NCBI GenBank assembly: GCA_023657425.1
Contig: JAGTJW010000001.1
Coordinates: forward strand, 1,178,001 to 1,242,000
Reading direction: 5' to 3'
DNA from: Ideonella sp. WA131b
GTDB lineage: Bacteria > Pseudomonadota > Gammaproteobacteria > Burkholderiales > Burkholderiaceae_C
Length of the DNA stretch: 64,000 bases
Below are positions 1 through 64,000 of the stretch, piece after piece. The position numbers and the translations under genes are program-made. The notes beneath the pieces were generated by a model. The model was not told the DNA's origin. It searched no databases and worked only from the letters and a program-made list of their open reading frames with translations. The number at the start of each line of letters is the position of its first letter. The first letter of the stretch is position 1.

Positions 1-1562
1 TGGTGCTCAAGATGCTGCCCTTCGACAACAAGAGCGAGTTCGCGCTCGTGGTCGACATGCCCGCCGGCACGCCGGTTGAAGACACCGCCTCGGCGCTGCA
101 CGATCTGGCCAGCTTCCTGGCGAGGCAGCCCGAGGTGAAGCACCTGCAGGGTTATGCCGGCACCGCCAGCCCCATCACCTTCAACGGCCTCGTGCGCCAG
201 TACTTCCTGCGCGCCGATCCGCACCAGGGCGAGCTGCAGGTCAACCTCGTCGACCAGAGCCAGCGCAAGGGCCAGAGCCACGACCTCGCGCAGCGCCTGC
301 GGCCCGAGCTCGAGAAGATCGCGGCGCGCCATGGCGCGAAGATGAAGCTCGTGGAGGTGCCGCCCGGTCCGCCCGTGCTGAGCCCCATCGTGGCCGAGGT
401 CTACGGCCCCGACGAGGCCGGCCGCCAGGCCCTGACCGTGCGCCTGGAGCGGGCCTTCGCCGCCACGCCCGACATCACCGGCATCGACACCAGCCTGGCC
501 GCTGCCGCGCCGCGCGCGGTGCTGCGCGTCAACCGCCAGCGCGCCGACACGCTGGGCGTGAGCGCAGACGCCATCTCGCGCACCGTGGCCGGCGCGCTCT
601 CGGGGCTCGATGCCACGCATCTGCAAGACGGCACCAGCAAGCATGCCGTGCCCGTGCGCCTGCAGCTGCCGCGCGAGGCCCAGGCCGGGCTCGACGCCCT
701 GCTGGCGCTGCCGCTGCGCACGGCCAGCGGCGCGCTGGTGCCGTTGTCGGAGCTGGTGCGCGTGGAGCGCACGGTGACGGACCAGCCGCTGTTCACCAAG
801 AACCAGCTCGGCCTGAGCTATGTGATGGCCGACGTGGGTGCGGGTGGTCCGAGCTCGGCCGGCACGCCCGACTCCCCGCTCTACGGCCTGTTCAACATCC
901 GCAGCCGGCTGGGCGCCGCCGCGCTGCCGGGCACGGGCGAACTCGGCGAGTACTGGATCTCCACGCCCGCCAACCCCTACCAGCAGTACGCCGTCAAGTG
1001 GGACGGCGAGTGGCAGATCACCTACGAGACCTTCCGCGACATGGGTGCCGCCTACGGCGTGGGCCTCATCCTCATCTACCTGCTGGTGGTGGCGCAGTTC
1101 CGCAGCTACGCAGCGCCGCTGGTCATCATGGCGCCGATCCCGCTCACGCTGGTGGGGGTGATGCCGGGGCATGCCTTGCTGGGCGCCAGCTTCACGGCCA
1201 CCAGCATGATCGGGATGATTGCGCTGGCCGGCATCATCGTGCGCAACTCCATCCTGCTCGTCGACTTCATCGAGCTGCAGGTGGCCGAGGGCAAGCCCTG
1301 GCGCGAGGCGGTCGTGAACGCCGCCGCCGTGCGCGCCCAGCCCATCGCGCTGACGGCCGGGGCCGCCATGACCGGCGCCGTCTTCATCCTCGATGACCCC
1401 ATCTTCAACGGCCTTGCGATCTCGCTGCTGTTCGGCATCGGCGTCTCCACGCTGCTGACGCTGATCGTCATCCCGGTGCTGCATGCGGTGGTGAACCGCC
1501 GCCGCTACGAAGCCCTGGCCGCATCCCAAGCCTCGTCCCCGTCCACCCCCGCCCAAGCCTGA
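1..1562 (+). CDS. RND-family efflux permease, C-terminal half (5' end outside window)
   Basis: Inner-membrane proton-driven efflux permease of the AcrB/CusA (RND) superfamily, cut by the left window edge; about 519 residues are visible. The visible part runs from periplasmic porter-domain sequence into the second half of the membrane domain: helices appear near residues 345-365, 370-395, 400-425, 450-470 and 475-495, with the typical RND stretches FRSYAAPLVIM and GIIVRNSILLVDFIE. It probably exports a metal ion or hydrophobic compound together with a membrane-fusion partner encoded upstream of the window. The stop lies 12 bases before a DUF2892 gene, and a CsoR-like regulator follows, which suggests a metal- or sulfide-responsive operon. 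Substrate is not readable from this fragment. Confidence 0.85.
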   Translation, partial: VLKMLPFDNKSEFALVVDMPAGTPVEDTASALHDLASFLARQPEVKHLQGYAGTASPITFNGLVRQYFLRADPHQGELQVNLVDQSQRKGQSHDLAQRLRPELEKIAARHGAKMKLVEVPPGPPVLSPIVAEVYGPDEAGRQALTVRLERAFAATPDITGIDTSLAAAAPRAVLRVNRQRADTLGVSADAISRTVAGALSGLDATHLQDGTSKHAVPVRLQLPREAQAGLDALLALPLRTASGALVPLSELVRVERTVTDQPLFTKNQLGLSYVMADVGAGGPSSAGTPDSPLYGLFNIRSRLGAAALPGTGELGEYWISTPANPYQQYAVKWDGEWQITYETFRDMGAAYGVGLILIYLLVVAQFRSYAAPLVIMAPIPLTLVGVMPGHALLGASFTATSMIGMIALAGIIVRNSILLVDFIELQVAEGKPWREAVVNAAAVRAQPIALTAGAAMTGAVFILDDPIFNGLAISLLFGIGVSTLLTLIVIPVLHAVVNRRRYEALAASQASSPSTPAQA

Positions 1563-1574
1563 AGGAGTTCCACC

Positions 1575-1808
1575 ATGACCATCGACCGTCTGATCCGCAT
1601 CTTTGCCGGCAGCTTCATCCTCATCAGCCTGGCGCTGGGGGTGGAGGCGAGCCCGCTCTACGTCTCGGGCTGGTTCCTGGCCTTCACGGCTTTCGTGGGC
1701 GCCAACCTGCTGCAGTTCGGCTTTACCAACGTCTGCCCGCTGGGCTGGGCGCTGGGCAAGCTGGGGGTGCCGGCCACCTGCGACACGCCGGTCGCCAGCC
1801 GGGGCTGA
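1575..1808 (+). CDS. DUF2892 (YgaP-like) small membrane protein
   Basis: A 77-residue protein with two predicted membrane helices (about residues 7-24 and 30-50) and the family pattern IDRLIRIFAG near the N-terminus and NVCPLGWALGKLG near the C-terminus, typical of the DUF2892 transmembrane domain found alone or fused to rhodaneses. Start chosen at the ATG preceded by AAGGAG. It follows the RND gene by 12 bases and probably shares its transcript. The role is unknown; the family often occurs with sulfur- or metal-stress genes. Confidence 0.8.
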   Translation: MTIDRLIRIFAGSFILISLALGVEASPLYVSGWFLAFTAFVGANLLQFGFTNVCPLGWALGKLGVPATCDTPVASRG

Positions 1809-1908
1809 CGCTGCGCTGCCGACAGCTCCCCCGTGCGGCCGACAAGCCGCACCGGCCAGGGCGGTAACAATGCGGGCTCTTCTCGACCAAGCTGCGGAGC
1901 CTTGCCCG

Positions 1909-2199
1909 ATGTCCGTGCTCACCGATGTGGAAAGCCGCACCGACCTGCTCAACCGCCTCAAGCGGGCCGAAGGCCAACTGCGCGGTATCCAGCGCATGAT
2001 CGAGGAGGGCCAGGATTGCATGGACATTGCCACGCAGATGGCCGCCGTGCGCAAGGCGCTGGACAGCACCTACGTGCGCATGACGGTCTGCTTTGTGCAG
2101 CAGGAACTGCGCGCGCGCCTGGTGACCGAGCCCGCGCAGGACGAGCAGATCGAGGCGCTGCTGTCGGGCATGCAGGATCTGCTCAGCAAGGCGCGTTGA
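1909..2199 (+). CDS. CsoR/RcnR-family (DUF156) metal- or persulfide-sensing repressor
   Basis: A 96-residue all-helical repressor of the CsoR/RcnR/FrmR family, recognised from RLKRAEGQLRGIQRMIE at residues 16-32 and QMAAVRKALDS near 43-53. Cys37 matches the conserved first ligand. A second cysteine is at 61, one position away from where the usual His ligand would align, so copper sensing of the classical C-H-C type is uncertain and thiol/persulfide sensing is possible. The ATG at 1909 fits family length; an in-frame ATG at 1870 would add 13 residues. It lies 100 bases after the DUF2892 gene and plausibly controls the efflux genes. Confidence 0.8.
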   Translation: MSVLTDVESRTDLLNRLKRAEGQLRGIQRMIEEGQDCMDIATQMAAVRKALDSTYVRMTVCFVQQELRARLVTEPAQDEQIEALLSGMQDLLSKAR

Positions 2200-2219
2200 C
2201 GGCCGCAGCAGGCCGGGCC

Positions 2220-2861
2220 TCAGGGCCGCAGCGGCGGCGCCAGGCCCTCCAGGTGGCTGGCGTCGGCCCAGCGTTCCACGTGCAGCGAGCCGCCCTCCCA
2301 GCGCAGGTGGTTGACCCCGGCGTTGGGGATCTCGCAGCGGCGCAGGCCATCGAGCGGCTCGCCGTGGGCGGTGCGCCAGAGCATGTCGAGCACGCCGCCG
2401 TGCGTGACGATGACGACGCGGCGGCCGGGGCCGGCGGCCTCGGCCAGCGCCTTGACGGCGGCCAGCACGCGGGTGTGGAACTGCTGCGGCGTCTCGCCGC
2501 CGGGCGCGCTCTCATCGGCCCGGTGCTCCAGCCAGCGGTCCCAGAACCCGGGCCACCGTGCACGGATGCTCGGGCCGTCCAGCCCCTCCCACTCGCCAAA
2601 GGATTGCTCCCGCAGCGCCGCGGCCAGTTGCGGCTCGCGCCCCCAGGCACGGCCCAGCGGCGCGGCGGTCTGGCGGGCGCGCTGCAGGTCGCTGCTCACG
2701 AAGAGGTCGGCCTGCGGCGCGCCCTCGGCCGCGTGGCGCGCCGCCAGGGCCTCGGCCTGCGCCTGGCCCATGGCGTTGAGCGGCACGTCGATGTGGCCCT
2801 GGAAGCGCTGCTGGCGGTTCCAGTCGGTCTCGCCGTGGCGGATGACGACCAGTTCGGTCAC
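2220..2861 (-). CDS. Histidine phosphatase (phosphoglycerate-mutase-like) family protein
   Basis: A 213-residue phosphatase of the branch-1 histidine phosphatase superfamily. The catalytic RHGETDWN motif is at residues 8-15, the second Arg lies in SSDLQRARQTA, a Glu in FGEWEGLDG, and the second catalytic His in VIVTHGGVLDML. The start is a GTG giving VTELVVIRHGETDW; an upstream in-frame start would add residues unlike the family. Substrates of such proteins vary (alpha-ribazole-P, sugar phosphates, phosphoglycerate), so none is named. It is followed upstream on the same strand by the VOC gene, 10 bases apart, suggesting co-transcription. Confidence 0.88.
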   Translation of the reverse strand: MTELVVIRHGETDWNRQQRFQGHIDVPLNAMGQAQAEALAARHAAEGAPQADLFVSSDLQRARQTAAPLGRAWGREPQLAAALREQSFGEWEGLDGPSIRARWPGFWDRWLEHRADESAPGGETPQQFHTRVLAAVKALAEAAGPGRRVVIVTHGGVLDMLWRTAHGEPLDGLRRCEIPNAGVNHLRWEGGSLHVERWADASHLEGLAPPLRP

Positions 2862-2871
2862 GGTGCCGCCG

Positions 2872-3318
2872 TCACTTGGCGAACAGCTGGCGGCGGTCGC
2901 GGAGGGCCTTGAACTCCAGCGCGTTGCCGCAGGGATCGCGGAAGAACATCGTGGCCTGCTCGCCCACCTGGCCGGCGAAGCGCACATAGGGCTCGATGAC
3001 GAAGCGCACGCCGCCCGCGCGCAGCCGCGCGGCCAGGGTGTCGAAATCGTCCCAGTCGAGCACGACACCGAAGTGCGGCACCGGCACGTCGTGGCCGTCG
3101 ACCGGGTTGTGGTGGTCGGTCTCGGCCCTGTCGCCGGCTTTGCGCGGGCTCAGGTGGGCCACGATCTGGTGGCCGAAGAAGTCGAAGTCGATCCACTCGC
3201 TGCTGCTGCGGCCCTCGGGACAGCCGAGCAGGCCGCCGTAGAAGGCGCGCGCGGCGGCCAGGTCGTGCACCGGGAAGGCGAGGTGGAAGGGGGCGATGGG
3301 CTTCGGCGCGGTGTTCAT
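2872..3318 (-). CDS. VOC (glyoxalase/bleomycin-resistance) family protein
   Basis: A 148-residue member of the vicinal oxygen chelate superfamily with two paired beta-alpha-beta-beta-beta halves. The N-terminal [21 protein letters not shown] (split here as HLAFPVHD and [11 protein letters not shown]) and the C-terminal [16 protein letters not shown] are typical. Likely metal ligands are His12, the His in [12 protein letters not shown] and Glu near residue 137. Start chosen at the ATG giving [15 protein letters not shown]; the longer frame upstream is low-complexity Arg/Ala sequence. The substrate cannot be told from the sequence. Confidence 0.85.
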
Positions 3319-3362
3319 GCCGCTGAGCATACGCGGCCCCTGGCCCAGAGCCGGCCCCCTGG

Positions 3363-3872
3363 TCAGCGCTTGATCTCGGGCTGGGTGACGCTGGCGTCCA
3401 CCTGCACCAGCCCGAGCGGGTGGCGCACACCGGCGGCGGCGTCTTCGATGCAGCGCAGCACCAGCGGGCTGCGGTGGCGCTCGCGGCAGCCGCGCAGCTC
3501 GTCGAGCGTGAGCCACAGCGTGCGCACGATGCCGTCGTCCAGCGCCCAGCCTTCGATGGCCTCCCCCACGGTGCCGGTGTAGGCGAAGCGCAGGTAGGTC
3601 ACGTCCTCCCCGGTGGCCGGCCGCACGAAGCGCGAGAGGTACACGCCGAGCAGCGCCTCGGGCGTGAAGACGCGGCCGGTCTCCTCCAGCGCCTCGCGCG
3701 CCACGCCTTGCAGCGGGCCCTCGGCGGGGTCGAGGTGGCCGGCGGGGTTGTTGAGCTTCAGGCCCTCGGGCGTGCGCTCCTCCACCAGCAGCCAGCGCCG
3801 CGCGGCGGGCTCGGCCGCACCGTCGTGCGCGATGGCGGCGACGGTGACGCTCGGGCTCCAGCGGGGGTTCAT
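3363..3872 (-). CDS. NUDIX hydrolase, NudJ-like
   Basis: A 169-residue NUDIX pyrophosphohydrolase. The NUDIX box is visible as [18 protein letters not shown] followed by EETG (about residues 50-71), with the REALEETG Mg-binding glutamates intact. The start [14 protein letters not shown] and the tail resemble NudJ, which hydrolyses nucleoside di/triphosphates and thiamin pyrimidine pyrophosphate; that match is from memory of the family. A much longer open frame on this strand through pntA is an artefact of GC-rich antisense sequence. It is divergent from pntA with 135 bases between them. Confidence 0.85.
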
Positions 3873-4007
3873 CGGGGGGCGTTCCGGCCTGCGGGTGGGC
3901 GCGGATGCTAGCGAATGGGTTGCGGCAGGGGCTGCAGGCCCAGGGCGGTGGGGCTGAGGCGCTTGTGTTAGCTTCGATGGCTTGCGCCCAAAAAGAGGAG
4001 AGCGTGC

Positions 4008-5609
4008 ATGGCTTTGCTGATCGGCGTCCCCAAAGAGACCGCGACCGGTGAAAAGCGCGTGGCCACGGTGCCCGAGGTGGTGGAAAAGCTCGTCAAGCTG
4101 GGCTTTGGCGTGGCCGTCGAGAGCGGTGCCGGCGACGCCGCCCACTGCAGCGACGAGGCCTACCGCGCGGCCGGCGCCGAGGTGCTGCCCGACGCCGCCA
4201 CGCTGTGGGCCCGCGCCGACATCGTCTTCAAGGTGCGCGCACCCAGCGCCGACGAGGTGGCGCTCCTGCGCTCCGGCGGCATGCTCATCGGCTTCGTCTG
4301 GCCGGCGCAGAACCCCGAGCTGATGCAGCAGCTGGCGGCCAAGGGCGCCACGGTGCTGGCCATCGACGCGCTGCCGCGCCAGCTGAGCCGGGCGCAGAAG
4401 ATGGACGCGCTCACCTCGCAGGCGGGTGTGAGCGGCTACCGCGCCGTCATCGAGGCGGCCAACGCCTTCGGCCGCTTCTTCAACGGCCAGATCACGGCCG
4501 CGGGCAAGGTGCCGCCGGCCAAGGTGTTCATCGCCGGGGCCGGCGTGGCGGGGCTGGCGGCCATCGGCACGGCGGCCAACCTGGGCGCCATCGTGCGCGC
4601 CAACGACACGCGCGCCGAAGTCGCCGACCAGGTGGTCTCGCTGGGCGGCGAGTTCGTCAAGGTCGACTACGAAGAAGAAGGCTCGGGCGGCGGCGGCTAC
4701 GCCAAGGTCATGAGCGAGGGCTTCCAGGCCGCGCAGCGCGCGATGTACGCGAAGCAGGCGCGCGAGGTCGACATCATCATCACCACGGCGCTGATTCCGG
4801 GCAAGCCGGCTCCGAAGCTCATCACCGCCGAGATGGTGGCCACCATGAAGCCCGGCAGCGTCATCGTCGACATGGCCGCCGAGCAGGGCGGCAACTGCGA
4901 GCTCACCGTGCCGGGCCAGGCGGTGGTGCGCCACGGCGTCACCATCGTCGGCTACACCGATCTCGCCAGCCGCCTGGCCAAGCAGAGCAGCACGCTGTAC
5001 GCCACCAACCTGCTGCGCCTGCTTGAGGAGCTGTGCAAGACGAAGGACGGCACGGTCAACGTCAACTTCGAGGACGACGCCATCCGCGGGCTCACCGTCA
5101 TCAAGGAGGGTGCCGTCACCTGGCCCGCACCGCCGCCCAAGCTGCCCGCGGCGCCGCCCAAGCCCAAGGCCGATGCTGCGGCACCGACTGCGACCAAGGC
5201 GTCCAAGGGCCACGGCCACGGCTCGGTGGAGCCGATGTCGGCCAAGACCCTGGCCATCGTGTTTGCCGTGGGCGCGGTGCTGTTCTGGTTTGTGGGCGCG
5301 TACGCCCCCGCGAGCTTCCTGCAGCACTTCACCGTCTTCGTGCTGGCCTGCTTCGTGGGCTACATGGTGGTGTGGAACGTCACGCCCAGCCTGCACACGC
5401 CGCTGATGAGCGTGACCAACGCCATCAGCTCGATCATCGCCATCGGCGCGCTGGTGCAGGTGGCGCCGCCGCTCGATGCCGCGGGTGCGGCCGACCGGCC
5501 CAACACACTGATCCTGGTGTGTGCAGTCGTGGCGCTGGTGCTCACCGCCATCAACATGTTCGGCGGCTTCGCGGTCACGCGGCGCATGCTGGCCATGTTC
5601 AGGAAATGA
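4008..5609 (+). CDS. pntA: NAD(P) transhydrogenase subunit alpha
   Basis: Alpha subunit of the proton-translocating transhydrogenase, which couples hydride transfer from NADH to NADP+ to the proton gradient. It has 533 residues, close to the E. coli length. The N-terminal AlaDH/PNT domain begins [19 protein letters not shown]. The NAD-binding [18 protein letters not shown] is near residues 176-193, with the mobile loop and the [15 protein letters not shown] region further on. A Pro/Ala/Lys linker at about 373-403 joins a C-terminal membrane domain with about four helices (residues 410-530). The start ATG is preceded by AGAGGAGAG. pntB starts 19 bases downstream. Confidence 0.97.
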
Positions 5610-5628
5610 ATCGAAGGCAGACCCGAAC

Positions 5629-7047
5629 ATGAGCGCAAGCCTCGCCACCGTCGCCTACATCGGCGCGATCATCCTGTTCATCATGAGCCTGGGCGGCCTC
5701 TCGAACCCCGAGACGGCGCGCCGCGGCAACTTCCTCGGCATGGCCGGCATGGCGCTGGCGGTGTTTGCCACCGTGCTGGGGCCGCGCGTCACGGCCGCGG
5801 GCATCCCGTGGATCGTCGGCGCACTCGTCGTCGGTGGGGCCATTGGCCTGGTTGCCGCGAAGAAGGTGCAGATGACGCAGATGCCCGAGCTCGTGGCACT
5901 GATGCACAGCCTGGTGGGCCTGGCGGCCTGCCTGGTGGGCTTTGCGAGCTACGTCGACACCTCCACCGTGTTCCCCACGCCGGTGGAGAAGACCATCCAC
6001 CACGTCGAGATCTACGTCGGCATCCTCATCGGCGCCGTCACCTTCTCGGGCTCGATCATCGCGTTCGGCAAGCTCTCGGGGCGCATCGGCGGCAAGCCGC
6101 TCTTGCTGCCGGGGCGGCACTGGCTCAACCTGGCGGGGCTGCTGGTCGTCATCTACTTCGGCTATGCCTTCCTGCAGGCCGGCGACAACCACAGCGCCGG
6201 CCAGATGGCGCTGCTGGTGATGACGGTCATCGCGCTGGCCTTCGGCGTGCACATGGTGATGGCCATCGGCGGCGCCGACATGCCGGTGGTGGTGAGCATG
6301 CTCAACAGCTACTCGGGCTGGGCCGCGGCGGCCACCGGCTTCATGCTGAGCAACGACCTGCTCATCGTGACGGGCGCACTCGTCGGCAGCTCGGGCGCCA
6401 TCCTCAGCTACATCATGTGCCGCGCGATGAACCGCAACTTCATCAGCGTCATCGCGGGTGGCTTCGGCGGCGGGGCCCCGGCCCCGGCGGCCGGTGGAGC
6501 GGCCGCGCAGCCCGCGGGCGAGGTGGTGCCGGTGAGCGCGGCCGAGACGGCCGAGCTGCTGAAGGAAGCCAAGAGCGTGATCATCGTGCCGGGCTACGGC
6601 ATGGCCGTGGCGCAGGCGCAGCACACGGTGTTCGAGATCACCAAGCTGCTGCGCGACAAGGGCGTGAACATCCGCTTCGGCATCCACCCCGTGGCCGGCC
6701 GCATGCCGGGCCACATGAACGTGCTGCTGGCCGAGGCCAAGGTGCCCTACGACATCGTGCTCGAGATGGACGAGATCAACGAGGACTTCCCCGAGACCGA
6801 CGTCACCATGGTCATCGGCGCCAACGACATCGTGAACCCGGCCGCCCAGGACGACCCCACCAGCCCGATTGCCGGCATGCCGGTGCTCGAGGTGTGGAAG
6901 GCCAAGACCAGCATCGTGATGAAGCGCAGCATGGCCAGCGGCTACGCGGGCGTGGACAACCCGCTCTTCTACAAAGAGAACAACCGCATGCTGTTTGGCG
7001 ATGCGAAGAAGATGCTGGATGAGGTGTTGGGGGCGTTGAGGGCCTGA
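5629..7047 (+). CDS. pntB: NAD(P) transhydrogenase subunit beta
   Basis: Beta subunit, 472 residues. The first ~270 residues are membrane-spanning (about eight or nine helices, beginning [20 protein letters not shown]). The rest is the cytosolic NADP(H)-binding domain III, with the characteristic [14 protein letters not shown] at about 318-331, [19 protein letters not shown] and [12 protein letters not shown]. The start at 5629 gives the usual N-terminus; the frame upstream is only antisense-type sequence overlapping pntA. Forms an operon with pntA. Confidence 0.97.
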
Positions 7048-7067
7048 GACCTCGCCCCCAAACTGGC

Positions 7068-7319
7068 ATGCGCATCACGCTCAACATCGCCGACGACGTG
7101 CTCTCCACCGCCCGCGCGCAGGCGGCGCGCGAGGGGCGCTCGCTGGGCGAGGAGATTTCAGCGCTGGTCCGCGAGTCGCAGCAGCATCAGGCAGGGTCGG
7201 ACGCCAAGCAGGGCGTTCAGAAGACCGGGCCAGGCGGGCGCTTTGCCGTGTTCCCGGCCCGTCGTGAAGTCGTCTCGGTTCGGCGCGTGCGTCGACTGAT
7301 GGACGCAGGCGGCACCTGA
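7068..7319 (+). CDS. VapB-like ribbon-helix-helix antitoxin, no partner toxin
   Basis: An 83-residue protein whose first ~45 residues (MRITLNIADDVLSTARAQAA...) match the ribbon-helix-helix pattern of VapB-type antitoxins. The remaining 35 residues are Arg/Gly-rich and lack family character. No PIN-domain toxin follows; the next gene, 166 bases on, is a Fic protein. This looks like an orphaned antitoxin or the remnant of a vapBC pair. Confidence 0.6.
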   Translation: MRITLNIADDVLSTARAQAAREGRSLGEEISALVRESQQHQAGSDAKQGVQKTGPGGRFAVFPARREVVSVRRVRRLMDAGGT

Positions 7320-7389
7320 TCGTGCCTCCTGCGCGGCCTGCCGGCCGTGCCGCGGAGTCCGTGCGCAGGCGCCCGGCCCGGGCCGAATC

Positions 7390-7426
7390 CTTTCATTGGC
7401 CGCCAACTTGCGGCAATCAATGAAAG
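7390..7426. promoter_or_regulatory. Inverted repeat upstream of fic, probable operator (distal)
   Basis: The arms CTTTCATTG (7390-7398) and CAATGAAAG (7418-7426) are exact inverted repeats. Inside them GCCGC and GCGGC form a second paired arm around CAACTT. The site lies 60-96 bases before the Fic start, in the only intergenic space available for its promoter. Operator function is inferred from position and symmetry. Confidence 0.5.
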
Positions 7427-7436
7427 CCGGCTACCA

Positions 7437-7480
7437 TTTTCTTTAACAAGGGCGCCGGTCATCCGCGCCAGTTAAGGAAA
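7437..7480. promoter_or_regulatory. Second inverted repeat immediately upstream of fic
   Basis: TTTCTTTAAC (7438-7447) and GTTAAGGAAA (7471-7480) are inverted repeats with one mismatch, separated by 23 bases. The right arm includes the AAGGAAA stretch that would serve as ribosome-binding site for the GTG at 7486. The arrangement suggests either an operator overlapping the start region or an mRNA hairpin that can hide the ribosome-binding site. Confidence 0.45.
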
Positions 7481-7485
7481 CTGAC

Positions 7486-8661
7486 GTGGACCACCCCTTC
7501 AGAGCCGGCCGCTACATCCAGCAGAGCACCGGCTACAAGGCCTTCATCCCGGCCCCGCTGCCGCCCGATCAACCGCTGGCCTACGACGGCGAACTGCAGA
7601 CGCTGCTGTCGACCGCCGACCGAGACATCGGCCGCCTCGATGCCCTGGCGGCTTTGCTGCCCAACCCCGACCTCTTCGTGGCCATGTACGTGCGCCACGA
7701 GGCGGTGCTGTCCTCGCAGATCGAGGGCACGCAGAGCACGCTGGAAGACGTGCTCGCCTTCGAAGCCGACGCGCTGCGCGACGACAGCCCGCGCGACGTG
7801 GAAGAGGTCGTCAACTACATCCGCGCCATGAACCACGGCCTGCAGCGCCTGGGCGAACTGCCGCTGTCGCTGCGCCTGCTGCGCGAGATCCACGCTGAGC
7901 TGATGCGCGGCGTGCGCGGCGGCGACAAGTCGCCCGGCGAGTTCCGCGTGTCGCAGAACTGGATCGGCGGCACCGGCAGCACGCTGCGCACCGCCGCCTT
8001 CATCCCGCCGCCGCCGCACGAGCTGATGAATGCCCTCGGCCAGCTTGAACGCTTTCTGCATGAGGCGCGCAACACCGTGCCGCTGCTGGTGCGCTGCGCT
8101 CTGGCGCATGCGCAATTCGAGACCATCCACCCCTTCCTCGACGGCAACGGCCGCGTCGGCCGCCTGCTGATCACGCTGATGCTGTGCGAGGAGGGCGCGC
8201 TGGCCCGGCCCCTGCTGTACCTGTCGCTGTACCTCAAGGCGCGCCGCGCCGAGTACTACGACCGGCTCACCGCCATCCGCGAGCAGGGCCACTGGGAGGC
8301 CTGGGTGGCATTCTTTCTGCGCGGTGTCAGCAGCACCGCGCGCACGGCCACGCAAACGGCACAGGACATCGTCGCGCTGCGCCACGCCCACCAGCAGGCC
8401 GTGGCACGCCAGGCCAAGGCACTGGCGCTCATCGACCACCTGCTGCGCCAGCCCACCGTCAGCATCAAGCGCGTGAGCACCCTGCTCGGCTGCACCGCCC
8501 CCACGGCCACGAAGCTGGTGCGCGAGTTCGAGGAACGCGGCTGGCTGCGCGAGCTCACGGGCTACGGCCGCAATCGCCTGTGGCGCTACCAGCCCTACGT
8601 GGACCTGTTCCACCGCGACGCCCTCGACGCCCTCACGCAACCGGCCGCCGCCCCCACGTGA
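7486..8661 (+). CDS. Fic-family protein (probable AMP-transferase) with built-in inhibitory motif
   Basis: A 391-residue Fic/DOC-fold enzyme that would transfer AMP, or another phosphate-containing group, to a protein hydroxyl. The catalytic motif HPFLDGNGRVGR is at residues 215-226 and is complete. The N-terminal SSQIEGT at 76-82 matches the (S/T)xxxE(G/N) self-inhibitory helix (class II Fic). A C-terminal winged-helix-like segment follows (about 310-375: QPTVSIKRVSTLLGC through TKLVREFEERGWLREL), so it may bind DNA and regulate its own promoter. Start is GTG with AAGGAAA upstream. Two inverted repeats precede it. It opens a defence/addiction island ending near 16.7 kb. Confidence 0.92.
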   Translation: MDHPFRAGRYIQQSTGYKAFIPAPLPPDQPLAYDGELQTLLSTADRDIGRLDALAALLPNPDLFVAMYVRHEAVLSSQIEGTQSTLEDVLAFEADALRDDSPRDVEEVVNYIRAMNHGLQRLGELPLSLRLLREIHAELMRGVRGGDKSPGEFRVSQNWIGGTGSTLRTAAFIPPPPHELMNALGQLERFLHEARNTVPLLVRCALAHAQFETIHPFLDGNGRVGRLLITLMLCEEGALARPLLYLSLYLKARRAEYYDRLTAIREQGHWEAWVAFFLRGVSSTARTATQTAQDIVALRHAHQQAVARQAKALALIDHLLRQPTVSIKRVSTLLGCTAPTATKLVREFEERGWLRELTGYGRNRLWRYQPYVDLFHRDALDALTQPAAAPT

Positions 8662-8699
8662 GCAACGGCCCGCCCGACACCGCTGCATCGTGTACATTC

Positions 8700-8718
8700 G
8701 TTCACCTCAGGGGTGAAC
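8700..8718. promoter_or_regulatory. Palindromic operator upstream of the HigB-like remnant / HTH-ImmA pair
   Basis: GTTCACC (8700-8706) and GGTGAAC (8712-8718) form a perfect 7-base inverted repeat with a 5-base spacer, starting just after TGTACATTC, a possible -10 element. It lies 10 bases before the start chosen for the toxin remnant, where a HigA-type repressor would be expected to bind. Function is inferred. Confidence 0.5.
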
Positions 8719-8727
8719 AAACATGGC

Positions 8728-8955
8728 ATGCTGGTCGAGTTTGTCGATGCCCGGCTGAAGCGGCTCTGTTCAGACCGGGCCGCGCGCCAGCGCCAATGGC
8801 AGAGGGCCGCCGCCGCCAGCCTGGAGGTGCTGCGCAGCCTGCCGGGCAAGTGGGAAGAACCCACCGGCAGTCGCAAGGGCCAGCTCTCGTGCCGGCTCGA
8901 CTGGCGCGCCGTCGACGCCGTCACCGTGCTCGACGTGGAGAACGACCATGACTGA
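8728..8955 (+). pseudogene. HigB-like RelE/ParE toxin, apparently decayed by internal deletions
   Basis: A 75-residue reading frame whose start (MLVEFVDARLKRLCSD) and end (LDWRAVDAVTVLDVENDHD) match the ends of the ~100-residue RelE/ParE-type toxins that precede HTH-ImmA antitoxins. The centre is too short. The family's helix before PGxxxELTGxxxGQ is cut to LEVLRSL, and the strands between RKGQLS and RLDWRA (usually a long RLVF-type stretch carrying catalytic residues) are missing. The terminal DYH is ENDHD. The frame is intact and overlaps the next gene by 8 bases (ATG at 8948). The alignment is from memory, so a short divergent toxin is possible; loss of activity is inferred. Confidence 0.6.
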
Positions 8956-10054
8956 AACCACCCTGGCCTACACGCCGCGCGAGGTGTCGCCCCCGGGCGC
9001 CACGCTGCGCGACCTGATGGAAGAGCGCGACTGGAAGCAGCGCGAACTGGCGCACCGCCTGGGCCGGCCGGTGCAGGCCGTCAACGAGATCCTCGCCGGC
9101 AAGAAGGAAATCACCGAAGACACCGCGCTCGAGCTCGAGCGGGTGCTCGAGGTGCCCGCCCAGTTCTGGCTCGCACGCGAGGCGCGGTACCGCGAGCACC
9201 TGGCGCGCCAGCGCAGCGCCGAGGCCTCGCGCGGGCACGTGCCCTGGCTGGAGCGGTTTCCGCTGAAGGCGCTGCAAGAGGCCGGGGCGCTGCCGCAGGG
9301 CCGCCTGACGGCCGCGTTCAAGCAGGAGCTGGTCGAGCATCTGCTGCGCTTCTTCAACGTGGCCTCGCCCGCCGGCTGGCAGGCCCACTACGACCAGATG
9401 CAGCCGCAGTTCCGCCGCGCCCGCCCCAGCCAGCAGACCGACGTGGCCGCCATCACCGCGTGGCTGCGCATGGGCGAGCTGCAGGCGGCCCGGCTGCACC
9501 TGGCCGACTACGACGCGGCGCGCCTGCAGGCCGCGCTGCCGGCGATGCGCGCCCTGAGCCTGCGGCCGGCCGAAGAGATCGGGCCCGAGCTGGTGCGTCT
9601 GTGTGGACAGGCCGGCGTGGCGCTGGTGTTCGTGCCGCCGCTGCCGGGCACGCATGTGTCGGGCGTGGCGCGTTTCCTGAACGGCCGGCCGCTGATCCAG
9701 CTCTCGCTGCTGGGCAAGAGCAACGATCTGTTCTGGTTCAGCTTCTTCCACGAGGTGGCGCACGTGCTCAGGCACCCCACGCGCGCCATCTTCCTGGACG
9801 ACGCCGCCGCGGGCGACACCGTCGATTCGCCCGAGGAGCAGGACGCCAACCGCTTTGCCGCCGACACGCTGATTCCGCGTGCGCAGCAGGCACGCCTGCC
9901 CTACTTGCCGCTGGTGGCCGAGGAGATCGAGGCCTTTGCGGCCGAGATCGGCCTGCACCCCGGCATCGTGGTGGGCCAGCTGCAGCACCGCGCCCTGCTG
10001 CCCTGGGCGCACGCGCTCACGCGCCTGAAGGCGCGCCACGACATCGCCCGCTGA
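8948..10054 (+). CDS. HigA-like XRE regulator fused to ImmA/IrrE metallopeptidase domain
   Basis: A 368-residue two-domain protein. Residues ~18-75 are a Cro/CI-type helix-turn-helix (LRDLMEERDWKQRELAHRLG, then VQAVNEILAGKKEITEDTA). The C-terminal half is an ImmA/IrrE-type zinc peptidase with HEVAH at about 271-275 (FFHEVAHVL) and a downstream glutamate-containing EEQDANRFAADTLIP that fits the third ligand region. Such fusions serve as antitoxin/repressor of an upstream HigB-like toxin, and the peptidase part can cleave regulators. The start overlaps the toxin remnant by 8 bases. Here the regulator appears intact although the toxin is not. Confidence 0.9.
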   Translation: MTETTLAYTPREVSPPGATLRDLMEERDWKQRELAHRLGRPVQAVNEILAGKKEITEDTALELERVLEVPAQFWLAREARYREHLARQRSAEASRGHVPWLERFPLKALQEAGALPQGRLTAAFKQELVEHLLRFFNVASPAGWQAHYDQMQPQFRRARPSQQTDVAAITAWLRMGELQAARLHLADYDAARLQAALPAMRALSLRPAEEIGPELVRLCGQAGVALVFVPPLPGTHVSGVARFLNGRPLIQLSLLGKSNDLFWFSFFHEVAHVLRHPTRAIFLDDAAAGDTVDSPEEQDANRFAADTLIPRAQQARLPYLPLVAEEIEAFAAEIGLHPGIVVGQLQHRALLPWAHALTRLKARHDIAR

Positions 10055-10083
10055 GCCGCGGCTTCCACCCACCGACACCGCCC

Positions 10084-11622
10084 ATGCCCACCCTCGACTG
10101 GCTCCACCGCGAAGCCGCCTTCCGCACCGCGCAGCAGGTGCCCACGCGTGTGCTGCGCCCGCATGCCGCCGGCCACCGCTTCGGTGATGGGGATGCCGCA
10201 CCCGGCAACCTGCTGGTGCAGGGCGACAACCTGCAGGCGCTGAAGGCGCTGGTGCCCTTCTACCGCGGCCAGGTGAAGTGCATCTTCATCGACCCGCCCT
10301 ACAACACCAAGAGCGCCTTCGAGCACTACGACGACAACCTGGAGCACAGCCAGTGGCTGAGCATGATGCTGCCGCGGCTGCAGCTGCTGCGCGAGTTTCT
10401 GCGCGAGGACGGCAGCATCTGGGTGACCATCGACGACCACGAGGGGCATTACCTCAAGGTGTTGATGGATGAGGTGTTTGGGCGGGGGAACTTCATCGGC
10501 GAGTTGGTCTGGCAGAAGCGCACATCGCGCGAGAACCGCGCACCCATAAGTTCCGCGCACGATGCGCTCTTTCTATACGGCAGAAACCCGCCGAACGTTT
10601 GGAAGGCGCACCGAAACCTGCTGGCTGCGAATGAAGCCGGGCTCTCCAATCCTGACCACGATCCTCGCGGTCCTTGGAAGTCCGTACCTTTCACGGCTCA
10701 AGGGTATCGAGAGAACCAGATGTACAAGATCCGGACGCCGACCGGGCTACAACTTGATCCGCCTAAAGGTCGCTGCTGGGGTGCTACGGAGCCCGAGTAC
10801 TTGAAGCTTCGGGACATTGAGAGGCGTGTGTACTTTCCAAAGCAAGGGCGTGGTAGGCCACGAATCAAGCAGTTCCCTGAGCAGCAGAAGGGTCTGGTTC
10901 CAATGACGCTCTGGTTTGCCAAGGAGGTGGGAGACAACGAGGACGCAAAAAAGGAAAGCCTTGAGCTGTTTCCCGATCGAGAGGCCTTTGGAACGCCGAA
11001 GCCGGAAGGGCTCCTACAGAGAATCGTTCACATCGCCACCAACCCCGGCGACCTCATCCTCGACTCCTTCCTCGGCTCCGGCACCACCGCCGCCGTCGCC
11101 CACAAGATGGGCCGCCGCTGGATCGGCATCGAGATGGGCGAGCACGCCGTCACCCACTGCCTGCCGCGCCTGCAGAAGGTGGTGCAGGGCGAACAAGGCG
11201 GCATCAGCCAGGCCGTGAACTGGCAGGGCGGCGGCGGCTTCCGCTTCGTGCAGCTGGGCGCGCCGCTGTTCGATGAACACGGCGAGCTGCACCCCGAGGT
11301 GCGCTTTGCCGACCTGGCCGCCTTTTTGTGGCTGCGCGAAACCGGCACCGCCTACGAGCCGGCCGCCAGCCCCGTGCAGGGCACGCCGCTCTTGGGCGTG
11401 CACGAGGGCCGCGCCGTCTACCTGCTCTACAACGGCATCCTCGGCGACAAGCGCCCCGCCGCCGGCAACGTGCTCACCAGCGCGGTGCTGGCCGCCATGC
11501 AGGCCCGCTGCTGGCACGAAGGCCCCAAGGTCGTCTACGGCGAGGCCTGCCTGCTGGGCGATGCGCGGCTGCACAGTGCCGGCATCAGCTTCCGCCAGCT
11601 GCCGCATGCGGTGCCGCGCTAA
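10084..11622 (+). CDS. mod: Type III-like DNA N6-adenine methyltransferase (Mod), copy 1
   Basis: A 512-residue beta-class adenine methyltransferase that would modify the recognition site and carry its specificity. The catalytic DPPY is at residues 70-73 (FIDPPYNTKSAFEHYDDNLEHS in two parts: FIDPPYNTKS, AFEHYDDNLEHS). The SAM-binding DSFLGSGTTAAVA lies near 323-335, giving motif order IV then I. Between ~135 and ~315 is the target-recognition region, and its codons are clearly less GC-rich than the flanks. The start gives MPTLDWLHREAAF, matching the paralogue at 24135. A toxin-antitoxin pair and then res follow. The region just before the variable part is identical in DNA to copy 2 for 90 bases. 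Confidence 0.93.
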   Translation: MPTLDWLHREAAFRTAQQVPTRVLRPHAAGHRFGDGDAAPGNLLVQGDNLQALKALVPFYRGQVKCIFIDPPYNTKSAFEHYDDNLEHSQWLSMMLPRLQLLREFLREDGSIWVTIDDHEGHYLKVLMDEVFGRGNFIGELVWQKRTSRENRAPISSAHDALFLYGRNPPNVWKAHRNLLAANEAGLSNPDHDPRGPWKSVPFTAQGYRENQMYKIRTPTGLQLDPPKGRCWGATEPEYLKLRDIERRVYFPKQGRGRPRIKQFPEQQKGLVPMTLWFAKEVGDNEDAKKESLELFPDREAFGTPKPEGLLQRIVHIATNPGDLILDSFLGSGTTAAVAHKMGRRWIGIEMGEHAVTHCLPRLQKVVQGEQGGISQAVNWQGGGGFRFVQLGAPLFDEHGELHPEVRFADLAAFLWLRETGTAYEPAASPVQGTPLLGVHEGRAVYLLYNGILGDKRPAAGNVLTSAVLAAMQARCWHEGPKVVYGEACLLGDARLHSAGISFRQLPHAVPR

Positions 11623-11673
11623 GCTTCGGCACACGCCCTTCGCGTTGCGACGTTCAACCTTCTGGAGACGGCC

Positions 11674-11895
11674 ATGACCACTGTCGACGCCATCGTGGCC
11701 CAAGCCGAGGCCCTGCCCCCCGAAGAGTTCGAGCTGCTGGTGCTGCGGTTGACGGACTGCCTTCACCACTTCGCGAGCCCCGAAGTCGAGGCGGCCTGGC
11801 ATGCCGAGATCGACCGGCGCGTGGCCGCCGATGACCGCGGCGAGACGACGTATGTGCCTTGGGAACAGGTTCGCCAGGAGCTGGGCCTGAAGTGA
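11674..11895 (+). CDS. Antitoxin of the PF09720 (addiction module component) family
   Basis: A 73-residue acidic protein with the typical layout of the small 'putative addiction module component' antitoxins: helix AIVAQAEALPPEEFELLVLRL, then EVEAAWHAEIDRR, and a C-terminal VPWEQVRQELGLK. The ATG follows GGAGACGGCC. Its TGA overlaps the GTG of the ParE-like toxin. The pair sits between mod and res of the first restriction-modification locus, which is an unusual place for a complete addiction module. Confidence 0.85.
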   Translation: MTTVDAIVAQAEALPPEEFELLVLRLTDCLHHFASPEVEAAWHAEIDRRVAADDRGETTYVPWEQVRQELGLK

Positions 11896-12185
11896 TTCGT
11901 GTCGTCTTCGAAGTCGCCGCGCAGGCCGATGTACGGGCTGCGATGGCCCACTGCAGCGCCGTGTCGACGGAGTTGGCGACACGCTTCGCCACGGACCTCG
12001 ACGACGCCGTAGGCCGCATCCAGCAGTTGCCCGAAGCCTGGCCCCCGGCTGGCGCTGGTTTGCGTCGGTGCCTTCTTCGCCACTTCCCCTATTCGGTGGT
12101 CTACCGCACGGCCTTCGACCCCTTGCGCGTGTTGGCCGTGATGCACCACCGCCAAAGTGCAGCCCGCTGGCAGGGCCGGCTTTGA
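11892..12185 (+). CDS. ParE/RelE-family toxin
   Basis: A 97-residue RelE/ParE-fold toxin recognised by its C-terminal half: LRRCLLRHFPYSVVYRTAFDP in two parts (LRRCLLRHFPY, SVVYRTAFDP), then LRVLAVMHHRQSAARWQGRL, the usual strand-strand-helix end. The GTG start overlaps the antitoxin stop by three bases (GTGA), so translation is probably coupled. It ends five bases before the res start, so toxin, antitoxin and restriction genes are likely on one transcript. Confidence 0.85.
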   Translation: MIRVVFEVAAQADVRAAMAHCSAVSTELATRFATDLDDAVGRIQQLPEAWPPAGAGLRRCLLRHFPYSVVYRTAFDPLRVLAVMHHRQSAARWQGRL

Positions 12186-12190
12186 ACGCC

Positions 12191-14998
12191 ATGCCGGCCT
12201 TCGCGCTCAAGCACTACCAAACCCAGGCGCTCGAAGCGCTGGAGCGCTACCTGCGCCGCACCGCCGTGCTGGGCGCCGGCAGCGCCTTCAACGACTGCAC
12301 CGGCTACGGCTACAACGCCGAGCCCTTTGGCGAGCTGCCCTGCGTGTGCCTGCGCATCCCCACCGGCGGCGGCAAGACGCTGCTGGCCGCGCACGCCATC
12401 GGCACGCTCTCTCGTGAATGGCCCGGCCGCCACCCCCGGCCGCTGGCGCTGTGGCTGGTGCCCAGCGACACCATCCGCAGCCAGACGATCAAGGCCCTGG
12501 CCACGCCCGGCCACCCGTTCCGCGCGGCGTTGGTTGAGGCCTGCGGCGATGACGTGGTGGTGTGCGATCTCGACGCCCTGGCGCAGCTCTCGCCGCAAGA
12601 CTTCGAGCAGCGCGCCGTGGTGGTGGTGGCCACCATCCAGAGCTTCCGCGTCGAAGACACCGACCAGCGCAACGTCTACGCCTTCAGCGAGGCCTTCGAG
12701 CCGCACTTCCGCGGCGTGCCGGCGGCGGCGCTGCAGCTGCTGCACGGCCTGCCCGATGCGCTGGTGACCGAGGCCGATGTGAGCGCGGCGCACGCCGCAG
12801 CGAAAGCCGGTGAACCGGAGCGGCCGGCCAAAGCCGGCCGCGGGATGCTGGCGCGCTTCGTGGGCCAGCCGCGCTGGAGCCTGGCCAACTGGCTGGCGCT
12901 GCGGCAGCCCTACGTCATCGTCGACGAGGCGCACACCACCAAGACCGAGCGCAGCTTCGAGGCGCTGAAGCGGCTGAACCCGGCGCTCATCCTCGAGCTC
13001 ACCGCCACGCCGCTGCCCCAGCGCAGCAACGTGCTGTTCCACGTGTCGGCCCAGCAGCTGCAGGCCGAGCACATGATCAAGATGCCCATCACGCTGGTGG
13101 AGCACACGCGCGGCTGGCAGGCCGCGGTGCTGGACGCCGTGCAGACCCAGCGCCTGCTGGAGGCCGAGGCGCACGAGGAAGAGTCAGCCACCGGCGCCTA
13201 CATCCGCCCCATCGTGCTGCTGCAGGCGCAGAACCAGGGCGAGCCGGTGGACGTGGACGTGCTGCGCGCGCACCTGGTTGAGGACCTGCACATCCCCGAG
13301 GCCCAGGTGAAGGTGGCCACCGGCACGCGGCGCGAGATCGATGGCATCGACCTGGCCGCGCGCGACTGCCCGGTGCGCTTCATCATCACCGTGCAGGCGC
13401 TGGGCGTGGGCTGGGACTGCCCCTTTGCCTACGTGCTGTGCACGGTGCAGACCATCCGCTCGGGCACCGCCATCGAGCAGTTGCTGGGCCGCGTGCTGCG
13501 CATGCCCTACGCCACGCCGCGCACGCGGCCGGCGCTGAACCGCGCCTACGCCCACGTCACCGAGGCCAGCACCGGCCTGGCCGCCAATGCGCTGGCCGAC
13601 CGGCTGATCGACGGCATGGGCTTCGATCCGCTGGACATGGCCTCGATGATCGCGCCCCAGTTGCCGCTGGCCTTGACGGGGGGTGGGGGCGGGCCGCGCG
13701 ACGACGGGCCGCTGTTCGCCGCCGCGCCGCCTGCGGCGCCGCTGCCGGCGCTGACGGTGGACGTGCCCCCCGGCAAGCCGCTGCCGCCGGCGGTGGCCGC
13801 GGCCGTGGCCGCGGGCGAGGCCCAGCTCAGCAGCGACGGCGAGCGCCAGCGCGTGCGCGTACCCGGCCATGTGGGCGAGGCCCTGGCCACGGCGCTGGTG
13901 GAGGCGCAGCCCAGAAAGCAGCGCGAGGCCACGCAGCAGCAGGTGGAGCGGCACAACGCGCTGGTGGCCGGCGCGGCGGCGCCGGCCAACCGCGGCGACG
14001 TGTTTGCGCCGGTGCCGCGCCTCGCTTACCGCATGGCTGCGGGCGGTGAGTGGCCGGCGGGCGGGCAGATGCCGCTGGCCCTGCTGGAAGTGGAGTCGGT
14101 GCGCGAGACGGTGGCGCTTAACCTGCTGGCGGAGCCCATCACCATCGACGGCTTCACCATGGTGGAGCAGGCCGCGCAGTGGGAGCTGTACCTCGATGGC
14201 CAGAAGCGCCTGGTCGTGGGCCGCGGCGACACATCGCAGTTGCCGCTGGACGGCGTGGCCACCACGGTGCGGCCCGAAGACCTGGCGCGCTGGCTGGCCG
14301 AGCAGCTGCAGCACCCTTCGCGCAACGTGGCGCGCGACGTGCTGCCGGCGCACCTGCGGGCGTTTGCGCTGGCCTGCGTGAACCACCTCGTGCACAGCAA
14401 GGGCGTGCCCCTGGCCCAGCTGGTGCGGCATCAGGTCCCGCTGGTGCAGCGGCTGGCGCTGCGCATCGACGAGTTGCGAGAGCTTGCCGGGCGCAGCGCG
14501 TTCCGGCAGCTGGTGCTCGATGGTGGCTGGGAGCTCGTTGCCGGACCGGCGTTCGAGTTCCGCTTCGACCCCAACGCGTATCCGGTGCCGGGCAACAAGC
14601 GCTATGGCGGCAAGTTCCGCATGGCCAAGCACTTCTATCCCGTGGTGGCCGACCTCGAAGACGGCTCGGAAGAGATGCTGTGCGCGCTGGCCATCGACGG
14701 GCACCCGCGCATCAGGCGCTGGGTGCGCAACCTCGACTCGGAGCCGGTGCATGCCTTCTGGCTGCCCACGTCATTCGGCCGTTTCTACCCGGACTTCGTG
14801 TGCGAGCTGGACGATGGCCGCGTCTTCGTGGCCGAGTACAAGGGCGCGCATCTGCGCAACGTGCCGCGCGAGATCGAGAAGGGCCAGGTGGGCCGGCTGT
14901 GGGCCGAGCGCAGCGGCGGCCGCGCGCGGTTTGCCATGCTGTTCAAGCTGGAGCGGGGCATGAGCGTCGCGCAGCAGATCGACGAGGCGCTCGGATAG
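12191..14998 (+). CDS. res: Type III-like restriction endonuclease subunit (Res), copy 1
   Basis: A 935-residue SF2 helicase-nuclease. Walker A PTGGGKTLLAAHAIG is near residues 55-69, the DEAH box (VIVDEAHTTK) near 241-250, motif III ELTATPLPQ near 271, and motif VI EQLLGRVLRMP near 430. The C-terminal part has a PD-(D/E)XK nuclease signature, FYPDFVCELDDGRVFVAEYKG at about 866-886 (read as FYPDF, then FVAEYKG). It would cut DNA when working with the Mod subunit on unmethylated sites. Start chosen at ATG 12191, matching the paralogue; a TTG at 12182 overlapping the toxin stop is an alternative. Length equals that of the second copy. Confidence 0.92.
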   Translation: MPAFALKHYQTQALEALERYLRRTAVLGAGSAFNDCTGYGYNAEPFGELPCVCLRIPTGGGKTLLAAHAIGTLSREWPGRHPRPLALWLVPSDTIRSQTIKALATPGHPFRAALVEACGDDVVVCDLDALAQLSPQDFEQRAVVVVATIQSFRVEDTDQRNVYAFSEAFEPHFRGVPAAALQLLHGLPDALVTEADVSAAHAAAKAGEPERPAKAGRGMLARFVGQPRWSLANWLALRQPYVIVDEAHTTKTERSFEALKRLNPALILELTATPLPQRSNVLFHVSAQQLQAEHMIKMPITLVEHTRGWQAAVLDAVQTQRLLEAEAHEEESATGAYIRPIVLLQAQNQGEPVDVDVLRAHLVEDLHIPEAQVKVATGTRREIDGIDLAARDCPVRFIITVQALGVGWDCPFAYVLCTVQTIRSGTAIEQLLGRVLRMPYATPRTRPALNRAYAHVTEASTGLAANALADRLIDGMGFDPLDMASMIAPQLPLALTGGGGGPRDDGPLFAAAPPAAPLPALTVDVPPGKPLPPAVAAAVAAGEAQLSSDGERQRVRVPGHVGEALATALVEAQPRKQREATQQQVERHNALVAGAAAPANRGDVFAPVPRLAYRMAAGGEWPAGGQMPLALLEVESVRETVALNLLAEPITIDGFTMVEQAAQWELYLDGQKRLVVGRGDTSQLPLDGVATTVRPEDLARWLAEQLQHPSRNVARDVLPAHLRAFALACVNHLVHSKGVPLAQLVRHQVPLVQRLALRIDELRELAGRSAFRQLVLDGGWELVAGPAFEFRFDPNAYPVPGNKRYGGKFRMAKHFYPVVADLEDGSEEMLCALAIDGHPRIRRWVRNLDSEPVHAFWLPTSFGRFYPDFVCELDDGRVFVAEYKGAHLRNVPREIEKGQVGRLWAERSGGRARFAMLFKLERGMSVAQQIDEALG

Positions 14999-15129
14999 CG
15001 TTCGGCGGGCATTGCGAGGCCACCGAAATCGCACCGCAAGGGGTGATGGATCCTCACGCCGCAAGCCGCGCGCGACACCGACCACACGGCCGGTGGTCGC
15101 TGGCTCGCCGCGGCGCGCTGGATGGCGGG

Positions 15130-15846
15130 TCAGGCCTGCACCACGATGCGCCCGGTGTCGGCCGCGCGAAGGCGCTCGAAGCGCAGCGCTTCTTCGATCA
15201 CCGACGCCGGCACCGCGTAGTCGGTGGCCATCTGCTCGATGGTGTCGCCAGCACGGAAGCGGTCTTCCACCACCTCGGTCCGCACGAAGGCGCCGCTGAT
15301 GACGGGCCGGCCGAAGGCGCGGGTCGGGTCCACCACCACCGTGCGCGGCTGAGTCTCGCGGCTGTCGCCCAGGCGCGTGTACGGGAACAGCGCCACCGGC
15401 AGCCCGCCCTTGCCGTAGTCGATGCGCGCCAGGGCGGCCTCGAAGTCGGCTTGCAGCGCTTGCTGGCCACCGTCGGACACGTTCAGCAGCTGGCCGGCCT
15501 CCTTCACGAACAGGGCCACGCCGTTGGTGCGGAACTCGCGGGCCACGAGGGGGCGCTCCGCGCGCAGGTGCTGGCTCACGTAGTCGAGTGCCCGCCGCAC
15601 CACGGGCAGCGTCACGCGGTGACGGCGACGCATGGCCGCCAGCACGTGCAGCTCACAGAGGTTGGTGAACGAGAGCAGCCGTTCGGCCGGCGCAGCCGGT
15701 GCGATGACGGCCCTGAAGCGATCGGATTGGCCGAAACACCAAGCCCGAACCGTGGCGCTGGGAAGGGCCAGGATGCGCGCTGCCTCGGCGGCGCGATAGG
15801 CCGGCTGGTCTTGAGGTCGATCTCGTGCGGGTTGGGCGGGCTTCAT
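15130..15846 (-). CDS. DUF433-domain protein (antitoxin-like)
   Basis: A 238-residue protein. Residues ~16-75 look like a MerR-like helix-turn-helix region (YRAAEAARILALPSATVRAW). The C-terminal ~70 residues are a DUF433 domain (GRPVISGAFVRTEVVEDRF then AGDTIEQMATDYAVPASVI). Proteins of this type are commonly the antitoxin next to a small PIN-like toxin, but no such gene lies downstream on this strand, where the res gene ends convergently. The start ATG at 15846 is preceded by ACTCGGAGATG; the upstream extension of the frame is low-complexity. It may be an orphan. Confidence 0.75.
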   Translation of the reverse strand: MKPAQPARDRPQDQPAYRAAEAARILALPSATVRAWCFGQSDRFRAVIAPAAPAERLLSFTNLCELHVLAAMRRRHRVTLPVVRRALDYVSQHLRAERPLVAREFRTNGVALFVKEAGQLLNVSDGGQQALQADFEAALARIDYGKGGLPVALFPYTRLGDSRETQPRTVVVDPTRAFGRPVISGAFVRTEVVEDRFRAGDTIEQMATDYAVPASVIEEALRFERLRAADTGRIVVQA

Positions 15847-16080
15847 GGCATCTCCGAGTCCATCGTGGGCCGGATCGGCGCGGCGCTCAGTGTAGTCAAC
15901 GGGCGGTGGGCGGCTCCGCGTATGTCCACCCCTGCGCTCACGCTTCAGTTGCCTGCTGTTCCTGAAGATGGGCCAGGCGCGCACCGGCCCGGCGAAGCTC
16001 AAGCGCGTGGTGTCGCTGATCGACGCCGAAACCTGGATCGGCATTGGCGTGGTCGCGAACCTGCCTTTCGATCTTGACGG

Positions 16081-16102
16081 ATGGTGCCACTATTGACACC
16101 AT
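16081..16102. promoter_or_regulatory. Inverted repeat upstream of hicA, probable HicB operator
   Basis: TGGTGCCA (16082-16089) and TGACACCA (16094-16101) are inverted repeats with one mismatch around CTAT, flanked by A and T that extend the symmetry. The site lies 9-30 bases before the hicA ATG, where HicB, which has a C-terminal DNA-binding helix region, would be expected to bind. Inferred from symmetry and position. Confidence 0.5.
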
Positions 16103-16110
16103 TCCCCGCC

Positions 16111-16368
16111 ATGGCGGACATCGCCAAGATCCTCAGCCGGATGCAGGCCTCGCCCACCAGCGTGCGCTTTGCCGATCTGGCCAAGGTCTGCGAGCACTTC
16201 TTCGGGCCGCCCAGGCAGTCGGGTTCCAGCCCTGCGGTGTTCAAGACACCGTGGCCGGGTGACCCGCGGGTCAACACTCAGAACGACAAGGGCAAGGCCA
16301 AGGGCTACCAGGTGCGCCAGGTGCTGGAAGCCATCAGCAGACTGAAGGGGCAGCGCGATGAACACTGA
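16111..16368 (+). CDS. hicA: HicA-family mRNA interferase, active-site His replaced
   Basis: An 85-residue HicA-type toxin (MADIAKILSRMQASPTSVRF start). The body FADLAKVCEHFFGPPRQSGS and KTPWPGDPRVNTQNDKGKAK is typical of the longer HicA group. The family normally has SSH at the position that here reads SSP (residue ~39, codon CCT at 16231-16233), so the catalytic histidine needed for RNA cleavage appears to be proline. The start at 16111 matches the family; the in-frame ATG at 16081 lies in the operator. It overlaps hicB by 11 bases. Probably an inactive toxin kept with its antitoxin. Confidence 0.8.
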   Translation: MADIAKILSRMQASPTSVRFADLAKVCEHFFGPPRQSGSSPAVFKTPWPGDPRVNTQNDKGKAKGYQVRQVLEAISRLKGQRDEH

Positions 16369-16681
16369 TCACTACACCTACCGCGTCACCTGGTCGGCCG
16401 AAGACGGCGAGCACCTGGGCCTGTGCGCCGAGTTCCCCTCGCTGTCATGGCTGGCCGCCAAGCCCGAAGACGCGCTGTCCGGCATCCGCGCCGTCGTGGC
16501 CGGGTGCGTGCGCGACATGCAGGCCGGCGGCGAGGCGGTGCCGGTGCCGATCGCCGACCGCCGCTACAGCGGCGAGTTCAAGGTGCGCATCCCGCCGCAG
16601 CAGCACCGGCGCCTGGTCATCGAGGCCAGCGAGCAGGGCGTGAGCCTGAACCGGCTGGTGAGTGCGAAGCTGGCGGGCTGA
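16358..16681 (+). CDS. hicB: HicB-family antitoxin
   Basis: A 107-residue antitoxin: an N-terminal degenerate RNase-H-like HicB fold (YTYRVTWSAEDGEHLGLCAE, FPSLSWLA), then a C-terminal ribbon-helix-helix (GEFKVRIPPQQHRRLVIEAS, EQGVSLNRLVSAKLA). It neutralises HicA and represses the operon. The ATG overlaps the end of hicA by 11 bases, indicating coupled translation. Confidence 0.9.
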   Translation: MNTDHYTYRVTWSAEDGEHLGLCAEFPSLSWLAAKPEDALSGIRAVVAGCVRDMQAGGEAVPVPIADRRYSGEFKVRIPPQQHRRLVIEASEQGVSLNRLVSAKLAG

Positions 16682-16991
16682 AGGCTGACGACTTTGGCAA
16701 GCTGCTGCGGGAGAAGCTGCACGAGGTGCTGACACGCCGGCAGAGGGTCGGCGAGGCGCACAAGCTGAACCCGTCACTCACCGGCAGGGCCATCCGGAAC
16801 CCTGGGCCCGGCACGCCGCACTCGAGGCCATCCAGCCCGCCGCCCTGAGGGCAAGCGCCAGCAGACAGCCCCTTGCGCGAACCTTACAGTCAGCCCATGA
16901 CCCCGTTTCCCCTGCCCTTGCCGGCGCGGCGTGCCGGGCGGCCCGCCTGCGACACCCGGGCGGCGCGCTGAAGCCGTCGGGCCGCTCCGCC
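16682..16991. other. Intergenic stretch without a recognisable gene
   Basis: The plus-strand frame continues past the hicB stop as AGGLKADDFGKLLREKLHEV and then becomes Pro/Arg-rich; no family is recognised and no start is convincing. Promoter elements for the acyl-CoA ligase gene are probably within 16860-16990, but none stands out. Confidence 0.4.
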
Positions 16992-18671
16992 ATGCTGGCA
17001 CCGCGCATCAGGCCGCCGGAGACGCTGCCCGCCGGGTCGGCCCCGGCGGCCGCCCGGTCGCTGGGCTTGGCGCTGCGCGCCGCGATGCAAACCCATGCCC
17101 AGCGGCCCGCGCTGCGCTGCCACGGCCGCACGTTGCGCTACGCCGAACTCGACACCGCCTCGCGCGCGCTGGCGGCCTTCTGGCAGCAGCGCGGGCTGGT
17201 CGCGGGGGACCGCCTCGCGGTGATGCTGCGCGGCGGCCTGCCGCTGCCGGTGGCGGTGATCTCGGCCTGGCGCGCCGGGCTGGTGGTCGTGCCGGTCGAC
17301 CCCGCCCTGGCCGGCGAGGCCCTGCTGCACCAGCTGCGCGACAGCGGGGCCCGCGCGCTGGTGGCCGACGAAGCCGCCGCCTCGGCGCTGGCCCCGCTGC
17401 TCGAAGCGCAGCCGCTGCCGCTGGTGCTGGTGGCCGGCGTCGGCGAGTTGCTGGGCCCCGTGCGCGCGGCGCTGGTGCGGCGCCGCCAGCGCCCGCGCCC
17501 CGCGGCCCCGGCGCTGCCCGGCGCCGTCGCCTTCGGCGTGGCCCTGGACCGGGGCCGCGTGCTGCCGCTGGCCGAGGCCGAGCCGGGCCCCGACGACATC
17601 GCCGTGCTGCAGTACACCGGCGGCACCACCGGCGTGGCCCGCGGGGCGGTGCTGCTGCACCGGCAGCTGCAGGCCAACCTGCGCCAGGCCGGGCAGTGGC
17701 TCGAGCCCGCGCTGGCCGCCTGGCCGTCCGACGAACCCTGGACGACCGTGGCCGCGCTGCCGCTGCACCACACCTTCGGCTTCACGCTGGCGCTGCTGCT
17801 CACCCTGCTTCGCGGCGGGCGGCTGCTGCTCCTGCCCGACTGGACCGACACCGATGCGCTGGCCGCGCTGCTTCTGCGCGAGCGCTTTCACCTCTTTCCC
17901 TCGGTCAACCCGGTGTTCGACTCGCTGGCGCGCCACCCCGCCGCCGACCGCATCGACTGGAGCGGCCTGCGCCTGAGCCTGGCCGGCGGCCTGGCCGTCG
18001 ATCCCGCCACCGCCATGCTCTGGTTGCTCAAGACCGGCAGCCCCATCGTCCAGGGCTACGGCCTGGCCGAGTGCAGCCCGGCCGTCACCTGCAACCACGT
18101 CGACGACACGGCTTTCAGCGGCCATGTCGGCTACCCCCTGCCCGAGACCGAGCTGATGCTGGTCGACGCGGCGGGCCGGCCGGTGGCTCCGGGCACCCCG
18201 GGCGAGATCACGGTGCGCGGGCCGCAGCTCATGGCCGGCTACTGGCAGCGCCCCGACGAGACCGCCCGCGTCATGCTGCCCGGCGGCTGGCTGCGCACCG
18301 GCGACCTCGGCCGCGTCGAGCACGACGGCGCGCTGGTGCTGATCGAGCGCCTGCAAGACCTCATCTGGGTCGGCGGCCTGCCGGTGGTGCCGGGGCAGGT
18401 GGAAGAGACCGTCCGGCGTCTGGCCGGTGTGCGCGAGTGCGCCGTGCTCGGCGTGCCCCAGCCGGCCGGCGGCGATGCCGACGAGCTCGTCCGGCTCGTC
18501 GTGGTGCGCAGCGACCCGGCCGGCGAGCAACCCTCCGAGGCCGAGGTGCGCGCCCATTGCGAGTGCCACCTGGCCGGCTACCAGCGGCCGGCGCAGGTGC
18601 TGTTCCGCGCCGCGCTGCCGCGCAGCCCCATCGGCAAGGTGCTGCGCCGCGCGCTGCGCGACGGGTCCTGA
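16992..18671 (+). CDS. AMP-dependent acyl-CoA synthetase/ligase
   Basis: A 559-residue adenylate-forming enzyme that would activate a carboxylic (fatty) acid with ATP and CoA. The P-loop-like YTGGTTGVARGAVLLH is at about 209-224; most relatives have Lys where this has Arg. Also visible are YGLAECSPAVTCNH near 358, the hinge region GWLRTGDLGRVEHDG near 433, and the conserved catalytic Lys in SPIGKVLRRALR at the C-terminus. It resembles long-chain FadD-type ligases. The substrate is not decided. Start by ATG MLAPRIRPPETL; a CCGCC-rich leader lacks a clear ribosome-binding site, so a start further in cannot be excluded. rsmE follows after 59 bases. Confidence 0.88.
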   Translation: MLAPRIRPPETLPAGSAPAAARSLGLALRAAMQTHAQRPALRCHGRTLRYAELDTASRALAAFWQQRGLVAGDRLAVMLRGGLPLPVAVISAWRAGLVVVPVDPALAGEALLHQLRDSGARALVADEAAASALAPLLEAQPLPLVLVAGVGELLGPVRAALVRRRQRPRPAAPALPGAVAFGVALDRGRVLPLAEAEPGPDDIAVLQYTGGTTGVARGAVLLHRQLQANLRQAGQWLEPALAAWPSDEPWTTVAALPLHHTFGFTLALLLTLLRGGRLLLLPDWTDTDALAALLLRERFHLFPSVNPVFDSLARHPAADRIDWSGLRLSLAGGLAVDPATAMLWLLKTGSPIVQGYGLAECSPAVTCNHVDDTAFSGHVGYPLPETELMLVDAAGRPVAPGTPGEITVRGPQLMAGYWQRPDETARVMLPGGWLRTGDLGRVEHDGALVLIERLQDLIWVGGLPVVPGQVEETVRRLAGVRECAVLGVPQPAGGDADELVRLVVVRSDPAGEQPSEAEVRAHCECHLAGYQRPAQVLFRAALPRSPIGKVLRRALRDGS

Positions 18672-18730
18672 ACGCACGCGCGCGCCCGGTCCTCACGCCG
18701 CCCCCACGCCGCCCCCACGCCACCACCCTG

Positions 18731-19456
18731 ATGCGCCTGCTCGTCGACATCCCGCTGGCGGCCGGCGCCGTGGCCACCTTGCCCGAGGCCGCCGACCGCC
18801 ACGCCCGCGTGCGCCGCGTGCAGCCGGGTGACGCGCTGGTGCTGCTCGACGGCTGCGGCGCCGAGTGGCCGGCCACCGTGCGCGAGGTGGGCCGCAGCGC
18901 GATCACCGTGGCGCTGGGCCAGCCGCGCGCCGTCGACCGCGAGCTGGCCCTGCCGGTGACGCTGGCCGTGGTGGTGCCGGCCAACGAGCGCATGGACTGG
19001 CTGGTGGAGAAGGCCACCGAGCTGGGCGCCGCGGCGCTGCAGCCCTTGCAGGCCGAGCGCTCGGTGCTGCGCCTGCACGGCGAGCGCGCGGCGCGGCGCC
19101 ACGCCCACTGGCAGGGCATCGTGCGCGCGGCCAGCGAGCAGTGCGGGCGCACGCGGCTGATGGCCGTGGCCCCGCTGCGCGAGCTGGCCGACTGGCTGGC
19201 CATGCTGCCCCCGGCGCCGCCTGCGCCCGGCCCGGCGCGCTGGGTGCTGGATGTGGCCGCCGACGCCCGGCCGCCGGCCGGCGCGGAGCGCCCGCCGGCC
19301 CTCATCGCCTTGTCGGGGCCCGAGGGCGGGCTGGCCCCGGCCGAGCGGGCGGCGGCACGCGCCGCCGGCTTTCAGCCGCTCACGCTGGGCCCGCGTGTGC
19401 TGCGGGCCGAGACGGCGCCGCTGGCGGTGCTGGCCTGGGCGGCGCTCGCCGGGTAG
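18731..19456 (+). CDS. rsmE: 16S rRNA (uracil(1498)-N(3))-methyltransferase
   Basis: A 241-residue SPOUT-fold methyltransferase that methylates N3 of U1498 in 16S rRNA using SAM. An N-terminal PUA-like part (MRLLVDIPLAAGAVATLPEA, HARVRRVQPGDALVLLDG) is followed by EKATELGAAALQPLQAERS. The knotted SAM site LIALSGPEGGLAPAERAAAR and LGPRVLRAETAPLAVLAW is near the C-terminus. Length and start fit the family. A longer in-frame extension upstream overlaps the ligase gene and is not real. Confidence 0.95.
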   Translation: MRLLVDIPLAAGAVATLPEAADRHARVRRVQPGDALVLLDGCGAEWPATVREVGRSAITVALGQPRAVDRELALPVTLAVVVPANERMDWLVEKATELGAAALQPLQAERSVLRLHGERAARRHAHWQGIVRAASEQCGRTRLMAVAPLRELADWLAMLPPAPPAPGPARWVLDVAADARPPAGAERPPALIALSGPEGGLAPAERAAARAAGFQPLTLGPRVLRAETAPLAVLAWAALAG

Positions 19457-19495
19457 GGTCGTGGGCGGCCTGGCCGGCCCCGCGGGCCTGCTGGC

Positions 19496-20794
19496 TCAGC
19501 GCGGCGTGGCGGCCGCTTCCTTGCCGAAGTCGCGCGGCATGCGCGCCCAGGCGGCGGCCACGAATCCCGGCAGCGTGGCGATGCAGCACCACACGAAGAA
19601 GGCCGTGTAGCCCAGCTGCTCCTGCAGCCAGCCGGCGGCCATGCCCGGCAGCATCATCCCCAGCGCCATGAAACCGGTGCACAGCGCGTAGTGCGCCGTC
19701 TTGTGCGGGTTGCCGCCCCCGGCGCCATCGCCTGGCCCGCCGGCCACCCACAGCATGAACACCATGTAGGCCGTGAAGCCGAAGCCGTAGCCGAACTGCT
19801 CCACCGCCAGCGCCGCCGCCACCACCAGCAGGCCCTCGGGCTGCGCCCAGGCCAGCCCCACGTACAGCAGGTTGGGCGCGTTCATGGCCAGCAGCAGCAC
19901 GGGCAGCAGCCGGCCCAGGCCGGCGCGCGAGATGGCCCAGCCGCCGAGCAGCCCGCCTAAAGTGAGCGCGGCCACGCCCACGGTGCCGTAGGCCAGGCCG
20001 AGCTGCTGCGTCGTGAAGCCCAGGCCGCCGTCGGCGCGGGCGTCCAGCAGGAAAGGCGCCACCAGCTTGAGCAGCTGCGCCTCGCCCAGCCGGTACACGA
20101 GCAGGAAGACCAGCACGCGCACGATGTCCTCGCGCGCAAAGAAGCTGCGGAACACGGCGACGAAGCCGCGCCAGAACTCGCCCGTGCGCGGCGCCGGCCT
20201 GTCGTCGGCCGGCCGCGGCAGCGCCCAGGCATGCCAGGCCGCGAAGGCCGCAAAGAGAACGGCCAGCAGCAGGAACACCGCCTGCCAGCCGGCCACCGGC
20301 CCGCCGTGGTGCTCGGCCCACCAGCCGGCCAGCCACACCAGCCCGCCCTGGCCGCCCAGCATCGACAGCCGGTAGAAGGTGCTGCGCACGCCCACGAAGG
20401 CGGCCTGGCGGCGGCCGTCCAGCGCCAGGATGTAGAAGCCGTCGGCCGCGATGTCGTGCGTGGCGCTGGCAAAGGCCAGCAGCCAGAACATCACCAGCGT
20501 CCACTGCAGGAAAGCCGGCGCCGGCACGGCCAGCGCCACCCCGGCAAAGGCGGCGCCCACCCCCAGCTGAAGCCCCACGATCCACAGGCGCTTCTTGCCC
20601 AGCAGCTCCACCAGCGGGCTCCACAGCGGCTTGATCACCCAAGGCAGGTACAGCCAGCTCGTCAGCAGCGCGATCTGCGCGTTGGACACGCCGAGGTTCT
20701 TGTACATCACCACGGCCAGCGTCATCACGGCCACGTAGGGCAGGCCCTGGCCGAGGTAGAGCGTGGGGATCCAGCGCCAGGGCGAAGCCGACAT
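19496..20794 (-). CDS. MFS transporter, AmpG-like
   Basis: A 432-residue twelve-helix transporter of the AmpG (muropeptide permease)/SLC33-like branch. Signature parts are LYLGQGLPYVAVMTLAVVMY near the N-terminus, YLPWVIKPLWSPLVELLG, and FASATHDIAADGFYI near residue 115. AmpG imports anhydro-muropeptides for cell-wall recycling; several paralogues in this branch have other substrates, so the role is a family-based guess. Convergent with rsmE (39 bases apart) and divergent from the TonB receptor. Confidence 0.85.
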   Translation of the reverse strand: MSASPWRWIPTLYLGQGLPYVAVMTLAVVMYKNLGVSNAQIALLTSWLYLPWVIKPLWSPLVELLGKKRLWIVGLQLGVGAAFAGVALAVPAPAFLQWTLVMFWLLAFASATHDIAADGFYILALDGRRQAAFVGVRSTFYRLSMLGGQGGLVWLAGWWAEHHGGPVAGWQAVFLLLAVLFAAFAAWHAWALPRPADDRPAPRTGEFWRGFVAVFRSFFAREDIVRVLVFLLVYRLGEAQLLKLVAPFLLDARADGGLGFTTQQLGLAYGTVGVAALTLGGLLGGWAISRAGLGRLLPVLLLAMNAPNLLYVGLAWAQPEGLLVVAAALAVEQFGYGFGFTAYMVFMLWVAGGPGDGAGGGNPHKTAHYALCTGFMALGMMLPGMAAGWLQEQLGYTAFFVWCCIATLPGFVAAAWARMPRDFGKEAAATPR

Positions 20795-20982
20795 GCGGGC
20801 GATGTTCCCACGGCGGCGGCGCAGCCCTGGCTTGCGCAGGGAATGTGGTTCGCGGGTCGACGCCGGGGGCTAATCCGGATGGGCGACGGCCCCGGTGCAT
20901 GGCGACACTGGTCGATGAGTCTGCCGGCGACGCCCAGCCTGCCCGCATCCCCACCAGAAACCACGGTCCCGAGGAACCCCCC

Positions 20983-23841
20983 ATGTCCTTCAAGCTCACC
21001 ACCCTGGCCGCCGGCCTGGCCCTGGCCGGCCTCGCCGCCAGCGCGCTGGCGCAGACGCCCGAGCGCATCACCATCACCGGCTCCAGCATCAAGCGCATCG
21101 CCACCGAGGGCGCGCTGCCGCTGCAGGTGATCACCCGTGCCGAGCTTGACCGCCAGGGCATCACCAGCGCCGAGCAGGTCATCTTCAGGCTCAGCACCAA
21201 TGGCAACGGCCTGGACAACCTGGCTTCCAACGCCGACGTGGTGGGCGGCGCGCAGCGCGGCAACAACGGCGCCACCAGCGCCAACCTGCGAGGCCAGGGC
21301 AGCAACGCCACGCTGATCCTGCTCAACGGCCGCCGCGTCGCCGCGCACGGCCTCAACGGCGGCGTCGTCGACCTCAACCAGATCCCGATGGCCGCCGTCG
21401 AGCGCATCGAGGTGCTGAAGGACGGCGCCAGCGCCATCTACGGCACCGACGCCATCGGCGGCGTCATCAACTTCATCCTGCGCACCGACTTCCGCGGCGG
21501 CCTGGTGCGCGCCCTGGCCGATGTCACCCAGGCCGGCGGCGGCAACATCTACAGCGGCGGCGCGGTCTTTGGCATCGGCGACCTCGACAAGGACGGCTAC
21601 AACTTCATGGCCACCCTGTCAGTGAGCGACAACAAGGCGCTGCGCGGCGACCAGCGCGGCTTCGTCAACACCTTCCAGCCGAACCGCGGCCTGAGCGTGG
21701 ACACGCGCGGCACGCCGCACGCCACGATCTTCCCGCTGGCCGGCACCATCTTCCCCACCAGCGCCGACGCGCCGCTGATCCCGGGCAGCACCACGGTGCG
21801 CGCCTCCGGCGGCCTCAACGTGCTCGACCTGCCCGGCGGCCCGGGCTGCGGCGCCATCCCCGGCATGGCGCCCTACGACGCCCTGCTCTGGGATGTGCCC
21901 AGCGCCGCGCTGGCCTGCGCCTGGGACACTGGGCGTGCCGCGGTGCTGCAGCAGCCGGTCGAGAGCACCACCTGGGTGATGCGCGCCACCGGCAAGCTCG
22001 GCGAGCACCAGATGGCGCTGGAGCTCACCGGCTCTCAGACCGGATCGGCCAAGCGCTTCTCGAACCTGCAGATGACGCCCAACACCACGACGCAGCAGCT
22101 GCGCTTCCCGCGCAATGCGCAGTCGCAGGCGGCCTACGACGAGATCTACGACCGCCTCGTGGCCGCCTTCCCGGGCCAGATCACGGCCAGCCGCGGCATC
22201 CCCATCGCCTACCGCTGGCGCTGCATCGAGTGCGGCCCGCGCGAGATCACCACCGACGCCGACACCACGCGCTGGGCGCTCACCGCCGAGGGTCCCTTCT
22301 TCGGCGGCTGGGACTACAAGGCCGGCGTGCTGCAGGCCACCTCCGAGGCCAAGAGCACGCTGGGCGGCGGCTACTACTTCCGCGACAACGCCACCAGCCC
22401 AGGCTCCGGCAACCCGGCGGGCATCGTGCCGGCGCTCAACAGCGGGCGCATCAACGTGTTCCTGCTGCCGGGCCAGACGCAGAGCGCCGACGGCCTGGCC
22501 GCGCTCGAGGAAGCCTCGGCCCGCGGCGTGGTGCTGTATGGCGGCAAGTACACCGTGCAGCAGACCGACTTCTCCGTCTCGGGGCCGGTGTTCAAGCTTC
22601 CCGGGGGCAGCGCCATGGCGGCGCTCGGCGCCGACCTGCGCAGCGAGAAGTACCGCTTCAACGGCGACGAGCGCGACCCCACGCTGCAGCGCATCGTCGT
22701 GGCCGCGCCCTTTGACCAGACCAACGTGCTGACCGGCGCCAAGCGCGACGTCACCGCCTTCTATGGTGAGCTGCTGATGCCGGTGCTCAAGGGCCTGGAG
22801 TTCACGCTGGCCGTGCGCCAGGACAAGTACGACGGTTTCGGCACCACCACCAACCCCAAGGTCTCGGGCCTGTGGCGGCCGGCCGAGCCGCTGCTGGTGC
22901 GCGGCTCCTACAGCACCGGCTTCCGCGTGCCGACCTTCAACCAGCTCTACAACGGCGCGTCGTCGGCCACCTTCACCGGCGCCACCCTGGTGGACCCGCT
23001 GCTCTGCCCCACCGGCCGGGTTGACGCCAACCGGCCGGGCTGCGAGTCCATCCGCCCGCTCATCATCAACGGCGGCAAGGAGGACCTGGGCCCCGAAGAG
23101 GCCAAGATGGCGTCGGTGGGCTTCGTCTTCGAGCCCTCGCCGCTGTTCAGCATCGGCCTGGACTGGTGGAGCATCCAGCGCGAGGGCACGATCCAGATCC
23201 TGAGCCTGCAGCAGCTGGTGGACAACTTCAACCTGCTGCGCAACCGCTTCGCCTACCAGCTCGACGGCACCCTGGGCGCCATCGACCAACGCTGGGTCAA
23301 CGCGGGCGAAACCCAGACCGAGGGTGTGGAGGTCAGCCTCAAGAGCAGCTTCAACGCCATGGGCGCGCGCTGGACGGCGGGCCTGGAAGGCACCTACCTG
23401 CTGAAGAAGCGCTCGCGCGTGCTGCCCACGGTGCCCTTCGGCCCCAGCGAGATCGGCCAGTTCAGCTTTGCCGGCGACCTGGGCCTGCGCTGGAAGCACA
23501 ACGCCGCCATCACCTACCAACGCGGCGACTGGACGGCCACCTTCAGCCAGCTCTACCGCGCCGGCTACAACGACCAGGTGCTGCCCGGCGTGAGCTCGGG
23601 CCGCGTCTCGCCGCCCGACTGGAATCCCAAGGTCGACGCCTACACCACTTACAACCTGGGCCTGAGCTGGACCGCCATCAAGAACCTGACGCTCACCGGC
23701 CTGGTGAAGAACCTCTTCGACGAAGACCCGCCCTTCGCCGTCACCTACGACAGCAACTTCGGCAGCGGCAGCAGCTGGGAGCCGCGCGTGGCCGACCCGC
23801 GCGGGCGGGCCTTCGTGCTGTCGGCCGAGTACAGGTTCTGA
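20983..23841 (+). CDS. TonB-dependent outer-membrane receptor
   Basis: A 952-residue receptor. It has a signal peptide (residues 1-23, MSFKLTTLAAGLALAGLAAS then ALA|QTPE), a plug domain starting ERITITGSSIKR with LLNGRRVAAHGLNGG and VERIEVLKDGASAIYGTDAI (about 108-160), then a long 22-strand barrel region ending in GRAFVLSAEYRF with the terminal aromatic expected for Bam assembly. The ITGSSIKR plug type is common among receptors for carbohydrates or other non-siderophore substrates in this group. No dedicated partner genes are adjacent, so the ligand is unknown. Start ATG follows GAGGAACCCCCC. Confidence 0.93.
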   Translation: MSFKLTTLAAGLALAGLAASALAQTPERITITGSSIKRIATEGALPLQVITRAELDRQGITSAEQVIFRLSTNGNGLDNLASNADVVGGAQRGNNGATSANLRGQGSNATLILLNGRRVAAHGLNGGVVDLNQIPMAAVERIEVLKDGASAIYGTDAIGGVINFILRTDFRGGLVRALADVTQAGGGNIYSGGAVFGIGDLDKDGYNFMATLSVSDNKALRGDQRGFVNTFQPNRGLSVDTRGTPHATIFPLAGTIFPTSADAPLIPGSTTVRASGGLNVLDLPGGPGCGAIPGMAPYDALLWDVPSAALACAWDTGRAAVLQQPVESTTWVMRATGKLGEHQMALELTGSQTGSAKRFSNLQMTPNTTTQQLRFPRNAQSQAAYDEIYDRLVAAFPGQITASRGIPIAYRWRCIECGPREITTDADTTRWALTAEGPFFGGWDYKAGVLQATSEAKSTLGGGYYFRDNATSPGSGNPAGIVPALNSGRINVFLLPGQTQSADGLAALEEASARGVVLYGGKYTVQQTDFSVSGPVFKLPGGSAMAALGADLRSEKYRFNGDERDPTLQRIVVAAPFDQTNVLTGAKRDVTAFYGELLMPVLKGLEFTLAVRQDKYDGFGTTTNPKVSGLWRPAEPLLVRGSYSTGFRVPTFNQLYNGASSATFTGATLVDPLLCPTGRVDANRPGCESIRPLIINGGKEDLGPEEAKMASVGFVFEPSPLFSIGLDWWSIQREGTIQILSLQQLVDNFNLLRNRFAYQLDGTLGAIDQRWVNAGETQTEGVEVSLKSSFNAMGARWTAGLEGTYLLKKRSRVLPTVPFGPSEIGQFSFAGDLGLRWKHNAAITYQRGDWTATFSQLYRAGYNDQVLPGVSSGRVSPPDWNPKVDAYTTYNLGLSWTAIKNLTLTGLVKNLFDEDPPFAVTYDSNFGSGSSWEPRVADPRGRAFVLSAEYRF

Positions 23842-23896
23842 GCCCCCAAGCTCGCTGGCGCTCCACGCACGGCCAGAGGCCGCGCCGTTTGGGCCG

Positions 23897-23922
23897 TCCA
23901 AGCCGGCGCAGGCCGGCTTGGA
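23897..23922. terminator. Strong hairpin after the TonB-receptor gene, possible terminator
   Basis: TCCAAGCCGGC (23897-23907) and GCCGGCTTGGA (23912-23922) form an 11-base perfect stem with a 4-base loop, 56 bases after the stop. No run of T follows, so it is either a non-canonical terminator or a genomic repeat. The surrounding 290 bases are extremely GC-rich and hold no gene that I recognise. Confidence 0.45.
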
Positions 23923-24134
23923 GCCGCGGCCTTCACCCCCCCGGGGCGGCCGCCCTGCGGCGGACCGGCAGAGCCGGCTCCGCGCAGGGGGCTTGGCGGC
24001 CGGCGGCTGGCTGACGCCAGCGCCAGCCTGGGCCGGGCCACCGCAGCCGCGCTGGCCTAACCCGCCAGCGGTGCGCGCTGGCGGCCGGCGTGGACCCAGG
24101 GCCGCTGCAGCCGCCCAGCCCCGACAATGCCGGC

Positions 24135-25679
24135 ATGCCCACCCTGAACTGGCTCCAGCGCGACGCCGCCTTCCGCGCCGCCGAGGCCGTGCCCTACCGG
24201 CTGCTGCAGCCCATCAGCACCCACGGCGACGGCGACGCCCGCAACTGGCTTGTGCACGGCGACAACCTGCAGGCGCTGAAGGCCCTGCTGCCCCTGTTCC
24301 GCGGCCAGGTGAAGTGCATCTTCATTGACCCGCCCTACAACACCAAGAGCGCGTTCGAGCACTACGACGACAACCTCGAGCACTCGCAATGGCTGTCAAT
24401 GATGCTGCCGCGGCTGCAGCTGCTGCGCGAGTTCCTGCGCGAGGACGGCAGCATCTGGGTGACCATCGACGACCACGAGGGGCATTACCTCAAGGTGTTG
24501 ATGGATGAGGTGTTTGGGCGGGGGCGTTTCGTTGCGAATTGCGTTTGGCAGAAGCGGTACTCACGTGAGAACCGGGAGTCCATCGGCGACGTTCACGATC
24601 ATCTGCTTGTTTACGCCGTGAACGCGAGCTTGTTCAAGGAAACACGCAGTCTGTTGCCGCTTGCGGAAAAGCAGCTAGAGCTCTATCGGAATCCTGATTC
24701 GGATCCTCGTGGAAAGTGGCAGAGCGTGTCGCTGCTGGCGCAAGGCTTTCGACCGAATCAGATGTACGAGATCACCGCGCCATCGGGCCGTACTCATCTG
24801 CCGCCACCTGGCAACTGCTGGAAGCTTGTCCGCTCGGAGTTCGACAGACTTCTTGCCGATCACCGGGTGTACTTTGGTGCGGACGGAAACGGGGTTCCCA
24901 GACGCAAAGAGTTCCTGGTGAACGCCAAAGGACTCGTGCCTTGGACTTGGTGGCCACACGAGGAAGTCGGCCACACCGACGAGTCCAAGAAGGAAGCCAA
25001 TGCACTGTTTGGCGCAGACATCAGCTTCGGTACACCCAAGCCCGAACGTTTGCTCCAACGCATCCTGCACATCGCCACCAACCCCGGCGATCTCGTCCTC
25101 GACTCCTTCCTCGGCAGCGGCACCACCGCCGCCGTGGCGCACAAGATGGGCCGGCGCTGGATCGGCATCGAGATGGGCGAACACGCGCGCACCCACTGTC
25201 TGCCGCGGCTGCAGAAAGTGGTGCAGGGCGAACAAGGCGGCATCAGCCCCGCCGTGGGCTGGCAGGGCGGTGGCGGCTTTCGCCTCGTGCACCTGGGCGA
25301 GCCGGTGTTCACGGCCGACGGCCGCATCGACCCCGCGGTGCGCTTCGCGGCACTGGCCGCCTTCGTGTGGCAGCAGGCCACGCGCACGGCCTACACGCCG
25401 CCCGAGCTGGGTGGCCAGAGCGGCGCCCGCGCCGGCACGCCGCAGCTCGGCACGCACGAGGGCACAGCCGTGCTGCTGCTCTACAACGGCATCCTCGGCG
25501 ACCGCCGGCCCGAAGGCGGCAATGTGCTCAACCTGGCCGTGCTGCAGGCGCTCAAGCGCAGCTGCCCGCACGACGGCCCGCGCCTGGTGTACGGCGAAGC
25601 CTGCACCCTGGGCCCGGCGCGGCTGGCGGCCGAGGGCATCGAGTTCCGGCAGATTCCGTACGAGCTGGCGGCACGATGA
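24135..25679 (+). CDS. mod: Type III-like DNA N6-adenine methyltransferase (Mod), copy 2
   Basis: A 514-residue beta-class adenine methyltransferase, paralogous to the one at 10084. DPPY is at residues 65-68; DSFLGSGTTAAVA is near 322. Residues 1-130 and ~310-514 align closely with copy 1, while ~130-305 (from FVANCVWQKRYSREN onward) differ strongly and use lower-GC codons, as expected of an exchanged target-recognition domain. The start gives MPTLNWLQRDAAF. The stop overlaps the next gene (ATGA). With the AlbA-domain gene and res downstream it forms a second mod-X-res locus of presumably different specificity. Confidence 0.93.
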   Translation: MPTLNWLQRDAAFRAAEAVPYRLLQPISTHGDGDARNWLVHGDNLQALKALLPLFRGQVKCIFIDPPYNTKSAFEHYDDNLEHSQWLSMMLPRLQLLREFLREDGSIWVTIDDHEGHYLKVLMDEVFGRGRFVANCVWQKRYSRENRESIGDVHDHLLVYAVNASLFKETRSLLPLAEKQLELYRNPDSDPRGKWQSVSLLAQGFRPNQMYEITAPSGRTHLPPPGNCWKLVRSEFDRLLADHRVYFGADGNGVPRRKEFLVNAKGLVPWTWWPHEEVGHTDESKKEANALFGADISFGTPKPERLLQRILHIATNPGDLVLDSFLGSGTTAAVAHKMGRRWIGIEMGEHARTHCLPRLQKVVQGEQGGISPAVGWQGGGGFRLVHLGEPVFTADGRIDPAVRFAALAAFVWQQATRTAYTPPELGGQSGARAGTPQLGTHEGTAVLLLYNGILGDRRPEGGNVLNLAVLQALKRSCPHDGPRLVYGEACTLGPARLAAEGIEFRQIPYELAAR

Positions 25680-27241
25680 CCGAGCCGCTGCCCCCCGCCG
25701 AGCCGCCACTGCCGGCGCCGCTGTGGGCCGATGCGCGCGCCGCACCGCGCCCGCTGCCGGTGGCCTGGCTCGACGGCCTGCTGCGGGAGGCCGACGAGTG
25801 CCCGTGGGTGGAGTTCAAGCAGGACAACCAGCACCCTGAGTTGCTCGCCGAGTACGTGTCGGCGCTGGCCAACGGCGCCGCCTGGGCGGGCCAAGCGCAC
25901 GGCTATCTGGTGTGGGGTGTGCACGACGGCACGCGCGAATGGGCGGGCACCCGCTTCCGGCCTGAGCAGGCGCGCAAGGGCAATGAAGAGCTGCCCTTCT
26001 GGCTGCAGGTGGTGTTCCGCGGGCAGACCGAGCCGGAGTTCTTCGAGGTGATCGATGGAGAGCGGCGGGCCGTCGTCATGCGCGTGCCAGCGGCGGCTGG
26101 CCGGCCCGTGAGCTATGGCGGCGAGCGCTACATGCGCGTGCGGGCCTCGAAGGTGAGGCTGCGAGACTTTCCGGAGCAGGAGCGCGAGCTGCTTGAGCGC
26201 CTGGCCCGCCTGGGCTTCGAGCAGCGCGTGGCTGCCGAAGGCGTGGCCGCCACCGAGGTGGCGGCCCTGCTCGACGTGGCGGCGTGGTTCCGTGCCCTGC
26301 GTGAGCCGCAGCCCGGGCCGGCCGAAGCGCTGTTGATGCTGGCCGAACGCGGGCTGCTGCAAGCGCGGCCTGATGGCCGCTGGAACCTGCTCAACCTGGG
26401 TGCGCTGCTGCTGGCGCGCGACCTCGCCCGCTTCGGCCCGCTGGCACGCAAGGCGTTGCGGGTGGTGTGGTACCACGGCGCCGATGCCGCGGCGCCGGCC
26501 GAAGAGCTGCCGCTGGGCGAGAAGGGCTACGCGCTGGTGGTGGACGACGCGATGCAGACGCTGGTGTCGCGCCTGCCGGCCGAGGAGGTGGTGGTGGGTG
26601 CGCGCCGCGAGAGGCGCGAGCACTTTCCGCCGCTGGCGTTGCGCGAGTTGCTCGTCAACGCGCTGGTGCACCAGGACTTTGGCGCCCACGGTACGGGGCC
26701 TTTGGTGGAGGCGTTTGCCGGCTGCATCGTCATCACCAACCCGGGCCGGCCGCTGGTGGCGGTGGAACGGCTGCTGGACTGGCCGGCGCAGTCGCGCAAC
26801 GAAGCGCTGGCGCGGGCGATGCGGCTCTTGCGCTTCTGTGAGGAGCGCGGTTCCGGCATCGACCGCGTCGTGGCCGCAGCCGAGGAGGCCGGGCTGCCGC
26901 CGCCGGGCTTCGAAGTGCTCGCGGCCGATGGCGGCGGGGCCGACTTCATGCGGGCGCGTCTGTTTGGCCCGCGCCCCTTTGCGCAGATGAGCCAGGAGGA
27001 CCGGCTGCGTGCGGTGTACCAGCACGCCTGCCTGCTGTACCAGCGCGGCGAGAAGCTCACCAATGCCAGCCTGCGCCAGCGCTTGCGCCTGCCCGACCGT
27101 CAGGTGGCCCAGGTGTCGCGCCTTATCGCCCAGGCGCGTGACCGGCGGCTGGTGAGGCCCGCTGACGATGCCGAGCGCTCCTACATTCCGGCCTGGGCGG
27201 CGCGCGCCGCAGGCGCCGCCGATGAATTGCGCCGCATTTGA
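25676..27241 (+). CDS. AlbA_2/Schlafen-domain protein with GHKL-type ATPase region
   Basis: A 521-residue protein of the 'putative DNA-binding, AlbA_2 plus HATPase' type. An N-terminal AlbA_2 domain (about 25-170: CPWVEFKQDNQHPELLAEYV, SALANGAAW, YLVWGVHDGT) is followed by a GHKL-like ATP-binding part near 300-410 (FPPLALRELLVNALVHQDF, then ITNPGRPL, and RFCEERGSGIDRVVAAAEEA). A C-terminal winged-helix-like tail follows. Similar genes are often found within restriction-modification operons and may be transcription regulators or RNA-targeting effectors; the function here is unknown. Its ATG overlaps the mod stop by 4 bases. A 321-base gap separates it from res. Confidence 0.8.
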   Translation: MTEPLPPAEPPLPAPLWADARAAPRPLPVAWLDGLLREADECPWVEFKQDNQHPELLAEYVSALANGAAWAGQAHGYLVWGVHDGTREWAGTRFRPEQARKGNEELPFWLQVVFRGQTEPEFFEVIDGERRAVVMRVPAAAGRPVSYGGERYMRVRASKVRLRDFPEQERELLERLARLGFEQRVAAEGVAATEVAALLDVAAWFRALREPQPGPAEALLMLAERGLLQARPDGRWNLLNLGALLLARDLARFGPLARKALRVVWYHGADAAAPAEELPLGEKGYALVVDDAMQTLVSRLPAEEVVVGARRERREHFPPLALRELLVNALVHQDFGAHGTGPLVEAFAGCIVITNPGRPLVAVERLLDWPAQSRNEALARAMRLLRFCEERGSGIDRVVAAAEEAGLPPPGFEVLAADGGGADFMRARLFGPRPFAQMSQEDRLRAVYQHACLLYQRGEKLTNASLRQRLRLPDRQVAQVSRLIAQARDRRLVRPADDAERSYIPAWAARAAGAADELRRI

Positions 27242-27562
27242 CGTCCTGCCCACCGCCGCTGCACCGCGCGGCGGGCCGTTGGAGACCAAGTGCCTGATGT
27301 GCAACGATTTTTTGGTGTCACGAAGATGCTCGCCCGATTTGACGCGGATTTGATGGCCCCAAAACCTGCGCCATGAAACCGCTGGCTCCAATCGTTGTGG
27401 CGAGTGTGCAGGCTTGCGCCAATCTGAAAGCTAAGCTGTTGATTTTTATATGATTTTTCTGCGCCAAACCTGAGCTCTTGCGCCAATACGGCCCCAATCC
27501 GTCTCTGACACCCACTTGCAGACGGTCCTGATCGGACTCACTGGTCGAACCCGACGCCCACC
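27242..27562. other. AT-richer spacer between the AlbA gene and res copy 2, probable res promoter
   Basis: This stretch is much less GC-rich than its surroundings, with GATTTTTATATGATTTTTC at 27439-27457 giving possible -10 sequences. TTGCGCCAAT occurs twice (27417 and 27479). No protein-coding frame is recognised. The composition suggests a regulatory region or recently acquired DNA, and implies that res copy 2 has its own promoter. Confidence 0.4.
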
Positions 27563-30370
27563 ATGCCGTCCCTCACCCTCAAGACCTACCAGCAGCAGGC
27601 CCTGGCCAGCCTGGAGCGCTTTCTCGCCGACGCGCGCACCACGGGCGACCTCGACGCCGCCTGGGCGCGCGAACTGGCCCGCCAGGCCCCGGCGCCCGAG
27701 CCCGGCGAGCGCGTGCGCACCGTGCCCTACCGCCGCGAGGCCTTCGGCGACACGCCCTGCGTGTGCCTGCGCATCCCCACCGGCGGCGGCAAGACGCTGA
27801 TGGCCAGCCACGCCATCGTGCAGATGGCACGCGTGTGGCGGCAGGCTGCCCACCCGGTGGCGCTGTGGCTGGTGCCGTCCACGACCATCCGCGACCAGAC
27901 CTTGCGCGCGCTGCAGCAAAGCGGCCACCCCTACCGCGAGGCGCTGCAGGCGCACTACGGCCAGGCCCTGGCCGTGCTCGACCTGGAAGCCGCGCCCACG
28001 CTGGCGGTGCAGGAGCTGGGCACCAAGGCCGTGGTGCTGGTGGCCACGATCCAGAGCTTTCGCGTCAAGAACACGCAGGGCCGCAACGTCTACGCGTTCA
28101 GCGAGGAGTTCGACACCCACTTCGCGCACTTCGCGGCGCAGGGGCTGCTGGGCCCGGATGCACCGCTGGAGCGCGTGAGCGCCGAAGACCTGGTGCCCGG
28201 CGCCGCCAGCGGCGCCCTGACGGCGGCGGACATCGGCCGCGTCAAGCATTCGCTGGCCAACCTGCTGGCGCTGGTGCGCCCGTTGGTGGTGGTGGACGAG
28301 GCGCACAACGCGCAGAGCAGGACCAGCCTCGACACGCTGCGGCGCGTGGCACCCAGCGCCGTGCTGGAGCTGACGGCCACGCCGGTGCCCAAGAAGGCCA
28401 ACGTGCTGGCGAGCGTGAGCGCGCGCGAGCTGCAGGCCGAAGAGATGATCAAGCTGCCGGTGATGCTGGCCGAGCACCGCGAGTGGCCGGCTGCCGTGCG
28501 CGACGCGCTGCTGCGCCGCCGCCAGCTGGAGGCCGAGTGCGCGCACGAGCCGCAGTACATCCGGCCCATCGTGCTGTTCCAGGCGCAGGACAAGTCGGCC
28601 GAGGTCACGCCCGAGCTGCTGCGCCGGCACCTCATCGACGACCTGCACGTGCCCGAGGCACACATCGTGGTGGCCACCGGCGATCAGCGCGGCCTCGATG
28701 GCGTGGATCTGTTCGACCCGGCGTGCCCGGTGCGCTGCGTCATCACGGTGGAGGCCCTGAAGGAGGGCTGGGACTGCGCCTTCGCCTACGTGCTGTGCTC
28801 GCTGCAGAACGTGCGCTCGGGCAAAGACGTGGAGCAGCTGCTGGGCCGCGTGCTGCGCATGCCCTACGCGCGGCGGCGGCGCAGCCCCGCGCTGAACCGG
28901 GCCTACGCACACGTGGTGGCACGCAGCTTTTCCGAAGCCGCGGCGGCCCTGGTGGACCGCATGGTCGACGGCATGGGCTTCGAGGCGCTGGACGCCGCAG
29001 CCGTGCTGCTGCCCGATGCCGGCGTGCAAGGCGAGCTGCTCGACGTCACGCCGCAACCCGCCCTTGCGGCGCCGGTGCTGACGCTGGAAGTGAGCGCCGA
29101 GGTGGCCCGGGCGCTGCAGGCCGAGCCCGACATCGAGGTGCACTGGCCGGTCTCCGCGGCCGAGGGCGGCGATGCAGGCGATGCCGGCACTGGCGCAGAT
29201 TCGCCGCCCTCGGCCGGCCCGCGGCTGCGCCTGCAAGACGAGGTGTCCGACGCCACGCTGGCCCGCCTGCTGGCGGTGCTGCCGGCCAAGGACCATGCCC
29301 CGGTGATGGCCCATGTGGCGCAGCACAACCAGCGTGTGCAGGCGGCCCGCGCGCCGGCCGAGCGCGGCGTGCCCTTTGCCGCGATGCGGCGGCTGTGCGT
29401 GGGCTTGCGTGCGGCGGCTGGCGAGCAGCAGGAGCTGCATTTGTTCGAGCGCCAGACGCTGGACGAGATCGTTGGCTTCGACCTCCTGCGCGCCGACCCC
29501 ATGCCCGATCTGCCGGGCTTTGCCGTGGTGGAGCAAAGCGAGCTGTTCGAGATCTACGTCAACCAGGCGCGGGTGGAGTTCCGCAAGGCGCAAGACGAGC
29601 GGCAGCTCTCGCTGGACGCGGTGCCCACGAGCGAGACCGACACCGATCTGGCCTGGTGGCTGGCCCGCAGCTTGCGCCGCGACAGCCTGACCGACGAGAC
29701 CCTGCGCCGCTGGTGCGTGGCGCTGCTGGGGCGGCTTCAGCGGGAGCGCGGCTTCAGCCTGACGGGGCTGGTGCGGGCGCGTCACCAGGTGGCCGGGCAA
29801 GCCATGGCGCGGCTTGAGGACTTGCTGGCGACGGCGCGGCAACGCGGCTTCCGGCAGCTGCTGCTGCCCGACAGCGGGGCTGCGCAGACCGACTGGACGG
29901 CCGGCACCAGCGCCGACTTCACTTTTGCCTTCAGGCCCGGCCAGTACCCGGCGCGGCATGTCTACACCGGGCGCTGGCGCTTTACCAAGCACTACTACCC
30001 GTTCATCCATGCGCTCAAGAGCCAGGGCGAGGAGTTCGAGTGTGCGCGGGCGCTCGACGGCCAGCCCGAGGTGAAGCACTGGGTGCGCAACGTCGAGCAG
30101 CAGGAGCGCTTTTCGTTCTGGCTGCCCACGGCCACCGACTACTTCTACCCCGACTTCGTGGCCGAGCTGAAGGATGGCCGGGTGCTGGTGGTGGAGTACA
30201 AGGGCGATGCCTATGCCAGCAACGACGACTCCGCCGAAAAGCGCGCCGTGGGCCTGGCTTGGCAGCGCGCCAGCGCGGGCCTGGGCTTGTTCGTGATGGT
30301 GGAGAAGCGGCTGGCCGGCATGGACATGACGGCCCAGTTGCGGCAGGCCATCGTCGGAGGGCGCACGTGA
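27563..30370 (+). CDS. res: Type III-like restriction endonuclease subunit (Res), copy 2
   Basis: A 935-residue SF2 helicase-nuclease paralogous to copy 1. PTGGGKTLMASHAIV is near 71-85, VVDEAHNAQ near 244, ELTATPVPKKAN near 270, EQLLGRVLRMPYA near 424, and the nuclease signature FYPDF...VVEYKG near 860-880. Equal length and collinear motifs show that the two res genes share a recent ancestor, but they are clearly divergent in sequence. It should act with the Mod of copy 2. It ends GTGA, overlapping the start of the following serine hydrolase. Confidence 0.92.
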   Translation: MPSLTLKTYQQQALASLERFLADARTTGDLDAAWARELARQAPAPEPGERVRTVPYRREAFGDTPCVCLRIPTGGGKTLMASHAIVQMARVWRQAAHPVALWLVPSTTIRDQTLRALQQSGHPYREALQAHYGQALAVLDLEAAPTLAVQELGTKAVVLVATIQSFRVKNTQGRNVYAFSEEFDTHFAHFAAQGLLGPDAPLERVSAEDLVPGAASGALTAADIGRVKHSLANLLALVRPLVVVDEAHNAQSRTSLDTLRRVAPSAVLELTATPVPKKANVLASVSARELQAEEMIKLPVMLAEHREWPAAVRDALLRRRQLEAECAHEPQYIRPIVLFQAQDKSAEVTPELLRRHLIDDLHVPEAHIVVATGDQRGLDGVDLFDPACPVRCVITVEALKEGWDCAFAYVLCSLQNVRSGKDVEQLLGRVLRMPYARRRRSPALNRAYAHVVARSFSEAAAALVDRMVDGMGFEALDAAAVLLPDAGVQGELLDVTPQPALAAPVLTLEVSAEVARALQAEPDIEVHWPVSAAEGGDAGDAGTGADSPPSAGPRLRLQDEVSDATLARLLAVLPAKDHAPVMAHVAQHNQRVQAARAPAERGVPFAAMRRLCVGLRAAAGEQQELHLFERQTLDEIVGFDLLRADPMPDLPGFAVVEQSELFEIYVNQARVEFRKAQDERQLSLDAVPTSETDTDLAWWLARSLRRDSLTDETLRRWCVALLGRLQRERGFSLTGLVRARHQVAGQAMARLEDLLATARQRGFRQLLLPDSGAAQTDWTAGTSADFTFAFRPGQYPARHVYTGRWRFTKHYYPFIHALKSQGEEFECARALDGQPEVKHWVRNVEQQERFSFWLPTATDYFYPDFVAELKDGRVLVVEYKGDAYASNDDSAEKRAVGLAWQRASAGLGLFVMVEKRLAGMDMTAQLRQAIVGGRT

Positions 30371-31482
30371 ACGCGCCTGCAGCGCCGGCCCTGGCCGACG
30401 CGCTGCGCCAGGCCGTCCTCGTGCAGCGCTTCGACACCACGCCCGACCGGCTGCGCGGCGGCGCGCCGGTCGAGGCCTTTCCGAGCCTCGACCTGGCCGT
30501 GCTGCGCTTCGCGGGCGGGGGCCGCTCGATGCAGGCGGCCAATGTGCTGTTCTCGCGCGAGTTTCCGCAGGGCGTGGTGGCGCACTTCGGCCCGGCGGGC
30601 GGCGGCCTGGGCCCGGTGGCCAGGCTGCGCTTCGACGCCGACGTGCGCGACGCTGCCGGCACCTCGGTAGCCTGGCAGCCCGGCGCCGACTGGGCGCGCA
30701 TCGCCTTCCCCCCGCTGTTCACCCCGCCCGGCCTGCCGCCGGGCGCGCCGCGCTTCGTGGCGCCCTACCCGGCCTCGTTGCTGAAGCTGATGGTGGCCGT
30801 GGGCCTGGGCCTGGCGGTCGACGCCGGCCGGCTGGGCTGGGCCGAGGTCCTGCCCGAGCTGACGCCGATGATCGTGGTCAGCGACAACGACGCCACCGAC
30901 CGCGCCGTGGCGCTGCTGCACCGCGCCGGCATGGTGGACGTGCTCAACCGCAGGTTGCAGCAGGCCTGGGGCCTGCCGACGCTGCAGCTCAAGCGCACCA
31001 CGCCCGCGGGCGGTTGGCGCAACGGCGACGGCTCGGGCGTCGGCCAGATCCACATGACGGCCTGGGACACCGTGCGGCTGCTGTGGATCCTGGACCCGCA
31101 GGCCCCGCCCGCGCCCTGGCTGCCGCCGGGCACGCCCACGCTGGCCGAGGCCACGAAGCAGCGGCTGCTGGCCGCCCTGGCGGCGCAGGAGCTCGACGAG
31201 ATCCTGTCCTCCGGCCGTCTGCGCGGCCTGCCCGGCTGGCAGCCGGGCCTGCCCGATGCGCCGGTGTTCGCGCACAAGACCGGCACCACCGAGAACTACG
31301 CGTCCGATGCCGGCATCGTGGCCGTGCCGGGCGGCCCGCGCTACGCGGTGGCGCTGCTCAGCAACCTGGGCAGCCGCTACCGCCCGCGCTTCGTGGGCGC
31401 CGACGACGAGCGCGCCGCCACCACCTGGAAGCTGCCCGCCCTGGGCGCCGCGGTGCACGCGCTGATGCAGACCCTGCCCTGA
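30367..31482 (+). CDS. Class-A-beta-lactamase-like serine hydrolase
   Basis: A 371-residue serine hydrolase with the three penicillin-recognising motifs in order: SLLK (PYPASLLKLMV, ~134-137), SDN (IVVSDNDATD, ~175) and KTG (FAHKTGTTENYASDAGIVAV, ~302). It lacks an obvious signal peptide at this GTG start (VNAPAAPALADAL), which is unusual for a beta-lactamase, so a cytoplasmic esterase/peptidase role is possible. The start overlaps the res stop (GTGA), and this fixes the choice. Its last ~16 codons are part of a 61-base tandem repeat that continues past the stop. Confidence 0.8.
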   Translation: MNAPAAPALADALRQAVLVQRFDTTPDRLRGGAPVEAFPSLDLAVLRFAGGGRSMQAANVLFSREFPQGVVAHFGPAGGGLGPVARLRFDADVRDAAGTSVAWQPGADWARIAFPPLFTPPGLPPGAPRFVAPYPASLLKLMVAVGLGLAVDAGRLGWAEVLPELTPMIVVSDNDATDRAVALLHRAGMVDVLNRRLQQAWGLPTLQLKRTTPAGGWRNGDGSGVGQIHMTAWDTVRLLWILDPQAPPAPWLPPGTPTLAEATKQRLLAALAAQELDEILSSGRLRGLPGWQPGLPDAPVFAHKTGTTENYASDAGIVAVPGGPRYAVALLSNLGSRYRPRFVGADDERAATTWKLPALGAAVHALMQTLP

Positions 31483-31613
31483 AGCGGCGCCCCTGCACAC
31501 ATCCCGCGCCGCGGTGCACGCGCTGATGCAGACCCTGCCCTGAAGCGGCGCCCCTGCACACATCCCGCGCCGCGGTGCACGCGCTGATGCAGTCCCTGCC
31601 ATGATGCGGCTGC
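31446..31613. repeat. 61-bp tandem repeat, 2.7 copies, covering the 3' end of the serine hydrolase gene
   Basis: The unit begins CGCCGCGGTGCACGCGCTGA and recurs at 31446, 31507 and 31568 with a period of 61. Copies 1 and 2 are nearly identical; the third is partial and has two changes (CAGTCCCTGCCATGATG). Copy 1 encodes the last residues and stop of the hydrolase, so the duplications repeat the gene end into the spacer before ldcA. Confidence 0.9.
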
Positions 31614-31614
31614 C

Positions 31615-32556
31615 ATGACCGCCCCCACACCCTGGCTGCCGCTGCGCGTAGGCGCACTCGTCGGCGTCGTCGCCCCCGCCGGCCCCGTGGACCCCGCCGT
31701 GCTGCCCGCGGTGGAGGCGCTGTACGCGCGCCACGGCTGGCGCGCGCGCCTGTACCCCTCGTGCCGCGCGCGCCACCCCGTGCTGCCCTACCTGGCCGGC
31801 GACGACGCGCAGCGCCGGGCCGACCTGCACGCCGCGCTGGCCGACGACGAGGTGGCCGCCATCCATGCCTTGCGCGGCGGCTACGGCGCCCTGCGCCTGC
31901 TGCCCGGCATCGACACCGCGCTGCTGCGGCGCAGCCCCAAGCTGCTGATGGGCTACAGCGACATCACCGCCCTGCAGGCCCTCTGGGCCGCCGAGGGCCT
32001 GCCCAGCCTGCATGCGCCGATGCCGGCCTCGGACCTGATCCGCCCCGGGCGCGAGGACGACGAGGCCGCGCTGGTGGCCCTGCTCAAGGGCGGCCTGCCC
32101 GCCGGCAGCGTGCTGGCGCCCGAGCTCGAGCCCGGCGAGCCCGTGCACCCCGGCGTGGCCGAGGGCGTGCTGATCGGCGGCAACCTCAGCCTGGTGGCCG
32201 CGCTCACCGGCACGCCCTGGGCCTGGAACCCGCACGGCGCCATCCTGTTCCTCGAGGACGTGAGCGAGTCGCTCTACCGCGTCGACCGTTGTCTCACCCA
32301 GCTGCAGCTGGCCGGTGTGCTGCAGGCCGTGGCCGGCATCGTGCTGGGCAGCTTCACCGAGAGCGAGGCGCCCGAGGCGCTGCTGCGCGAGCGGCTGCTG
32401 CCGCTGTGCCGCGAGCGGGGCAAGCCGCTGCTGGGCGGCTGGCCCACGGGGCACGGCACGCCCAACCGCCCGCTGCCGCTGGGCCTGCGCGTGCGGCTGG
32501 ATGCCGGCGCGGGCACGCTGACCATGCTGGAGGCGCTCGCGGCGCCCGCGGGCTGA
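31615..32556 (+). CDS. LD-carboxypeptidase (peptidase family S66)
   Basis: A 313-residue S66 peptidase that would remove the terminal D-alanine from tetrapeptide muropeptides in cell-wall recycling. The catalytic Ser sits in LLMGYSDITAL (near residue 112), the N-terminal GVVAPAGPVDP is typical, and the later catalytic Glu/His fall within LFLEDVSESLYRVDRCL and GWPTGHGTPNRPLPLG. The ATG at 31615 lies directly after the tandem repeat. No signal peptide, as expected for the cytoplasmic LdcA type. Confidence 0.88.
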   Translation: MTAPTPWLPLRVGALVGVVAPAGPVDPAVLPAVEALYARHGWRARLYPSCRARHPVLPYLAGDDAQRRADLHAALADDEVAAIHALRGGYGALRLLPGIDTALLRRSPKLLMGYSDITALQALWAAEGLPSLHAPMPASDLIRPGREDDEAALVALLKGGLPAGSVLAPELEPGEPVHPGVAEGVLIGGNLSLVAALTGTPWAWNPHGAILFLEDVSESLYRVDRCLTQLQLAGVLQAVAGIVLGSFTESEAPEALLRERLLPLCRERGKPLLGGWPTGHGTPNRPLPLGLRVRLDAGAGTLTMLEALAAPAG

Positions 32557-32604
32557 ACCGGACCGCGTCGGCGAGCCGCCGCCGGCACCCGTGACATCGA
32601 CCCC

Positions 32605-32892
32605 CCACCGCTCGGCTGGGCCCGTCGAAGCGCCGGACTCGGACCCCCCACCGTTCGCGCTGAGCCTGTCGAAGCGCCGGACTTGACCCGAACCCCTCGC
32701 GCTGAGCCTGTCCGAGCACCGGAACGGACCCCCACCGTTCGCGCTGAGCCTGTCGAAGCGCCGGACTCGACCCGAACCCCTCGCACTGACCCTGTCCAAG
32801 CACCGGAACGGACCCCCACCGTTCGCGCTGAGCCTGTCGAAGCGCCGGACAAGACCCCCACCGTTCGCGCTGAGCCTGTCGAAGCGCCGGAA
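32605..32892. repeat. REP-like array of seven ~34-bp units
   Basis: Seven copies of a unit around TTCGCGCTGAGCCTGTCGAA start near 32605, 32648, 32692, 32732, 32777, 32817 and 32859. Units 2, 4, 6 and 7 are essentially identical; 1, 3 and 5 are degenerate. Read on the other strand the word is TTCGACAGGCTCAGC, a dispersed repeat that I recall from many Burkholderiales. Frames stay open on both strands because the unit lacks stops; this is not coding. A single degenerate copy lies near 35590-35630. Confidence 0.85.
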
Positions 32893-32925
32893 GACAATGC
32901 CCGGTCTTCGCCGCACCGCACGTCC

Positions 32926-33831
32926 ATGACCGCCATCGCCGATCCCGCCCCCCTGCACTCGCTGCCATTGCTTGGCCAAGGCAAGGTGCGCGACAACTAC
33001 GCCGTCGGCAGCGACCGCATCCTCATGGTGGCCAGCGACCGCCTGAGCGCCTTCGACGTGGTGATGAAGGCGCCGGTGCCGGGCAAGGGCGCGCTGCTCA
33101 CGCAGATGGCGCTGGCCTGGTTCGCCCACCTCGAAGGCATCGTGCCCAACCACCTGACGGGCGAGCCGCCCGAGAGCGTGGTGCAGCCCGACGAGGTGCC
33201 GCGGGTGGCGGGGCGCAGCATGCTGGTCAAGCGCCTCGTGCCGCTGCCCTGCGAGGCCGTGGTGCGCGGCTACGTGGCGGGCTCGGGCTGGAAAGAGTAC
33301 GCCAAGAGCGGCACCGTCTGCGGCCAGCCGCTGCCGCCGGGGCTGACCATGACCACGCCGCTGGCCGAGCCCATCTTCACGCCCGCCACCAAGGCCGCGG
33401 TGGGCGACCACGACGAGAACATCTCGTTTTCGCAGCTCGAGGCGCTGATCGGCGCGCCGCGCGCGGCCGAGCTGCGCGACGCCGCCATCCGCCTGTACAA
33501 GGCCGCGGCGGCCTATGCCCGGACGCGCGGCCTCGTCGTGGCCGACACCAAGTTCGAGTTCGGGCTGGACTTCACCAACAGCGAACACGGCACGCTCACG
33601 CTGATGGACGAGGTGCTCACGCCCGACTCCAGCCGTTTCTGGCTGGCCGATGCGCTGGCCCAGGGCCGCATCGAGGCGCTGGACAAGCAGCCGCTGCGCG
33701 ACTGGCTGGCCGGCATCGGCGTGGCCGGCGGGTCTGAGCAGGCGGCGCTGGACCTGCCGCCCGACGTGAGTGCCGGCGTGATGGAGCGCTACGGGCGCGC
33801 GATGCACATGTTGTGGGGCGGGGAGGAGTGA
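32926..33831 (+). CDS. purC: Phosphoribosylaminoimidazole-succinocarboxamide synthase
   Basis: SAICAR synthetase, 301 residues; it joins CAIR and aspartate with ATP in purine synthesis. The start MTAIADPAPLHSLPLLGQGK then VRDNYAVGSDRILMVASDRL is typical of the longer beta-proteobacterial PurC. Further matches are YVAGSGWKEYAKSGTVCG near 110 and GLVVADTKFEFGLDF near 200. The in-frame open sequence upstream is REP-like repeat and not coding. The stop overlaps the next start by one base (TGATG). Confidence 0.96.
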   Translation: MTAIADPAPLHSLPLLGQGKVRDNYAVGSDRILMVASDRLSAFDVVMKAPVPGKGALLTQMALAWFAHLEGIVPNHLTGEPPESVVQPDEVPRVAGRSMLVKRLVPLPCEAVVRGYVAGSGWKEYAKSGTVCGQPLPPGLTMTTPLAEPIFTPATKAAVGDHDENISFSQLEALIGAPRAAELRDAAIRLYKAAAAYARTRGLVVADTKFEFGLDFTNSEHGTLTLMDEVLTPDSSRFWLADALAQGRIEALDKQPLRDWLAGIGVAGGSEQAALDLPPDVSAGVMERYGRAMHMLWGGEE

Positions 33832-34802
33832 TGACCGTGACGCCATCGCTGAACCACCTGCGCCAGCACCGCTACTCCGCGCTGCGGCCGGGCCCGAAGC
33901 TCATCGTCACCGGCGCCGTGCACGGCAACGAGACCGCCGGCACGCGCGGCATCGAGCGCGTGATCGGCGAGATCGAGCGCGGCGAGATCGACATCGTGCG
34001 CGGCAGCGTCACCTTCGTGCCGGTGTGCAACCCGCTGGCCTACCGCGAGAAGCGGCGCATGGGCGAGCGCAACCTCAACCGGCGCCTCCTGCCCACGGCC
34101 ACGCCGCAGGACTACGAGGACCGCCTGGCCCGCGTGCTGTGCCCGCTGCTGGCCGAGCACGAGGTGCTGCTCGATCTGCACAGCTTCCGCAGCCCCGGCC
34201 GCCCTTTCGTGATGTGTGGCCCGGCCGACAACGACGGCGTGCTGGAGCCCTTCGCGCACGCCGCGGCCGAGGCGCGGCTGGCGGCGCACGTGGGCGTGAG
34301 CCGCGTCGTCGAGGGCTGGATGTCCGCCTACGCCGACGGCGTGGCGCGCCGCAAGGCGCGGGGGCTCACGCCCGGCGCCGTGCACGAAGACCCGAGCTAC
34401 GGCGTCGGCACCACCGAGTGGATGCGCTCGCAGGGCGGCTGGGGTGTCACGCTGGAATGCGGCCAGCACGAGGACCCCGCCGCGCCCGGTGTGGCCCACC
34501 ACGCCATCCGGCAGACGCTGGCGCTGCTGGGCATCGCCGAGGGCCTCGCGCTCGCGCCGCCGCAGCGGCCTTTCGAGTGCCTGCGCCTGGTGGAGGTGAT
34601 CGACCGCCACGACGCCGCCGACCGCTTTGCCAAGGCCTGGACGAGCTTCGACGCGCTGCGCGAGGGCGAGCTCATCGCCGTGCGCGCCGACGGCAGCGAG
34701 CTGCGCGCCCCGCGCGAGGGCTGCATCGTGTTCCCCGACGTCGGCGCGCTGCCGGGGCACGAGTGGTACTACTGGGCGCAGGCCAGCGAGCGGGCGCTGT
34801 AG
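33831..34802 (+). CDS. Succinylglutamate desuccinylase/aspartoacylase-family zinc hydrolase
   Basis: A 323-residue M14-like metal hydrolase. Zinc ligands are suggested by GAVHGNETAGTRGIER (H30, E33) and LDLHSF (H~115); the later ECGQHEDP is the catalytic Glu region. Such enzymes deacylate N-acyl amino acids or cut peptides; the substrate is unknown. It starts on the last base of the purC stop, so it is probably translated from the purC message. Confidence 0.82.
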   Translation: MTVTPSLNHLRQHRYSALRPGPKLIVTGAVHGNETAGTRGIERVIGEIERGEIDIVRGSVTFVPVCNPLAYREKRRMGERNLNRRLLPTATPQDYEDRLARVLCPLLAEHEVLLDLHSFRSPGRPFVMCGPADNDGVLEPFAHAAAEARLAAHVGVSRVVEGWMSAYADGVARRKARGLTPGAVHEDPSYGVGTTEWMRSQGGWGVTLECGQHEDPAAPGVAHHAIRQTLALLGIAEGLALAPPQRPFECLRLVEVIDRHDAADRFAKAWTSFDALREGELIAVRADGSELRAPREGCIVFPDVGALPGHEWYYWAQASERAL

Positions 34803-34818
34803 CCGCGGGTCCGCCCCC

Positions 34819-35529
34819 ATGCCCGAAACCCTTGCCGTGCCGCGCCGGCCCTGGCCGGTGGCGCAATCGCCGCGCCGCGACGCCTTTGCCTTCTACCGCG
34901 GCTTCAGCCAGCCCTTCTTCAGCGTCTGCGTCGCCATCGACGTGACGGCGCTGAAGCCCGCGCTGCGCGAGGCCGGCCTGGGCAGCCTGACGCTGGCCAC
35001 GCACTTCGTGGCCTTGCGCCTGGCCCAGCGGCTGGAGCCCTGGCGCGCGCGGCTGGACGCCCTCGACGCCGATGCGCAGCCCTGGCTCTACGACAGCGTG
35101 CACGCCAGCACCACGGTGCTGCGCCCCGACGGCAGCTTCGGTTTTGCCACGCTGCGGCACGCGCCGCGCTTTGCCGACTTCTGCCGCGACGGCGCCGCCG
35201 CGCTGGCCGCCGCGCGGGCTGCGGCGCAGGCCTTCGTGCCGCTGAACGACGAGCTGGCGCTCATCCACTGCACCACGCTGCCCTGGCTGCACTTCACGCA
35301 GTTCTCGCACGCGCGGCAGGTGGGCCCGGACGGTGCCCGCGACAGCTGCCCCAAGCTGGCCTTCGGCCGCATCGACACGGGCGCCGATGGCGTGGCGCGG
35401 CTGCCGCTGGCCATCGACGCCCACCACGCGCTGATGGACGGCCGCGACGTGGGCGAGTTCGTCGAAGGCTACGAGGCCGCGATGCGCGCGCCGCGCGGGT
35501 GGATCGACGGTGGCGAGCTGCCGCGCTGA
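34819..35529 (+). CDS. Chloramphenicol-acetyltransferase-like (CatA-type) protein
   Basis: A 236-residue member of the CAT acyltransferase fold. The catalytic HHxxxDG is present as IDAHHALMDGRDVGEFVEGY near the C-terminus, and FFSVCVAIDVTAL and PWLHFTQFSHAR match the family. Chromosomal relatives next to metabolic genes are generally not proven resistance determinants, so no drug phenotype is claimed. Starts 16 bases after the preceding stop. Confidence 0.8.
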   Translation: MPETLAVPRRPWPVAQSPRRDAFAFYRGFSQPFFSVCVAIDVTALKPALREAGLGSLTLATHFVALRLAQRLEPWRARLDALDADAQPWLYDSVHASTTVLRPDGSFGFATLRHAPRFADFCRDGAAALAAARAAAQAFVPLNDELALIHCTTLPWLHFTQFSHARQVGPDGARDSCPKLAFGRIDTGADGVARLPLAIDAHHALMDGRDVGEFVEGYEAAMRAPRGWIDGGELPR

Positions 35530-35674
35530 CGCCGATCACCGCAGCCGCAGCGCGCCAGAACCCTTTCAAACCGCCGATCGGGCCGAGAGCCTGAGAGTCT
35601 GTCGAAGCCCCGCGCTCGATGCACCGAACGGCAAAGGGCCGCGCGGGGGTGGGCCGGGGAGCGTCAGCGGCCGT

Positions 35675-36892
35675 TCAGCGGCGCTCGCGGTCGGCGCGGG
35701 CCTGCGCCAGCAAGGCGTCGAGCGCGGCCTCGGACAGGCCCTTGAGCGCGCCGAAGTTGGCCTTCGACAGCGGGCTCTGCTCGAAGGTGCGCAGCAGCTG
35801 CGCGCGCTGGCGGCGCGCCTCGGCCTCGGCGGCCTGCTCGGGCGTGAGTGGCACGGCGGGGGCGGCGTCTGGCCGCGGCAGGTGCTCGTCGCGCGCGGGG
35901 CGCGGCGGGCGGTCGGGGCGGGGGCCGGCAAAGGGCCGGTCCTGGCGATCCGGGCGGCCTGGCCGATCGCCACGGGGCGGTCGATCGGGGCGGCCCTGGC
36001 CCTCGGGCCGCGGCGGCCGCGGCGGGCGGCGCTCGCCTTCGGCGCGCGGGGGCTGGCCCGCACCCGCGGGCCCGGGCGGACGCGGGCCACGGGGCGGTCG
36101 GTCGGGGCGTGGAGGGCGTGGTCCGCGCTCGGGGCCGGGGGCGCCAGGGGCGGCAACGTCCTGCGGCGGGCGCGGCGGGCGGGCGGCCTCGCGCGCGGCG
36201 CGGGCGGCGGCGCGGCCGGCTTCCTTCTTGGCCTCGACGATGGCGCGGCGCCGCTCCACCTCCACGCGCGCGGCCTCCTTGTGCTCGGGCGCGATCTCGC
36301 CGGCCGGCTGGCCGTCGAGGTCGAAGCGCGATTCCGCCGCCAGCAGCGCGCGCAGGTAGGCGCTGCCGGTGGTGTGGCGGTGCAGAAACAGCGACAGCGC
36401 CTTCTTCGTGAACACGCCGGGCGTGCGCTGCTGGATGTCGGCCTGGATGCGCAGCTTCACGGGCTTGACGACGCCAGGCCCGAACAGCGCCGGAAACTGC
36501 TCAGCCATCTGCCGTGCGGTGTCGGCCAGCGAGGGCTCGGAACGGGGCGAAGCGGGCGTGCCCGCGTCGGCCGAGGGGGCCGCTTCGAAGGGCCCTTCGG
36601 TCGGTGCTTCGGTGGGTGTTTCGGTGGGTGCTCCGGTGGGTGCTCCGGCAGGCTCTTCGGCAGCCGATTCGGCGCCTGGCGCTGCGGCGGCATCGCCATC
36701 GGCAGGCGCAGCCGGCACCTCGTTCACGCCCGGCATGCCAGGCTCCGCCACGGCTGCCGCACCGGCCTCGGGCGGCGCTGAAGCCGTGGCTTCGGCAGCA
36801 GGCGCCGCCACGCTTGGTGCGTCGGGGGTCGGCGCCGTCTCGGCGGCGTTCGGGGGCGTGGGATCCGCCGGGGTGGGGGTGGGATCGTGCAT
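35675..36892 (-). CDS. ProQ/FinO-domain RNA-binding protein with long low-complexity arms
   Basis: A 405-residue protein with a ProQ/FinO RNA-chaperone domain at about residues 125-240 (QMAEQFPALFGPGVVKPVKL, then IRADIQ-like, and KKALSLFLHRHTTGSAYLRA). The N-terminal ~120 residues are Ala/Pro/Glu/Thr-rich with a PTEAPTE-type run. Residues ~250-350 are Pro/Arg/Gly-rich (PRPPRPDRPPRG...), resembling RNA-binding tails. It probably binds structured sRNAs and mRNA 3' ends. Start chosen at the ATG giving MHDPTPTPADPTPP; the longer frame upstream is antisense to the FAD gene. Confidence 0.85.
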   Translation of the reverse strand: MHDPTPTPADPTPPNAAETAPTPDAPSVAAPAAEATASAPPEAGAAAVAEPGMPGVNEVPAAPADGDAAAAPGAESAAEEPAGAPTGAPTETPTEAPTEGPFEAAPSADAGTPASPRSEPSLADTARQMAEQFPALFGPGVVKPVKLRIQADIQQRTPGVFTKKALSLFLHRHTTGSAYLRALLAAESRFDLDGQPAGEIAPEHKEAARVEVERRRAIVEAKKEAGRAAARAAREAARPPRPPQDVAAPGAPGPERGPRPPRPDRPPRGPRPPGPAGAGQPPRAEGERRPPRPPRPEGQGRPDRPPRGDRPGRPDRQDRPFAGPRPDRPPRPARDEHLPRPDAAPAVPLTPEQAAEAEARRQRAQLLRTFEQSPLSKANFGALKGLSEAALDALLAQARADRERR

Positions 36893-36928
36893 GGCGCGCG
36901 GGGGTGGAGGGCCGCGTATTCTCGGCCC

Positions 36929-38233
36929 ATGCGCGCCCCTGCTGCCGGCCCCGGCCCCGACATTCCGCTCGACATCGCCGTGGTCGGCGCCGGCATCGCC
37001 GGCCTGGCGGCGGCCTGGATGCTGGCGCAGCGCCACCGTGTGACGCTGTACGAGCGGCTGCCGGCCCTGGGCTTCACGGCCGCCAGCGTGGCCGTGCACG
37101 GCCAGCGCGCCGACGTGCCGCTGCGCGTGTTCTACCCCGGCTACTACCCCCTGCTCACCCGGCTGTATGCGGCGCTGGGCGTGGCCAGCGAGCCGGTGAG
37201 CTACGCCACCACCTTCAGCGGCGCCGACGGCGAGCCCTACTTTCGCTGGCGCAACCTGCGCTGGGGCAGCCGCAGCTGGCCGCTGGTGGCCCCGCACGAC
37301 CTGCTCGGCGCGCGGGCCCGCCGCATCGTCTTCGGGGCGCTGGCGCTGCAGCGCCGGCTGCGCGCCGCCGCTGCGGCCGGTGCGCTCGACGGCGCCACCA
37401 TCGGCGAGTTCGTCGAGGCCGAGCGCATCGACCGCGACTGCACCGAGGGCCTGCTGTGGCCGGCGCTGGCCACCATCGCCACCTGCACCACGGCCGACGC
37501 GCGGGCCGTGCCGGCGGCCGTGGTGGCCGGCTACTGGGGCGCGGGCCTGGCGCGCGACAGCGTGCGCCGTGCCGTGCACGGCGCCGACGAGGTGGCCGCG
37601 CGCCTGGTGCAGCCGCTGTCGCGCGTGGTCTGCGACGCCGGCATCGAGCGTGTCGAGGCCGACACGGCAGGTGTGCGGCTGCACCGCCGCGGCGGCATCG
37701 AGGAGCGCTTCGACCACGTCGTGCTGGCCACGCACGCCGCGCAGGCGCTGCAGCTGTGGCCCGGCGCGCCGGCCGACGAGGCGGCGCTGCTGGCGCGTTT
37801 CCGCACGCGCGCGCTGACCGTGCTGATGCACCGCGACGACGGGCTGATGCCGCGCCGCCGCCACCACTGGAGCCCCGTGCACGCGCACGTCGACCCCGCC
37901 GCCGAGCGGCCCGAGAGCACGATCTGGCTCAACGCCGTGCAGCCGTCGCTGCGGTCGGCCCCGGCCTTGTTCCAGACCGTGCAGCCCCGGCGCGAGCCGC
38001 GTGCGGGCACGCTGCTGGCCGAGGCGCGTTTCGAACGGCCGCTGCTCAGCCTGGACAGCCAGGCGGCGCTGGCGGCGCTGCGCGGCATCTGGCAGCGCAC
38101 GGCGGCGCAGCGCCGCGTCTGGCTGGCCGGCAGCTACGCCGAGACCGGCGTGCCGCTCTTGGAGAGCGCCGTGCGCTCGTCGCTGGCCGTGGCCGTGGCG
38201 CTGGGCGTGGCCGCGCCGCTGAGCAGGGCGTAG
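36929..38233 (+). CDS. FAD-dependent amine-oxidase-like oxidoreductase
   Basis: A 434-residue flavoprotein. The N-terminal Rossmann motif IAVVGAGIAGLAAAWMLAQ (residues 14-32) binds FAD, and the body resembles the NAD(P)-binding amine-oxidase/phytoene-desaturase-like group often seen with cyclopropane-type methyltransferases. It is divergent from the ProQ-like gene (36 bases) and convergent with the methyltransferase gene, overlapping its 3' end by 100 bases. Substrate unknown. Confidence 0.82.
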   Translation: MRAPAAGPGPDIPLDIAVVGAGIAGLAAAWMLAQRHRVTLYERLPALGFTAASVAVHGQRADVPLRVFYPGYYPLLTRLYAALGVASEPVSYATTFSGADGEPYFRWRNLRWGSRSWPLVAPHDLLGARARRIVFGALALQRRLRAAAAAGALDGATIGEFVEAERIDRDCTEGLLWPALATIATCTTADARAVPAAVVAGYWGAGLARDSVRRAVHGADEVAARLVQPLSRVVCDAGIERVEADTAGVRLHRRGGIEERFDHVVLATHAAQALQLWPGAPADEAALLARFRTRALTVLMHRDDGLMPRRRHHWSPVHAHVDPAAERPESTIWLNAVQPSLRSAPALFQTVQPRREPRAGTLLAEARFERPLLSLDSQAALAALRGIWQRTAAQRRVWLAGSYAETGVPLLESAVRSSLAVAVALGVAAPLSRA

Positions 38234-39036
38234 CCCAGGCCGGCGGCGCGGCAGGGGCCGATCAGCCGCGCCGTCAGCGCCACGCGCCGCCAGTCCGGAT
38301 GCAGCCCGGTGTGCGCCAGGCGCAGGCCCTGCGCGTGCACGTAGCGCGCAAAACCCCCGAGCACGGGTTCATCCAGCGCCTGCGCCTGCACGGCGCCGAA
38401 GCCAGCGGCGTGCAGGCGCGCCACTTGCGCCGGCAGCGGCAGCAACTCGGCCAGGGGCACCTGCGCCAGTGCCGCGGCGCCGCGCAGCAGCAGCCGCCAG
38501 CCGGCCCGGCGCGGCGGGCCCAGCGTGAGGTCGGTCAGCGCAAGGCGGCCGCCCGGGCGCAGCAGCGCGCGCACGGCGCGCAGGAAGGGGCCGCGCGGGG
38601 CCAGGTGGTAAGCGGCGTCGACGCAGACGACGCGGTCAAACGGCGGCCCCAGGGCGGGGTCGCCCTCGGCGGCGCGCTGCGCCAGCGTGGCCAGCCCGGT
38701 GGCGTCGCCCGCCAGCACCTGCACCCGCGTGCCCGCCGGCAGCATGCTGCGCCCCAGCCGCTCGCGCGCGGCGTCCACGAGCGTGGCATCCTGCTCGAGG
38801 CCGCAGACCTCGGCGGCGCCGAAGGCCTGCACCCACAGCAGCAGCTCGTCGCCGGCACCGCAGCCCAGGCTCAGCACCCGCTCGCCGGGCTGGATGCCGG
38901 CGGCCTGGCCCACCGCCCGGGCCAGCGACTCGCAGGCCTGGGCATAGTCGTCGCCACCCTCCTGCCACAGCCCCAGGCTGCCCCAGGTGCCGGGCCCGCC
39001 CCCGCGGTGCAGCAGCGCGCGCTCGGCCGTCGGCAT
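38134..39036 (-). CDS. Class I SAM-dependent methyltransferase
   Basis: A 300-residue methyltransferase. Motif I is LSLGCGAGDELLLWV near residues 55-69, followed by AEVCGLEQDATLVDAARERL; FDRVVCVDAAYHL and LRPGGRLALTDLTLG match motifs II and III. It resembles tocopherol/cyclopropane-fatty-acid-type small-molecule methyltransferases. The start overlaps the glycosyltransferase stop (ATGA), so the two are co-translated. Its last 100 bases are antisense to the end of the FAD gene; the tail is Ala/Thr-rich. Confidence 0.85.
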   Translation of the reverse strand: MPTAERALLHRGGGPGTWGSLGLWQEGGDDYAQACESLARAVGQAAGIQPGERVLSLGCGAGDELLLWVQAFGAAEVCGLEQDATLVDAARERLGRSMLPAGTRVQVLAGDATGLATLAQRAAEGDPALGPPFDRVVCVDAAYHLAPRGPFLRAVRALLRPGGRLALTDLTLGPPRRAGWRLLLRGAAALAQVPLAELLPLPAQVARLHAAGFGAVQAQALDEPVLGGFARYVHAQGLRLAHTGLHPDWRRVALTARLIGPCRAAGLGYALLSGAATPSATATASDERTALSKSGTPVSA

Positions 39037-39728
39037 CAGCGGTACAGCCGGGCCAGCGCCTGGGGGCTGTCGCCGCGCCAGTAGCGCCAGCGCAGCAGCC
39101 ACATCAGAAGGATGGTCCGCCACACGCCGTGCTTCTGCCAACGCCGCCCCGAGGTGGCCACGCGCTCGCGCAGGCAGGCCGGACGGCCGGCGCCGGGCAG
39201 CGCCTTCAGGCGCCGGCAGAGCTCGACGTCTTCCATCAGCGGCTGGTCGGCATAACCGCGCAGTTGCCCGAACAGCGCCCGCCGCACGAAGATCGCCTGG
39301 TCGCCGGTGGCGATGCCCGTCAGGCGCGAGCGCAGGTTCATCAGCGTGGCGATGACGGGAAACATCGCGCTGCCGCCGCGGCCTTCGCCAACGATGCGCA
39401 CGTCGAAGCGGCCCCAGTGTGCGCCGCGCGCCAGCGCCTGCCGCAGCAGCGCATCGGCCTGCGGCGGCAACCGGGTGTCGGCATGCAGGAACAGCAGCAG
39501 CTCGCCGGATGCCGCCGCGGCACCGGCGTTCATCTGGCGCGCGCGGCCCCGCGGCGCGGCGATCACGCGGTCGGCGAGCGCTGCGGCCAGGGCCGGCGTG
39601 CCGTCGCTGCTGCCGCCGTCGGCGACGATCAGCTCGTGGCCCGCCTGCCGCAAGGGCGCCAGCGCGGCCAGCGCGGCGGCGATGCCGGCGGCCTCGTCCA
39701 GCACCGGCATCACCACCGAGATCTTCAC
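39036..39728 (-). CDS. Family 2 glycosyltransferase, TIGR04283 type
   Basis: A 230-residue GT-A-fold glycosyltransferase: VKISVVMPVLDEAAGIAAAL at the N-terminus, ELIVADGGSSDGTPALAA, the metal-binding LLFLHADTRLP near residue 85, and GDQAIFVRR then PLMEDVELCRRLK. This pattern matches the TIGR04283 group, whose members are often next to methyltransferases and in some bacteria are linked to arsenosugar formation (family knowledge). GTG start overlaps the preceding stop by four bases. Confidence 0.88.
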   Translation of the reverse strand: MKISVVMPVLDEAAGIAAALAALAPLRQAGHELIVADGGSSDGTPALAAALADRVIAAPRGRARQMNAGAAAASGELLLFLHADTRLPPQADALLRQALARGAHWGRFDVRIVGEGRGGSAMFPVIATLMNLRSRLTGIATGDQAIFVRRALFGQLRGYADQPLMEDVELCRRLKALPGAGRPACLRERVATSGRRWQKHGVWRTILLMWLLRWRYWRGDSPQALARLYR

Positions 39729-42118
39729 GCCGGGGTGGCCGGCAGCCGCAGCGGCAGCTCGCGCAGCCGGACGCCCGTGAGGGCAGCCACGGCGGCGGCC
39801 ACCGCCGGCGCCAGCGGCGGCACGCCGGGCTCGCCCACGCCCTCGGGGTGGCGCAGCGCCGAGTCGACGATCTCCACCTCCACCACCGGCGCCTCGCCCA
39901 TGCGCACCAGCGGCTGGTCGAGAAAGTGCGTCTGCTGCACGCGCCCCTGGGCCACCGTGATGCCGCCGTGCAGCGCTGCGCTGAGCGCGAAGACCACCGA
40001 GCCTTCGAGCTGCTGGCGCACGAGCTTGGGGTTGACCGCAACGCCGCAGTCGATGGCCGCCACCACGCGGTGCACGCGGATGCGGCGCGCGGCCTCGGCC
40101 TCCCCGCGCGCCACCGACACGGTGGCCACCATCGCCACCACGCTGCCGAAGCTGGCGTGCAGGGCCACGCCGCGGGCGGTGGGTGCGCCGTCGGGCGCCG
40201 GCGGCGAGGGCGTGCCCCAGCCGGCGGCGGCGGCGGCGCGGTCGAGAACCGCGCGGTGGCGCGGCTGCGCCGCCAGCAGGTCGCGGCGGAAGGCCACCGG
40301 GTCGGCGCCGGCCGCGGCCGCGCACTCGTCGATGAAGCCCTCGGTGAAGAAGCCCATGTGCGAGTGGCCCACCGAGCGCCAGAAGCCCACCGGCACGGCC
40401 GCTTGCACCGGCGTGTGGCGCATGCGCGCCGCCGGCCAGGCGTAGACGGGGTCGAAGCCGCCTTCGGCGCTGAGCTTGTCGCGCACCACGCCCAGGCCGT
40501 TGAGCGCGCCGAGCGGCCCCAAGGCCCGGGCCAGTTCGCCCTGGCCTTGCGCCATTGTCGGCATCACGGCGGCGCCCCCCCGGAAGCGCGCCATCACGGC
40601 CGGGGTCAGCAGCGGTCCGGCGGCGTGGTGGTCCCAGGCCACGAGACGGCCCTGGGCATCGAAGCCGGCACGCAGCCGCGCCACGCAGGCCGGCCGGTAG
40701 AAGTCGTGCTGCGTGTCCTGTGCGCGGCTCCACAGCACCTGCACCGGCACGCCCGGCAGCGCCTGCGCCACCCGCGCGGCCTGCTCGATGAAGTCGACGT
40801 CGAGCCGGCGCCCGAAGCCGCCCCCGGCGAGCGTGACGTTCACCGTCACCGCCTCGGCCGGCAGGCCCAGCGCCCGCGCCACCGCGCCGCGGGCCAGGTC
40901 GGGCGCCTGGGTCGGCGCCCACACGGTGGCGCGGCCCTCGTCCACGCGCACCGTGGCGTTGGCCGGCTCCAGCACCTGGTGCGCGAGGAAAGGCGCGCGG
41001 TAGGTGGCCTCGATGCGGCGTGCGGCGCCGGCCAGCGCGGCCTCGACGTCGCCACGCTCCAGGTAGGCGAAGGGGGTGTCGGGCGCGTCCGGGGCCAGCG
41101 CGGCCTCGCAGGCCTGCTGCAGGGCGGCGCTGTCGGCGATGCCCGGCCCCGTGCCCTCGTCCCACTGCACCTGCAGCGCCTGCGCCGCCTGCATCGCCTG
41201 CCAGGTGGTGTCGGCGATCACGGCCACGCCGCCGGGCCCGCCCGTGGCCGGGGGCTCGAAGCGCACGACGGCGCGCACGCCGGGCAGCGCCCGGGCGGCG
41301 CTGTCATCGACGCTGCGCACGCGGCCGGCCAGCGTGGGCGGCAGCGCCAGCGCGGCGTGGGCCAGGCCGGGCTGGCGCACGTCGATGCCGTAGCGGGCCT
41401 GCCCGCTGGACAGCGCGGCGGCGTCCAGCCGCGGCAGGGCGCGGCCGATCAGGCGCCACTCGGCGGCGGGGCGCGGCTGCGGCTCGTCGGGCAGGGGCCG
41501 TGCCGCCGCCGCCGCGGCCAGCTCGCCGAAGCGCAGGGTGCGGCCGCTGGCGGCGTGGTGCAGGCGGCCGTCGGCCAGGCTCACCGCGCCCGGTGCGACG
41601 CCCCAGCGCGCGGCGGCCTCGGCCTGCAGCATCTGCCGCGCCGCCGCGCCAGCCAGGCGCAGCGGCACCCACAGATCCTTGAGCGAGCTGGAGCCGCCGG
41701 TGAGCATGGGCGCGGCCTCGCGCATGATCTTGGCCACCAGGTGCTCGGTGACGCGGCGCAGCACCGATTCGTCGTCGGGCAGGAAGGGCAGCGAGTCGAC
41801 CACCGTGCTGAGGTTGCCGTAGATCGCGTCGATGGGCGCGGGCGCGATGGCGATGCGCTCCAGGCCGACGCCCAGCTCCTCGGCCAGCAGCATGGCCAGG
41901 CCCGTGTGCACGCCCTGGCCCATCTCCGTCTTGGGGCACACGAGGTGCACGCGGTCGTCCTCGCCGATGCGCACCCAGCCGTTGAAGGCGTGGCGGCCCG
42001 GCTCGGGCGGCAGCGGCTCGGCGCCCACCAGGCGCTGGCGCACCGGCAGCAGGGCCCAGCCGACGGCGAGTGCGCCGGCCACGGCCAGCGGGGCGAGCAC
42101 AAGATGACGGCGCTTCAT
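39725..42118 (-). CDS. Molybdopterin-binding subunit of an aldehyde/isoquinoline oxidoreductase (IorB-like)
   Basis: A 797-residue large subunit of the xanthine-dehydrogenase family. The N-terminus MKRRHLVLAPLAVAGALAVG looks like a Tat-type or anchor signal, as in IorB and other periplasm-facing enzymes. PKTEMGQGVHTGLAMLLAEE, VTLAGGGFGRRLDVDF and the C-terminal active-site VGEPGVPPLAPA are typical of the Mo-cofactor subunit. No [2Fe-2S] subunit or chaperone gene is adjacent in the window; the genes beyond it on this strand are the glycosyltransferase and methyltransferase. Substrate unknown. Confidence 0.85.
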   Translation of the reverse strand: MKRRHLVLAPLAVAGALAVGWALLPVRQRLVGAEPLPPEPGRHAFNGWVRIGEDDRVHLVCPKTEMGQGVHTGLAMLLAEELGVGLERIAIAPAPIDAIYGNLSTVVDSLPFLPDDESVLRRVTEHLVAKIMREAAPMLTGGSSSLKDLWVPLRLAGAAARQMLQAEAAARWGVAPGAVSLADGRLHHAASGRTLRFGELAAAAAARPLPDEPQPRPAAEWRLIGRALPRLDAAALSSGQARYGIDVRQPGLAHAALALPPTLAGRVRSVDDSAARALPGVRAVVRFEPPATGGPGGVAVIADTTWQAMQAAQALQVQWDEGTGPGIADSAALQQACEAALAPDAPDTPFAYLERGDVEAALAGAARRIEATYRAPFLAHQVLEPANATVRVDEGRATVWAPTQAPDLARGAVARALGLPAEAVTVNVTLAGGGFGRRLDVDFIEQAARVAQALPGVPVQVLWSRAQDTQHDFYRPACVARLRAGFDAQGRLVAWDHHAAGPLLTPAVMARFRGGAAVMPTMAQGQGELARALGPLGALNGLGVVRDKLSAEGGFDPVYAWPAARMRHTPVQAAVPVGFWRSVGHSHMGFFTEGFIDECAAAAGADPVAFRRDLLAAQPRHRAVLDRAAAAAGWGTPSPPAPDGAPTARGVALHASFGSVVAMVATVSVARGEAEAARRIRVHRVVAAIDCGVAVNPKLVRQQLEGSVVFALSAALHGGITVAQGRVQQTHFLDQPLVRMGEAPVVEVEIVDSALRHPEGVGEPGVPPLAPAVAAAVAALTGVRLRELPLRLPATPA

Positions 42119-42222
42119 GGACCGCGAGCTTAAGGCGGGCGACGAAGGCCCGCCGCAGCGCGATCGGCGGCCGGCGGGTAATCTTCGGCCTCCCGCATCG
42201 ACGGGAGCTCCCTCCGCGCGCC

Positions 42223-43758
42223 ATGACACTCATCGACCGACTGAACGCCCTCGGCGCCGACCGCCTGCGCGGCCTGCGCCGCGGCGTCGAGAAGGAAAGC
42301 CTGCGCGCCCGCGACACCGGCGGCCTGGCGCGCACGCCGCACCCCACCGGCCTGGGCGCGCCGCTCACCCACCCGAACGTCACCACCGACTACAGCGAGA
42401 GCCAGCTCGAGCTGATCACCGGCGTGCACGCCACGCCCGAGGGCGCGGTGGCCGAGCTCGAGCGCATCCACCGCCACGTCTACGAGGTGCTCGAGACCGA
42501 GCCGGGCCGCGACGGCAACGAGATCCTCTGGGTCGGCAGCATGCCCTGCGGCCTGCCGCCCGACGAGAACATCCCCATCGGCAGCTATGGCAGCAGCCAC
42601 ATCGCGCGCGCCAAGAGCGTCTACCGCATGGGCCTGGGCCACCGCTACGGCCGCCGCATGCAGACCATCAGCGGCATCCACTACAACTGGTCGCTGCCGG
42701 GCCTGGGCAACGACGAGCACTTCGCGCTCATCCGCAACTTCCGCCGCCAGAGCTTCCTGCTGCTGTGGCTGTTCGGCGCCAGCCCGGCGGTGTGCGAATG
42801 CTTCGTGGCCGGCCGCCCGCACGACCTGCTGGCGCTGGAGCCGGGCACCTTCTACCGCCCGCACGCCACCAGCCTGCGCATGGGCCGGCTGGGCTACCAG
42901 AGCGAGGCGCAGGCCAGCCTGGCCGTGAGCTACAACGGCCTGGAGGGCTACGCGCACTCGCTGCACGGCGCGCTCACGCAGCCCTACCCGGCCTACGAGG
43001 CCATCGGCATCAAGAACCTCGGCGGCGAGTACAACCAGCTCGCCACGACGCTGCTGCAGATCGAGAACGAGTTCTACGGCACCATCCGCCCCAAGCGCGT
43101 GATCCACCCCGGCGAGCGCCCGCTGCACGCGCTGCGCGAGCGCGGCGTCGAGTACGTCGAGGTGCGCTGCATGGATCTCGACCCGTTCGAGCCGGTCGGC
43201 ATCAACGCCGGCACCATGCGCTTCCTTGATGTCTTCCTGCTGCACTGCCTGCTGGCCGACAGCCCGCCCGACACGCCCGACGAGATCGCGGCGCTGGGCC
43301 GCAACCAGCACCGCACGGCGGCCTTCGGGCGCGAGCCGGGCCTGAAGCTCGAACGCGGCGGCCGCGAGGAGACGCTCGTCGAGTGGGCGGCGGAGATCCT
43401 GGCGCAGTGCCAGCCGATCGCGCAGGCGCTCGATGCGCTGCAGGGCGGCACGCTCCACGCGCAGCAGCTTGCCGCGGCGCAGGCGGCGCTGGCCGCGCCC
43501 GACACGCTGCCCTCGGCGCGCGCGCTGGCCACCATGAGGGCCGACTTCGGCGGCAGCCACGCCCGCTACACCCAGGCGCAAAGCCTGCAGACGCGATCGC
43601 ACTTCCGCGCCCGGCCGCTGACGGCCGAGGAGCGCGAACGCTGCACGGCCGAGGCGCGCGCCTCGGTGGAACGGCGCATCGCCATCGAACGCGCCGACAC
43701 CGGCGACTTCGAGAGCTGGCGCCGGGCCTATCTGGCGCCGGAGCGGCTGCTGGCGTGA
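42223..43758 (+). CDS. gshA: Glutamate-cysteine ligase (E. coli type)
   Basis: A 511-residue class I gamma-glutamylcysteine synthetase, first enzyme of glutathione synthesis. Typical runs include RRGVEKESLRARDTGGLA at residues 15-32, TTDYSESQLELITGVH, ISGIHYNWSLP, IGIKNLGGEYNQLATTLLQI and EVRCMDLDPFEPVGI. The ATG at 42223 gives the usual MTLIDRLNALGADRLRG. It is divergent from the molybdenum enzyme gene. Two overlapping palindromes follow the stop. Confidence 0.96.
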   Translation: MTLIDRLNALGADRLRGLRRGVEKESLRARDTGGLARTPHPTGLGAPLTHPNVTTDYSESQLELITGVHATPEGAVAELERIHRHVYEVLETEPGRDGNEILWVGSMPCGLPPDENIPIGSYGSSHIARAKSVYRMGLGHRYGRRMQTISGIHYNWSLPGLGNDEHFALIRNFRRQSFLLLWLFGASPAVCECFVAGRPHDLLALEPGTFYRPHATSLRMGRLGYQSEAQASLAVSYNGLEGYAHSLHGALTQPYPAYEAIGIKNLGGEYNQLATTLLQIENEFYGTIRPKRVIHPGERPLHALRERGVEYVEVRCMDLDPFEPVGINAGTMRFLDVFLLHCLLADSPPDTPDEIAALGRNQHRTAAFGREPGLKLERGGREETLVEWAAEILAQCQPIAQALDALQGGTLHAQQLAAAQAALAAPDTLPSARALATMRADFGGSHARYTQAQSLQTRSHFRARPLTAEERERCTAEARASVERRIAIERADTGDFESWRRAYLAPERLLA

Positions 43759-43765
43759 AGCGGCC

Positions 43766-43793
43766 GGGTTCCGTGTTACACGGAACCCGTGTA
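43766..43793. promoter_or_regulatory. Two overlapping palindromes between gshA and vapBC: operator and/or terminator
   Basis: GGGTTCCGTG (43766-43775) and CACGGAACCC (43779-43788) are a perfect 10-base inverted repeat around TTA. Overlapping it, TACACGG (43777-43783) and CCGTGTA (43787-43793) are a second perfect repeat around AAC. The site ends 11 bases before the antitoxin ATG and overlaps GTAGCAT, a possible -10. It suits autoregulation by the VapBC complex; the first hairpin might also end gshA transcription. Confidence 0.6.
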
Positions 43794-43804
43794 GCATCGT
43801 CGCC

Positions 43805-44077
43805 ATGGCCAACCTCACCCTCGCCATCGACGATGAACTGCTGCGCAGCGCCCGTGTGAAGGCCGTGCAGCAGGGCACCAGCGTCAACGACATCTGCCGC
43901 GAGGCCATCGAACGCTTCGCGGCGGATGGCGTGGCCGACGACTTCCTGCGCGAGCTGCGCGCCGTGGCCGCGCGGGGCCGGCGCCGGGCCCGCGCGGCGC
44001 CTGAACCGTCGCCGCGCGATGCGCTGATGGACGAGGCCCTGCACGAGCGTCTGCCCACGCTGATGGCCGGCCGCTGA
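43805..44077 (+). CDS. vapB: VapB-type ribbon-helix-helix antitoxin
   Basis: A 90-residue antitoxin with the N-terminal ribbon-helix-helix (ANLTLAIDDELLRSARVKAV, QQGTSVNDICREAIERF) that dimerises on DNA, and an Arg-rich then acidic tail that would wrap the toxin. It lies directly downstream of two palindromes and 7 bases upstream of the PIN toxin gene. Confidence 0.85.
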   Translation: MANLTLAIDDELLRSARVKAVQQGTSVNDICREAIERFAADGVADDFLRELRAVAARGRRRARAAPEPSPRDALMDEALHERLPTLMAGR

Positions 44078-44084
44078 AGCCGCG

Positions 44085-44549
44085 ATGCGCCCCTTTGTCG
44101 ACACGAGCGTCGTCGTCTACGCCCTCACCGACCAGGATCCGCGCAAGCAGGCTGTTTCCCAGCGCCTGCTGGCCGAACGCGGCGCCGCCCGGCCCAGCCT
44201 GAGCACCCAGGTGCTGGCCGAGACCTACGCTGTGCTCACGCGCAAGCAGCGCTGGGCGGCCGACGACGCCCTGGCAGCCGTCACGCTGCTGAAGAGCCTG
44301 CGTGTGGTGGCGCTGACGCCCGAGAACCAGATCGAGGCCCTGCGCCTGGCCGTGGCGCACCGGCTGTCGGGCTGGGATGCGATGGTCGTGCAGGCCGCGC
44401 TGCAGGCGGGCTGCGACGTGCTGTTCAGCGAAGACCTCCAGCCCGGCCGGCGATTCGGCAGCCTGGAGATCGTGAACCCGTTCGCGCCGCAGCCCCGCGA
44501 AGCCGCCGCCGTCCCGTCCAGAAGCCGCCGAAGCGCCAGGCGCAGCTGA
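44085..44549 (+). CDS. vapC: PIN-domain toxin VapC
   Basis: A 154-residue PIN-domain ribonuclease. The acidic active-site residues are visible in FVDTSVVVYAL (D6), LAETYAVLTRKQR (E~46), SGWDAMVVQAA (D~100) and VLFSEDLQPG (E/D ~118). It is translated right after vapB. The C-terminus carries a short Ser/Arg tail. VapC toxins usually cut specific tRNAs or rRNA. Confidence 0.9.
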   Translation: MRPFVDTSVVVYALTDQDPRKQAVSQRLLAERGAARPSLSTQVLAETYAVLTRKQRWAADDALAAVTLLKSLRVVALTPENQIEALRLAVAHRLSGWDAMVVQAALQAGCDVLFSEDLQPGRRFGSLEIVNPFAPQPREAAAVPSRSRRSARRS

Positions 44550-44593
44550 CGCGACGTGAGCGTTCAGCTGTCCCATCTTGGATGGGGATTTGG

Positions 44594-44606
44594 GAGACCT
44601 GACCCC
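44594..44606 (+). repeat. GAGACCTGACCCC word, first of nine exact copies
   Basis: First occurrence of a 13-base word found only between 44.6 and 63.1 kb in this window, always in this orientation. Further exact copies start at 47836, 48071, 55095, 58471, 58529, 59819, 61659 and 63022; GAGACCTGCCCCC variants start at 56777 and 58424. Here it marks the left edge of an AT-richer stretch that leads into a Fic gene. Confidence 0.85.
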
Positions 44607-44717
44607 GGTTCGCTTCGGATCAGAGAGTGAGCAGAAGCCAAGATTGATCTTGAGCGCGATATGTATGTCGAGCATCGATTTTGCGCAACCAAGATCGTTC
44701 GAACACATAATCGCTCG

Positions 44718-46322
44718 ATGGAAGCGCCCCAAGAACCGAACGATCCCATCGGTGCTGCCTGGTTCGTTCAGCGCCATGCCTTCCAGCTGGTCATGCCGCT
44801 GGCCGTCGCAAGTCGCATCGGCGGACGAAGGTCGACCCATGCCGGCCGGCCGACAACCGTCGAGACCTACGTCGAGTCCATGCGTCCGGCCCAGACGCTG
44901 CGCGGTCACCTGACATTTCACCTCAAGCACGAGGCCCCGCACTTCGAGTTGCTCTCCAGGCTCTTCGCATCCTGCGACGCTGGCGAGATCGCCGCCTGGG
45001 TGGCCGACGAACCGACCGGGCAGTACGCAAGGCGAGCCGCCTTCCTCTACGAGTTCTTCACCGGACACGAGTTGCCTGTGCCGCCCGGCATCGGCGGCGG
45101 CTACCACGATGCGATCAGTGCACAGGATCTCGTGGCCGCGAGTCCGGAGCAGGCCGAAATCAACAAGCGTTGGCGCATCCGCGACAACATGCCGGGCACG
45201 CGGGCCTTCTGCCCGATGATCGTCAAGGCGCAGGTGGGCGCCGCTGCGCTCGGGCTCGACGTGCGGGCTCTCATCCACGATCTCGAGGTCGAGTTCGGCG
45301 AAGAGCTTCTTCTTCGTTCGGCCGTCTGGATGACCCTGCGCGAAAGCCGCGCCAGCTTCGAGATCGAAGGCGAGGCGGACAAGACCGACCGGATCCAGCG
45401 GTTTGCGGACGTATTGGCACGTCGGACCGGGCAGGGAGATGGCCTGCCGCTGGACGCCACCTCCCTGGCCGAACTTCAGCGTGAGATCCTGGGCGCCCGC
45501 ACGACAGTCCGAAGTTTTGGACTGCGGCGATCACCCGTCTTCGTCGGCGAAGTGGTCCGCTACCAGGAGGTCGTCCACTACGCCGCACCGCCGCCGGAAG
45601 ATCTCGCGGCCATGCTGGCCGGCCTGCAGACCTTCCTCGACAGGACTCGCGGGCAGTCGCCGGTGATGCGCAGCGCAGTGGCGGCCTTCGGCTTTGTCTA
45701 CATCCATCCGCTGGCCGACGGCAACGGCCGCGTCCACCGCTTCCTGGTCAACGATGTCCTGCGTCGGGACGGCGTGGTCCAGGAGCCCATGATCCTGCCG
45801 GTGTCCTCGCTCATCGCCAGCGACGCTTCGGAGCGCCGCGCGTACGACCGGATCCTCGACGTCGTCTCCCGGCCGCTGATGCGAACACTCAGCGAGACCT
45901 ACCGTTTCGCCGAGACCGCGACGGCCTACCCCGACGGCATCGCGTCGAACTTCGTCTTCGACGGCGCGGACTCTGCCCGCCATGCGTGGCGGTACCTCGA
46001 TCTGAGCCAGCACGTCGCGTACATGGCCGATGTCGTTCAGCGCACCGTGCGGGAGGACATGCTCGAGGAGTCCCGCTACCTGCGCAGCCATGGGCGGGCC
46101 CGCATCGCGATCAAGGAGATCGTGGAGATGCCGGATCTGCAGATCGATCGGGTCATCCGCTCGGTCCAGAACAACCGGGGCGAACTCAGCGGGGCGCTGC
46201 GCCGGGAACTGCCGATCTTCGAAGACCCCGTGCTCTGGGCGGCCGTTGTCGAGGCGGTTCATCGGTCCTTCGAGCACGGTCCGAAGAGCGATGCGGCGGA
46301 CAAGTACGCTGGGGCCGGCTGA
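44718..46322 (+). CDS. Large Fic-domain protein
   Basis: A 534-residue Fic protein unlike the one at 7486. The catalytic motif HPLADGNGRVHR is at about 330-341, complete for the His and the nucleotide-binding DGNGR. SFEIEG at 213-218 fits the (S/T)xxxE(G/N) self-inhibition pattern. The C-terminal ~100 residues look like a winged-helix region (IAIKEIVEMPDLQIDRVIRS). ATG 44718 is preferred because the sequence before it is AT-rich; the in-frame ATG at 44661 would add 19 residues. It is bounded by the 13-base word at 44594 and TGACCCCGATTCGCTC at 46367, resembling the GACCCCGGTTCGCTTC after the first word, so it may be an inserted block. Confidence 0.85.
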   Translation: MEAPQEPNDPIGAAWFVQRHAFQLVMPLAVASRIGGRRSTHAGRPTTVETYVESMRPAQTLRGHLTFHLKHEAPHFELLSRLFASCDAGEIAAWVADEPTGQYARRAAFLYEFFTGHELPVPPGIGGGYHDAISAQDLVAASPEQAEINKRWRIRDNMPGTRAFCPMIVKAQVGAAALGLDVRALIHDLEVEFGEELLLRSAVWMTLRESRASFEIEGEADKTDRIQRFADVLARRTGQGDGLPLDATSLAELQREILGARTTVRSFGLRRSPVFVGEVVRYQEVVHYAAPPPEDLAAMLAGLQTFLDRTRGQSPVMRSAVAAFGFVYIHPLADGNGRVHRFLVNDVLRRDGVVQEPMILPVSSLIASDASERRAYDRILDVVSRPLMRTLSETYRFAETATAYPDGIASNFVFDGADSARHAWRYLDLSQHVAYMADVVQRTVREDMLEESRYLRSHGRARIAIKEIVEMPDLQIDRVIRSVQNNRGELSGALRRELPIFEDPVLWAAVVEAVHRSFEHGPKSDAADKYAGAG

Positions 46323-46497
46323 GGTTTGGCCCCGCAGGGGTCCGTTCTGGATGTCGCTTGACCCGCCGTGACCCCGATTCGCTCTGAAGCACTTGCTGTG
46401 TTTATTGCGTTTACTCGGCACCATGCCGAAGACGAAGCAGTGATGCGCGAGCCCGGGCCCTGTCCCGTCGTTCAACACCACATCCAGGAGAGCCCGC

Positions 46498-46968
46498 ATG
46501 CGCACCCTCGAAAGAACCCGTCAGGTCCTGCCGCCCCCGCTGTCCCCGCAGGACATGGAGATGGCCCGGGTCGCCCAGCGCTGCATCATGGAAGCGCTGG
46601 ACCACGCGCGCGCCGCGGCGATCACCTTCACCACCGACAGCGGCGAGCATCCGACCGTCGACCTGCCCCCCGCTGCGCTCAAGCTCATCGGGCAGTTGCT
46701 CGGCGCCATGAGCGAAGGGCGTCCGGTCATGCTCGTGCCCTCCAACCAGGAGTTCAGCACGGTCGAGGCCGCGCACTTCCTGAACGTCTCCCCGCCATTC
46801 GTGATCAAGGAAATCGAGTCCGGGAAGCTGCCCCACCGCATGGTCGGTACCCACCGGCGCGTCGCCTTCGAGGACCTGATCGCCTACGCCAGGAAGATGC
46901 GCGAGCGGCAGGAAGCCGCTCTCGAGCGCTTGGCCGAGAACTCCCGAGAGCTCGGCCTGGACTACTGA
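46498..46968 (+). CDS. Antitoxin with excisionase-like DNA-binding domain
   Basis: A 156-residue protein. The C-terminal half has an excisionase/MerR-type winged helix (FSTVEAAHFLNVSPPFVIKE, then GKLPHRMVGTHRRVAFEDLI). The N-terminal ~80 residues are a helical part of unknown fold. The combination followed by a PIN protein is a known toxin-antitoxin layout. ATG is preceded by CAGGAGAG. It ends one base before the PIN gene start. Confidence 0.8.
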   Translation: MRTLERTRQVLPPPLSPQDMEMARVAQRCIMEALDHARAAAITFTTDSGEHPTVDLPPAALKLIGQLLGAMSEGRPVMLVPSNQEFSTVEAAHFLNVSPPFVIKEIESGKLPHRMVGTHRRVAFEDLIAYARKMRERQEAALERLAENSRELGLDY

Positions 46969-46969
46969 C

Positions 46970-47551
46970 ATGGCCGGGCAAGCGCGCTACACGGCGCTCC
47001 TGGACGCGTGCGTGCTGTACCCGCTGGCCATGGCCGATGCGCTCATGAGCCTCGCGACGGCGGGGCTCTTCGCCGCGAAGTGGACTGCCCGCATCGAGTC
47101 GGAATGGATCGCCGCGTTGGAGGAGAAGCGGCCCGACCTGCAAGGCCGACTGGGCTTCCGGCGCGACCAGATGCGTGAGGCGGTTCCCGACTGGGAGCTT
47201 GCCGAGACTGCGTGGAAGACCTGTGCCGGCGGGCTCTCGCTGCCCGACCCTGACGATGTCCATGTGCTGGCGGCCGCCCTGGCAGGACACGCGGACTGCA
47301 TCGTCACGGCCATCCAGAAGGACTTCCCAGCGGAAGTCGTGGGTGTGCTTGGCATCGAGGTCATGCACCCGGATCAGTTCATCGTCGCGCAGTGGGACCT
47401 CGACCAACTCGGGGCCGTCGCAGCCTTCAAGCGGATGCGCGTCCGGTGGAAGAAGCCCAGTGCGAACGCCGAGCAGTTCGCCGAAGCCTTGGAACGCGGT
47501 GGACTGCCTGCCACGGCGCAAAGACTGCGCGAGGCGATCGAACTGATCTAG
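46970..47551 (+). CDS. PIN-domain toxin of the larger PIN_3 type
   Basis: A 193-residue PIN-fold protein: YTALLDACVLYPLAMADAL contains the first catalytic Asp (D12), IESEWIAALEEKRPD the conserved Glu, and LPDPDDVHVLAAALAGHADC the later Asp pair, followed by IVTAIQKDFP. The C-terminal ~50 residues extend beyond the core. Immediately downstream of its excisionase-like antitoxin with one base between. Confidence 0.82.
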   Translation: MAGQARYTALLDACVLYPLAMADALMSLATAGLFAAKWTARIESEWIAALEEKRPDLQGRLGFRRDQMREAVPDWELAETAWKTCAGGLSLPDPDDVHVLAAALAGHADCIVTAIQKDFPAEVVGVLGIEVMHPDQFIVAQWDLDQLGAVAAFKRMRVRWKKPSANAEQFAEALERGGLPATAQRLREAIELI

Positions 47552-47835
47552 CCAAGGCAGCGGCGCATCGGCGAGGGAGCGCTCCCTGTGGAGCCCTCAG
47601 CTCGACGCGCACCTGCGACCTCGTCGGCCAAGGCCCGGGACCTGCGCAGCAGCGACCCAGTGGCGAGCCTTGATCGGCGCACTGGCCCTTCTCCTGTCCG
47701 ACGTAGTCCACGGCTGACGCTGAGCAACCGGGTGATGGTGTGGCTTGTGGCCACGGTGGCGCAGTTCAGGCTGGTGGTGGGCTGGCCAAAGGTCCTGTCG
47801 ACGATCTGGGTCAGGCCGTTGCCGCAGGGAATTGG
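47552..47835. other. Unassigned stretch left of an RHS core fragment
   Basis: On the minus strand an open frame that begins in the RHS core fragment continues across the 13-base word as NGLTQIVDRTFGQPTTSLNC and then becomes Arg/Ser-rich; I recognise no family. It may be a truncated gene or C-terminal toxin remnant. No convincing plus-strand gene is seen. Confidence 0.3.
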
Positions 47836-47849
47836 GAGACCTGACCCCG

Positions 47850-48070
47850 ACTCCCGGCTGTCGTAGCTGAAACTCGCCAGGCTCGTGGCCCCGGCGCTCA
47901 GCCCGGTGAGCTGGTTGCGTTCGTTCCACTGGTAGCTGTGGGTGCCGTCGGCCAGGAGGTTGCCGTTGGGGTCGTAGCTGTAGGTCTTGCCGCCCCAGCG
48001 GGTCAGGCGGTTGTTGGCGTCATTGGGCACGATGGTCAAGGCGTTCGTGCTGTGTGTACGGGCAACATGA
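47850..48070 (-). pseudogene. RHS core fragment bounded by 13-base words on both sides
   Basis: About 220 bases of the same RHS core as the cassettes further right, reading TIVPNDANNRLTRWGGKTYS, YDPNGNLLADGTHSYQWNER and SLASFSYDS, then ending abruptly at GGAGTCGGGGTCAGGTCTCC. The 13-base word lies at 47836-47848 on its downstream side and at 48071-48083 on its upstream side. It has no toxin domain and no credible start, so it is a remnant. Confidence 0.8.
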
Positions 48071-48088
48071 GAGACCTGACCCCGAGGC

Positions 48089-48176
48089 CCCTCGCGACCT
48101 GGTGCAGCTCATCGCGGCTGCGGATGCCGAGCTTGTTGAAGTGGGTTCCGGTGGCCTCGTCGATGTACGGGTTCAC
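48089..48176 (-). pseudogene. Truncated fic toxin gene (5' end only)
   Basis: A GTG overlapping the TGA of the VbhA-like antitoxin opens VNPYIDEATGTHFNKLGIRS then RDELHQVAR, which resembles the first residues of cell-filamentation-type Fic proteins (NKLGIRD-like). The frame then meets the 13-base word at 48071-48083 and continues only as RHS-derived sequence in another frame. The catalytic HPFxxGNGR is absent, so the toxin has been lost. Identification rests on ~28 residues and the antitoxin next door. Confidence 0.55.
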
Positions 48177-48364
48177 GCGCCCGTCGCCTGATCGTCGCGC
48201 TTGGCGCGCTCGATCGCGGCTTGCACGGCCTGGTCGAACGTCAGCCTGCCGGCGACGACGGCTGCTTGAAGTTCGGCGACCTCGGGAGTCTTGGTGAAGC
48301 CTTCGAGGGCCATGATGGCATCGGCGCGCTCGAAAGCGCCCCTGCGTTCGGCAGCAGTGGACAT
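48173..48364 (-). CDS. VbhA-like antitoxin (Fic inhibitor)
   Basis: A 63-residue helical protein. RRGAFERADAIMALEGFTKT and VAELQAAVVAGRLTFDQAVQ match the VbhA antitoxin pattern: an inhibitory helix containing LEG, then a G-x-(L/I)-(S/T)-x-(D/E) turn. The Ser/Thr usually four residues before the Glu appears to be Ile. It overlaps the GTG of the broken fic gene. VbhA/VbhT-type pairs are frequent on conjugative plasmids. It shares a divergent promoter region with the gene at 48472. Confidence 0.65.
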   Translation of the reverse strand: MSTAAERRGAFERADAIMALEGFTKTPEVAELQAAVVAGRLTFDQAVQAAIERAKRDDQATGA

Positions 48365-48413
48365 GGTGACTCCTTCGACTTTGAAGACGCCCCGATTTTA
48401 CCTGATATATGGC

Positions 48414-48455
48414 TTGATATCTACCGCCATTTGGTATATTCTTGGGTACATACCA
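48414..48455. promoter_or_regulatory. AT-rich divergent promoter region with inverted repeat
   Basis: TTGATA (48414-48419) and TATATT (48435-48440) with a 15-base gap form a plausible, tight plus-strand promoter for the gene at 48472. TGGTAT (48432-48437) and ATACCA (48450-48455) are an exact inverted repeat covering the -10, suggesting an operator. On the minus strand GGTAAAAT near 48395 could be the -10 for the VbhA-like gene. Confidence 0.45.
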
Positions 48456-48471
48456 TCAGAAGGAGTACACC

Positions 48472-48897
48472 ATGCAGACCATCAAGACCGTGGGCGACCT
48501 CAAGAGAGTGCTGTCGGTTTACGACGACGCCTTGCCCATCGAGTTCGCGAATGGTGTTCAGGCGCTGTCGTTGGGCACCGACATGCAGATAGCGCGGGTG
48601 CAGCGTGAGGGTCAGCCCTCGGCGCTGCGCGTCGAGCTGCATCCCGCAGTGACCGTGAAGCCCTCGGCTTCATGGTTGGCGCACGCCTACCCGTTGCAGC
48701 AGATCACGATCCAGTTGCAGGGGCGTCGAGAGAGTCGGCGCGAGGACGTTGCTCGCCAGCTCGATGAGGTGGCGAACCGCCTGGTGCAAGGCGACTTGCG
48801 CGGCGAGGTCAGCGATGACGACTTCGGCTATCGCTTCAGGGTTGTCGAGCAATCTGGTGGCCCGTCGTTCTTCGACGAACCGGCCTCGGCGAACTGA
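48472..48897 (+). CDS. Hypothetical protein of the plasmid-like segment
   Basis: A 141-residue soluble protein, not recognised. [20 protein letters not shown] starts a short helix-strand region; the C-terminus is acidic and polar ([20 protein letters not shown]). A strong AGAAGGAG lies 7 bases before the ATG, so it is very probably translated. It is followed 12 bases later by a vapBC pair. Codon use is less GC-extreme than in the chromosomal genes. Confidence 0.7.
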
Positions 48898-48909
48898 GTG
48901 GGGGCGATC

Positions 48910-49170
48910 ATGGGTCAGACAGCGAAGGTCTTCACGACGGGTCGGAGCCAGGCGGTACGGTTGCCGCTGGAATACCGCTTCGACGAGAAGGAGGTCTACA
49001 TCCGCCGCGATCCGGCCACTGGCGACGTGATTCTGTCGCGTCGGCCCGAGTCGTGGGATGGCCTCTTCGCGCTGGACGCGACAACTGCGGTGCCTGCGGA
49101 CTTCATGAGTGCCGCCGACCGCAACCAGGGCGAGCAGACGCGCGACCCGTTCGCGGAGTCTGCGCAATGA
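48910..49170 (+). CDS. vapB: AbrB/VagC-type antitoxin (VapB)
   Basis: An 86-residue antitoxin with the N-terminal SpoVT/AbrB fold: [20 protein letters not shown] then [20 protein letters not shown]. The C-terminal acidic tail would bind the PIN toxin. The start at ATG 48910 fits the family; the GTG at 48898 is an alternative. Its TGA overlaps the vapC ATG (ATGA). Confidence 0.88.
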
Positions 49171-49607
49171 CGACGTACATGCTCGACACGAACATCGCGA
49201 GCCACATCATCAAGGGCGACATCCCGCATGTGCGGTTGCGCCTTGTGGCGGTGCCCATGCACTGCGTTGTCGTGTCAGTCGTCACGCAAGCCGAACTGCT
49301 GTACGGCGTGGCGAAGCGGGGACACCCGCAGGGCTTGACCGCCCGCGTGCGCGAGTTCCTTGCGCGCGTCACGGTCATGCCGTGGACACAGGAGGTCGGC
49401 GAGGTCTACGCCGACTTGCGTGCTCGGTGCGAAGCGGCTGGCATCACGCTCGCGCCGATGGATTTGATGATTGCCGCGCATGCAAGGACGATTGACCTTG
49501 CATCGGAGAACGTGCAGGACACGGCTGTGCTCGTCACTCGTGATCGAGCTTTCGGCCGTGTGCCTGGTTTAAGGCTCGACGACTGGACAAAGGAGGTTTC
49601 ACCATGA
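49167..49607 (+). CDS. vapC: PIN-domain toxin VapC
   Basis: A 146-residue PIN ribonuclease: [18 protein letters not shown] holds the first Asp (D7), [13 protein letters not shown] the Glu (~E46), [12 protein letters not shown] the third acidic residue, and [18 protein letters not shown] the fourth. Overlaps its antitoxin by four bases. The stop overlaps the start of the next small membrane gene, so four genes may form one transcript. Confidence 0.92.
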
Positions 49608-49930
49608 AGGTCGCTCATCTTCGGCTTGTGGCCGACAACACCGAACGGCCCGCCGATGCCGGCCGGTCTGATCCCGGCGCGGTCAAGGCCAAGGCGCTCG
49701 CCGACTTCGAGGCGCTGGCTTCGCGTGCTCGCTACTGGTTCGCCCTGGCGCTCATGATCCTCGGTGCGCCGTTCCGCTTCGTCGCGGCCGTCGCACGCTT
49801 CGCTGTCGCGGCTGGACGGGCCTTCTTCGATGCGGTCTTCAAGATCGTCATCGGGACGATCGGCCTGACCCTGATCGTGATCGTGGGCTATGGCCTGCTG
49901 CGTGTGGTGCTGCACCCTCTGTTTCACTGA
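49604..49930 (+). CDS. Small membrane protein of unknown function
   Basis: A 108-residue protein with a polar N-terminus and two probable membrane helices (about 46-65, [20 protein letters not shown], and 80-102, [20 protein letters not shown]). Not recognised. Its ATG overlaps the vapC stop and is preceded by AAGGAGG, a strong ribosome-binding site. Likely part of the plasmid-like segment. Confidence 0.65.
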
Positions 49931-49939
49931 GGGGGCGGC

Positions 49940-50194
49940 ATGGCGAACTGCACCGGCTGCACCAGGTCGCGCCCCAAGCGCGAGGAACACCTTGCCGTCG
50001 ATGGCTTCATCGAGTGCAAGGCTTGCGAAGACGCTGGCACCCTCATGAAAGCGTTCGGCGAGTACGCCAGCCTTCGGCGGGCCTCGCAACCCTTCGTCAT
50101 CGAGGGCGTGCCGGGGCATCCCGGCTCGGCCTGGCCGTTCCAGTTCCAACCCGATTCGATCGCTCGCTGCGACGGCTTTAGCGAGCGCGCGTAA
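49940..50194 (+). CDS. Small cysteine-containing hypothetical protein
   Basis: An 84-residue protein with a possible zinc-binding pattern, CTGCTRSRPKREEHL and IECKACEDAGT (C4, C7, C27, C30), i.e. CxxC...CxxC. No family is recognised. ATG is preceded by GAGGGGG and lies 9 bases after the membrane-protein stop, suggesting co-transcription. Confidence 0.6.
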   Translation: MANCTGCTRSRPKREEHLAVDGFIECKACEDAGTLMKAFGEYASLRRASQPFVIEGVPGHPGSAWPFQFQPDSIARCDGFSERA

Positions 50195-50218
50195 CACCTA
50201 CCCAGGGAGACAAAGCAC

Positions 50219-50267
50219 ATGACATTGCAGACACTAATTTGCGGCCTGGTCGGTCGCCCCCGAGTTC
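50219..50267 (+). pseudogene. 5' end of a gene interrupted at the IS66-family insertion
   Basis: MTLQTLICGLVGRP follows a good ribosome-binding site (AGGGAGAC) 25 bases after the previous gene, then the frame runs into the left end of the IS66 element. The continuation beyond the element does not restore a recognisable protein. Only about 16 residues remain, so the family cannot be told. Confidence 0.45.
50260..50267. repeat. Target-site duplication CCGAGTTC, left copy
   Basis: CCGAGTTC here is repeated exactly at 52964-52971, directly outside the two ends of the IS66-family element. Eight bases is the duplication length known for IS66 elements. Confidence 0.9.
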
Positions 50268-50294
50268 GTAAACATTCGGTGAGCACGTCCCCGC

Positions 50295-51158
50295 TCACCC
50301 CCGCAGAACCGCAGCGTAGTCTCGTCTGAGCGGATACAGCCAGATGTCCTTGGTGGGCAGCACCTGTTCATGGACGGTGCTCTTCTTGCCCCGGCCGACC
50401 GTCTTGCCCACCAGTTGCCAGTTGGCGGCCCTGTAGCAGGTGCCCTTGTGCCGGGGGCTCTCGACGAAGGTCTCCAGCAGCACCGGTCGGTAGCCGTATC
50501 GCAATTGCCAGTCCACCGGCAGCCGGCGCGCAGCCAGGGCCAGGATCTTGGAGGCCAGCCCCTTGGACTGCACCCACGGCAGGATCAGGAAGCGCGCGTT
50601 GTTGACGATCAGCTGCAGGTTCTTCTGCCGCTGCTCCGGTGTCCAGCCGATGAAGCGTTCGCGGTCGGCCAGCTTCCACGCGCTGGCGCCGAAGCTCAAC
50701 AGCGCCAGCAGTTGCTCTCCCGCATACACGTTGTAGCGGATCTGGCTGCCCGACAGTGGCGTGTAGCCCAGGTAGTGGTACCGCGCCACATACTCGTTCC
50801 ACAACCGGGACTCGGCCCCGCGTCCTTGCACGATGTGCAGGCTCAGCGCCGGCAGGTCGTGCACGGCAGCCACCAGCGCGGGCTGCCCGTCGGTGGCCGA
50901 TGTGGCGGTGAACTGGGCGCGCCGGCGGGGATTGGGGATCAGCGAGGGCGGCAGTGTGATCAGCCCGTCGGCTTGCATGCGCAGCATCGCCACGCGGCAG
51001 CTCATCTCCCGCAGCCGGCCATCCGGACGCCGCCACTCCAGCAGTTCGCAGACCACGCGCGACAGCGGGGTTCGCTTGAGCGCCGGGTTCGACTCGATCG
51101 TGTCGACGATCGCCTGCAAGTCCTGCGCGCTGAAGTCGCGCCCGCTGTACCGCCTCAT
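50295..51158 (-). CDS. DruA-like DUF4338 protein carried by the IS66-family element
   Basis: A 287-residue protein of the DUF4338 family to which DruA of the Druantia anti-phage system belongs. LWNEYVARYHYLGYTPLSGS, IRYNVYAGEQLLALLSFGAS, LQLIVNNARFLILPWVQSKG and GTCYRAANWQLVGKTVGRGK are family-like. It lies within the insertion sequence, and its ATG overlaps the transposase stop (ATGA), so here it is an IS passenger or transposition accessory. No other Druantia genes (druB-E) are nearby, so an anti-phage role on its own is not supported. Confidence 0.82.
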   Translation of the reverse strand: MRRYSGRDFSAQDLQAIVDTIESNPALKRTPLSRVVCELLEWRRPDGRLREMSCRVAMLRMQADGLITLPPSLIPNPRRRAQFTATSATDGQPALVAAVHDLPALSLHIVQGRGAESRLWNEYVARYHYLGYTPLSGSQIRYNVYAGEQLLALLSFGASAWKLADRERFIGWTPEQRQKNLQLIVNNARFLILPWVQSKGLASKILALAARRLPVDWQLRYGYRPVLLETFVESPRHKGTCYRAANWQLVGKTVGRGKKSTVHEQVLPTKDIWLYPLRRDYAAVLRG

Positions 51159-52870
51159 GAGCTGTCCAGGGTGACGATGTCGCTGCCGCGCAGGGCGGCC
51201 AGCTCTGCGGCATCCATCTGCCACGGCACGAAGCGCCGGCAGTCCTCGGGTGCATGACCGCCGGCTTGCGCACAGGCTTGCAGGTAGCTGCGCAACCACA
51301 GTCGCGGGTTCAGTCCCCACATCCGGACCGTGCCCAACAGACTCATCATCGTGGCCGCCAACTGCCCGGACCACTGGCTGCCCGAACCGTAGAAGTTCTT
51401 TCGGCCCACCACCGCCGGCCTGAGCGCGCGTTCGCTGGCGTTGTTGTCCAGGTCCAGCCAGGGATGGTCCAGGAACAGCACCAAGCCGGGCCAGTACGTG
51501 CGCATCGTGCGCAGCACCTTGCGGGCGGGCTCGGCCAGATGCTCATCGGACAGGCCGGCCTGGCACTGCGCATCCAAACCGGCGATGAGCTTGCGCAGCT
51601 GGGTGTCGCTGTCGATGAACGCTGCCGAGTCAACGGCGCTGTCGTACTGCTGGCGGCGCAAGGCGTGCAGCCGGTACAACTGTGCAATCTGCTCAACCCA
51701 GCCCATGGCCCAGCCCCACAACAAGGGGCGGTCGTTGGCCAGGCGCAAGAAGTCCCGGCGCTGGTGTGCCCAGCAGATCGCCAGGCTCACGCCTGGCACT
51801 TGGCGGGCGAACTTGCGATAGGCGCCGAAGCGGTCGACGCTGAGAATGCCTTGATCAACGCCTTGCAGGGCGGCGCCGGGTACCTTCGCCGAACGCGACG
51901 GGTCGAGCACGAAGCACACCACCGTCTTGGACTTGAACACCCACAGGTACCAGCGGTGGCCGACCTTGCCTTCAAGCTCCTCGAAGACCTCCCAACGCGT
52001 CTCGTCGGCATGCCAGTGGTTAGCGGAGCGCAGCTGGGCCAGCCCGGCCTCAACCAGCGGCGCGAACATCGGCAGCAGGCAGTGCAGCCCGTCGGTGAGC
52101 GTGCCCTGGGAGATCTCCAGCCCCTTGTCGCGCCAGTCTTGGAGCAGCCGCGCGCTGGGCTGGCCGTAGGCAAACTTAGACAGCAACACTTCCGCCCAGA
52201 TCGACACACCCAGCTTGCCGCGCGGGATCAACTGCGCCGGTGGTGGCGCCGTCACGATGCCGGGCAGGCGAGCGCATTGGCACAGAGGCCGGTAACGGCG
52301 GCGGCGCACGACACGACGGTAGGCCTTGACTTCGATCTCCAGCACCTCGGCGTCTTGCGTGCCGGCAAAGTCGCGAAGGCCCAGGCCGCACGCAGGGCAG
52401 CAGGCCTGGCTCGTCATCTCCTGGACCACGGCCGGCAGTGCGCGCAGTCGGGTGCGGCCGTGGCCAGGCCGGCCGCGCTGTTGACCCCGTGGACGCGCCT
52501 TGCCGGTGACCCTTTGGGGCAAACCTGGAATCGTGCGCGACTGCTCCGTCTTCTCACCGAACACACGTTGGCGAAGATCGCGGATCTGGGCATTCGCCGC
52601 CTCCAGTTCGGCCCGCAGGCTGTCCTCGCGACAGCGGGCCCGACCCAGTTCGATCCGGTGGCGCCCCTGCATTCGTTCAAGTCGCTCGACGGCCCTCGCG
52701 TGCAGGGACTTGTACTGCTTGGCCTGCATGACGAGCTCGATGTGCTCGCGCTTGGTCAGCGTCACACGTTCCAGGTCGAAGGGCTTGGGGGTAGACGACA
52801 AAGCCGGCTTGGGCGGCAAGTCGGGAGGTGATCCCCTGCTCACGGCGTCTAGAACTTCGGCGTTTTGCAC
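51155..52870 (-). CDS. IS66-family transposase
   Basis: A 571-residue DDE transposase. It has an N-terminal helical/leucine-zipper-like region (~60-110), a zinc-binding CCPACGLGLRDFAG plus CQCARL, then the catalytic domain with NHWHADETRWEVFEEL (first Asp), LSVDRFGAYRKFA (second Asp) and LDLDNNASERALRPAVVGRK (Glu), the standard IS66 signature. Intact frame, so the element may be active. Confidence 0.95.
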   Translation of the reverse strand: MQNAEVLDAVSRGSPPDLPPKPALSSTPKPFDLERVTLTKREHIELVMQAKQYKSLHARAVERLERMQGRHRIELGRARCREDSLRAELEAANAQIRDLRQRVFGEKTEQSRTIPGLPQRVTGKARPRGQQRGRPGHGRTRLRALPAVVQEMTSQACCPACGLGLRDFAGTQDAEVLEIEVKAYRRVVRRRRYRPLCQCARLPGIVTAPPPAQLIPRGKLGVSIWAEVLLSKFAYGQPSARLLQDWRDKGLEISQGTLTDGLHCLLPMFAPLVEAGLAQLRSANHWHADETRWEVFEELEGKVGHRWYLWVFKSKTVVCFVLDPSRSAKVPGAALQGVDQGILSVDRFGAYRKFARQVPGVSLAICWAHQRRDFLRLANDRPLLWGWAMGWVEQIAQLYRLHALRRQQYDSAVDSAAFIDSDTQLRKLIAGLDAQCQAGLSDEHLAEPARKVLRTMRTYWPGLVLFLDHPWLDLDNNASERALRPAVVGRKNFYGSGSQWSGQLAATMMSLLGTVRMWGLNPRLWLRSYLQACAQAGGHAPEDCRRFVPWQMDAAELAALRGSDIVTLDSS

Positions 52871-52963
52871 ACCGCCAAAGGTAGCGCAGTGGGGTAGACG
52901 TGTCCAGCGATTTCGGGGCTCTGCCCCAGCGGGGTGTTGCTTACGTGCTCACCGAATGTTTAC

Positions 52964-52971
52964 CCGAGTTC
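52964..52971. repeat. Target-site duplication CCGAGTTC, right copy
   Basis: Right copy of the 8-base duplication made when the IS66-family element inserted. It is also the resumed left terminal repeat of the outer IS1634/IS4-like element (CCCGAGTTCGACAC). Confidence 0.9.
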
Positions 52972-53026
52972 GACACTAACCGCTGTAAGTGCTTGATCCA
53001 TATAGGCCAGGCCTTGGAAAATGCCA

Positions 53027-54718
53027 CTACAGCAGCGGCATCTGGGCGTCGATGGTCGGCTTCTTGACGTTGAGCGCGGCCAGGGCTGCGGCCTGGCGTG
53101 GTTGAACGGTGGAGACGCCGTGGATAGGGGCGCTGCGGTCAATGGTGACCGTGTGCCGCTGGATGCGACGCAAGTCCGCCAAGGCTGCCTCCGGCGACAA
53201 CTCGCTGCCGGCGAGCTTCAGGCGCTGGCGCATCACGCGGTACAGGATCAAGGCCATGAAGCAGATGCTCGCATGGGCCCTGATGCGCTCGGGCAGCCGG
53301 TGGAAGACCGGCGCGATCTCGATCTCCGACTTCAGCACCTTGAAGCCGCGTTCGATGTCGGCCAGCGACTTGTAGCGGCGCACCACCTCGTTCGCGGTCA
53401 TGTCGCGGACATTGGTGATCAGCATCAGCTTGCCGTCCATGAGCTGCGCCCGGGCCAGCGCGGCATCGTCGATCTCGTAGGCGAACAGGTCGGACTTCAG
53501 ATCGACCCGGATGATGCGCGCCAGATGCGCGTCGCTGACCTCGTGGAACAAACGCGCCTTGGCGCCGGAATCCGAGAGCTTGCGGCCGCGGTGTACCTGG
53601 CCGGCGTCCTGCGCATCGAGCTTGCTGGCCCATTGCGCTGCGCGCTCTTCCAATGCGTGGATCCTCGCCAGCCGCTCCTGGGTCTGCTCCGTCGCACGCA
53701 CGGGGTTGTGGGCGACCACCAGTCGGTGGCCCTGCCACTGCGCCTCCTCGACGACTTCGTCGGTGGCCTGGGCCATGCGTGCACTCATCGGCGCCAAGAG
53801 ATCGACGAACTCCCCATAGCGCCGCCCTGGCACCGCCAGGATGAATTCCAGTGGCCGATCCCCCGCCACGTGGAGCTTGGTCAGCGCCTCGATGTTGTCC
53901 AGCGAGAGCAGCCCGCGGTCGGCCACCACGACCAGGCGGCGGATGTGCGGGTAGCGCGCCAGCACCTTCTTGAGCGTGGGCTCCAGCGTCGGCGCCTCGG
54001 CCGTATTGCCGTCGAAGACCTCGTGGTAGATCGGCATACCGTCGGCCGTCTGCACCACGCCCAGCATGAACTGGCGGGCGATGACGCCTTCCTTGGACAT
54101 GCCGAAGTGCCGCACGTCGCCGTCTTGCTGGCTGTGGCCCTCGGCGCGGATGGTCGTCAGGTCGTAGAAGACCACCGAGAGGTCTTCGTCGATGAGCGGC
54201 CGCAGCAGCTGCGCCACGCAGTCATCCACGGCCTGCTGGTGGTCCATCAGCGCATCCATGCTGCGCAGCAGATGCTGGTGGCTCAGCTTGGCCACGTCGA
54301 TGCCCGGCATGCTCACCGTCTGCAGCCAGCGCAGCACACCCAGCTTGGACTCCGGATCGCTAAGCCGGTTGAAGGCCATCACCCGGATCGCCTGCTCGAC
54401 GGCGGTGGTGAAGCGGGCGCGCCGGAACACCGCCCCCAGGGCATTGAAGCCCAGCTCATGCCACAGCGCATCGAGGGCCCAGACATCGCCCAGGCACAGG
54501 GCCGACTCGAAGCGCACCTGGAGGTCGCCGCCCGTGGCAACTGGGCGCCCCTTGGCTCGCAACAGGCCATCCAGAAGCGAGTCGACCTGACCGCCGCGCT
54601 CGTCGATGCGGCCCAGAGTGGCTACCGTGCGCTGGCGCGGCTTGCCGTGTTCATCGCGGAACGACTCGACCAGTTGCGCGTAGGTGCGTTCGCCGGACCG
54701 GGTGAGCTTGATGAACAT
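53027..54718 (-). CDS. IS1634-like (IS4 superfamily) transposase
   Basis: A 563-residue DDE transposase. The start MFIKLTRSGERTYAQLVESF and the body KPRQRTVATLGRID are typical of the IS1634 group. Catalytic acids are visible in VVFYDLTTIRAEG, LVVVADRGLLSLDNIEAL and ADIERGFKVLKSEIEIAPVF (the YREK-like Glu). The frame is intact. The ATG at 54718 is chosen; upstream codons lie in the terminal region. Confidence 0.9.
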   Translation of the reverse strand: MFIKLTRSGERTYAQLVESFRDEHGKPRQRTVATLGRIDERGGQVDSLLDGLLRAKGRPVATGGDLQVRFESALCLGDVWALDALWHELGFNALGAVFRRARFTTAVEQAIRVMAFNRLSDPESKLGVLRWLQTVSMPGIDVAKLSHQHLLRSMDALMDHQQAVDDCVAQLLRPLIDEDLSVVFYDLTTIRAEGHSQQDGDVRHFGMSKEGVIARQFMLGVVQTADGMPIYHEVFDGNTAEAPTLEPTLKKVLARYPHIRRLVVVADRGLLSLDNIEALTKLHVAGDRPLEFILAVPGRRYGEFVDLLAPMSARMAQATDEVVEEAQWQGHRLVVAHNPVRATEQTQERLARIHALEERAAQWASKLDAQDAGQVHRGRKLSDSGAKARLFHEVSDAHLARIIRVDLKSDLFAYEIDDAALARAQLMDGKLMLITNVRDMTANEVVRRYKSLADIERGFKVLKSEIEIAPVFHRLPERIRAHASICFMALILYRVMRQRLKLAGSELSPEAALADLRRIQRHTVTIDRSAPIHGVSTVQPRQAAALAALNVKKPTIDAQMPLL

Positions 54719-54874
54719 GGCGAGAGTGTAGCTACCTCCCTGTTGCATGCCAACACACCCGCATTCATGTCGTGCCACTACAGAAAAACTGGCGCTGCAG
54801 CGCTAACTTGTTGATTACATTGGCGCCGGGGCGAGAAAATCGCTCGAACTCGGCTTTTGGTGTCGAACTCGGGT

Positions 54875-55111
54875 GCCCAGGCTGTCGTAGCTGAAACTCG
54901 CCAGGCTCGTGGCCCCGGCGCTCAGCCCGGTGAGCTGGTTGCGTTCGTTCCACTGGTAGCTGTGGGTGCCGTCGGCCAGGAGGTTGCCGTTGGGGTCGTA
55001 GCTGTAGGTCTTGCCGCCCCAGCGGGTCAGGCGGTTGTTGGCGTCATTGGGCACGATGGTCAAGGCGTTCGTGCTGTGTGTACGGGCAACATGAGAGACC
55101 TGACCCCGAGG
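54875..55111 (-). pseudogene. RHS core fragment cut by the insertion sequence
   Basis: The upstream ~200 bases of the shared RHS core (TIVPNDANNRLTRWGGKTYS through SLASFSYDSLG) end at the right terminal repeat of the IS1634-like element, after which the frame reads TRVRHQKPSSSDFLAPAPM and stops. The 13-base word is at 55095-55107 on its upstream side. A deletion linked to the IS removed the rest of this cassette, including its toxin domain. Confidence 0.85.
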
Positions 55112-55149
55112 CCGTGACCCCGAGGCCGTGCCGAGGCCGCTCTGAGCAA

Positions 55150-55623
55150 TCAGCGCGACACAGATGCTGCAGACAGCACAGTAAGCAACTCAACATTGGT
55201 CGCTAAAACCACCACAGCATCGAATGCACTTTTGCAGGCTGTTGCCCCGAGATCACCGTGGAGCACGAGCAGTCGATTGCCATCCAGAAAAATGCTAAAG
55301 CCTCCACCCTCTGTGGATCTCTTAACCCTAGCAAGATAGAGATTCTTTTTCGTCGTATCAAATGAAGTAGGAATCGAGGCAATTCGTTCAACCAACGCTC
55401 TATCAACACGCAGTAGTTTGAGGTGGCCAAGCTGAGTAAACGCGGCGACTCTATTTTTTGGGGCAATCTCAAAAAAGTCGGACGAATCAACTCGGTTTAC
55501 GAAGAACCTCTCAAAGTCATTCGTTGAGATCGGATCACTGCAATGAATCGCTGAAGCAGGGACAGTCAACATCATGCAACCTAGAAAGACCAATGGAGTC
55601 CATCTAACTGTTTTGCTCGTCAT
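55150..55623 (-). CDS. Probable periplasmic immunity protein (internal start within the fused frame)
   Basis: An ATG at 55623 preceded by GGAAGG (7 bases) would give a 157-residue protein, MTSKTVRWTPLVFLGCMMLT then VPASAIHCSD, with a clear signal peptide (about 1-24, cut after ASA). The mature part is unrecognised (FFEIAPKNRVAAFTQLGHLK, GGGFSIFLDGNRLLVLHGDL). Its position directly after the toxin domain is that of the immunity genes in the other cassettes. Export would fit protection against a toxin acting in the periplasm. Confidence 0.65.
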   Translation of the reverse strand: MTSKTVRWTPLVFLGCMMLTVPASAIHCSDPISTNDFERFFVNRVDSSDFFEIAPKNRVAAFTQLGHLKLLRVDRALVERIASIPTSFDTTKKNLYLARVKRSTEGGGFSIFLDGNRLLVLHGDLGATACKSAFDAVVVLATNVELLTVLSAASVSR

Positions 55624-56874
55624 GTTTACCTTCCACATCCGGCCCAAACGCCCAGCCGCATTTCGATCACCATTCGTCGGAGTCCCCAGGTGCTGTGCCA
55701 TGATGTTTCCCACGTAGCCCGGGAGTGGTTTCGTGCTACGCGGGGTAGCGCCTGGAATTTCTCGATATCGGTCGGGCAACCCCATGAGATGTCCTGCCTC
55801 ATGTGCCGCAACCCAGGGATCGTTGCCACCATACCAGCGTCCCGTATGGCCACCTACACCATCAACATACGAGGTTCCTGTTCCCGCAGGCACATAAATC
55901 ACATTGTCGGTACCGCTTGTGACTCTAAAGTTATAGCCCGGTGCGGACCAGGCTGACTCAATTGCTCGATCCATTGCCGTCGTTATCGCTGGGGTTGCAC
56001 CAGGTCCCATGTATGTAATTGGAATCGTAATATTCCAATTGCCATCGGAATCTACTGAGCAAGATGCGGCTAGCCCATAGGGATCTCTGCGGCTAATGGG
56101 GTTCCCCCCCACATATGCGTAGTTATTCGTCTGCCCCGACGCCCACCCGATGGGATCCTCGCTGATGAACCTCGCGCACCCCGGCATGTAGTACCGCGCG
56201 CGATAGTAGTACAGCCCCCCTGCATTGCCCGGGTTGTCGTTCTCCCGCCCGGTGTACTGCTGGGTGTTGCCGTTGGTGGCGTCGGCCGTGGTGCGGCCGT
56301 AGAGCCGCTCGTAGGTGTAGTCCACCACCTTGGCCTGGTTGGCGTCCAGCAGCCTGACGGTGTTGTTGTTGCCGTCAGCCAGGAAGCTGTGTCGGCTGGT
56401 GCCTTCGATGCGCAGAAAGGTCTCGTCGATGCCGCCGGTCAAGAGCTGGGCCTTCACCGCGCTGTTGCTGCTGGCGCCCAGCAGTTCCTGCACGAAAGTG
56501 TCGCCGTCGTAGACGAAGCCGGTGGTCGCCCCGGCGACGGTCTTGGCGCTTCGCCTGCCCAGGCTGTCGTAGCTGAAACTCGCCAGGCTCGTGGCCCCGG
56601 CGCTCAGCCCGGTGAGCTGATTGCGTTCGTTCCACTGGTAGCTGTGGGTGCCGTCGGCCAGGAGGTTGCCGTTGGGGTCGTAGCTGTAGGTCTTGCCGCC
56701 CCAGCGGGTCAGTCGGTTGTTGGCGTCATTGGGCACGATGGTCAAGGCGTTCGTGCTGTGTGTCCGTGCAACATGAGAGACCTGCCCCCGAGGCCCGAGG
56801 CCCCGTGACCCTGAGGCCCCGAGGCCCCCCCCGAAGCCCCCGCCGACCCCAATTCCTGTGTTTTTCACGGTCAC
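55150..56874 (-). CDS. Orphan RHS cassette: core end + metzincin-like toxin, in frame with its immunity protein
   Basis: A 574-residue frame. The RHS core part (HSTNALTIVPNDANNRLTRW to RARYYMPGCARFISEDPIGW) spans about residues 40-265, ending [16 protein letters not shown]. The unique C-terminal domain then contains HEAGHLMGLPDRY (~375), a complete HExxHxxGxxD zinc motif, and NIMAQ as a possible Met-turn, so a snapalysin-like metzincin protease toxin. With no stop the frame continues into MTSKTVRWTPLVFLGCMMLT, the start of a signal-peptide protein that looks like the immunity protein. In another frame a TAA lies at 55626-55628, so a small indel near the toxin end may have removed the stop. 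GTG start 56874 is uncertain. Confidence 0.8.
   Translation of the reverse strand: MTVKNTGIGVGGGFGGGLGASGSRGLGPRGQVSHVARTHSTNALTIVPNDANNRLTRWGGKTYSYDPNGNLLADGTHSYQWNERNQLTGLSAGATSLASFSYDSLGRRSAKTVAGATTGFVYDGDTFVQELLGASSNSAVKAQLLTGGIDETFLRIEGTSRHSFLADGNNNTVRLLDANQAKVVDYTYERLYGRTTADATNGNTQQYTGRENDNPGNAGGLYYYRARYYMPGCARFISEDPIGWASGQTNNYAYVGGNPISRRDPYGLAASCSVDSDGNWNITIPITYMGPGATPAITTAMDRAIESAWSAPGYNFRVTSGTDNVIYVPAGTGTSYVDGVGGHTGRWYGGNDPWVAAHEAGHLMGLPDRYREIPGATPRSTKPLPGYVGNIMAQHLGTPTNGDRNAAGRLGRMWKVNMTSKTVRWTPLVFLGCMMLTVPASAIHCSDPISTNDFERFFVNRVDSSDFFEIAPKNRVAAFTQLGHLKLLRVDRALVERIASIPTSFDTTKKNLYLARVKRSTEGGGFSIFLDGNRLLVLHGDLGATACKSAFDAVVVLATNVELLTVLSAASVSR
56104..56110. repeat. C7 tract at the core/toxin joint (metzincin cassette)
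   Basis: Seven consecutive C on the plus strand encode the Gly-Gly of YVGGN at the exact joint where the conserved RHS core ends and the unique toxin domain starts. The same place has C9 in the 57294-58485 cassette, C8 in the 61962-62990 cassette, and interrupted tracts (CCCACCC, CCCTCCC) in the other two. Confidence 0.85.
56108..56795 (-). repeat. ~680-bp RHS core repeat (one of several near-identical copies)
   Basis: This block (from CACATA beside the C tract to the variant word GAGACCTGCCCCC at 56777) is repeated with few differences at about 57761-58437, 60997-61671 and 62359-63034. Partial copies lie at 54875-55107, 47850-48083 and 63930-64000. This copy has a 3-base insertion giving YERLYGR where others read YEPYGR. 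The homology is long enough for RecA-dependent exchange between cassettes. Confidence 0.9.
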
Positions 56875-56889
56875 GCCAAGTGTTGCCTG

Positions 56890-57297
56890 CTATCTTTCCC
56901 AATAGCTCTTGCCGCGTCGAAGAACTACAGAATCTGCACCCCCTCGATCGAAGGTAAAGACCCCGTTTATCTGATCACGATTCACACTGCCTTCAAACTT
57001 AATCAGACCATGTCGATGATTACTGAAATCAATTACTATCTGCTTTCCCTGAATCCTCACCGGCTGCAAAGTTACAATGCCTGGGCCGCCTTCCGACATT
57101 TGAACAACGGAAACATACCCATCTGAAGACAGTAGTAGCCGAATCTCATAGCCATTCAAGTCACCGGTCTGAGCGCTCATGCGCAAGTTTGTGTATGTGC
57201 CGGTAGTAATTGTTTCCGACGCAATTAGCGGCTTACCGAGCGCCCCGAGAAAAAGAATGGCGAGCAGGCAGTTTCGGACCAGTTTCATTGTACTCAT
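56890..57297 (-). CDS. Probable periplasmic immunity protein for the M15-like toxin
   Basis: A 135-residue protein with an N-terminal signal peptide (MSTMKLVRNCLLAILFLGAL, then GKPLIASET; about 25 residues) and a beta-rich mature part (LNGYEIRLLLSSDGYVSVVQ, LQPVRIQGKQIVIDFSNHRH). No family recognised. The ATG at 57297 overlaps the stop of the upstream toxin frame (ATGA), the same coupling as in other cassettes. The codons are clearly less GC-rich than the RHS core. Export is what one would expect for protection from a cell-wall peptidase. Confidence 0.75.
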   Translation of the reverse strand: MSTMKLVRNCLLAILFLGALGKPLIASETITTGTYTNLRMSAQTGDLNGYEIRLLLSSDGYVSVVQMSEGGPGIVTLQPVRIQGKQIVIDFSNHRHGLIKFEGSVNRDQINGVFTFDRGGADSVVLRRGKSYWER

Positions 57298-58485
57298 GGG
57301 CATGCAATAAGCGGGGCTTCGCCGTAGTACTCTCGTTGCGCCGTTCCAATTGCTTTCGGTTTGTTCTTGGAAGGGTAGTCAAAGTGCGGTGGATCGTGGT
57401 CGCTGAAATTGCCTCCCCATCGCATACCTAGAGCCTTCGCATTAGCAATAACTCGGCTTCTGCTGTAGGGGTCTAGGCGCCGCATATTTGCATCAACAGC
57501 CCTCCCTGCCTCATGCCAACTTTTCCCCGGGGAGGCGGGAGTTATGGCATTCGGGTTGTTGCGCATTGCCGCTTGAGCCTTGCTAGTGCGGAACGCCTCA
57601 TTAAAGGTTAGACTAATTCCTTCTTGCTCGTTAAGCTGTATCCACTGCCCAACCAGTCGAGCAAAGCCATCATCCAGAATAGCATTGCCCATGCCGGGTA
57701 GATTGGCGCGGCAAAGATAAAGCCCATATGGGTCTATCGAACCGATTGGATCCCCCCCCCACATACCCATAGTTATTCGTCTGCCCCGACGCCCACCCGA
57801 TGGGATCCTCGCTGATGAACCTCGCGCACCCCGGCATGTAGTACCGCGCGCGATAGTAGTACAGCCCCCCTGCATTGCCCGGGATGTCGTTCTCCCGCCC
57901 GGTGTACTGCTGGGTGTTGCCGTTGGTGGCGTCGGCCGTGGTGCGGCCGTAGGGCTCGTAGGTGTAGTCCACCACCTTGGCCTGGTTGGCGTCCAGCAGC
58001 CTGACGGTGTTGTTGTTGCCGTCAGCCAGGAAGCTGTGTCGGCTGGCGCCTTCGATGCGCAGGAAGGTCTCGTCGATGCCGCCGGTCAAGAGCTGGGCCT
58101 TCACCGCGCTGTTGCTGCTGGCGCCCAGCAGTTCCTGCACGAAGGTGTCGCCGTCGTAGACGAAGCCGGTGGTCGCCCCGGCGACGGTCTTGGCGCTTCG
58201 CCTGCCCAGGCTGTCGTAGCTGAAACTCGCCAGGCTCGTGGCCCCGGCGCTCAGCCCGGTGAGCTGGTTGCGTTCGTTCCACTGGTAGCTGTGGGTGCCG
58301 TCGGCCAGGAGGTTGCCGTTGGGGTCGTAGCTGTAGGTCTTGCCGCCCCAGCGGGTCATGCGGTTGTTGGCGCCATTGGGCACGATGGTCAAGGCGTTCG
58401 TGCTGTGTGTCCGGGCAACATGAGAGACCTGCCCCCGAGGCCTGACCCCGAGGCCGTACTGGCAACATGAGAGACCTGACCCCAA
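57294..58485 (-). pseudogene. Orphan RHS cassette: core end + M15-like peptidase toxin, frameshifted at a C9 tract
   Basis: The core (THSTNALTIVPNGANNRMTR to SEDPIGWASGQTNNYGYVGG) is followed by nine C at 57752-57760; in that frame it ends GSNRFDRPIWALSLPRQ. Removing one C gives GGDPIGSIDPYGLYLCRANL and a toxin domain with FNEAFRTSKAQAAMRNNPNA, SWHEAGRAVDANMRR and HDPPHFDYPS. The SxHxxGxAxD plus DPPHFD pattern is that of M15 zinc peptidases (VanY/endolysin type), which cut peptidoglycan stem peptides. The toxin is thus out of frame with its core as sequenced. Downstream the signal-peptide immunity gene overlaps the toxin stop. Confidence 0.82.
57752..57760. repeat. C9 homopolymer at the core/toxin joint, causes a frameshift
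   Basis: Nine C in a row where a sister cassette has eight. One fewer C restores an open frame through the M15-like toxin. Such a tract is prone to slipped-strand change, so it could be a phase switch, a fixed inactivation, or a sequencing error. Confidence 0.85.
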
Positions 58486-58555
58486 GGCCCTGGGCCTGAC
58501 CCCAAGGCCCTGGGCCCTGAGTGAGTGAGAGACCTGACCCCAAGGCCCGGCCGCT
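58424..58555. repeat. Cluster of junction words between the M15 cassette and a truncated gene
   Basis: Within 130 bases there are one GAGACCTGCCCCC (58424) and two GAGACCTGACCCC (58471, 58529), plus extra shorter CCTGACCCC(G/A)AGGCC units at 58441 and 58495. AACATGAGAGACCTG precedes the first two words. It looks like repeated insertion or slippage at one junction point. Confidence 0.8.
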
Positions 58556-58610
58556 CAAGCTCGGTCTCGGGTATCCGCGCCATGGCATCGTCCTCAAAGA
58601 TACTCGTCAT
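58550..58610 (-). pseudogene. 5' end of a truncated gene, possibly primase/CHC2-finger-like
   Basis: MTSIFEDDAMARIPETELER reads toward the junction cluster and is cut at GGCCTTGGGGTCAGG. The MARIPETELER start resembles mobile-element proteins beginning MARIPEAEIERLK with CHC2/primase-type zinc fingers; this is from memory and rests on 11 residues. It parallels the truncated fic gene at 48089-48176: both lose everything downstream of the same word. Confidence 0.35.
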
Positions 58611-58667
58611 CACCTTTGCGTGACGAACGGCACCGATGCGTGCTACTGTTGTCAAGACCAAGAGGTA

Positions 58668-58696
58668 TTGACCATCACCTTACCGTCCCCTAGATT
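58668..58696 (+). promoter_or_regulatory. Sigma-70-type promoter for the XRE/vapBC genes
   Basis: TTGACC (58668-58673) and TAGATT (58691-58696) are separated by exactly 17 bases, 50 bases upstream of the XRE gene. Downstream, GCACC (58706-58710) and GGTGC (58718-58722) form an inverted repeat around GTTTTCA near the expected transcription start, a candidate operator for the XRE protein. Confidence 0.55.
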
Positions 58697-58746
58697 GGCC
58701 TGTCAGCACCGTTTTCAGGTGCCTTCGGTCATGGGTAGGTGACGAA

Positions 58747-59106
58747 ATGAGCGAGATTCAAGCTGTGTTTGCCAAGCGTCTGCATGATTTGCGCCGCACC
58801 AAGGGCTGGTCACAGCCCGAGGTGGGCAAGTTGATCGGCACTTCCGGGGCCATCATTGGCCGCTATGAGCGCGGTGAGATGACACCATCCATCGAGGTGG
58901 CCAAGAAGCTGGCCGAGGCCTTCGGGGTGACGCTGGATTCGCTGGTGTCGCAGCACGAGCAAAGCGCCTTGGTGCAGGACACCACGATGATCGAGCGCAT
59001 CCGCGCCATCGGTGAGTTGTCAGCCGACGAACGCGACAAGCTGCTGTATGTGGTCGATGGGCTACTGCGCGATGCGCGCGCCCGGCGTGCCTACGCGACG
59101 GCCTGA
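58747..59106 (+). CDS. XRE-family helix-turn-helix regulator
   Basis: A 119-residue Cro/CI-type repressor: FAKRLHDLRRTKGWSQPEVG, KLIGTSGAIIGRYERGEMTP form the DNA-binding domain (residues ~8-62), and a C-terminal helical segment (MIERIRAIGELSADERDKLL) is likely for dimerisation. It precedes a vapBC pair by 27 bases and may control it, or be the remaining part of another addiction system. Confidence 0.88.
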   Translation: MSEIQAVFAKRLHDLRRTKGWSQPEVGKLIGTSGAIIGRYERGEMTPSIEVAKKLAEAFGVTLDSLVSQHEQSALVQDTTMIERIRAIGELSADERDKLLYVVDGLLRDARARRAYATA

Positions 59107-59133
59107 AGCGGCCAACTACCTGAGGAAGGATTT

Positions 59134-59400
59134 GTGATGAATGGAGTCGTGTTCGAGCATGTGCCGGTGGCCGAACTACCGCCGGCCTGGCGCGAGAAGC
59201 TGGCCAAGGCCGCCGGCGCGCTGGTGACGGTGCGCATCGAGGAAGAAGCGCAAGCCGCCGCGCCGGCCGAAGAGTTCGTCACCGACGATCCGGCCTTCGG
59301 CATCTGGCGCGACCGCGAGGACATGGCCGACGTGGCGGCCTATGTGCGCAAGATTCGTGAGCCGCGCTACAACCGCGACGGCTCGCGCAACGAACCCTGA
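59134..59400 (+). CDS. vapB: VapB-type antitoxin
   Basis: An 88-residue antitoxin. MNGVVFEHVPVAELPPAWRE and KLAKAAGALVTVRIEEEAQA form an N-terminal part typical of antitoxins paired with PIN toxins; FGIWRDREDMADVAAYVRKI is the usual toxin-binding end. ATG is preceded by GAGGAAGG. Its TGA overlaps the vapC ATG by one base. Confidence 0.82.
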   Translation: MMNGVVFEHVPVAELPPAWREKLAKAAGALVTVRIEEEAQAAAPAEEFVTDDPAFGIWRDREDMADVAAYVRKIREPRYNRDGSRNEP

Positions 59401-59780
59401 TGATGCTGGTCGATACCGATGTGCTGATCTGGCATCTGCGCGGCTACCCGCAGGCCATGCGCCGTCTCGATGAACTTGGCGCGCTCACGCTGTCGGCGGT
59501 GAGTTATCTCGAAGTCCTGCAGGGCATGCGCAACAAGGCCGAGCTCGTAGCGGTGAAGAAGATGCTGGCGCACCGCGCGGCAACCCTGCTGCCCGTGTCC
59601 GAGGCCATCACGCGGCGGGCCATCGAGTTGATGGAGGCCATCACCTTGAGCCACGGCCTGCAAATGGGCGATGCCCTTATCGCCGCCACCGCCCTGGATC
59701 ATGGGCTGCCGGTGCTCACCGCCAACGTCAAGCACTTCGGGGCGGTTCAGGGATTGAAGGTCGAGGCGTTCATCCCCTGA
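59400..59780 (+). CDS. vapC: PIN-domain toxin VapC
   Basis: A 126-residue PIN ribonuclease: [13 protein letters not shown] (D5), [18 protein letters not shown] (E~41), [20 protein letters not shown] (D~91) and [17 protein letters not shown]. Start at ATGATG (59400 or 59403). The gene ends 38 bases before the 13-base word at 59819 and convergent to an RHS remnant. Confidence 0.92.
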
Positions 59781-60144
59781 CAGCAATGCAGCGCCGGGAG
59801 GCGCTGCATGCAAGATGAGAGACCTGACCCCGGCGCCGCTGGCGCGCTGCATAACTTTGAATGGCGCCGTCCCGCATCTGGTTGCCGACCCAAATCTGCC
59901 CATGGATATCGCCAGTTCCCCGGTAGATGGTGCCCTGAGAAAGTCCACGCAAACCATCCGGATCGACGTAGCTGATCGGGTTCCCACCCACATAGGTGTA
60001 CGTGTTGATGCCGCCTTCAAGCCCGATGGGATCGGACTGGGTGTAGATCCCACCAGACGCGAGGTCACCGTACCACGTGACAGGCCCGAACGCGATCTTC
60101 GGAGGCCTGTCAATACCGCAAAGACAGTCCAATGACACCTTCAA
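59770..60144 (-). pseudogene. Remnant of a second, different RHS tail
   Basis: A short frame, [40 protein letters not shown], carries the classic RHS core end (SDPIGLxGGxNxYxYVGGNPxxxxDPxGL), which differs from the EDPIGWASGQTNN core of the other cassettes. After it come ~30 unique residues ([20 protein letters not shown]) cut by the 13-base word at 59819-59831. No real start: only a TTG overlapping the immunity stop. It seems to be debris of another RHS locus brought in beside the array. Confidence 0.75.
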
Positions 60145-60572
60145 TTTCTTGCCGGAACTAGAGCATCAATGATCTGCTTGCAAATACCGGCATGCGTACT
60201 GGGGCAGCGAGTGCGCGCGTTGCTCACGATCTGCGCGGCCTGTTTTTGGGGAACAGCTTCATTCAGGGCAGCCAAGACATCGGTGGCGAAGAGTTTGTGG
60301 CGGGCTGACAGTTGCGCGTACTCGTCGAGCAGCTGCCATTGCTCTGCGAAGAGCTCGCCAACCTTCTCTGTAAACGCTCCAGCTACTACCCCGTCAAGTC
60401 GACCGACAAGGCCCTTGTGTACTACCCGCAACTCTTCCCAACTTGCAACACGGAACACCCGCTCTTCGGGGGCAACATCTGCCGCTTGTGTACAGGCCGC
60501 CCCCACCACAACCAAAAAACAGACGATATTGGCGAGCCGACTCGCCCGGGCACCCACGACAAGCGGCTTCAT
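60141..60572 (-). CDS. Probable periplasmic immunity protein for the L,D-transpeptidase-like toxin
   Basis: A 143-residue protein with a signal peptide (about 1-31: [20 protein letters not shown] then QAADV) and a helical mature part ([40 protein letters not shown]) with two cysteines (CPSTHAGIC) that could form a disulfide in the periplasm. No family recognised. Its ATG overlaps the toxin stop (ATGA). Export fits a toxin that attacks peptidoglycan. Confidence 0.75.
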
Positions 60573-61630
60573 GGCCGAATAACCGTCAGGCTACGGATCG
60601 GATCGCCGCCGAGGTGCAGCTGGCGAATTGCATCCATTGCTTCAGGGGTCGTGCGAACGCAACCCAACGTAGCGTGCGCTGCGCCACAGCGGTTCGCGAG
60701 ATCACACTTACCCTGCCTGCCAGCGTGGACGCCCATGAAATCGCGCCCAGGGACTGTGAAGCCAATGAAGTTAGTACCTGTGTCGCTGCTTGCGCTTCGA
60801 GTTGGGTGCGCGTTGTAGCGTTCATACGAAAACCTCCCTTCGGGCCAAACGCCTCCAGAAGTCGAAGCTGCATTGTTGAAGGCGGGATAGGAACCTTCTG
60901 CGCCGCCCGCGCTGACGACGGTTAGTCTGTTTGTGGCCGCATTGAAGTAAAGATCGGCGAGTCCAGTCGGATCAATGCGGGAAATCGGGTTCCCACCCAC
61001 ATAGCTGTAGTTATTCGTCTGCCCCGACGCCCACCCGATGGGATCCTCGCTGATGAACCTCGCGCACCCCGGCATGTAGTACCGCGCGCGATAGTAGTAC
61101 AGCCCCCCTGCATTGCCCGGGTTGTCGTTCTCCCGCCCGGTGTACTGCTGGGTGTTGCCGTTGGTGGCGTCGGCCGTGGTGCGGCCGTAGGGCTCGTAGG
61201 TGTAGTCCACCACCTTGGTCTGGTTGGCGTCCAGCAGCCTGACGGTGTTGTTGTTGCCGTCAGCCAGGAAGCTGTGTCGGCTGGTGCCTTCGATGCGCAG
61301 AAAGGTCTCGTCGACGCCGCCGGTCAAGAGCTGGGCCTTCACCGCGCTGTTGCTGCTGGCGCCCAGCAGTTCCTGCACGAAGGTGTCGCCGTCGTAGACG
61401 AAGCCGGTGGTCGCCCCGGCGACGGTCTTGGCGCTTCGCCTGCCCAGGCTGTCGTAGCTGAAACTCGCCAGGCTCGTGGCCCCGGCGCTCAGCCCGGTGA
61501 GCTGGTTGCGTTCGTTCCACTGATAGCTGTGGGTGCCGTCGGCCAGGAGGTTGCCGTTGGGGTCGTAGCTGTAGGTCTTGCCGCCCCAGCGGGTCAGGCG
61601 GTTGTTGGCGTCATTGGGCACGATGGTCAA
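60569..61630 (-). CDS. Orphan RHS cassette: core end + L,D-transpeptidase-like toxin
   Basis: About 353 codons from the TTG at 61630 (the frame is open to 61816, past the junction word). The core ends [20 protein letters not shown]; the joint has CCCACCC and not a C run, so it is stable. The unique domain has GTNFIGFTVPGRDFMGVHAG and AHATLGCVRTTPEAMDAIRQ: an HxG...H...GC(V/I)R arrangement like the YkuD/DUF2778 (Tlde1-type) L,D-transpeptidases, which disturb peptidoglycan from the periplasm. No ribosome-binding site or N-terminal RHS exists here, so it is likely silent unless recombined with a full rhs gene. A signal-peptide immunity gene follows with ATGA overlap. Confidence 0.8.
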   Translation of the reverse strand: MTIVPNDANNRLTRWGGKTYSYDPNGNLLADGTHSYQWNERNQLTGLSAGATSLASFSYDSLGRRSAKTVAGATTGFVYDGDTFVQELLGASSNSAVKAQLLTGGVDETFLRIEGTSRHSFLADGNNNTVRLLDANQTKVVDYTYEPYGRTTADATNGNTQQYTGRENDNPGNAGGLYYYRARYYMPGCARFISEDPIGWASGQTNNYSYVGGNPISRIDPTGLADLYFNAATNRLTVVSAGGAEGSYPAFNNAASTSGGVWPEGRFSYERYNAHPTRSASSDTGTNFIGFTVPGRDFMGVHAGRQGKCDLANRCGAAHATLGCVRTTPEAMDAIRQLHLGGDPIRSLTVIRP

Positions 61631-61716
61631 GGCGTTCGTGCTGTGTGTCCGGGCATGAGAGACCTGACCCCGACACTTGACCCCGACACTCGCAGCTCTC
61701 ACGTTTCGGCCCGGAC

Positions 61717-61953
61717 TTAGCTTAAGAAGATGGCACGAAAATAGTACACGTCGCGTGGAATAGCGCCTGCAAGTTTCATAGTTTGTTCGTCGTTCAAGCT
61801 TCCAAAATTGAAACACACACTATCGTCGCAGTCTGTGGTTGGTTCTTCAATATATTTAAAGCCAAGCTCTGTCGCGATCTTGCGAACCACGTCTAATTTT
61901 GACTTCACCACTGTGATGCTTGCTGAGTTTCTTTTAGGGTATTTCTTGGACAT
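61717..61953 (-). CDS. Probable cytoplasmic immunity protein for the nuclease toxin
   Basis: A 78-residue protein without signal peptide (MSKKYPKRNSASITVVKSKL start), acidic in the middle (EEPTTDCDDSVCFNFGSLND). Not recognised. It starts 8 bases after the nuclease-like toxin stop and uses AT-rich codons. The lack of a signal peptide agrees with a toxin that acts on DNA or RNA in the cytoplasm. Confidence 0.65.
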   Translation of the reverse strand: MSKKYPKRNSASITVVKSKLDVVRKIATELGFKYIEEPTTDCDDSVCFNFGSLNDEQTMKLAGAIPRDVYYFRAIFLS

Positions 61954-61961
61954 GATCTATA

Positions 61962-62990
61962 TCAGTGAGAACACCCAGGGAAGCGATCCGGGCCATTGAA
62001 AACTCCAGGAACAAAACCACCTTTTACAACTCCCAGGGGAACCGTTTTGTTACTCATAGATTGAATTATACCATTTCTGTAATGCAGGCGCTGTCGCAGA
62101 CTGAGCTGTGCATCTCCTGTTTTTATTTCCCCAACAATGACCAAGTCTGTCCCTGGTCTTCTCGCCCAGTAATCTGCAACTGCCCAACCTTCGGCATCCG
62201 GAGACAAATATCTCATCTTTACATTCGTTGCCACAACGAAGCCTGCTCCCTGCAAGGCAAGCACCTTCTCTGCTTGCTTTAGGTTATGCCATGCCCGGTG
62301 GTCACATAGACTTGGCGCAAGTCCAAAAGGATCGGTGAAGCTAACAGGATCCCCCCCCACATACCCATAGTTATTCGTCTGCCCCGACGCCCACCCGATG
62401 GGATCCTCGCTGATGAACCTCGCGCACCCCGGCATGTAGTACCGCGCGCGATAGTAGTACAGCCCTCCTGCATTGCCCGGGTTGTCGTTCTCCCGCCCGG
62501 TGTACTGCTGGGTGTTGCCGTTGGTGGCGTCGGCCGTGGTGCGGCCGTAGGGCTCGTAGGTGTAGTCCACCACCTTGGTCTGGTTGGCGTCCAGCAGCCT
62601 GACGGTGTTGTTGTTGCCGTCAGCCAGGACGCTGTGTCGGCTGGCGCCTTCGATGCGCAGAAAGGTCTCGTCGATGCCGCCGGTCAAGAGCTGGGCCTTC
62701 ACCGCGCTGTTGCTGCTGGCGCCCAGCAGTTCCTGCACGAAGGTGTCGCCGTCGTAGACGAAGCCGGTGGTCGCCCCGGCGACGGTCTTGGCGCTTCGCC
62801 TGCCCAGGCTGTCGTAGCTGAAACTCGCGAGGCTCGTGGCCCCGGCGCTCAGCCCGGTGAGCTGGTTGCGTTCGTTCCACTGGTAGCTGTGGGTGCCGTC
62901 GGCCAGGAGGTTGCCGTTGGGGTCGTAGCTGTAGGTCTTGCCGCCCCAGCGGGTCAGGCGGTTGTTGGCGCCATTGGGCACGATGGTCAA
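61962..62990 (-). CDS. Orphan RHS cassette: core end + PD-(D/E)XK-like nuclease toxin
   Basis: A 342-residue frame from the TTG at 62990 (no true start). The core (TIVPNGANNRLTRWGGKTYS to NNYGYVGGDPVSFTDPFGL) is followed by ~120 unique residues. GWAVADYWARRPGTDLVIVG then EIKTGDAQLSLRQRL resembles a PD-(D/E)XK nuclease core (Asp, then ExK on a following strand). The C8 tract (62351-62358) at the joint is in frame here because GAT replaces AAT. Followed by a small immunity gene without signal peptide. Confidence 0.78.
   Translation of the reverse strand: MTIVPNGANNRLTRWGGKTYSYDPNGNLLADGTHSYQWNERNQLTGLSAGATSLASFSYDSLGRRSAKTVAGATTGFVYDGDTFVQELLGASSNSAVKAQLLTGGIDETFLRIEGASRHSVLADGNNNTVRLLDANQTKVVDYTYEPYGRTTADATNGNTQQYTGRENDNPGNAGGLYYYRARYYMPGCARFISEDPIGWASGQTNNYGYVGGDPVSFTDPFGLAPSLCDHRAWHNLKQAEKVLALQGAGFVVATNVKMRYLSPDAEGWAVADYWARRPGTDLVIVGEIKTGDAQLSLRQRLHYRNGIIQSMSNKTVPLGVVKGGFVPGVFNGPDRFPGCSH
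62351..62358. repeat. C8 tract at the core/toxin joint (nuclease cassette)
   Basis: Eight C at the same joint as the C9 and C7 tracts of the sister cassettes; this copy keeps the toxin frame. One more or fewer base would put the nuclease out of frame. Confidence 0.8.
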
Positions 62991-63096
62991 GGCGTTCGTG
63001 CTGTGTGTCTGGGCAACATGAGAGACCTGACCCCGAGGCCCAAAATTTGCCTTAAAGTGGCTCAGTTTTCAAACGCAATCAACAGCATCCCACAAC

Positions 63097-63531
63097 TTAC
63101 GACTGTGCCCGTTGATTGCCAAAAAATTCATGATTCCTTTTTACAGCATCTTCAAGCTGCACACGCAAACGCTTTGCAGCAATACGAAGATCAGCCCAGG
63201 CAGGATGGCTCATGGCCTGCTCATGTTCATGCGTCCGCTGCAATGCACCATCCGGCAGGTCTCTCAGCATTGGCAGCAATTCAGTAATCGCGGCCTTTTC
63301 AGCAGGAAGTAAATAGTCCTCGGGCCAATTTATCAATGCAGTCCCACCGTCAAGAACATCGTGCTGAATCTCCCATGCGACGTTGAAATTCCCCATGACT
63401 TCACATTGTTCCGCTGAATCTAACGACAACACATCAACAGCTTTCATAAAGTAGAAAAAAAAGTTATGGAACGACTCTTCTAGCGGCATACGCTCTTCGT
63501 TCATGGCTGAATTTTCTTGTTGTGATGCCAT
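63097..63531 (-). CDS. Probable immunity protein of the rightmost RHS cassette
   Basis: A 144-residue acidic, helix-rich protein without signal peptide (MASQQENSAMNEERMPLEES, FFFYFMKAVDVLSLDSAEQC, DLRIAAKRLRVQLEDAVKRN). No family recognised. The ATG at 63531 overlaps the toxin stop by one base (TGATG); an upstream in-frame ATG at 63585 would overlap the toxin further and is less likely. Lower GC than the core. Confidence 0.7.
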   Translation of the reverse strand: MASQQENSAMNEERMPLEESFHNFFFYFMKAVDVLSLDSAEQCEVMGNFNVAWEIQHDVLDGGTALINWPEDYLLPAEKAAITELLPMLRDLPDGALQRTHEHEQAMSHPAWADLRIAAKRLRVQLEDAVKRNHEFFGNQRAQS

Positions 63532-64000
63532 CAAGCAGGCCCAATTACCGGTGGAGGCGAATGCATGATGTCGCATAGTGGACATATCAACAAGTAAAAA
63601 GGTAGGCGCAATGGAATTCTTGGGTTCCCGGGATGTGCCTCTTCTGGGGTAATTGGCTTACCCTCCAAATTGTAGCGCTGCCAACCTTTTTGTCCGGGTT
63701 CCTGCGTTTTCCAATACGCTTCTTTCGCACCTTTAGGTCCGCCATTAGCTTCATCAGGCACGAACATACACATCTTACGAGGACCACCTGGATTTTTGGG
63801 GCCTTGGAATGTCCCAGGTGGTTGACCCGCCTGAGGTGTCCAAGATCCTCCAGGAATGCTTGCGGGGGGTGTTTGCCCTACATACGCCTGCAACCCCGTT
63901 GGATCGCTAAAGCTCAGCGGATTCCCTCCCACATACCCATAGTTATTCGTCTGCCCCGACGCCCACCCGATGGGATCCTCGCTGATGAACCTCGCGCACC
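63531..64000 (-). CDS. RHS protein C-terminal end with unique toxin domain (5' part beyond window)
   Basis: The frame enters from the right edge in the shared core (ARFISEDPIGWASGQTNNYG, YVGGNPLSFSDPTGLQAYVG) and continues into ~120 unique residues rich in Pro/Gly: GPRKMCMFVPDEANGGPKGA, KEAYWKTQEPGQKGWQRYNL, EGKPITPEEAHPGNPRIPLR. The WQRYN...PITPEEAHPG part recalls C-terminal domains of other polymorphic toxins, but I cannot name the activity. The joint has CCCTCCC and is not a homopolymer. This may be the tail of the full-length rhs gene or one more orphan cassette; only sequence to the right can decide. Confidence 0.75.
   Translation of the reverse strand, partial: CARFISEDPIGWASGQTNNYGYVGGNPLSFSDPTGLQAYVGQTPPASIPGGSWTPQAGQPPGTFQGPKNPGGPRKMCMFVPDEANGGPKGAKEAYWKTQEPGQKGWQRYNLEGKPITPEEAHPGNPRIPLRLPFYLLICPLCDIMHSPPPVIGPA

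Follow-up and report, generated by a model that had tools for sequence, protein, structure and literature searches.

We analysed a stretch of 64,000 nucleotides from Ideonella sp. WA131b (the window) and found in it two Type III restriction-modification systems, which share one orientation and lie about 14 kb apart. It is very probable that their methyltransferases, Mod1 and Mod2, are mosaic paralogues, whose central target-recognition domains (TRDs) were replaced in place as cassettes by recombination in the flanking edges, without a mutual swap between the two genes. The sequence-only reading of this DNA had proposed recombination at a shared edge that exchanges TRDs. Replacement of the TRD is upheld by the breaks between genes, by the locus of a close relative (L053), by a pair of Thauera loci and by the loss of locus signal at the edges; a mutual exchange between Mod1 and Mod2 is not.

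In the mechanism that we propose, Mod1 and Mod2 would be paralogous Type III methyltransferases at two separate loci, each with the same neighbours in relatives, and each would combine conserved catalytic ends with a recognition cassette, some 180 codons long, in the centre. Homologous or near-homologous recombination would substitute one cassette for another at the same position, the crossovers falling in both conserved edges, as the comparisons below show. Donors may have been Mods of this family that reside at other loci, on plasmids, in phages or in other species. In Type III systems Mod is the sole specificity subunit, so that a change in Mod alters the targets of both methylation and restriction. 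Hence, each replacement should shift both targets at once, and one recombination event could change the restriction and the methylation target while the system is kept.

The two systems and the edges of the recognition domain

Both Mods show the order DPPY, central domain, FLGSGT; in beta-class methyltransferases DPPY is followed by the TRD and then by FxGxG. A pattern search found helicase motifs and a PD-ExK nuclease motif in both Res subunits, and the motifs of Res are listed in the available part of PMC3311624. The best PADLOC match of all four subunits was MTase_III for the Mods or REase_III for the Res proteins. Judged by their sequences, both systems appear to be intact Type III restriction-modification systems (Table 1).

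Table 1. Features of the two Type III systems, with positions in the window
Feature	Position	Strand	Basis
Mod1, Type III DNA adenine methyltransferase, 512 aa, locus 1	10084..11622	+	PF01555; PADLOC MTase_III PDLC03644, E 2e-174
Mod2, paralogue of Mod1, 514 aa, 67% identical, locus 2	24135..25679	+	domain and PADLOC MTase_III match; alignment to Mod1
Res1, Type III restriction subunit	12068 (listed start)..14998	+	TGGGKT, DEAH, PD..ExK by pattern; REase_III
Res2, Type III restriction subunit	27563..30370	+	TGGGKT, DEAH, PD..ExK by pattern; REase_III
N-terminal catalytic end of Mod1, conserved, DPPY motif	10189..10488	+	91% identical to 24225-24524
90-base identical block, left cassette edge, Mod1	10399..10488	+	exact match to Mod2 copy
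90-base identical block, left cassette edge, Mod2	24435..24524	+	exact match to Mod1 copy
TRD (exchangeable recognition cassette) of Mod1, codons 136-315 by fit, GC3 ~0.65	10489..11028	+	identity bins, GC3, likelihood fit
TRD (exchangeable recognition cassette) of Mod2, GC3 ~0.66	24525..25067	+	identity bins, GC3, likelihood fit, L053 comparison
C-terminal end of Mod1, conserved, FLGSGT motif; right cassette edge at its start	11029..11622	+	identity bins, fit
C-terminal end of Mod2, conserved	25068..25679	+	identity bins, fit
ParE-toxin-like ORF between Mod1 and Res1; 3' end overlaps listed Res1 start	11859..12185	+	PF05016, E 5e-6
Schlafen/AlbA_2 + HATPase_c_4 gene between Mod2 and Res2	25680 (approximate start)..27241	+	PF04326, PF13749 in ORF 24716-27241

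The gene between mod and res differs by system, a ParE-like toxin in the first and an AlbA_2/HATPase_c_4 protein in the second. Upstream of Mod1 lie a Fic-domain gene (7486-8661) and an HTH/M78-peptidase gene (8948-10054), and of the Limnohabitans Mod loci, L044 has a match to the Fic gene and L043 to the HTH/M78 gene. Downstream of Res2, at 31445-31610, a 61-bp unit is repeated 2.7 times with 97% matches; the alignment to L053 breaks at this repeat and the copy number may differ. Each of the two Mods has one TRD. At a score of 40, with which very short tracts could escape, no tandem repeat was found inside Mod1 or Mod2 or just before either. Lacking such a tract, phase-variable mod genes (a phasevarion) were rejected as a candidate for Mod1 and Mod2.

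The sequence-only reading had reported a block shared by both Mods, and all 90 of its 90 bases indeed agree. It is the longest exact match between the two genes, followed by one of 35 bases. As a discrete patch, however, the block does not stand, being only the tail of the conserved end of about 300 bp (Table 1). Neither is the run exceptional by itself: with 80 of the 95 codons from 41 to 135 identical, 30 or more of them would stand in a row with P = 0.065. The same 90 bases occur in three other genomes, at 99% identity in L053 and L031 and at 98% in L035 (over the bases present). The block is the junction of an unexchanged end and the cassette.

The claim that the genes become unrelated where the block ends is right as to the sharp drop in identity at 10489, but the centres are homologous, with 49-50% amino-acid and 56% nucleotide identity. 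Successive bins of 20 codons from 10384 match at 59/60, 51/60, 40/60 and 31/57 nucleotides. In a three-segment likelihood fit, low identity begins with codon 136 (base 10489) and high identity resumes with codon 316 (base 11029; 25068 in Mod2), in agreement with the right border given earlier (11030/25070). Breakpoints in the DNA comparison of the two genes are thus sharp, and the gradual divergence that would have spoken against exchange was not seen. The centres are also less GC-rich, as had been noticed (GC of 0.572 and 0.573 versus 0.66 in the N-terminal and 0.72-0.73 in the C-terminal ends).

Synonymous agreement between Mod1 and Mod2 changes at the same edges. Where both genes encode the same amino acid, the fraction of identical codons is 0.893 in codons 41-135 and 0.808 in codons 318-410, versus 0.745 and 0.713 expected by independence, while in the TRD it is 0.447 versus 0.425 expected, which means that synonymous sites are saturated. 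Codons 1-40 are likewise saturated (0.60 versus 0.647 expected, over 20 codons) and Res1 and Res2 are near saturation (0.716 versus 0.635). The high agreement in the ends and the saturation in the TRD indicate that the sharp edges reflect different ages and not constraint alone.

An AlphaFold model of Mod2 (mean pLDDT 86) has the EcoP15I Mod (PDB 4zcf) as its best structural match (Foldseek E 3e-29); among solved chains, 6k0w is nearest in sequence, followed by EcoP15I 4zcf. On this model the exchanged segment, Mod2 residues ~131-311, extends from just past helix 116-127 into helix 304-314, ending before strand 320-323, which leads into FLGSGT. With these limits, the exchanged part takes in almost everything that lies between the catalytic halves.

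The breaks fall at similar places in other genes. In 219 of 224 gene pairs with similar ends the centre is less than 0.68 identical, and the 5 pairs at or above this value are omitted from the following counts. The pairs have genes in common and were chosen because their ends are alike, and the counts show where breaks fall rather than how many independent events there were. Left breaks lie mostly at codons 132-141 (164 pairs) or 144-149 (49 pairs), right breaks at codons 310-325 (150 pairs) or 300-307 (62 pairs).

We assigned Mods to the two loci by their flanking genes, or by Res in the case of L015, which lies on a short contig. This gave six Mods for locus 1 (Mod1, L041, L054, L048, L014, L015) and five for locus 2 (Mod2, L053, L046, L012, L018). 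The locus signal, which is the identity within loci minus that between loci, was ranked among 462 relabellings. It is strong at codons 21-40 (+0.262, 1 of 462 as high) and 41-60 (+0.062, 1). On the C-terminal side a strong signal spans codons 356-505 overall, for example +0.111 (1) at 381-410, +0.154 (2) at 411-440 and +0.088 (1) at 441-470. The signal is smaller at codons 61-120 (+0.025 to +0.040, 12-17 of 462), absent at 121-135 (-0.003, 292) and weak to the right of the TRD, at 318-335 (+0.009, 82) and 336-355 (+0.008, 43); in the TRD it amounts to +0.010 to +0.027 (49-114). Codons 1-20 are also without signal (+0.007, 133), so that its loss is not peculiar to the edges. The lost or weak signal in the edges suggests that crossovers tend to fall there, probably within about 15-30 codons to the left and up to about 38 codons to the right of the TRD.

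Codons atypical of the host are over-represented at codons 121-135 and 316-330 (for example, GGG at 121 and 133; CTC at 324, 326 and 330), and GGG, CTC, CGG and TTT recur at fixed positions of both cassette edges in many genomes of the Mod family. Synonymous sharing between divergent genes, for which 19 of the 94 Mods had no usable Res, is +0.04 to +0.06 at the left edge, +0.03 to +0.11 at the right edge and -0.03 to +0.18 in other parts of the ends. No special DNA signal at the edges is claimed, as the two measures disagree: the codon excess is present, but synonymous sharing is no higher than elsewhere in the ends.

Could Mod1 and Mod2 have swapped their TRDs with each other at the 90-base block? 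The perfect identity of the block, the absence of locus signal in the adjoining 15 codons and the possibility that two direct copies of the block could pair would fit such an event. However, their TRDs share no more than half of their residues and are saturated at synonymous sites, the block is nearly as well preserved in L053 and L031, and each TRD has closer relatives elsewhere. The TRDs nearest to that of Mod1 are those of L041 (0.78), L042 (0.77) and L045 (0.67), and those nearest to that of Mod2 belong to L075, L068, L070 and L057 (0.74-0.75), from Chlorobiaceae, Sulfuritalea and Sphingopyxis. The two Mods thus carry different TRD lineages; we regard a swap between them as very unlikely and largely refuted. 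Mod1 and L041/L042 share a TRD type, which indicates that a cassette can persist in place for long.

Replacement and reassortment in relatives

L053, the uncultured beta proteobacterium ErkenSummer bin-1601, has a Mod that is identical, over the stretch compared, to that of a genome from the same genus as the window. It is collinear with the window from 19513 to 31491 and onward to 34013 at about 91% identity, with breaks at 31491-31567 (the tandem repeat) and 32594-32924. Along Mod2, bins of 60 bases show an identity of 0.95-0.98 in the N-terminal end, 0.85-0.87 at about 24480-24600, 0.45-0.62 at 24600-24960 (the low bins start at 24600 to 24900), 0.73-0.78 up to 25080 and 0.85-1.0 further on. 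Upstream dips at 23820-23940 and 24060-24120 fall mostly between the end of a TonB-receptor ORF (23841) and Mod2.

The Thauera loci L073 and L104 are 95-97% identical in three blastn stretches, and about 1.7 kb of L073 (12859-14590) has no counterpart in L104. In the 2.8 kb aligned around Mod, the bins that flank the TRD are 0.92-1.0 identical; identity is 0.82 at the left TRD border, and within the TRD itself (L073 8421-8960) it drops to 0.33-0.70. The TRD is not the sole difference at these loci, because of the dips and breaks in L053 and the unmatched 1.7 kb in L073. Nevertheless, conserved ends with a sharp break to a different centre were found at the same locus in relatives, and the expectation that the same ends would occur with other centres in related strains is confirmed by L053, the Thauera pair and the pairwise break fits.

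These loci also bear on the view that whole systems were acquired independently and that the common ends reflect nothing but functional conservation. This view would fit the general mobility of restriction-modification systems and the low identity of Res1 to Res2 (46%). Yet L053 and the Thauera pair are collinear and alike in the flanks, the Mod ends and the downstream region, and within Mod it is the TRD alone that was replaced. We hold independent acquisition to be the least likely of the alternatives weighed here, although acquisition of whole systems may have been the first origin of the two loci.

How far TRDs have been replaced within the family was seen in two sets of relatives, many of which are metagenome bins. 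Set 1 comprised 94 distinct Mods, including the two of the window, from 80 named relatives and from earlier loci; 18 of 119 matching ORFs were omitted as too short and 5 Mods as duplicates. Over all pairs, TRD identity and end identity are correlated at 0.07, a value which the ranking of this set by similarity to Mod1 could have weakened and to which the second set, gathered by the N-terminal end only, is an answer in part. The median TRD identity is 0.40 for 350 pairs with ends above 0.85 and 0.42 for 819 pairs with ends of 0.70-0.75, and it reaches at least 0.62 in just 13 of the 350. At about 62% identity the TRDs form 42 clusters, 18 of them with at least two members and several spanning classes and phyla.

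Trees were made from 91 Mods (3 of the 94 were left out). On the tree of the ends, recurrent TRD labels (69 of 91 Mods) need 53 changes, and shuffled labels need 54.0 on average, with 69 of 200 shuffles as low. Host class, in contrast, needs 19 changes on this tree versus 35.6 when shuffled (0/200 as low); on the TRD tree it is also non-random (30 versus 35.3 changes, 0/200). The histories of TRDs and ends are therefore discordant. In this Type III family, sampled over many genomes, the ends follow host class and the specificity domain has been reassorted almost freely, even across phyla.

For set 2, the N-terminal end matched in 27 of 369 genomes drawn from the class, 24 of 398 from the phylum and 38 of 399 from the family. 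The 81 loci yielded 79 Mods including the two of the window, with 4 dropped for short coverage, and overlap with set 1. Among the 34 Mods closest to Mod1 (Mod1 and Mod2 included), the correlation is 0.775 between N-terminal and C-terminal ends, 0.09 between N-terminal end and TRD and 0.17 between C-terminal end and TRD; 41 more distant Mods are more tightly coupled (0.86 for the two ends, 0.54 for N-terminal end and TRD), and these correlations, like the pair counts above, rest on gene pairs that are not independent.

An explanation without recombination would have diversifying selection drive rapid change in the TRD, while the catalytic ends on both sides evolve slowly. It agrees with the ends carrying catalytic motifs conserved in the compared relatives and with the centre being the specificity domain. 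However, TRD types recur across classes and phyla and lie at random on the end tree, loci that are about 91-97% alike break sharply at the TRD, and the GC content at third codon positions (GC3) steps at the same edges whatever the amino-acid conservation. Fast evolution is extremely unlikely to account for the data, and it is refuted by TRD types that are common to distant ends.

Replacement by recombination leaves the question of donors. In 1885 cross-class pairs we found no near-identical TRD in clearly different ends: the closest TRDs, those of L086 (a betaproteobacterium) and L077 (Holophagae), are 0.88 identical with ends of 0.82, and TRDs are more alike than ends in 6 of the pairs only. 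The sole pair with a TRD identity above 0.9, L068 and L075, has equally similar ends. Single events would thus be old, or their donors lie outside the sampled genomes. The lack of a near-identical donor bears on recency and not on exchange as such. Among 72,556 plasmid records, 83 contain a relative of the N-terminal end, 5 of them at 80% identity or more; among 50,697 phage records there are 121 that contain one, all below 80%.

Some further loci are of note. L068 and L075 (Chlorobiaceae) present a weak reverse case, in which codons 171-235 are 0.99 identical in nucleotides and the rest 0.94 (log-likelihood gain 8). L202 (G309:C10:268000-280000) has two open tandem Mods (3232-4794 and 4891-6423) followed by a single Res (6416-9109); the first 75 codons of these Mods are 93-96% alike in nucleotides and their recognition domains differ. 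It is possible that L202 is a dual-specificity system or a source of cassettes. Two relatives of the first system are decayed, L203 (G026:C155) with a frameshifted Mod and Res, and L204 (G023:C11) with a truncated Mod beside an inverted Res fragment.

Low GC of the recognition domain

In 94/94 Mods of set 1 and in 72/75 of the N-end-only set, which overlaps set 1, the TRD has a lower GC3 than the ends; in the N-end-only set, fourfold sites (V, P, T, A and G) also give 72/75. In a merged and realigned set, after removal of 12 overlapping rows and with 6 of 159 left out, the count is 151/153. The mean GC3 profile is 0.70-0.75 over codons 1-40, 0.75-0.83 over 41-120 and 0.70 at 121-130; it falls to 0.45-0.56 over codons 131-310, reaches 0.63 at 311-320 and 0.72-0.81 further on. 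For 75 Mods with a Res, mean GC3 is 0.749 in Res, 0.781 in the ends and 0.498 in the TRD, which lies below Res in 74 of them. The step is alike in three conservation classes (ends 0.72, 0.74 and 0.775; TRD 0.50, 0.495 and 0.51) and hence independent of conservation. Near the exchange edges, GC3 drops by about 0.25 within one gene and host.

The lower GC of the centres had been listed among the traces that an exchange of TRDs would leave. Since the deficit is near-universal in this domain, it is not evidence of import, and we discard this argument. In 105 hosts with an end GC3 of at least 0.7 the mean TRD offset is -0.30; in AT-rich hosts (end GC3 below 0.45) the TRD is still lower in 18/20, with a mean of -0.09. 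A deficit was likewise seen in Type I systems of the window's taxonomic family, where GC3 of HsdS is below that of the adjacent HsdM in all 14 loci in which both were found; in the other 16 of the 30 loci surveyed, the search pattern did not find HsdM.

Candidate causes are an AT-rich donor pool, escape from a GC-favouring force, or selection at the codon level. When TRD GC3 is regressed on end GC3, the line crosses the diagonal at 0.11 in one set and at 0.15 in another, and a pool of lower GC, as the full cause, would need a GC3 of about 0.11-0.15. Moreover, GC3 follows the host within TRD lineages, with a slope of 0.57-0.66 and r of 0.73-0.82 over three clustering thresholds (0.65 and 0.82 in the main one). 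Simple mixing is therefore improbable as the full cause of the deficit unless the donor pool is extremely AT-rich. On the other hand, 19-46% of the residual GC3 variation lies between TRD lineages, which counts against an offset set purely by the host.

We tentatively raise the possibility, which we consider rather doubtful at present, that an AT offset is inherent in target-recognition modules and keeps no record of the donor. Cassettes without an allelic pairing partner would escape a GC-favouring force (biased gene conversion or selection), and the same force would act on the freely recombining ends. If so, the inference from low GC to recent foreign origin would fail for specificity domains, and the three-part gene would be a natural test of the GC-favouring force. 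A GC deficit of recognition modules is to be expected in nearly any host. A literature search with partial coverage found no description of a general AT offset of recognition domains, and the near-universal offset was less expected than the movement of TRDs.

Relation to known systems

The closest parallel is modA of Neisseria and Haemophilus. In the available part of the account by Gawthorne 2012 (PMC3311624), the 5' and 3' regions of modA genes are conserved and the variable domain in the middle was acquired as a whole by recombination in the flanks, and the modA12 domain, with a GC of 28% versus 40%, is taken as evidence of transfer. So far as that text goes, Mod1 and Mod2 resemble modA as Type III mods with conserved ends and an exchanged central domain of lower GC, but modA is phase-variable, whereas our genes show no repeat tract and form two paralogous loci. 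The reading of low GC also differs, being a sign of transfer there and a near-universal property of the domain here; by itself, low GC of a specificity domain is unfit as evidence of import, the use made of it for modA12. In the accessible part of PMC5198162, small GC deficits of whole systems in Streptococcus suis are read as possible recent acquisition.

Movement of TRDs between non-orthologous Type III genes of Helicobacter pylori has been described by Furuta and Kobayashi 2012, as cited in the available text of PMC3983042; as far as this citation tells, our study differs in following one Mod family across classes and phyla and in quantifying its assortment. In Type I S genes, according to the part of Furuta 2011 (PMC3077401) at hand, TRDs are moved by recombination in the shared sequence beside them, between genes at different loci as well (DoMo). 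The Mods are like DoMo, so described, in that TRDs move via recombination at flanking shared sequence, and unlike it in that DoMo proper concerns two positions in one gene, while the Mods have a single TRD position. EcoP15I Mod (4zcf) is structurally similar to Mod2 but only about 20% identical, and the target sequence cannot be inferred from it. Overall, the exchange of recognition domains in Type III systems is already established, and Mod1 and Mod2 are a new and well-resolved instance of it.
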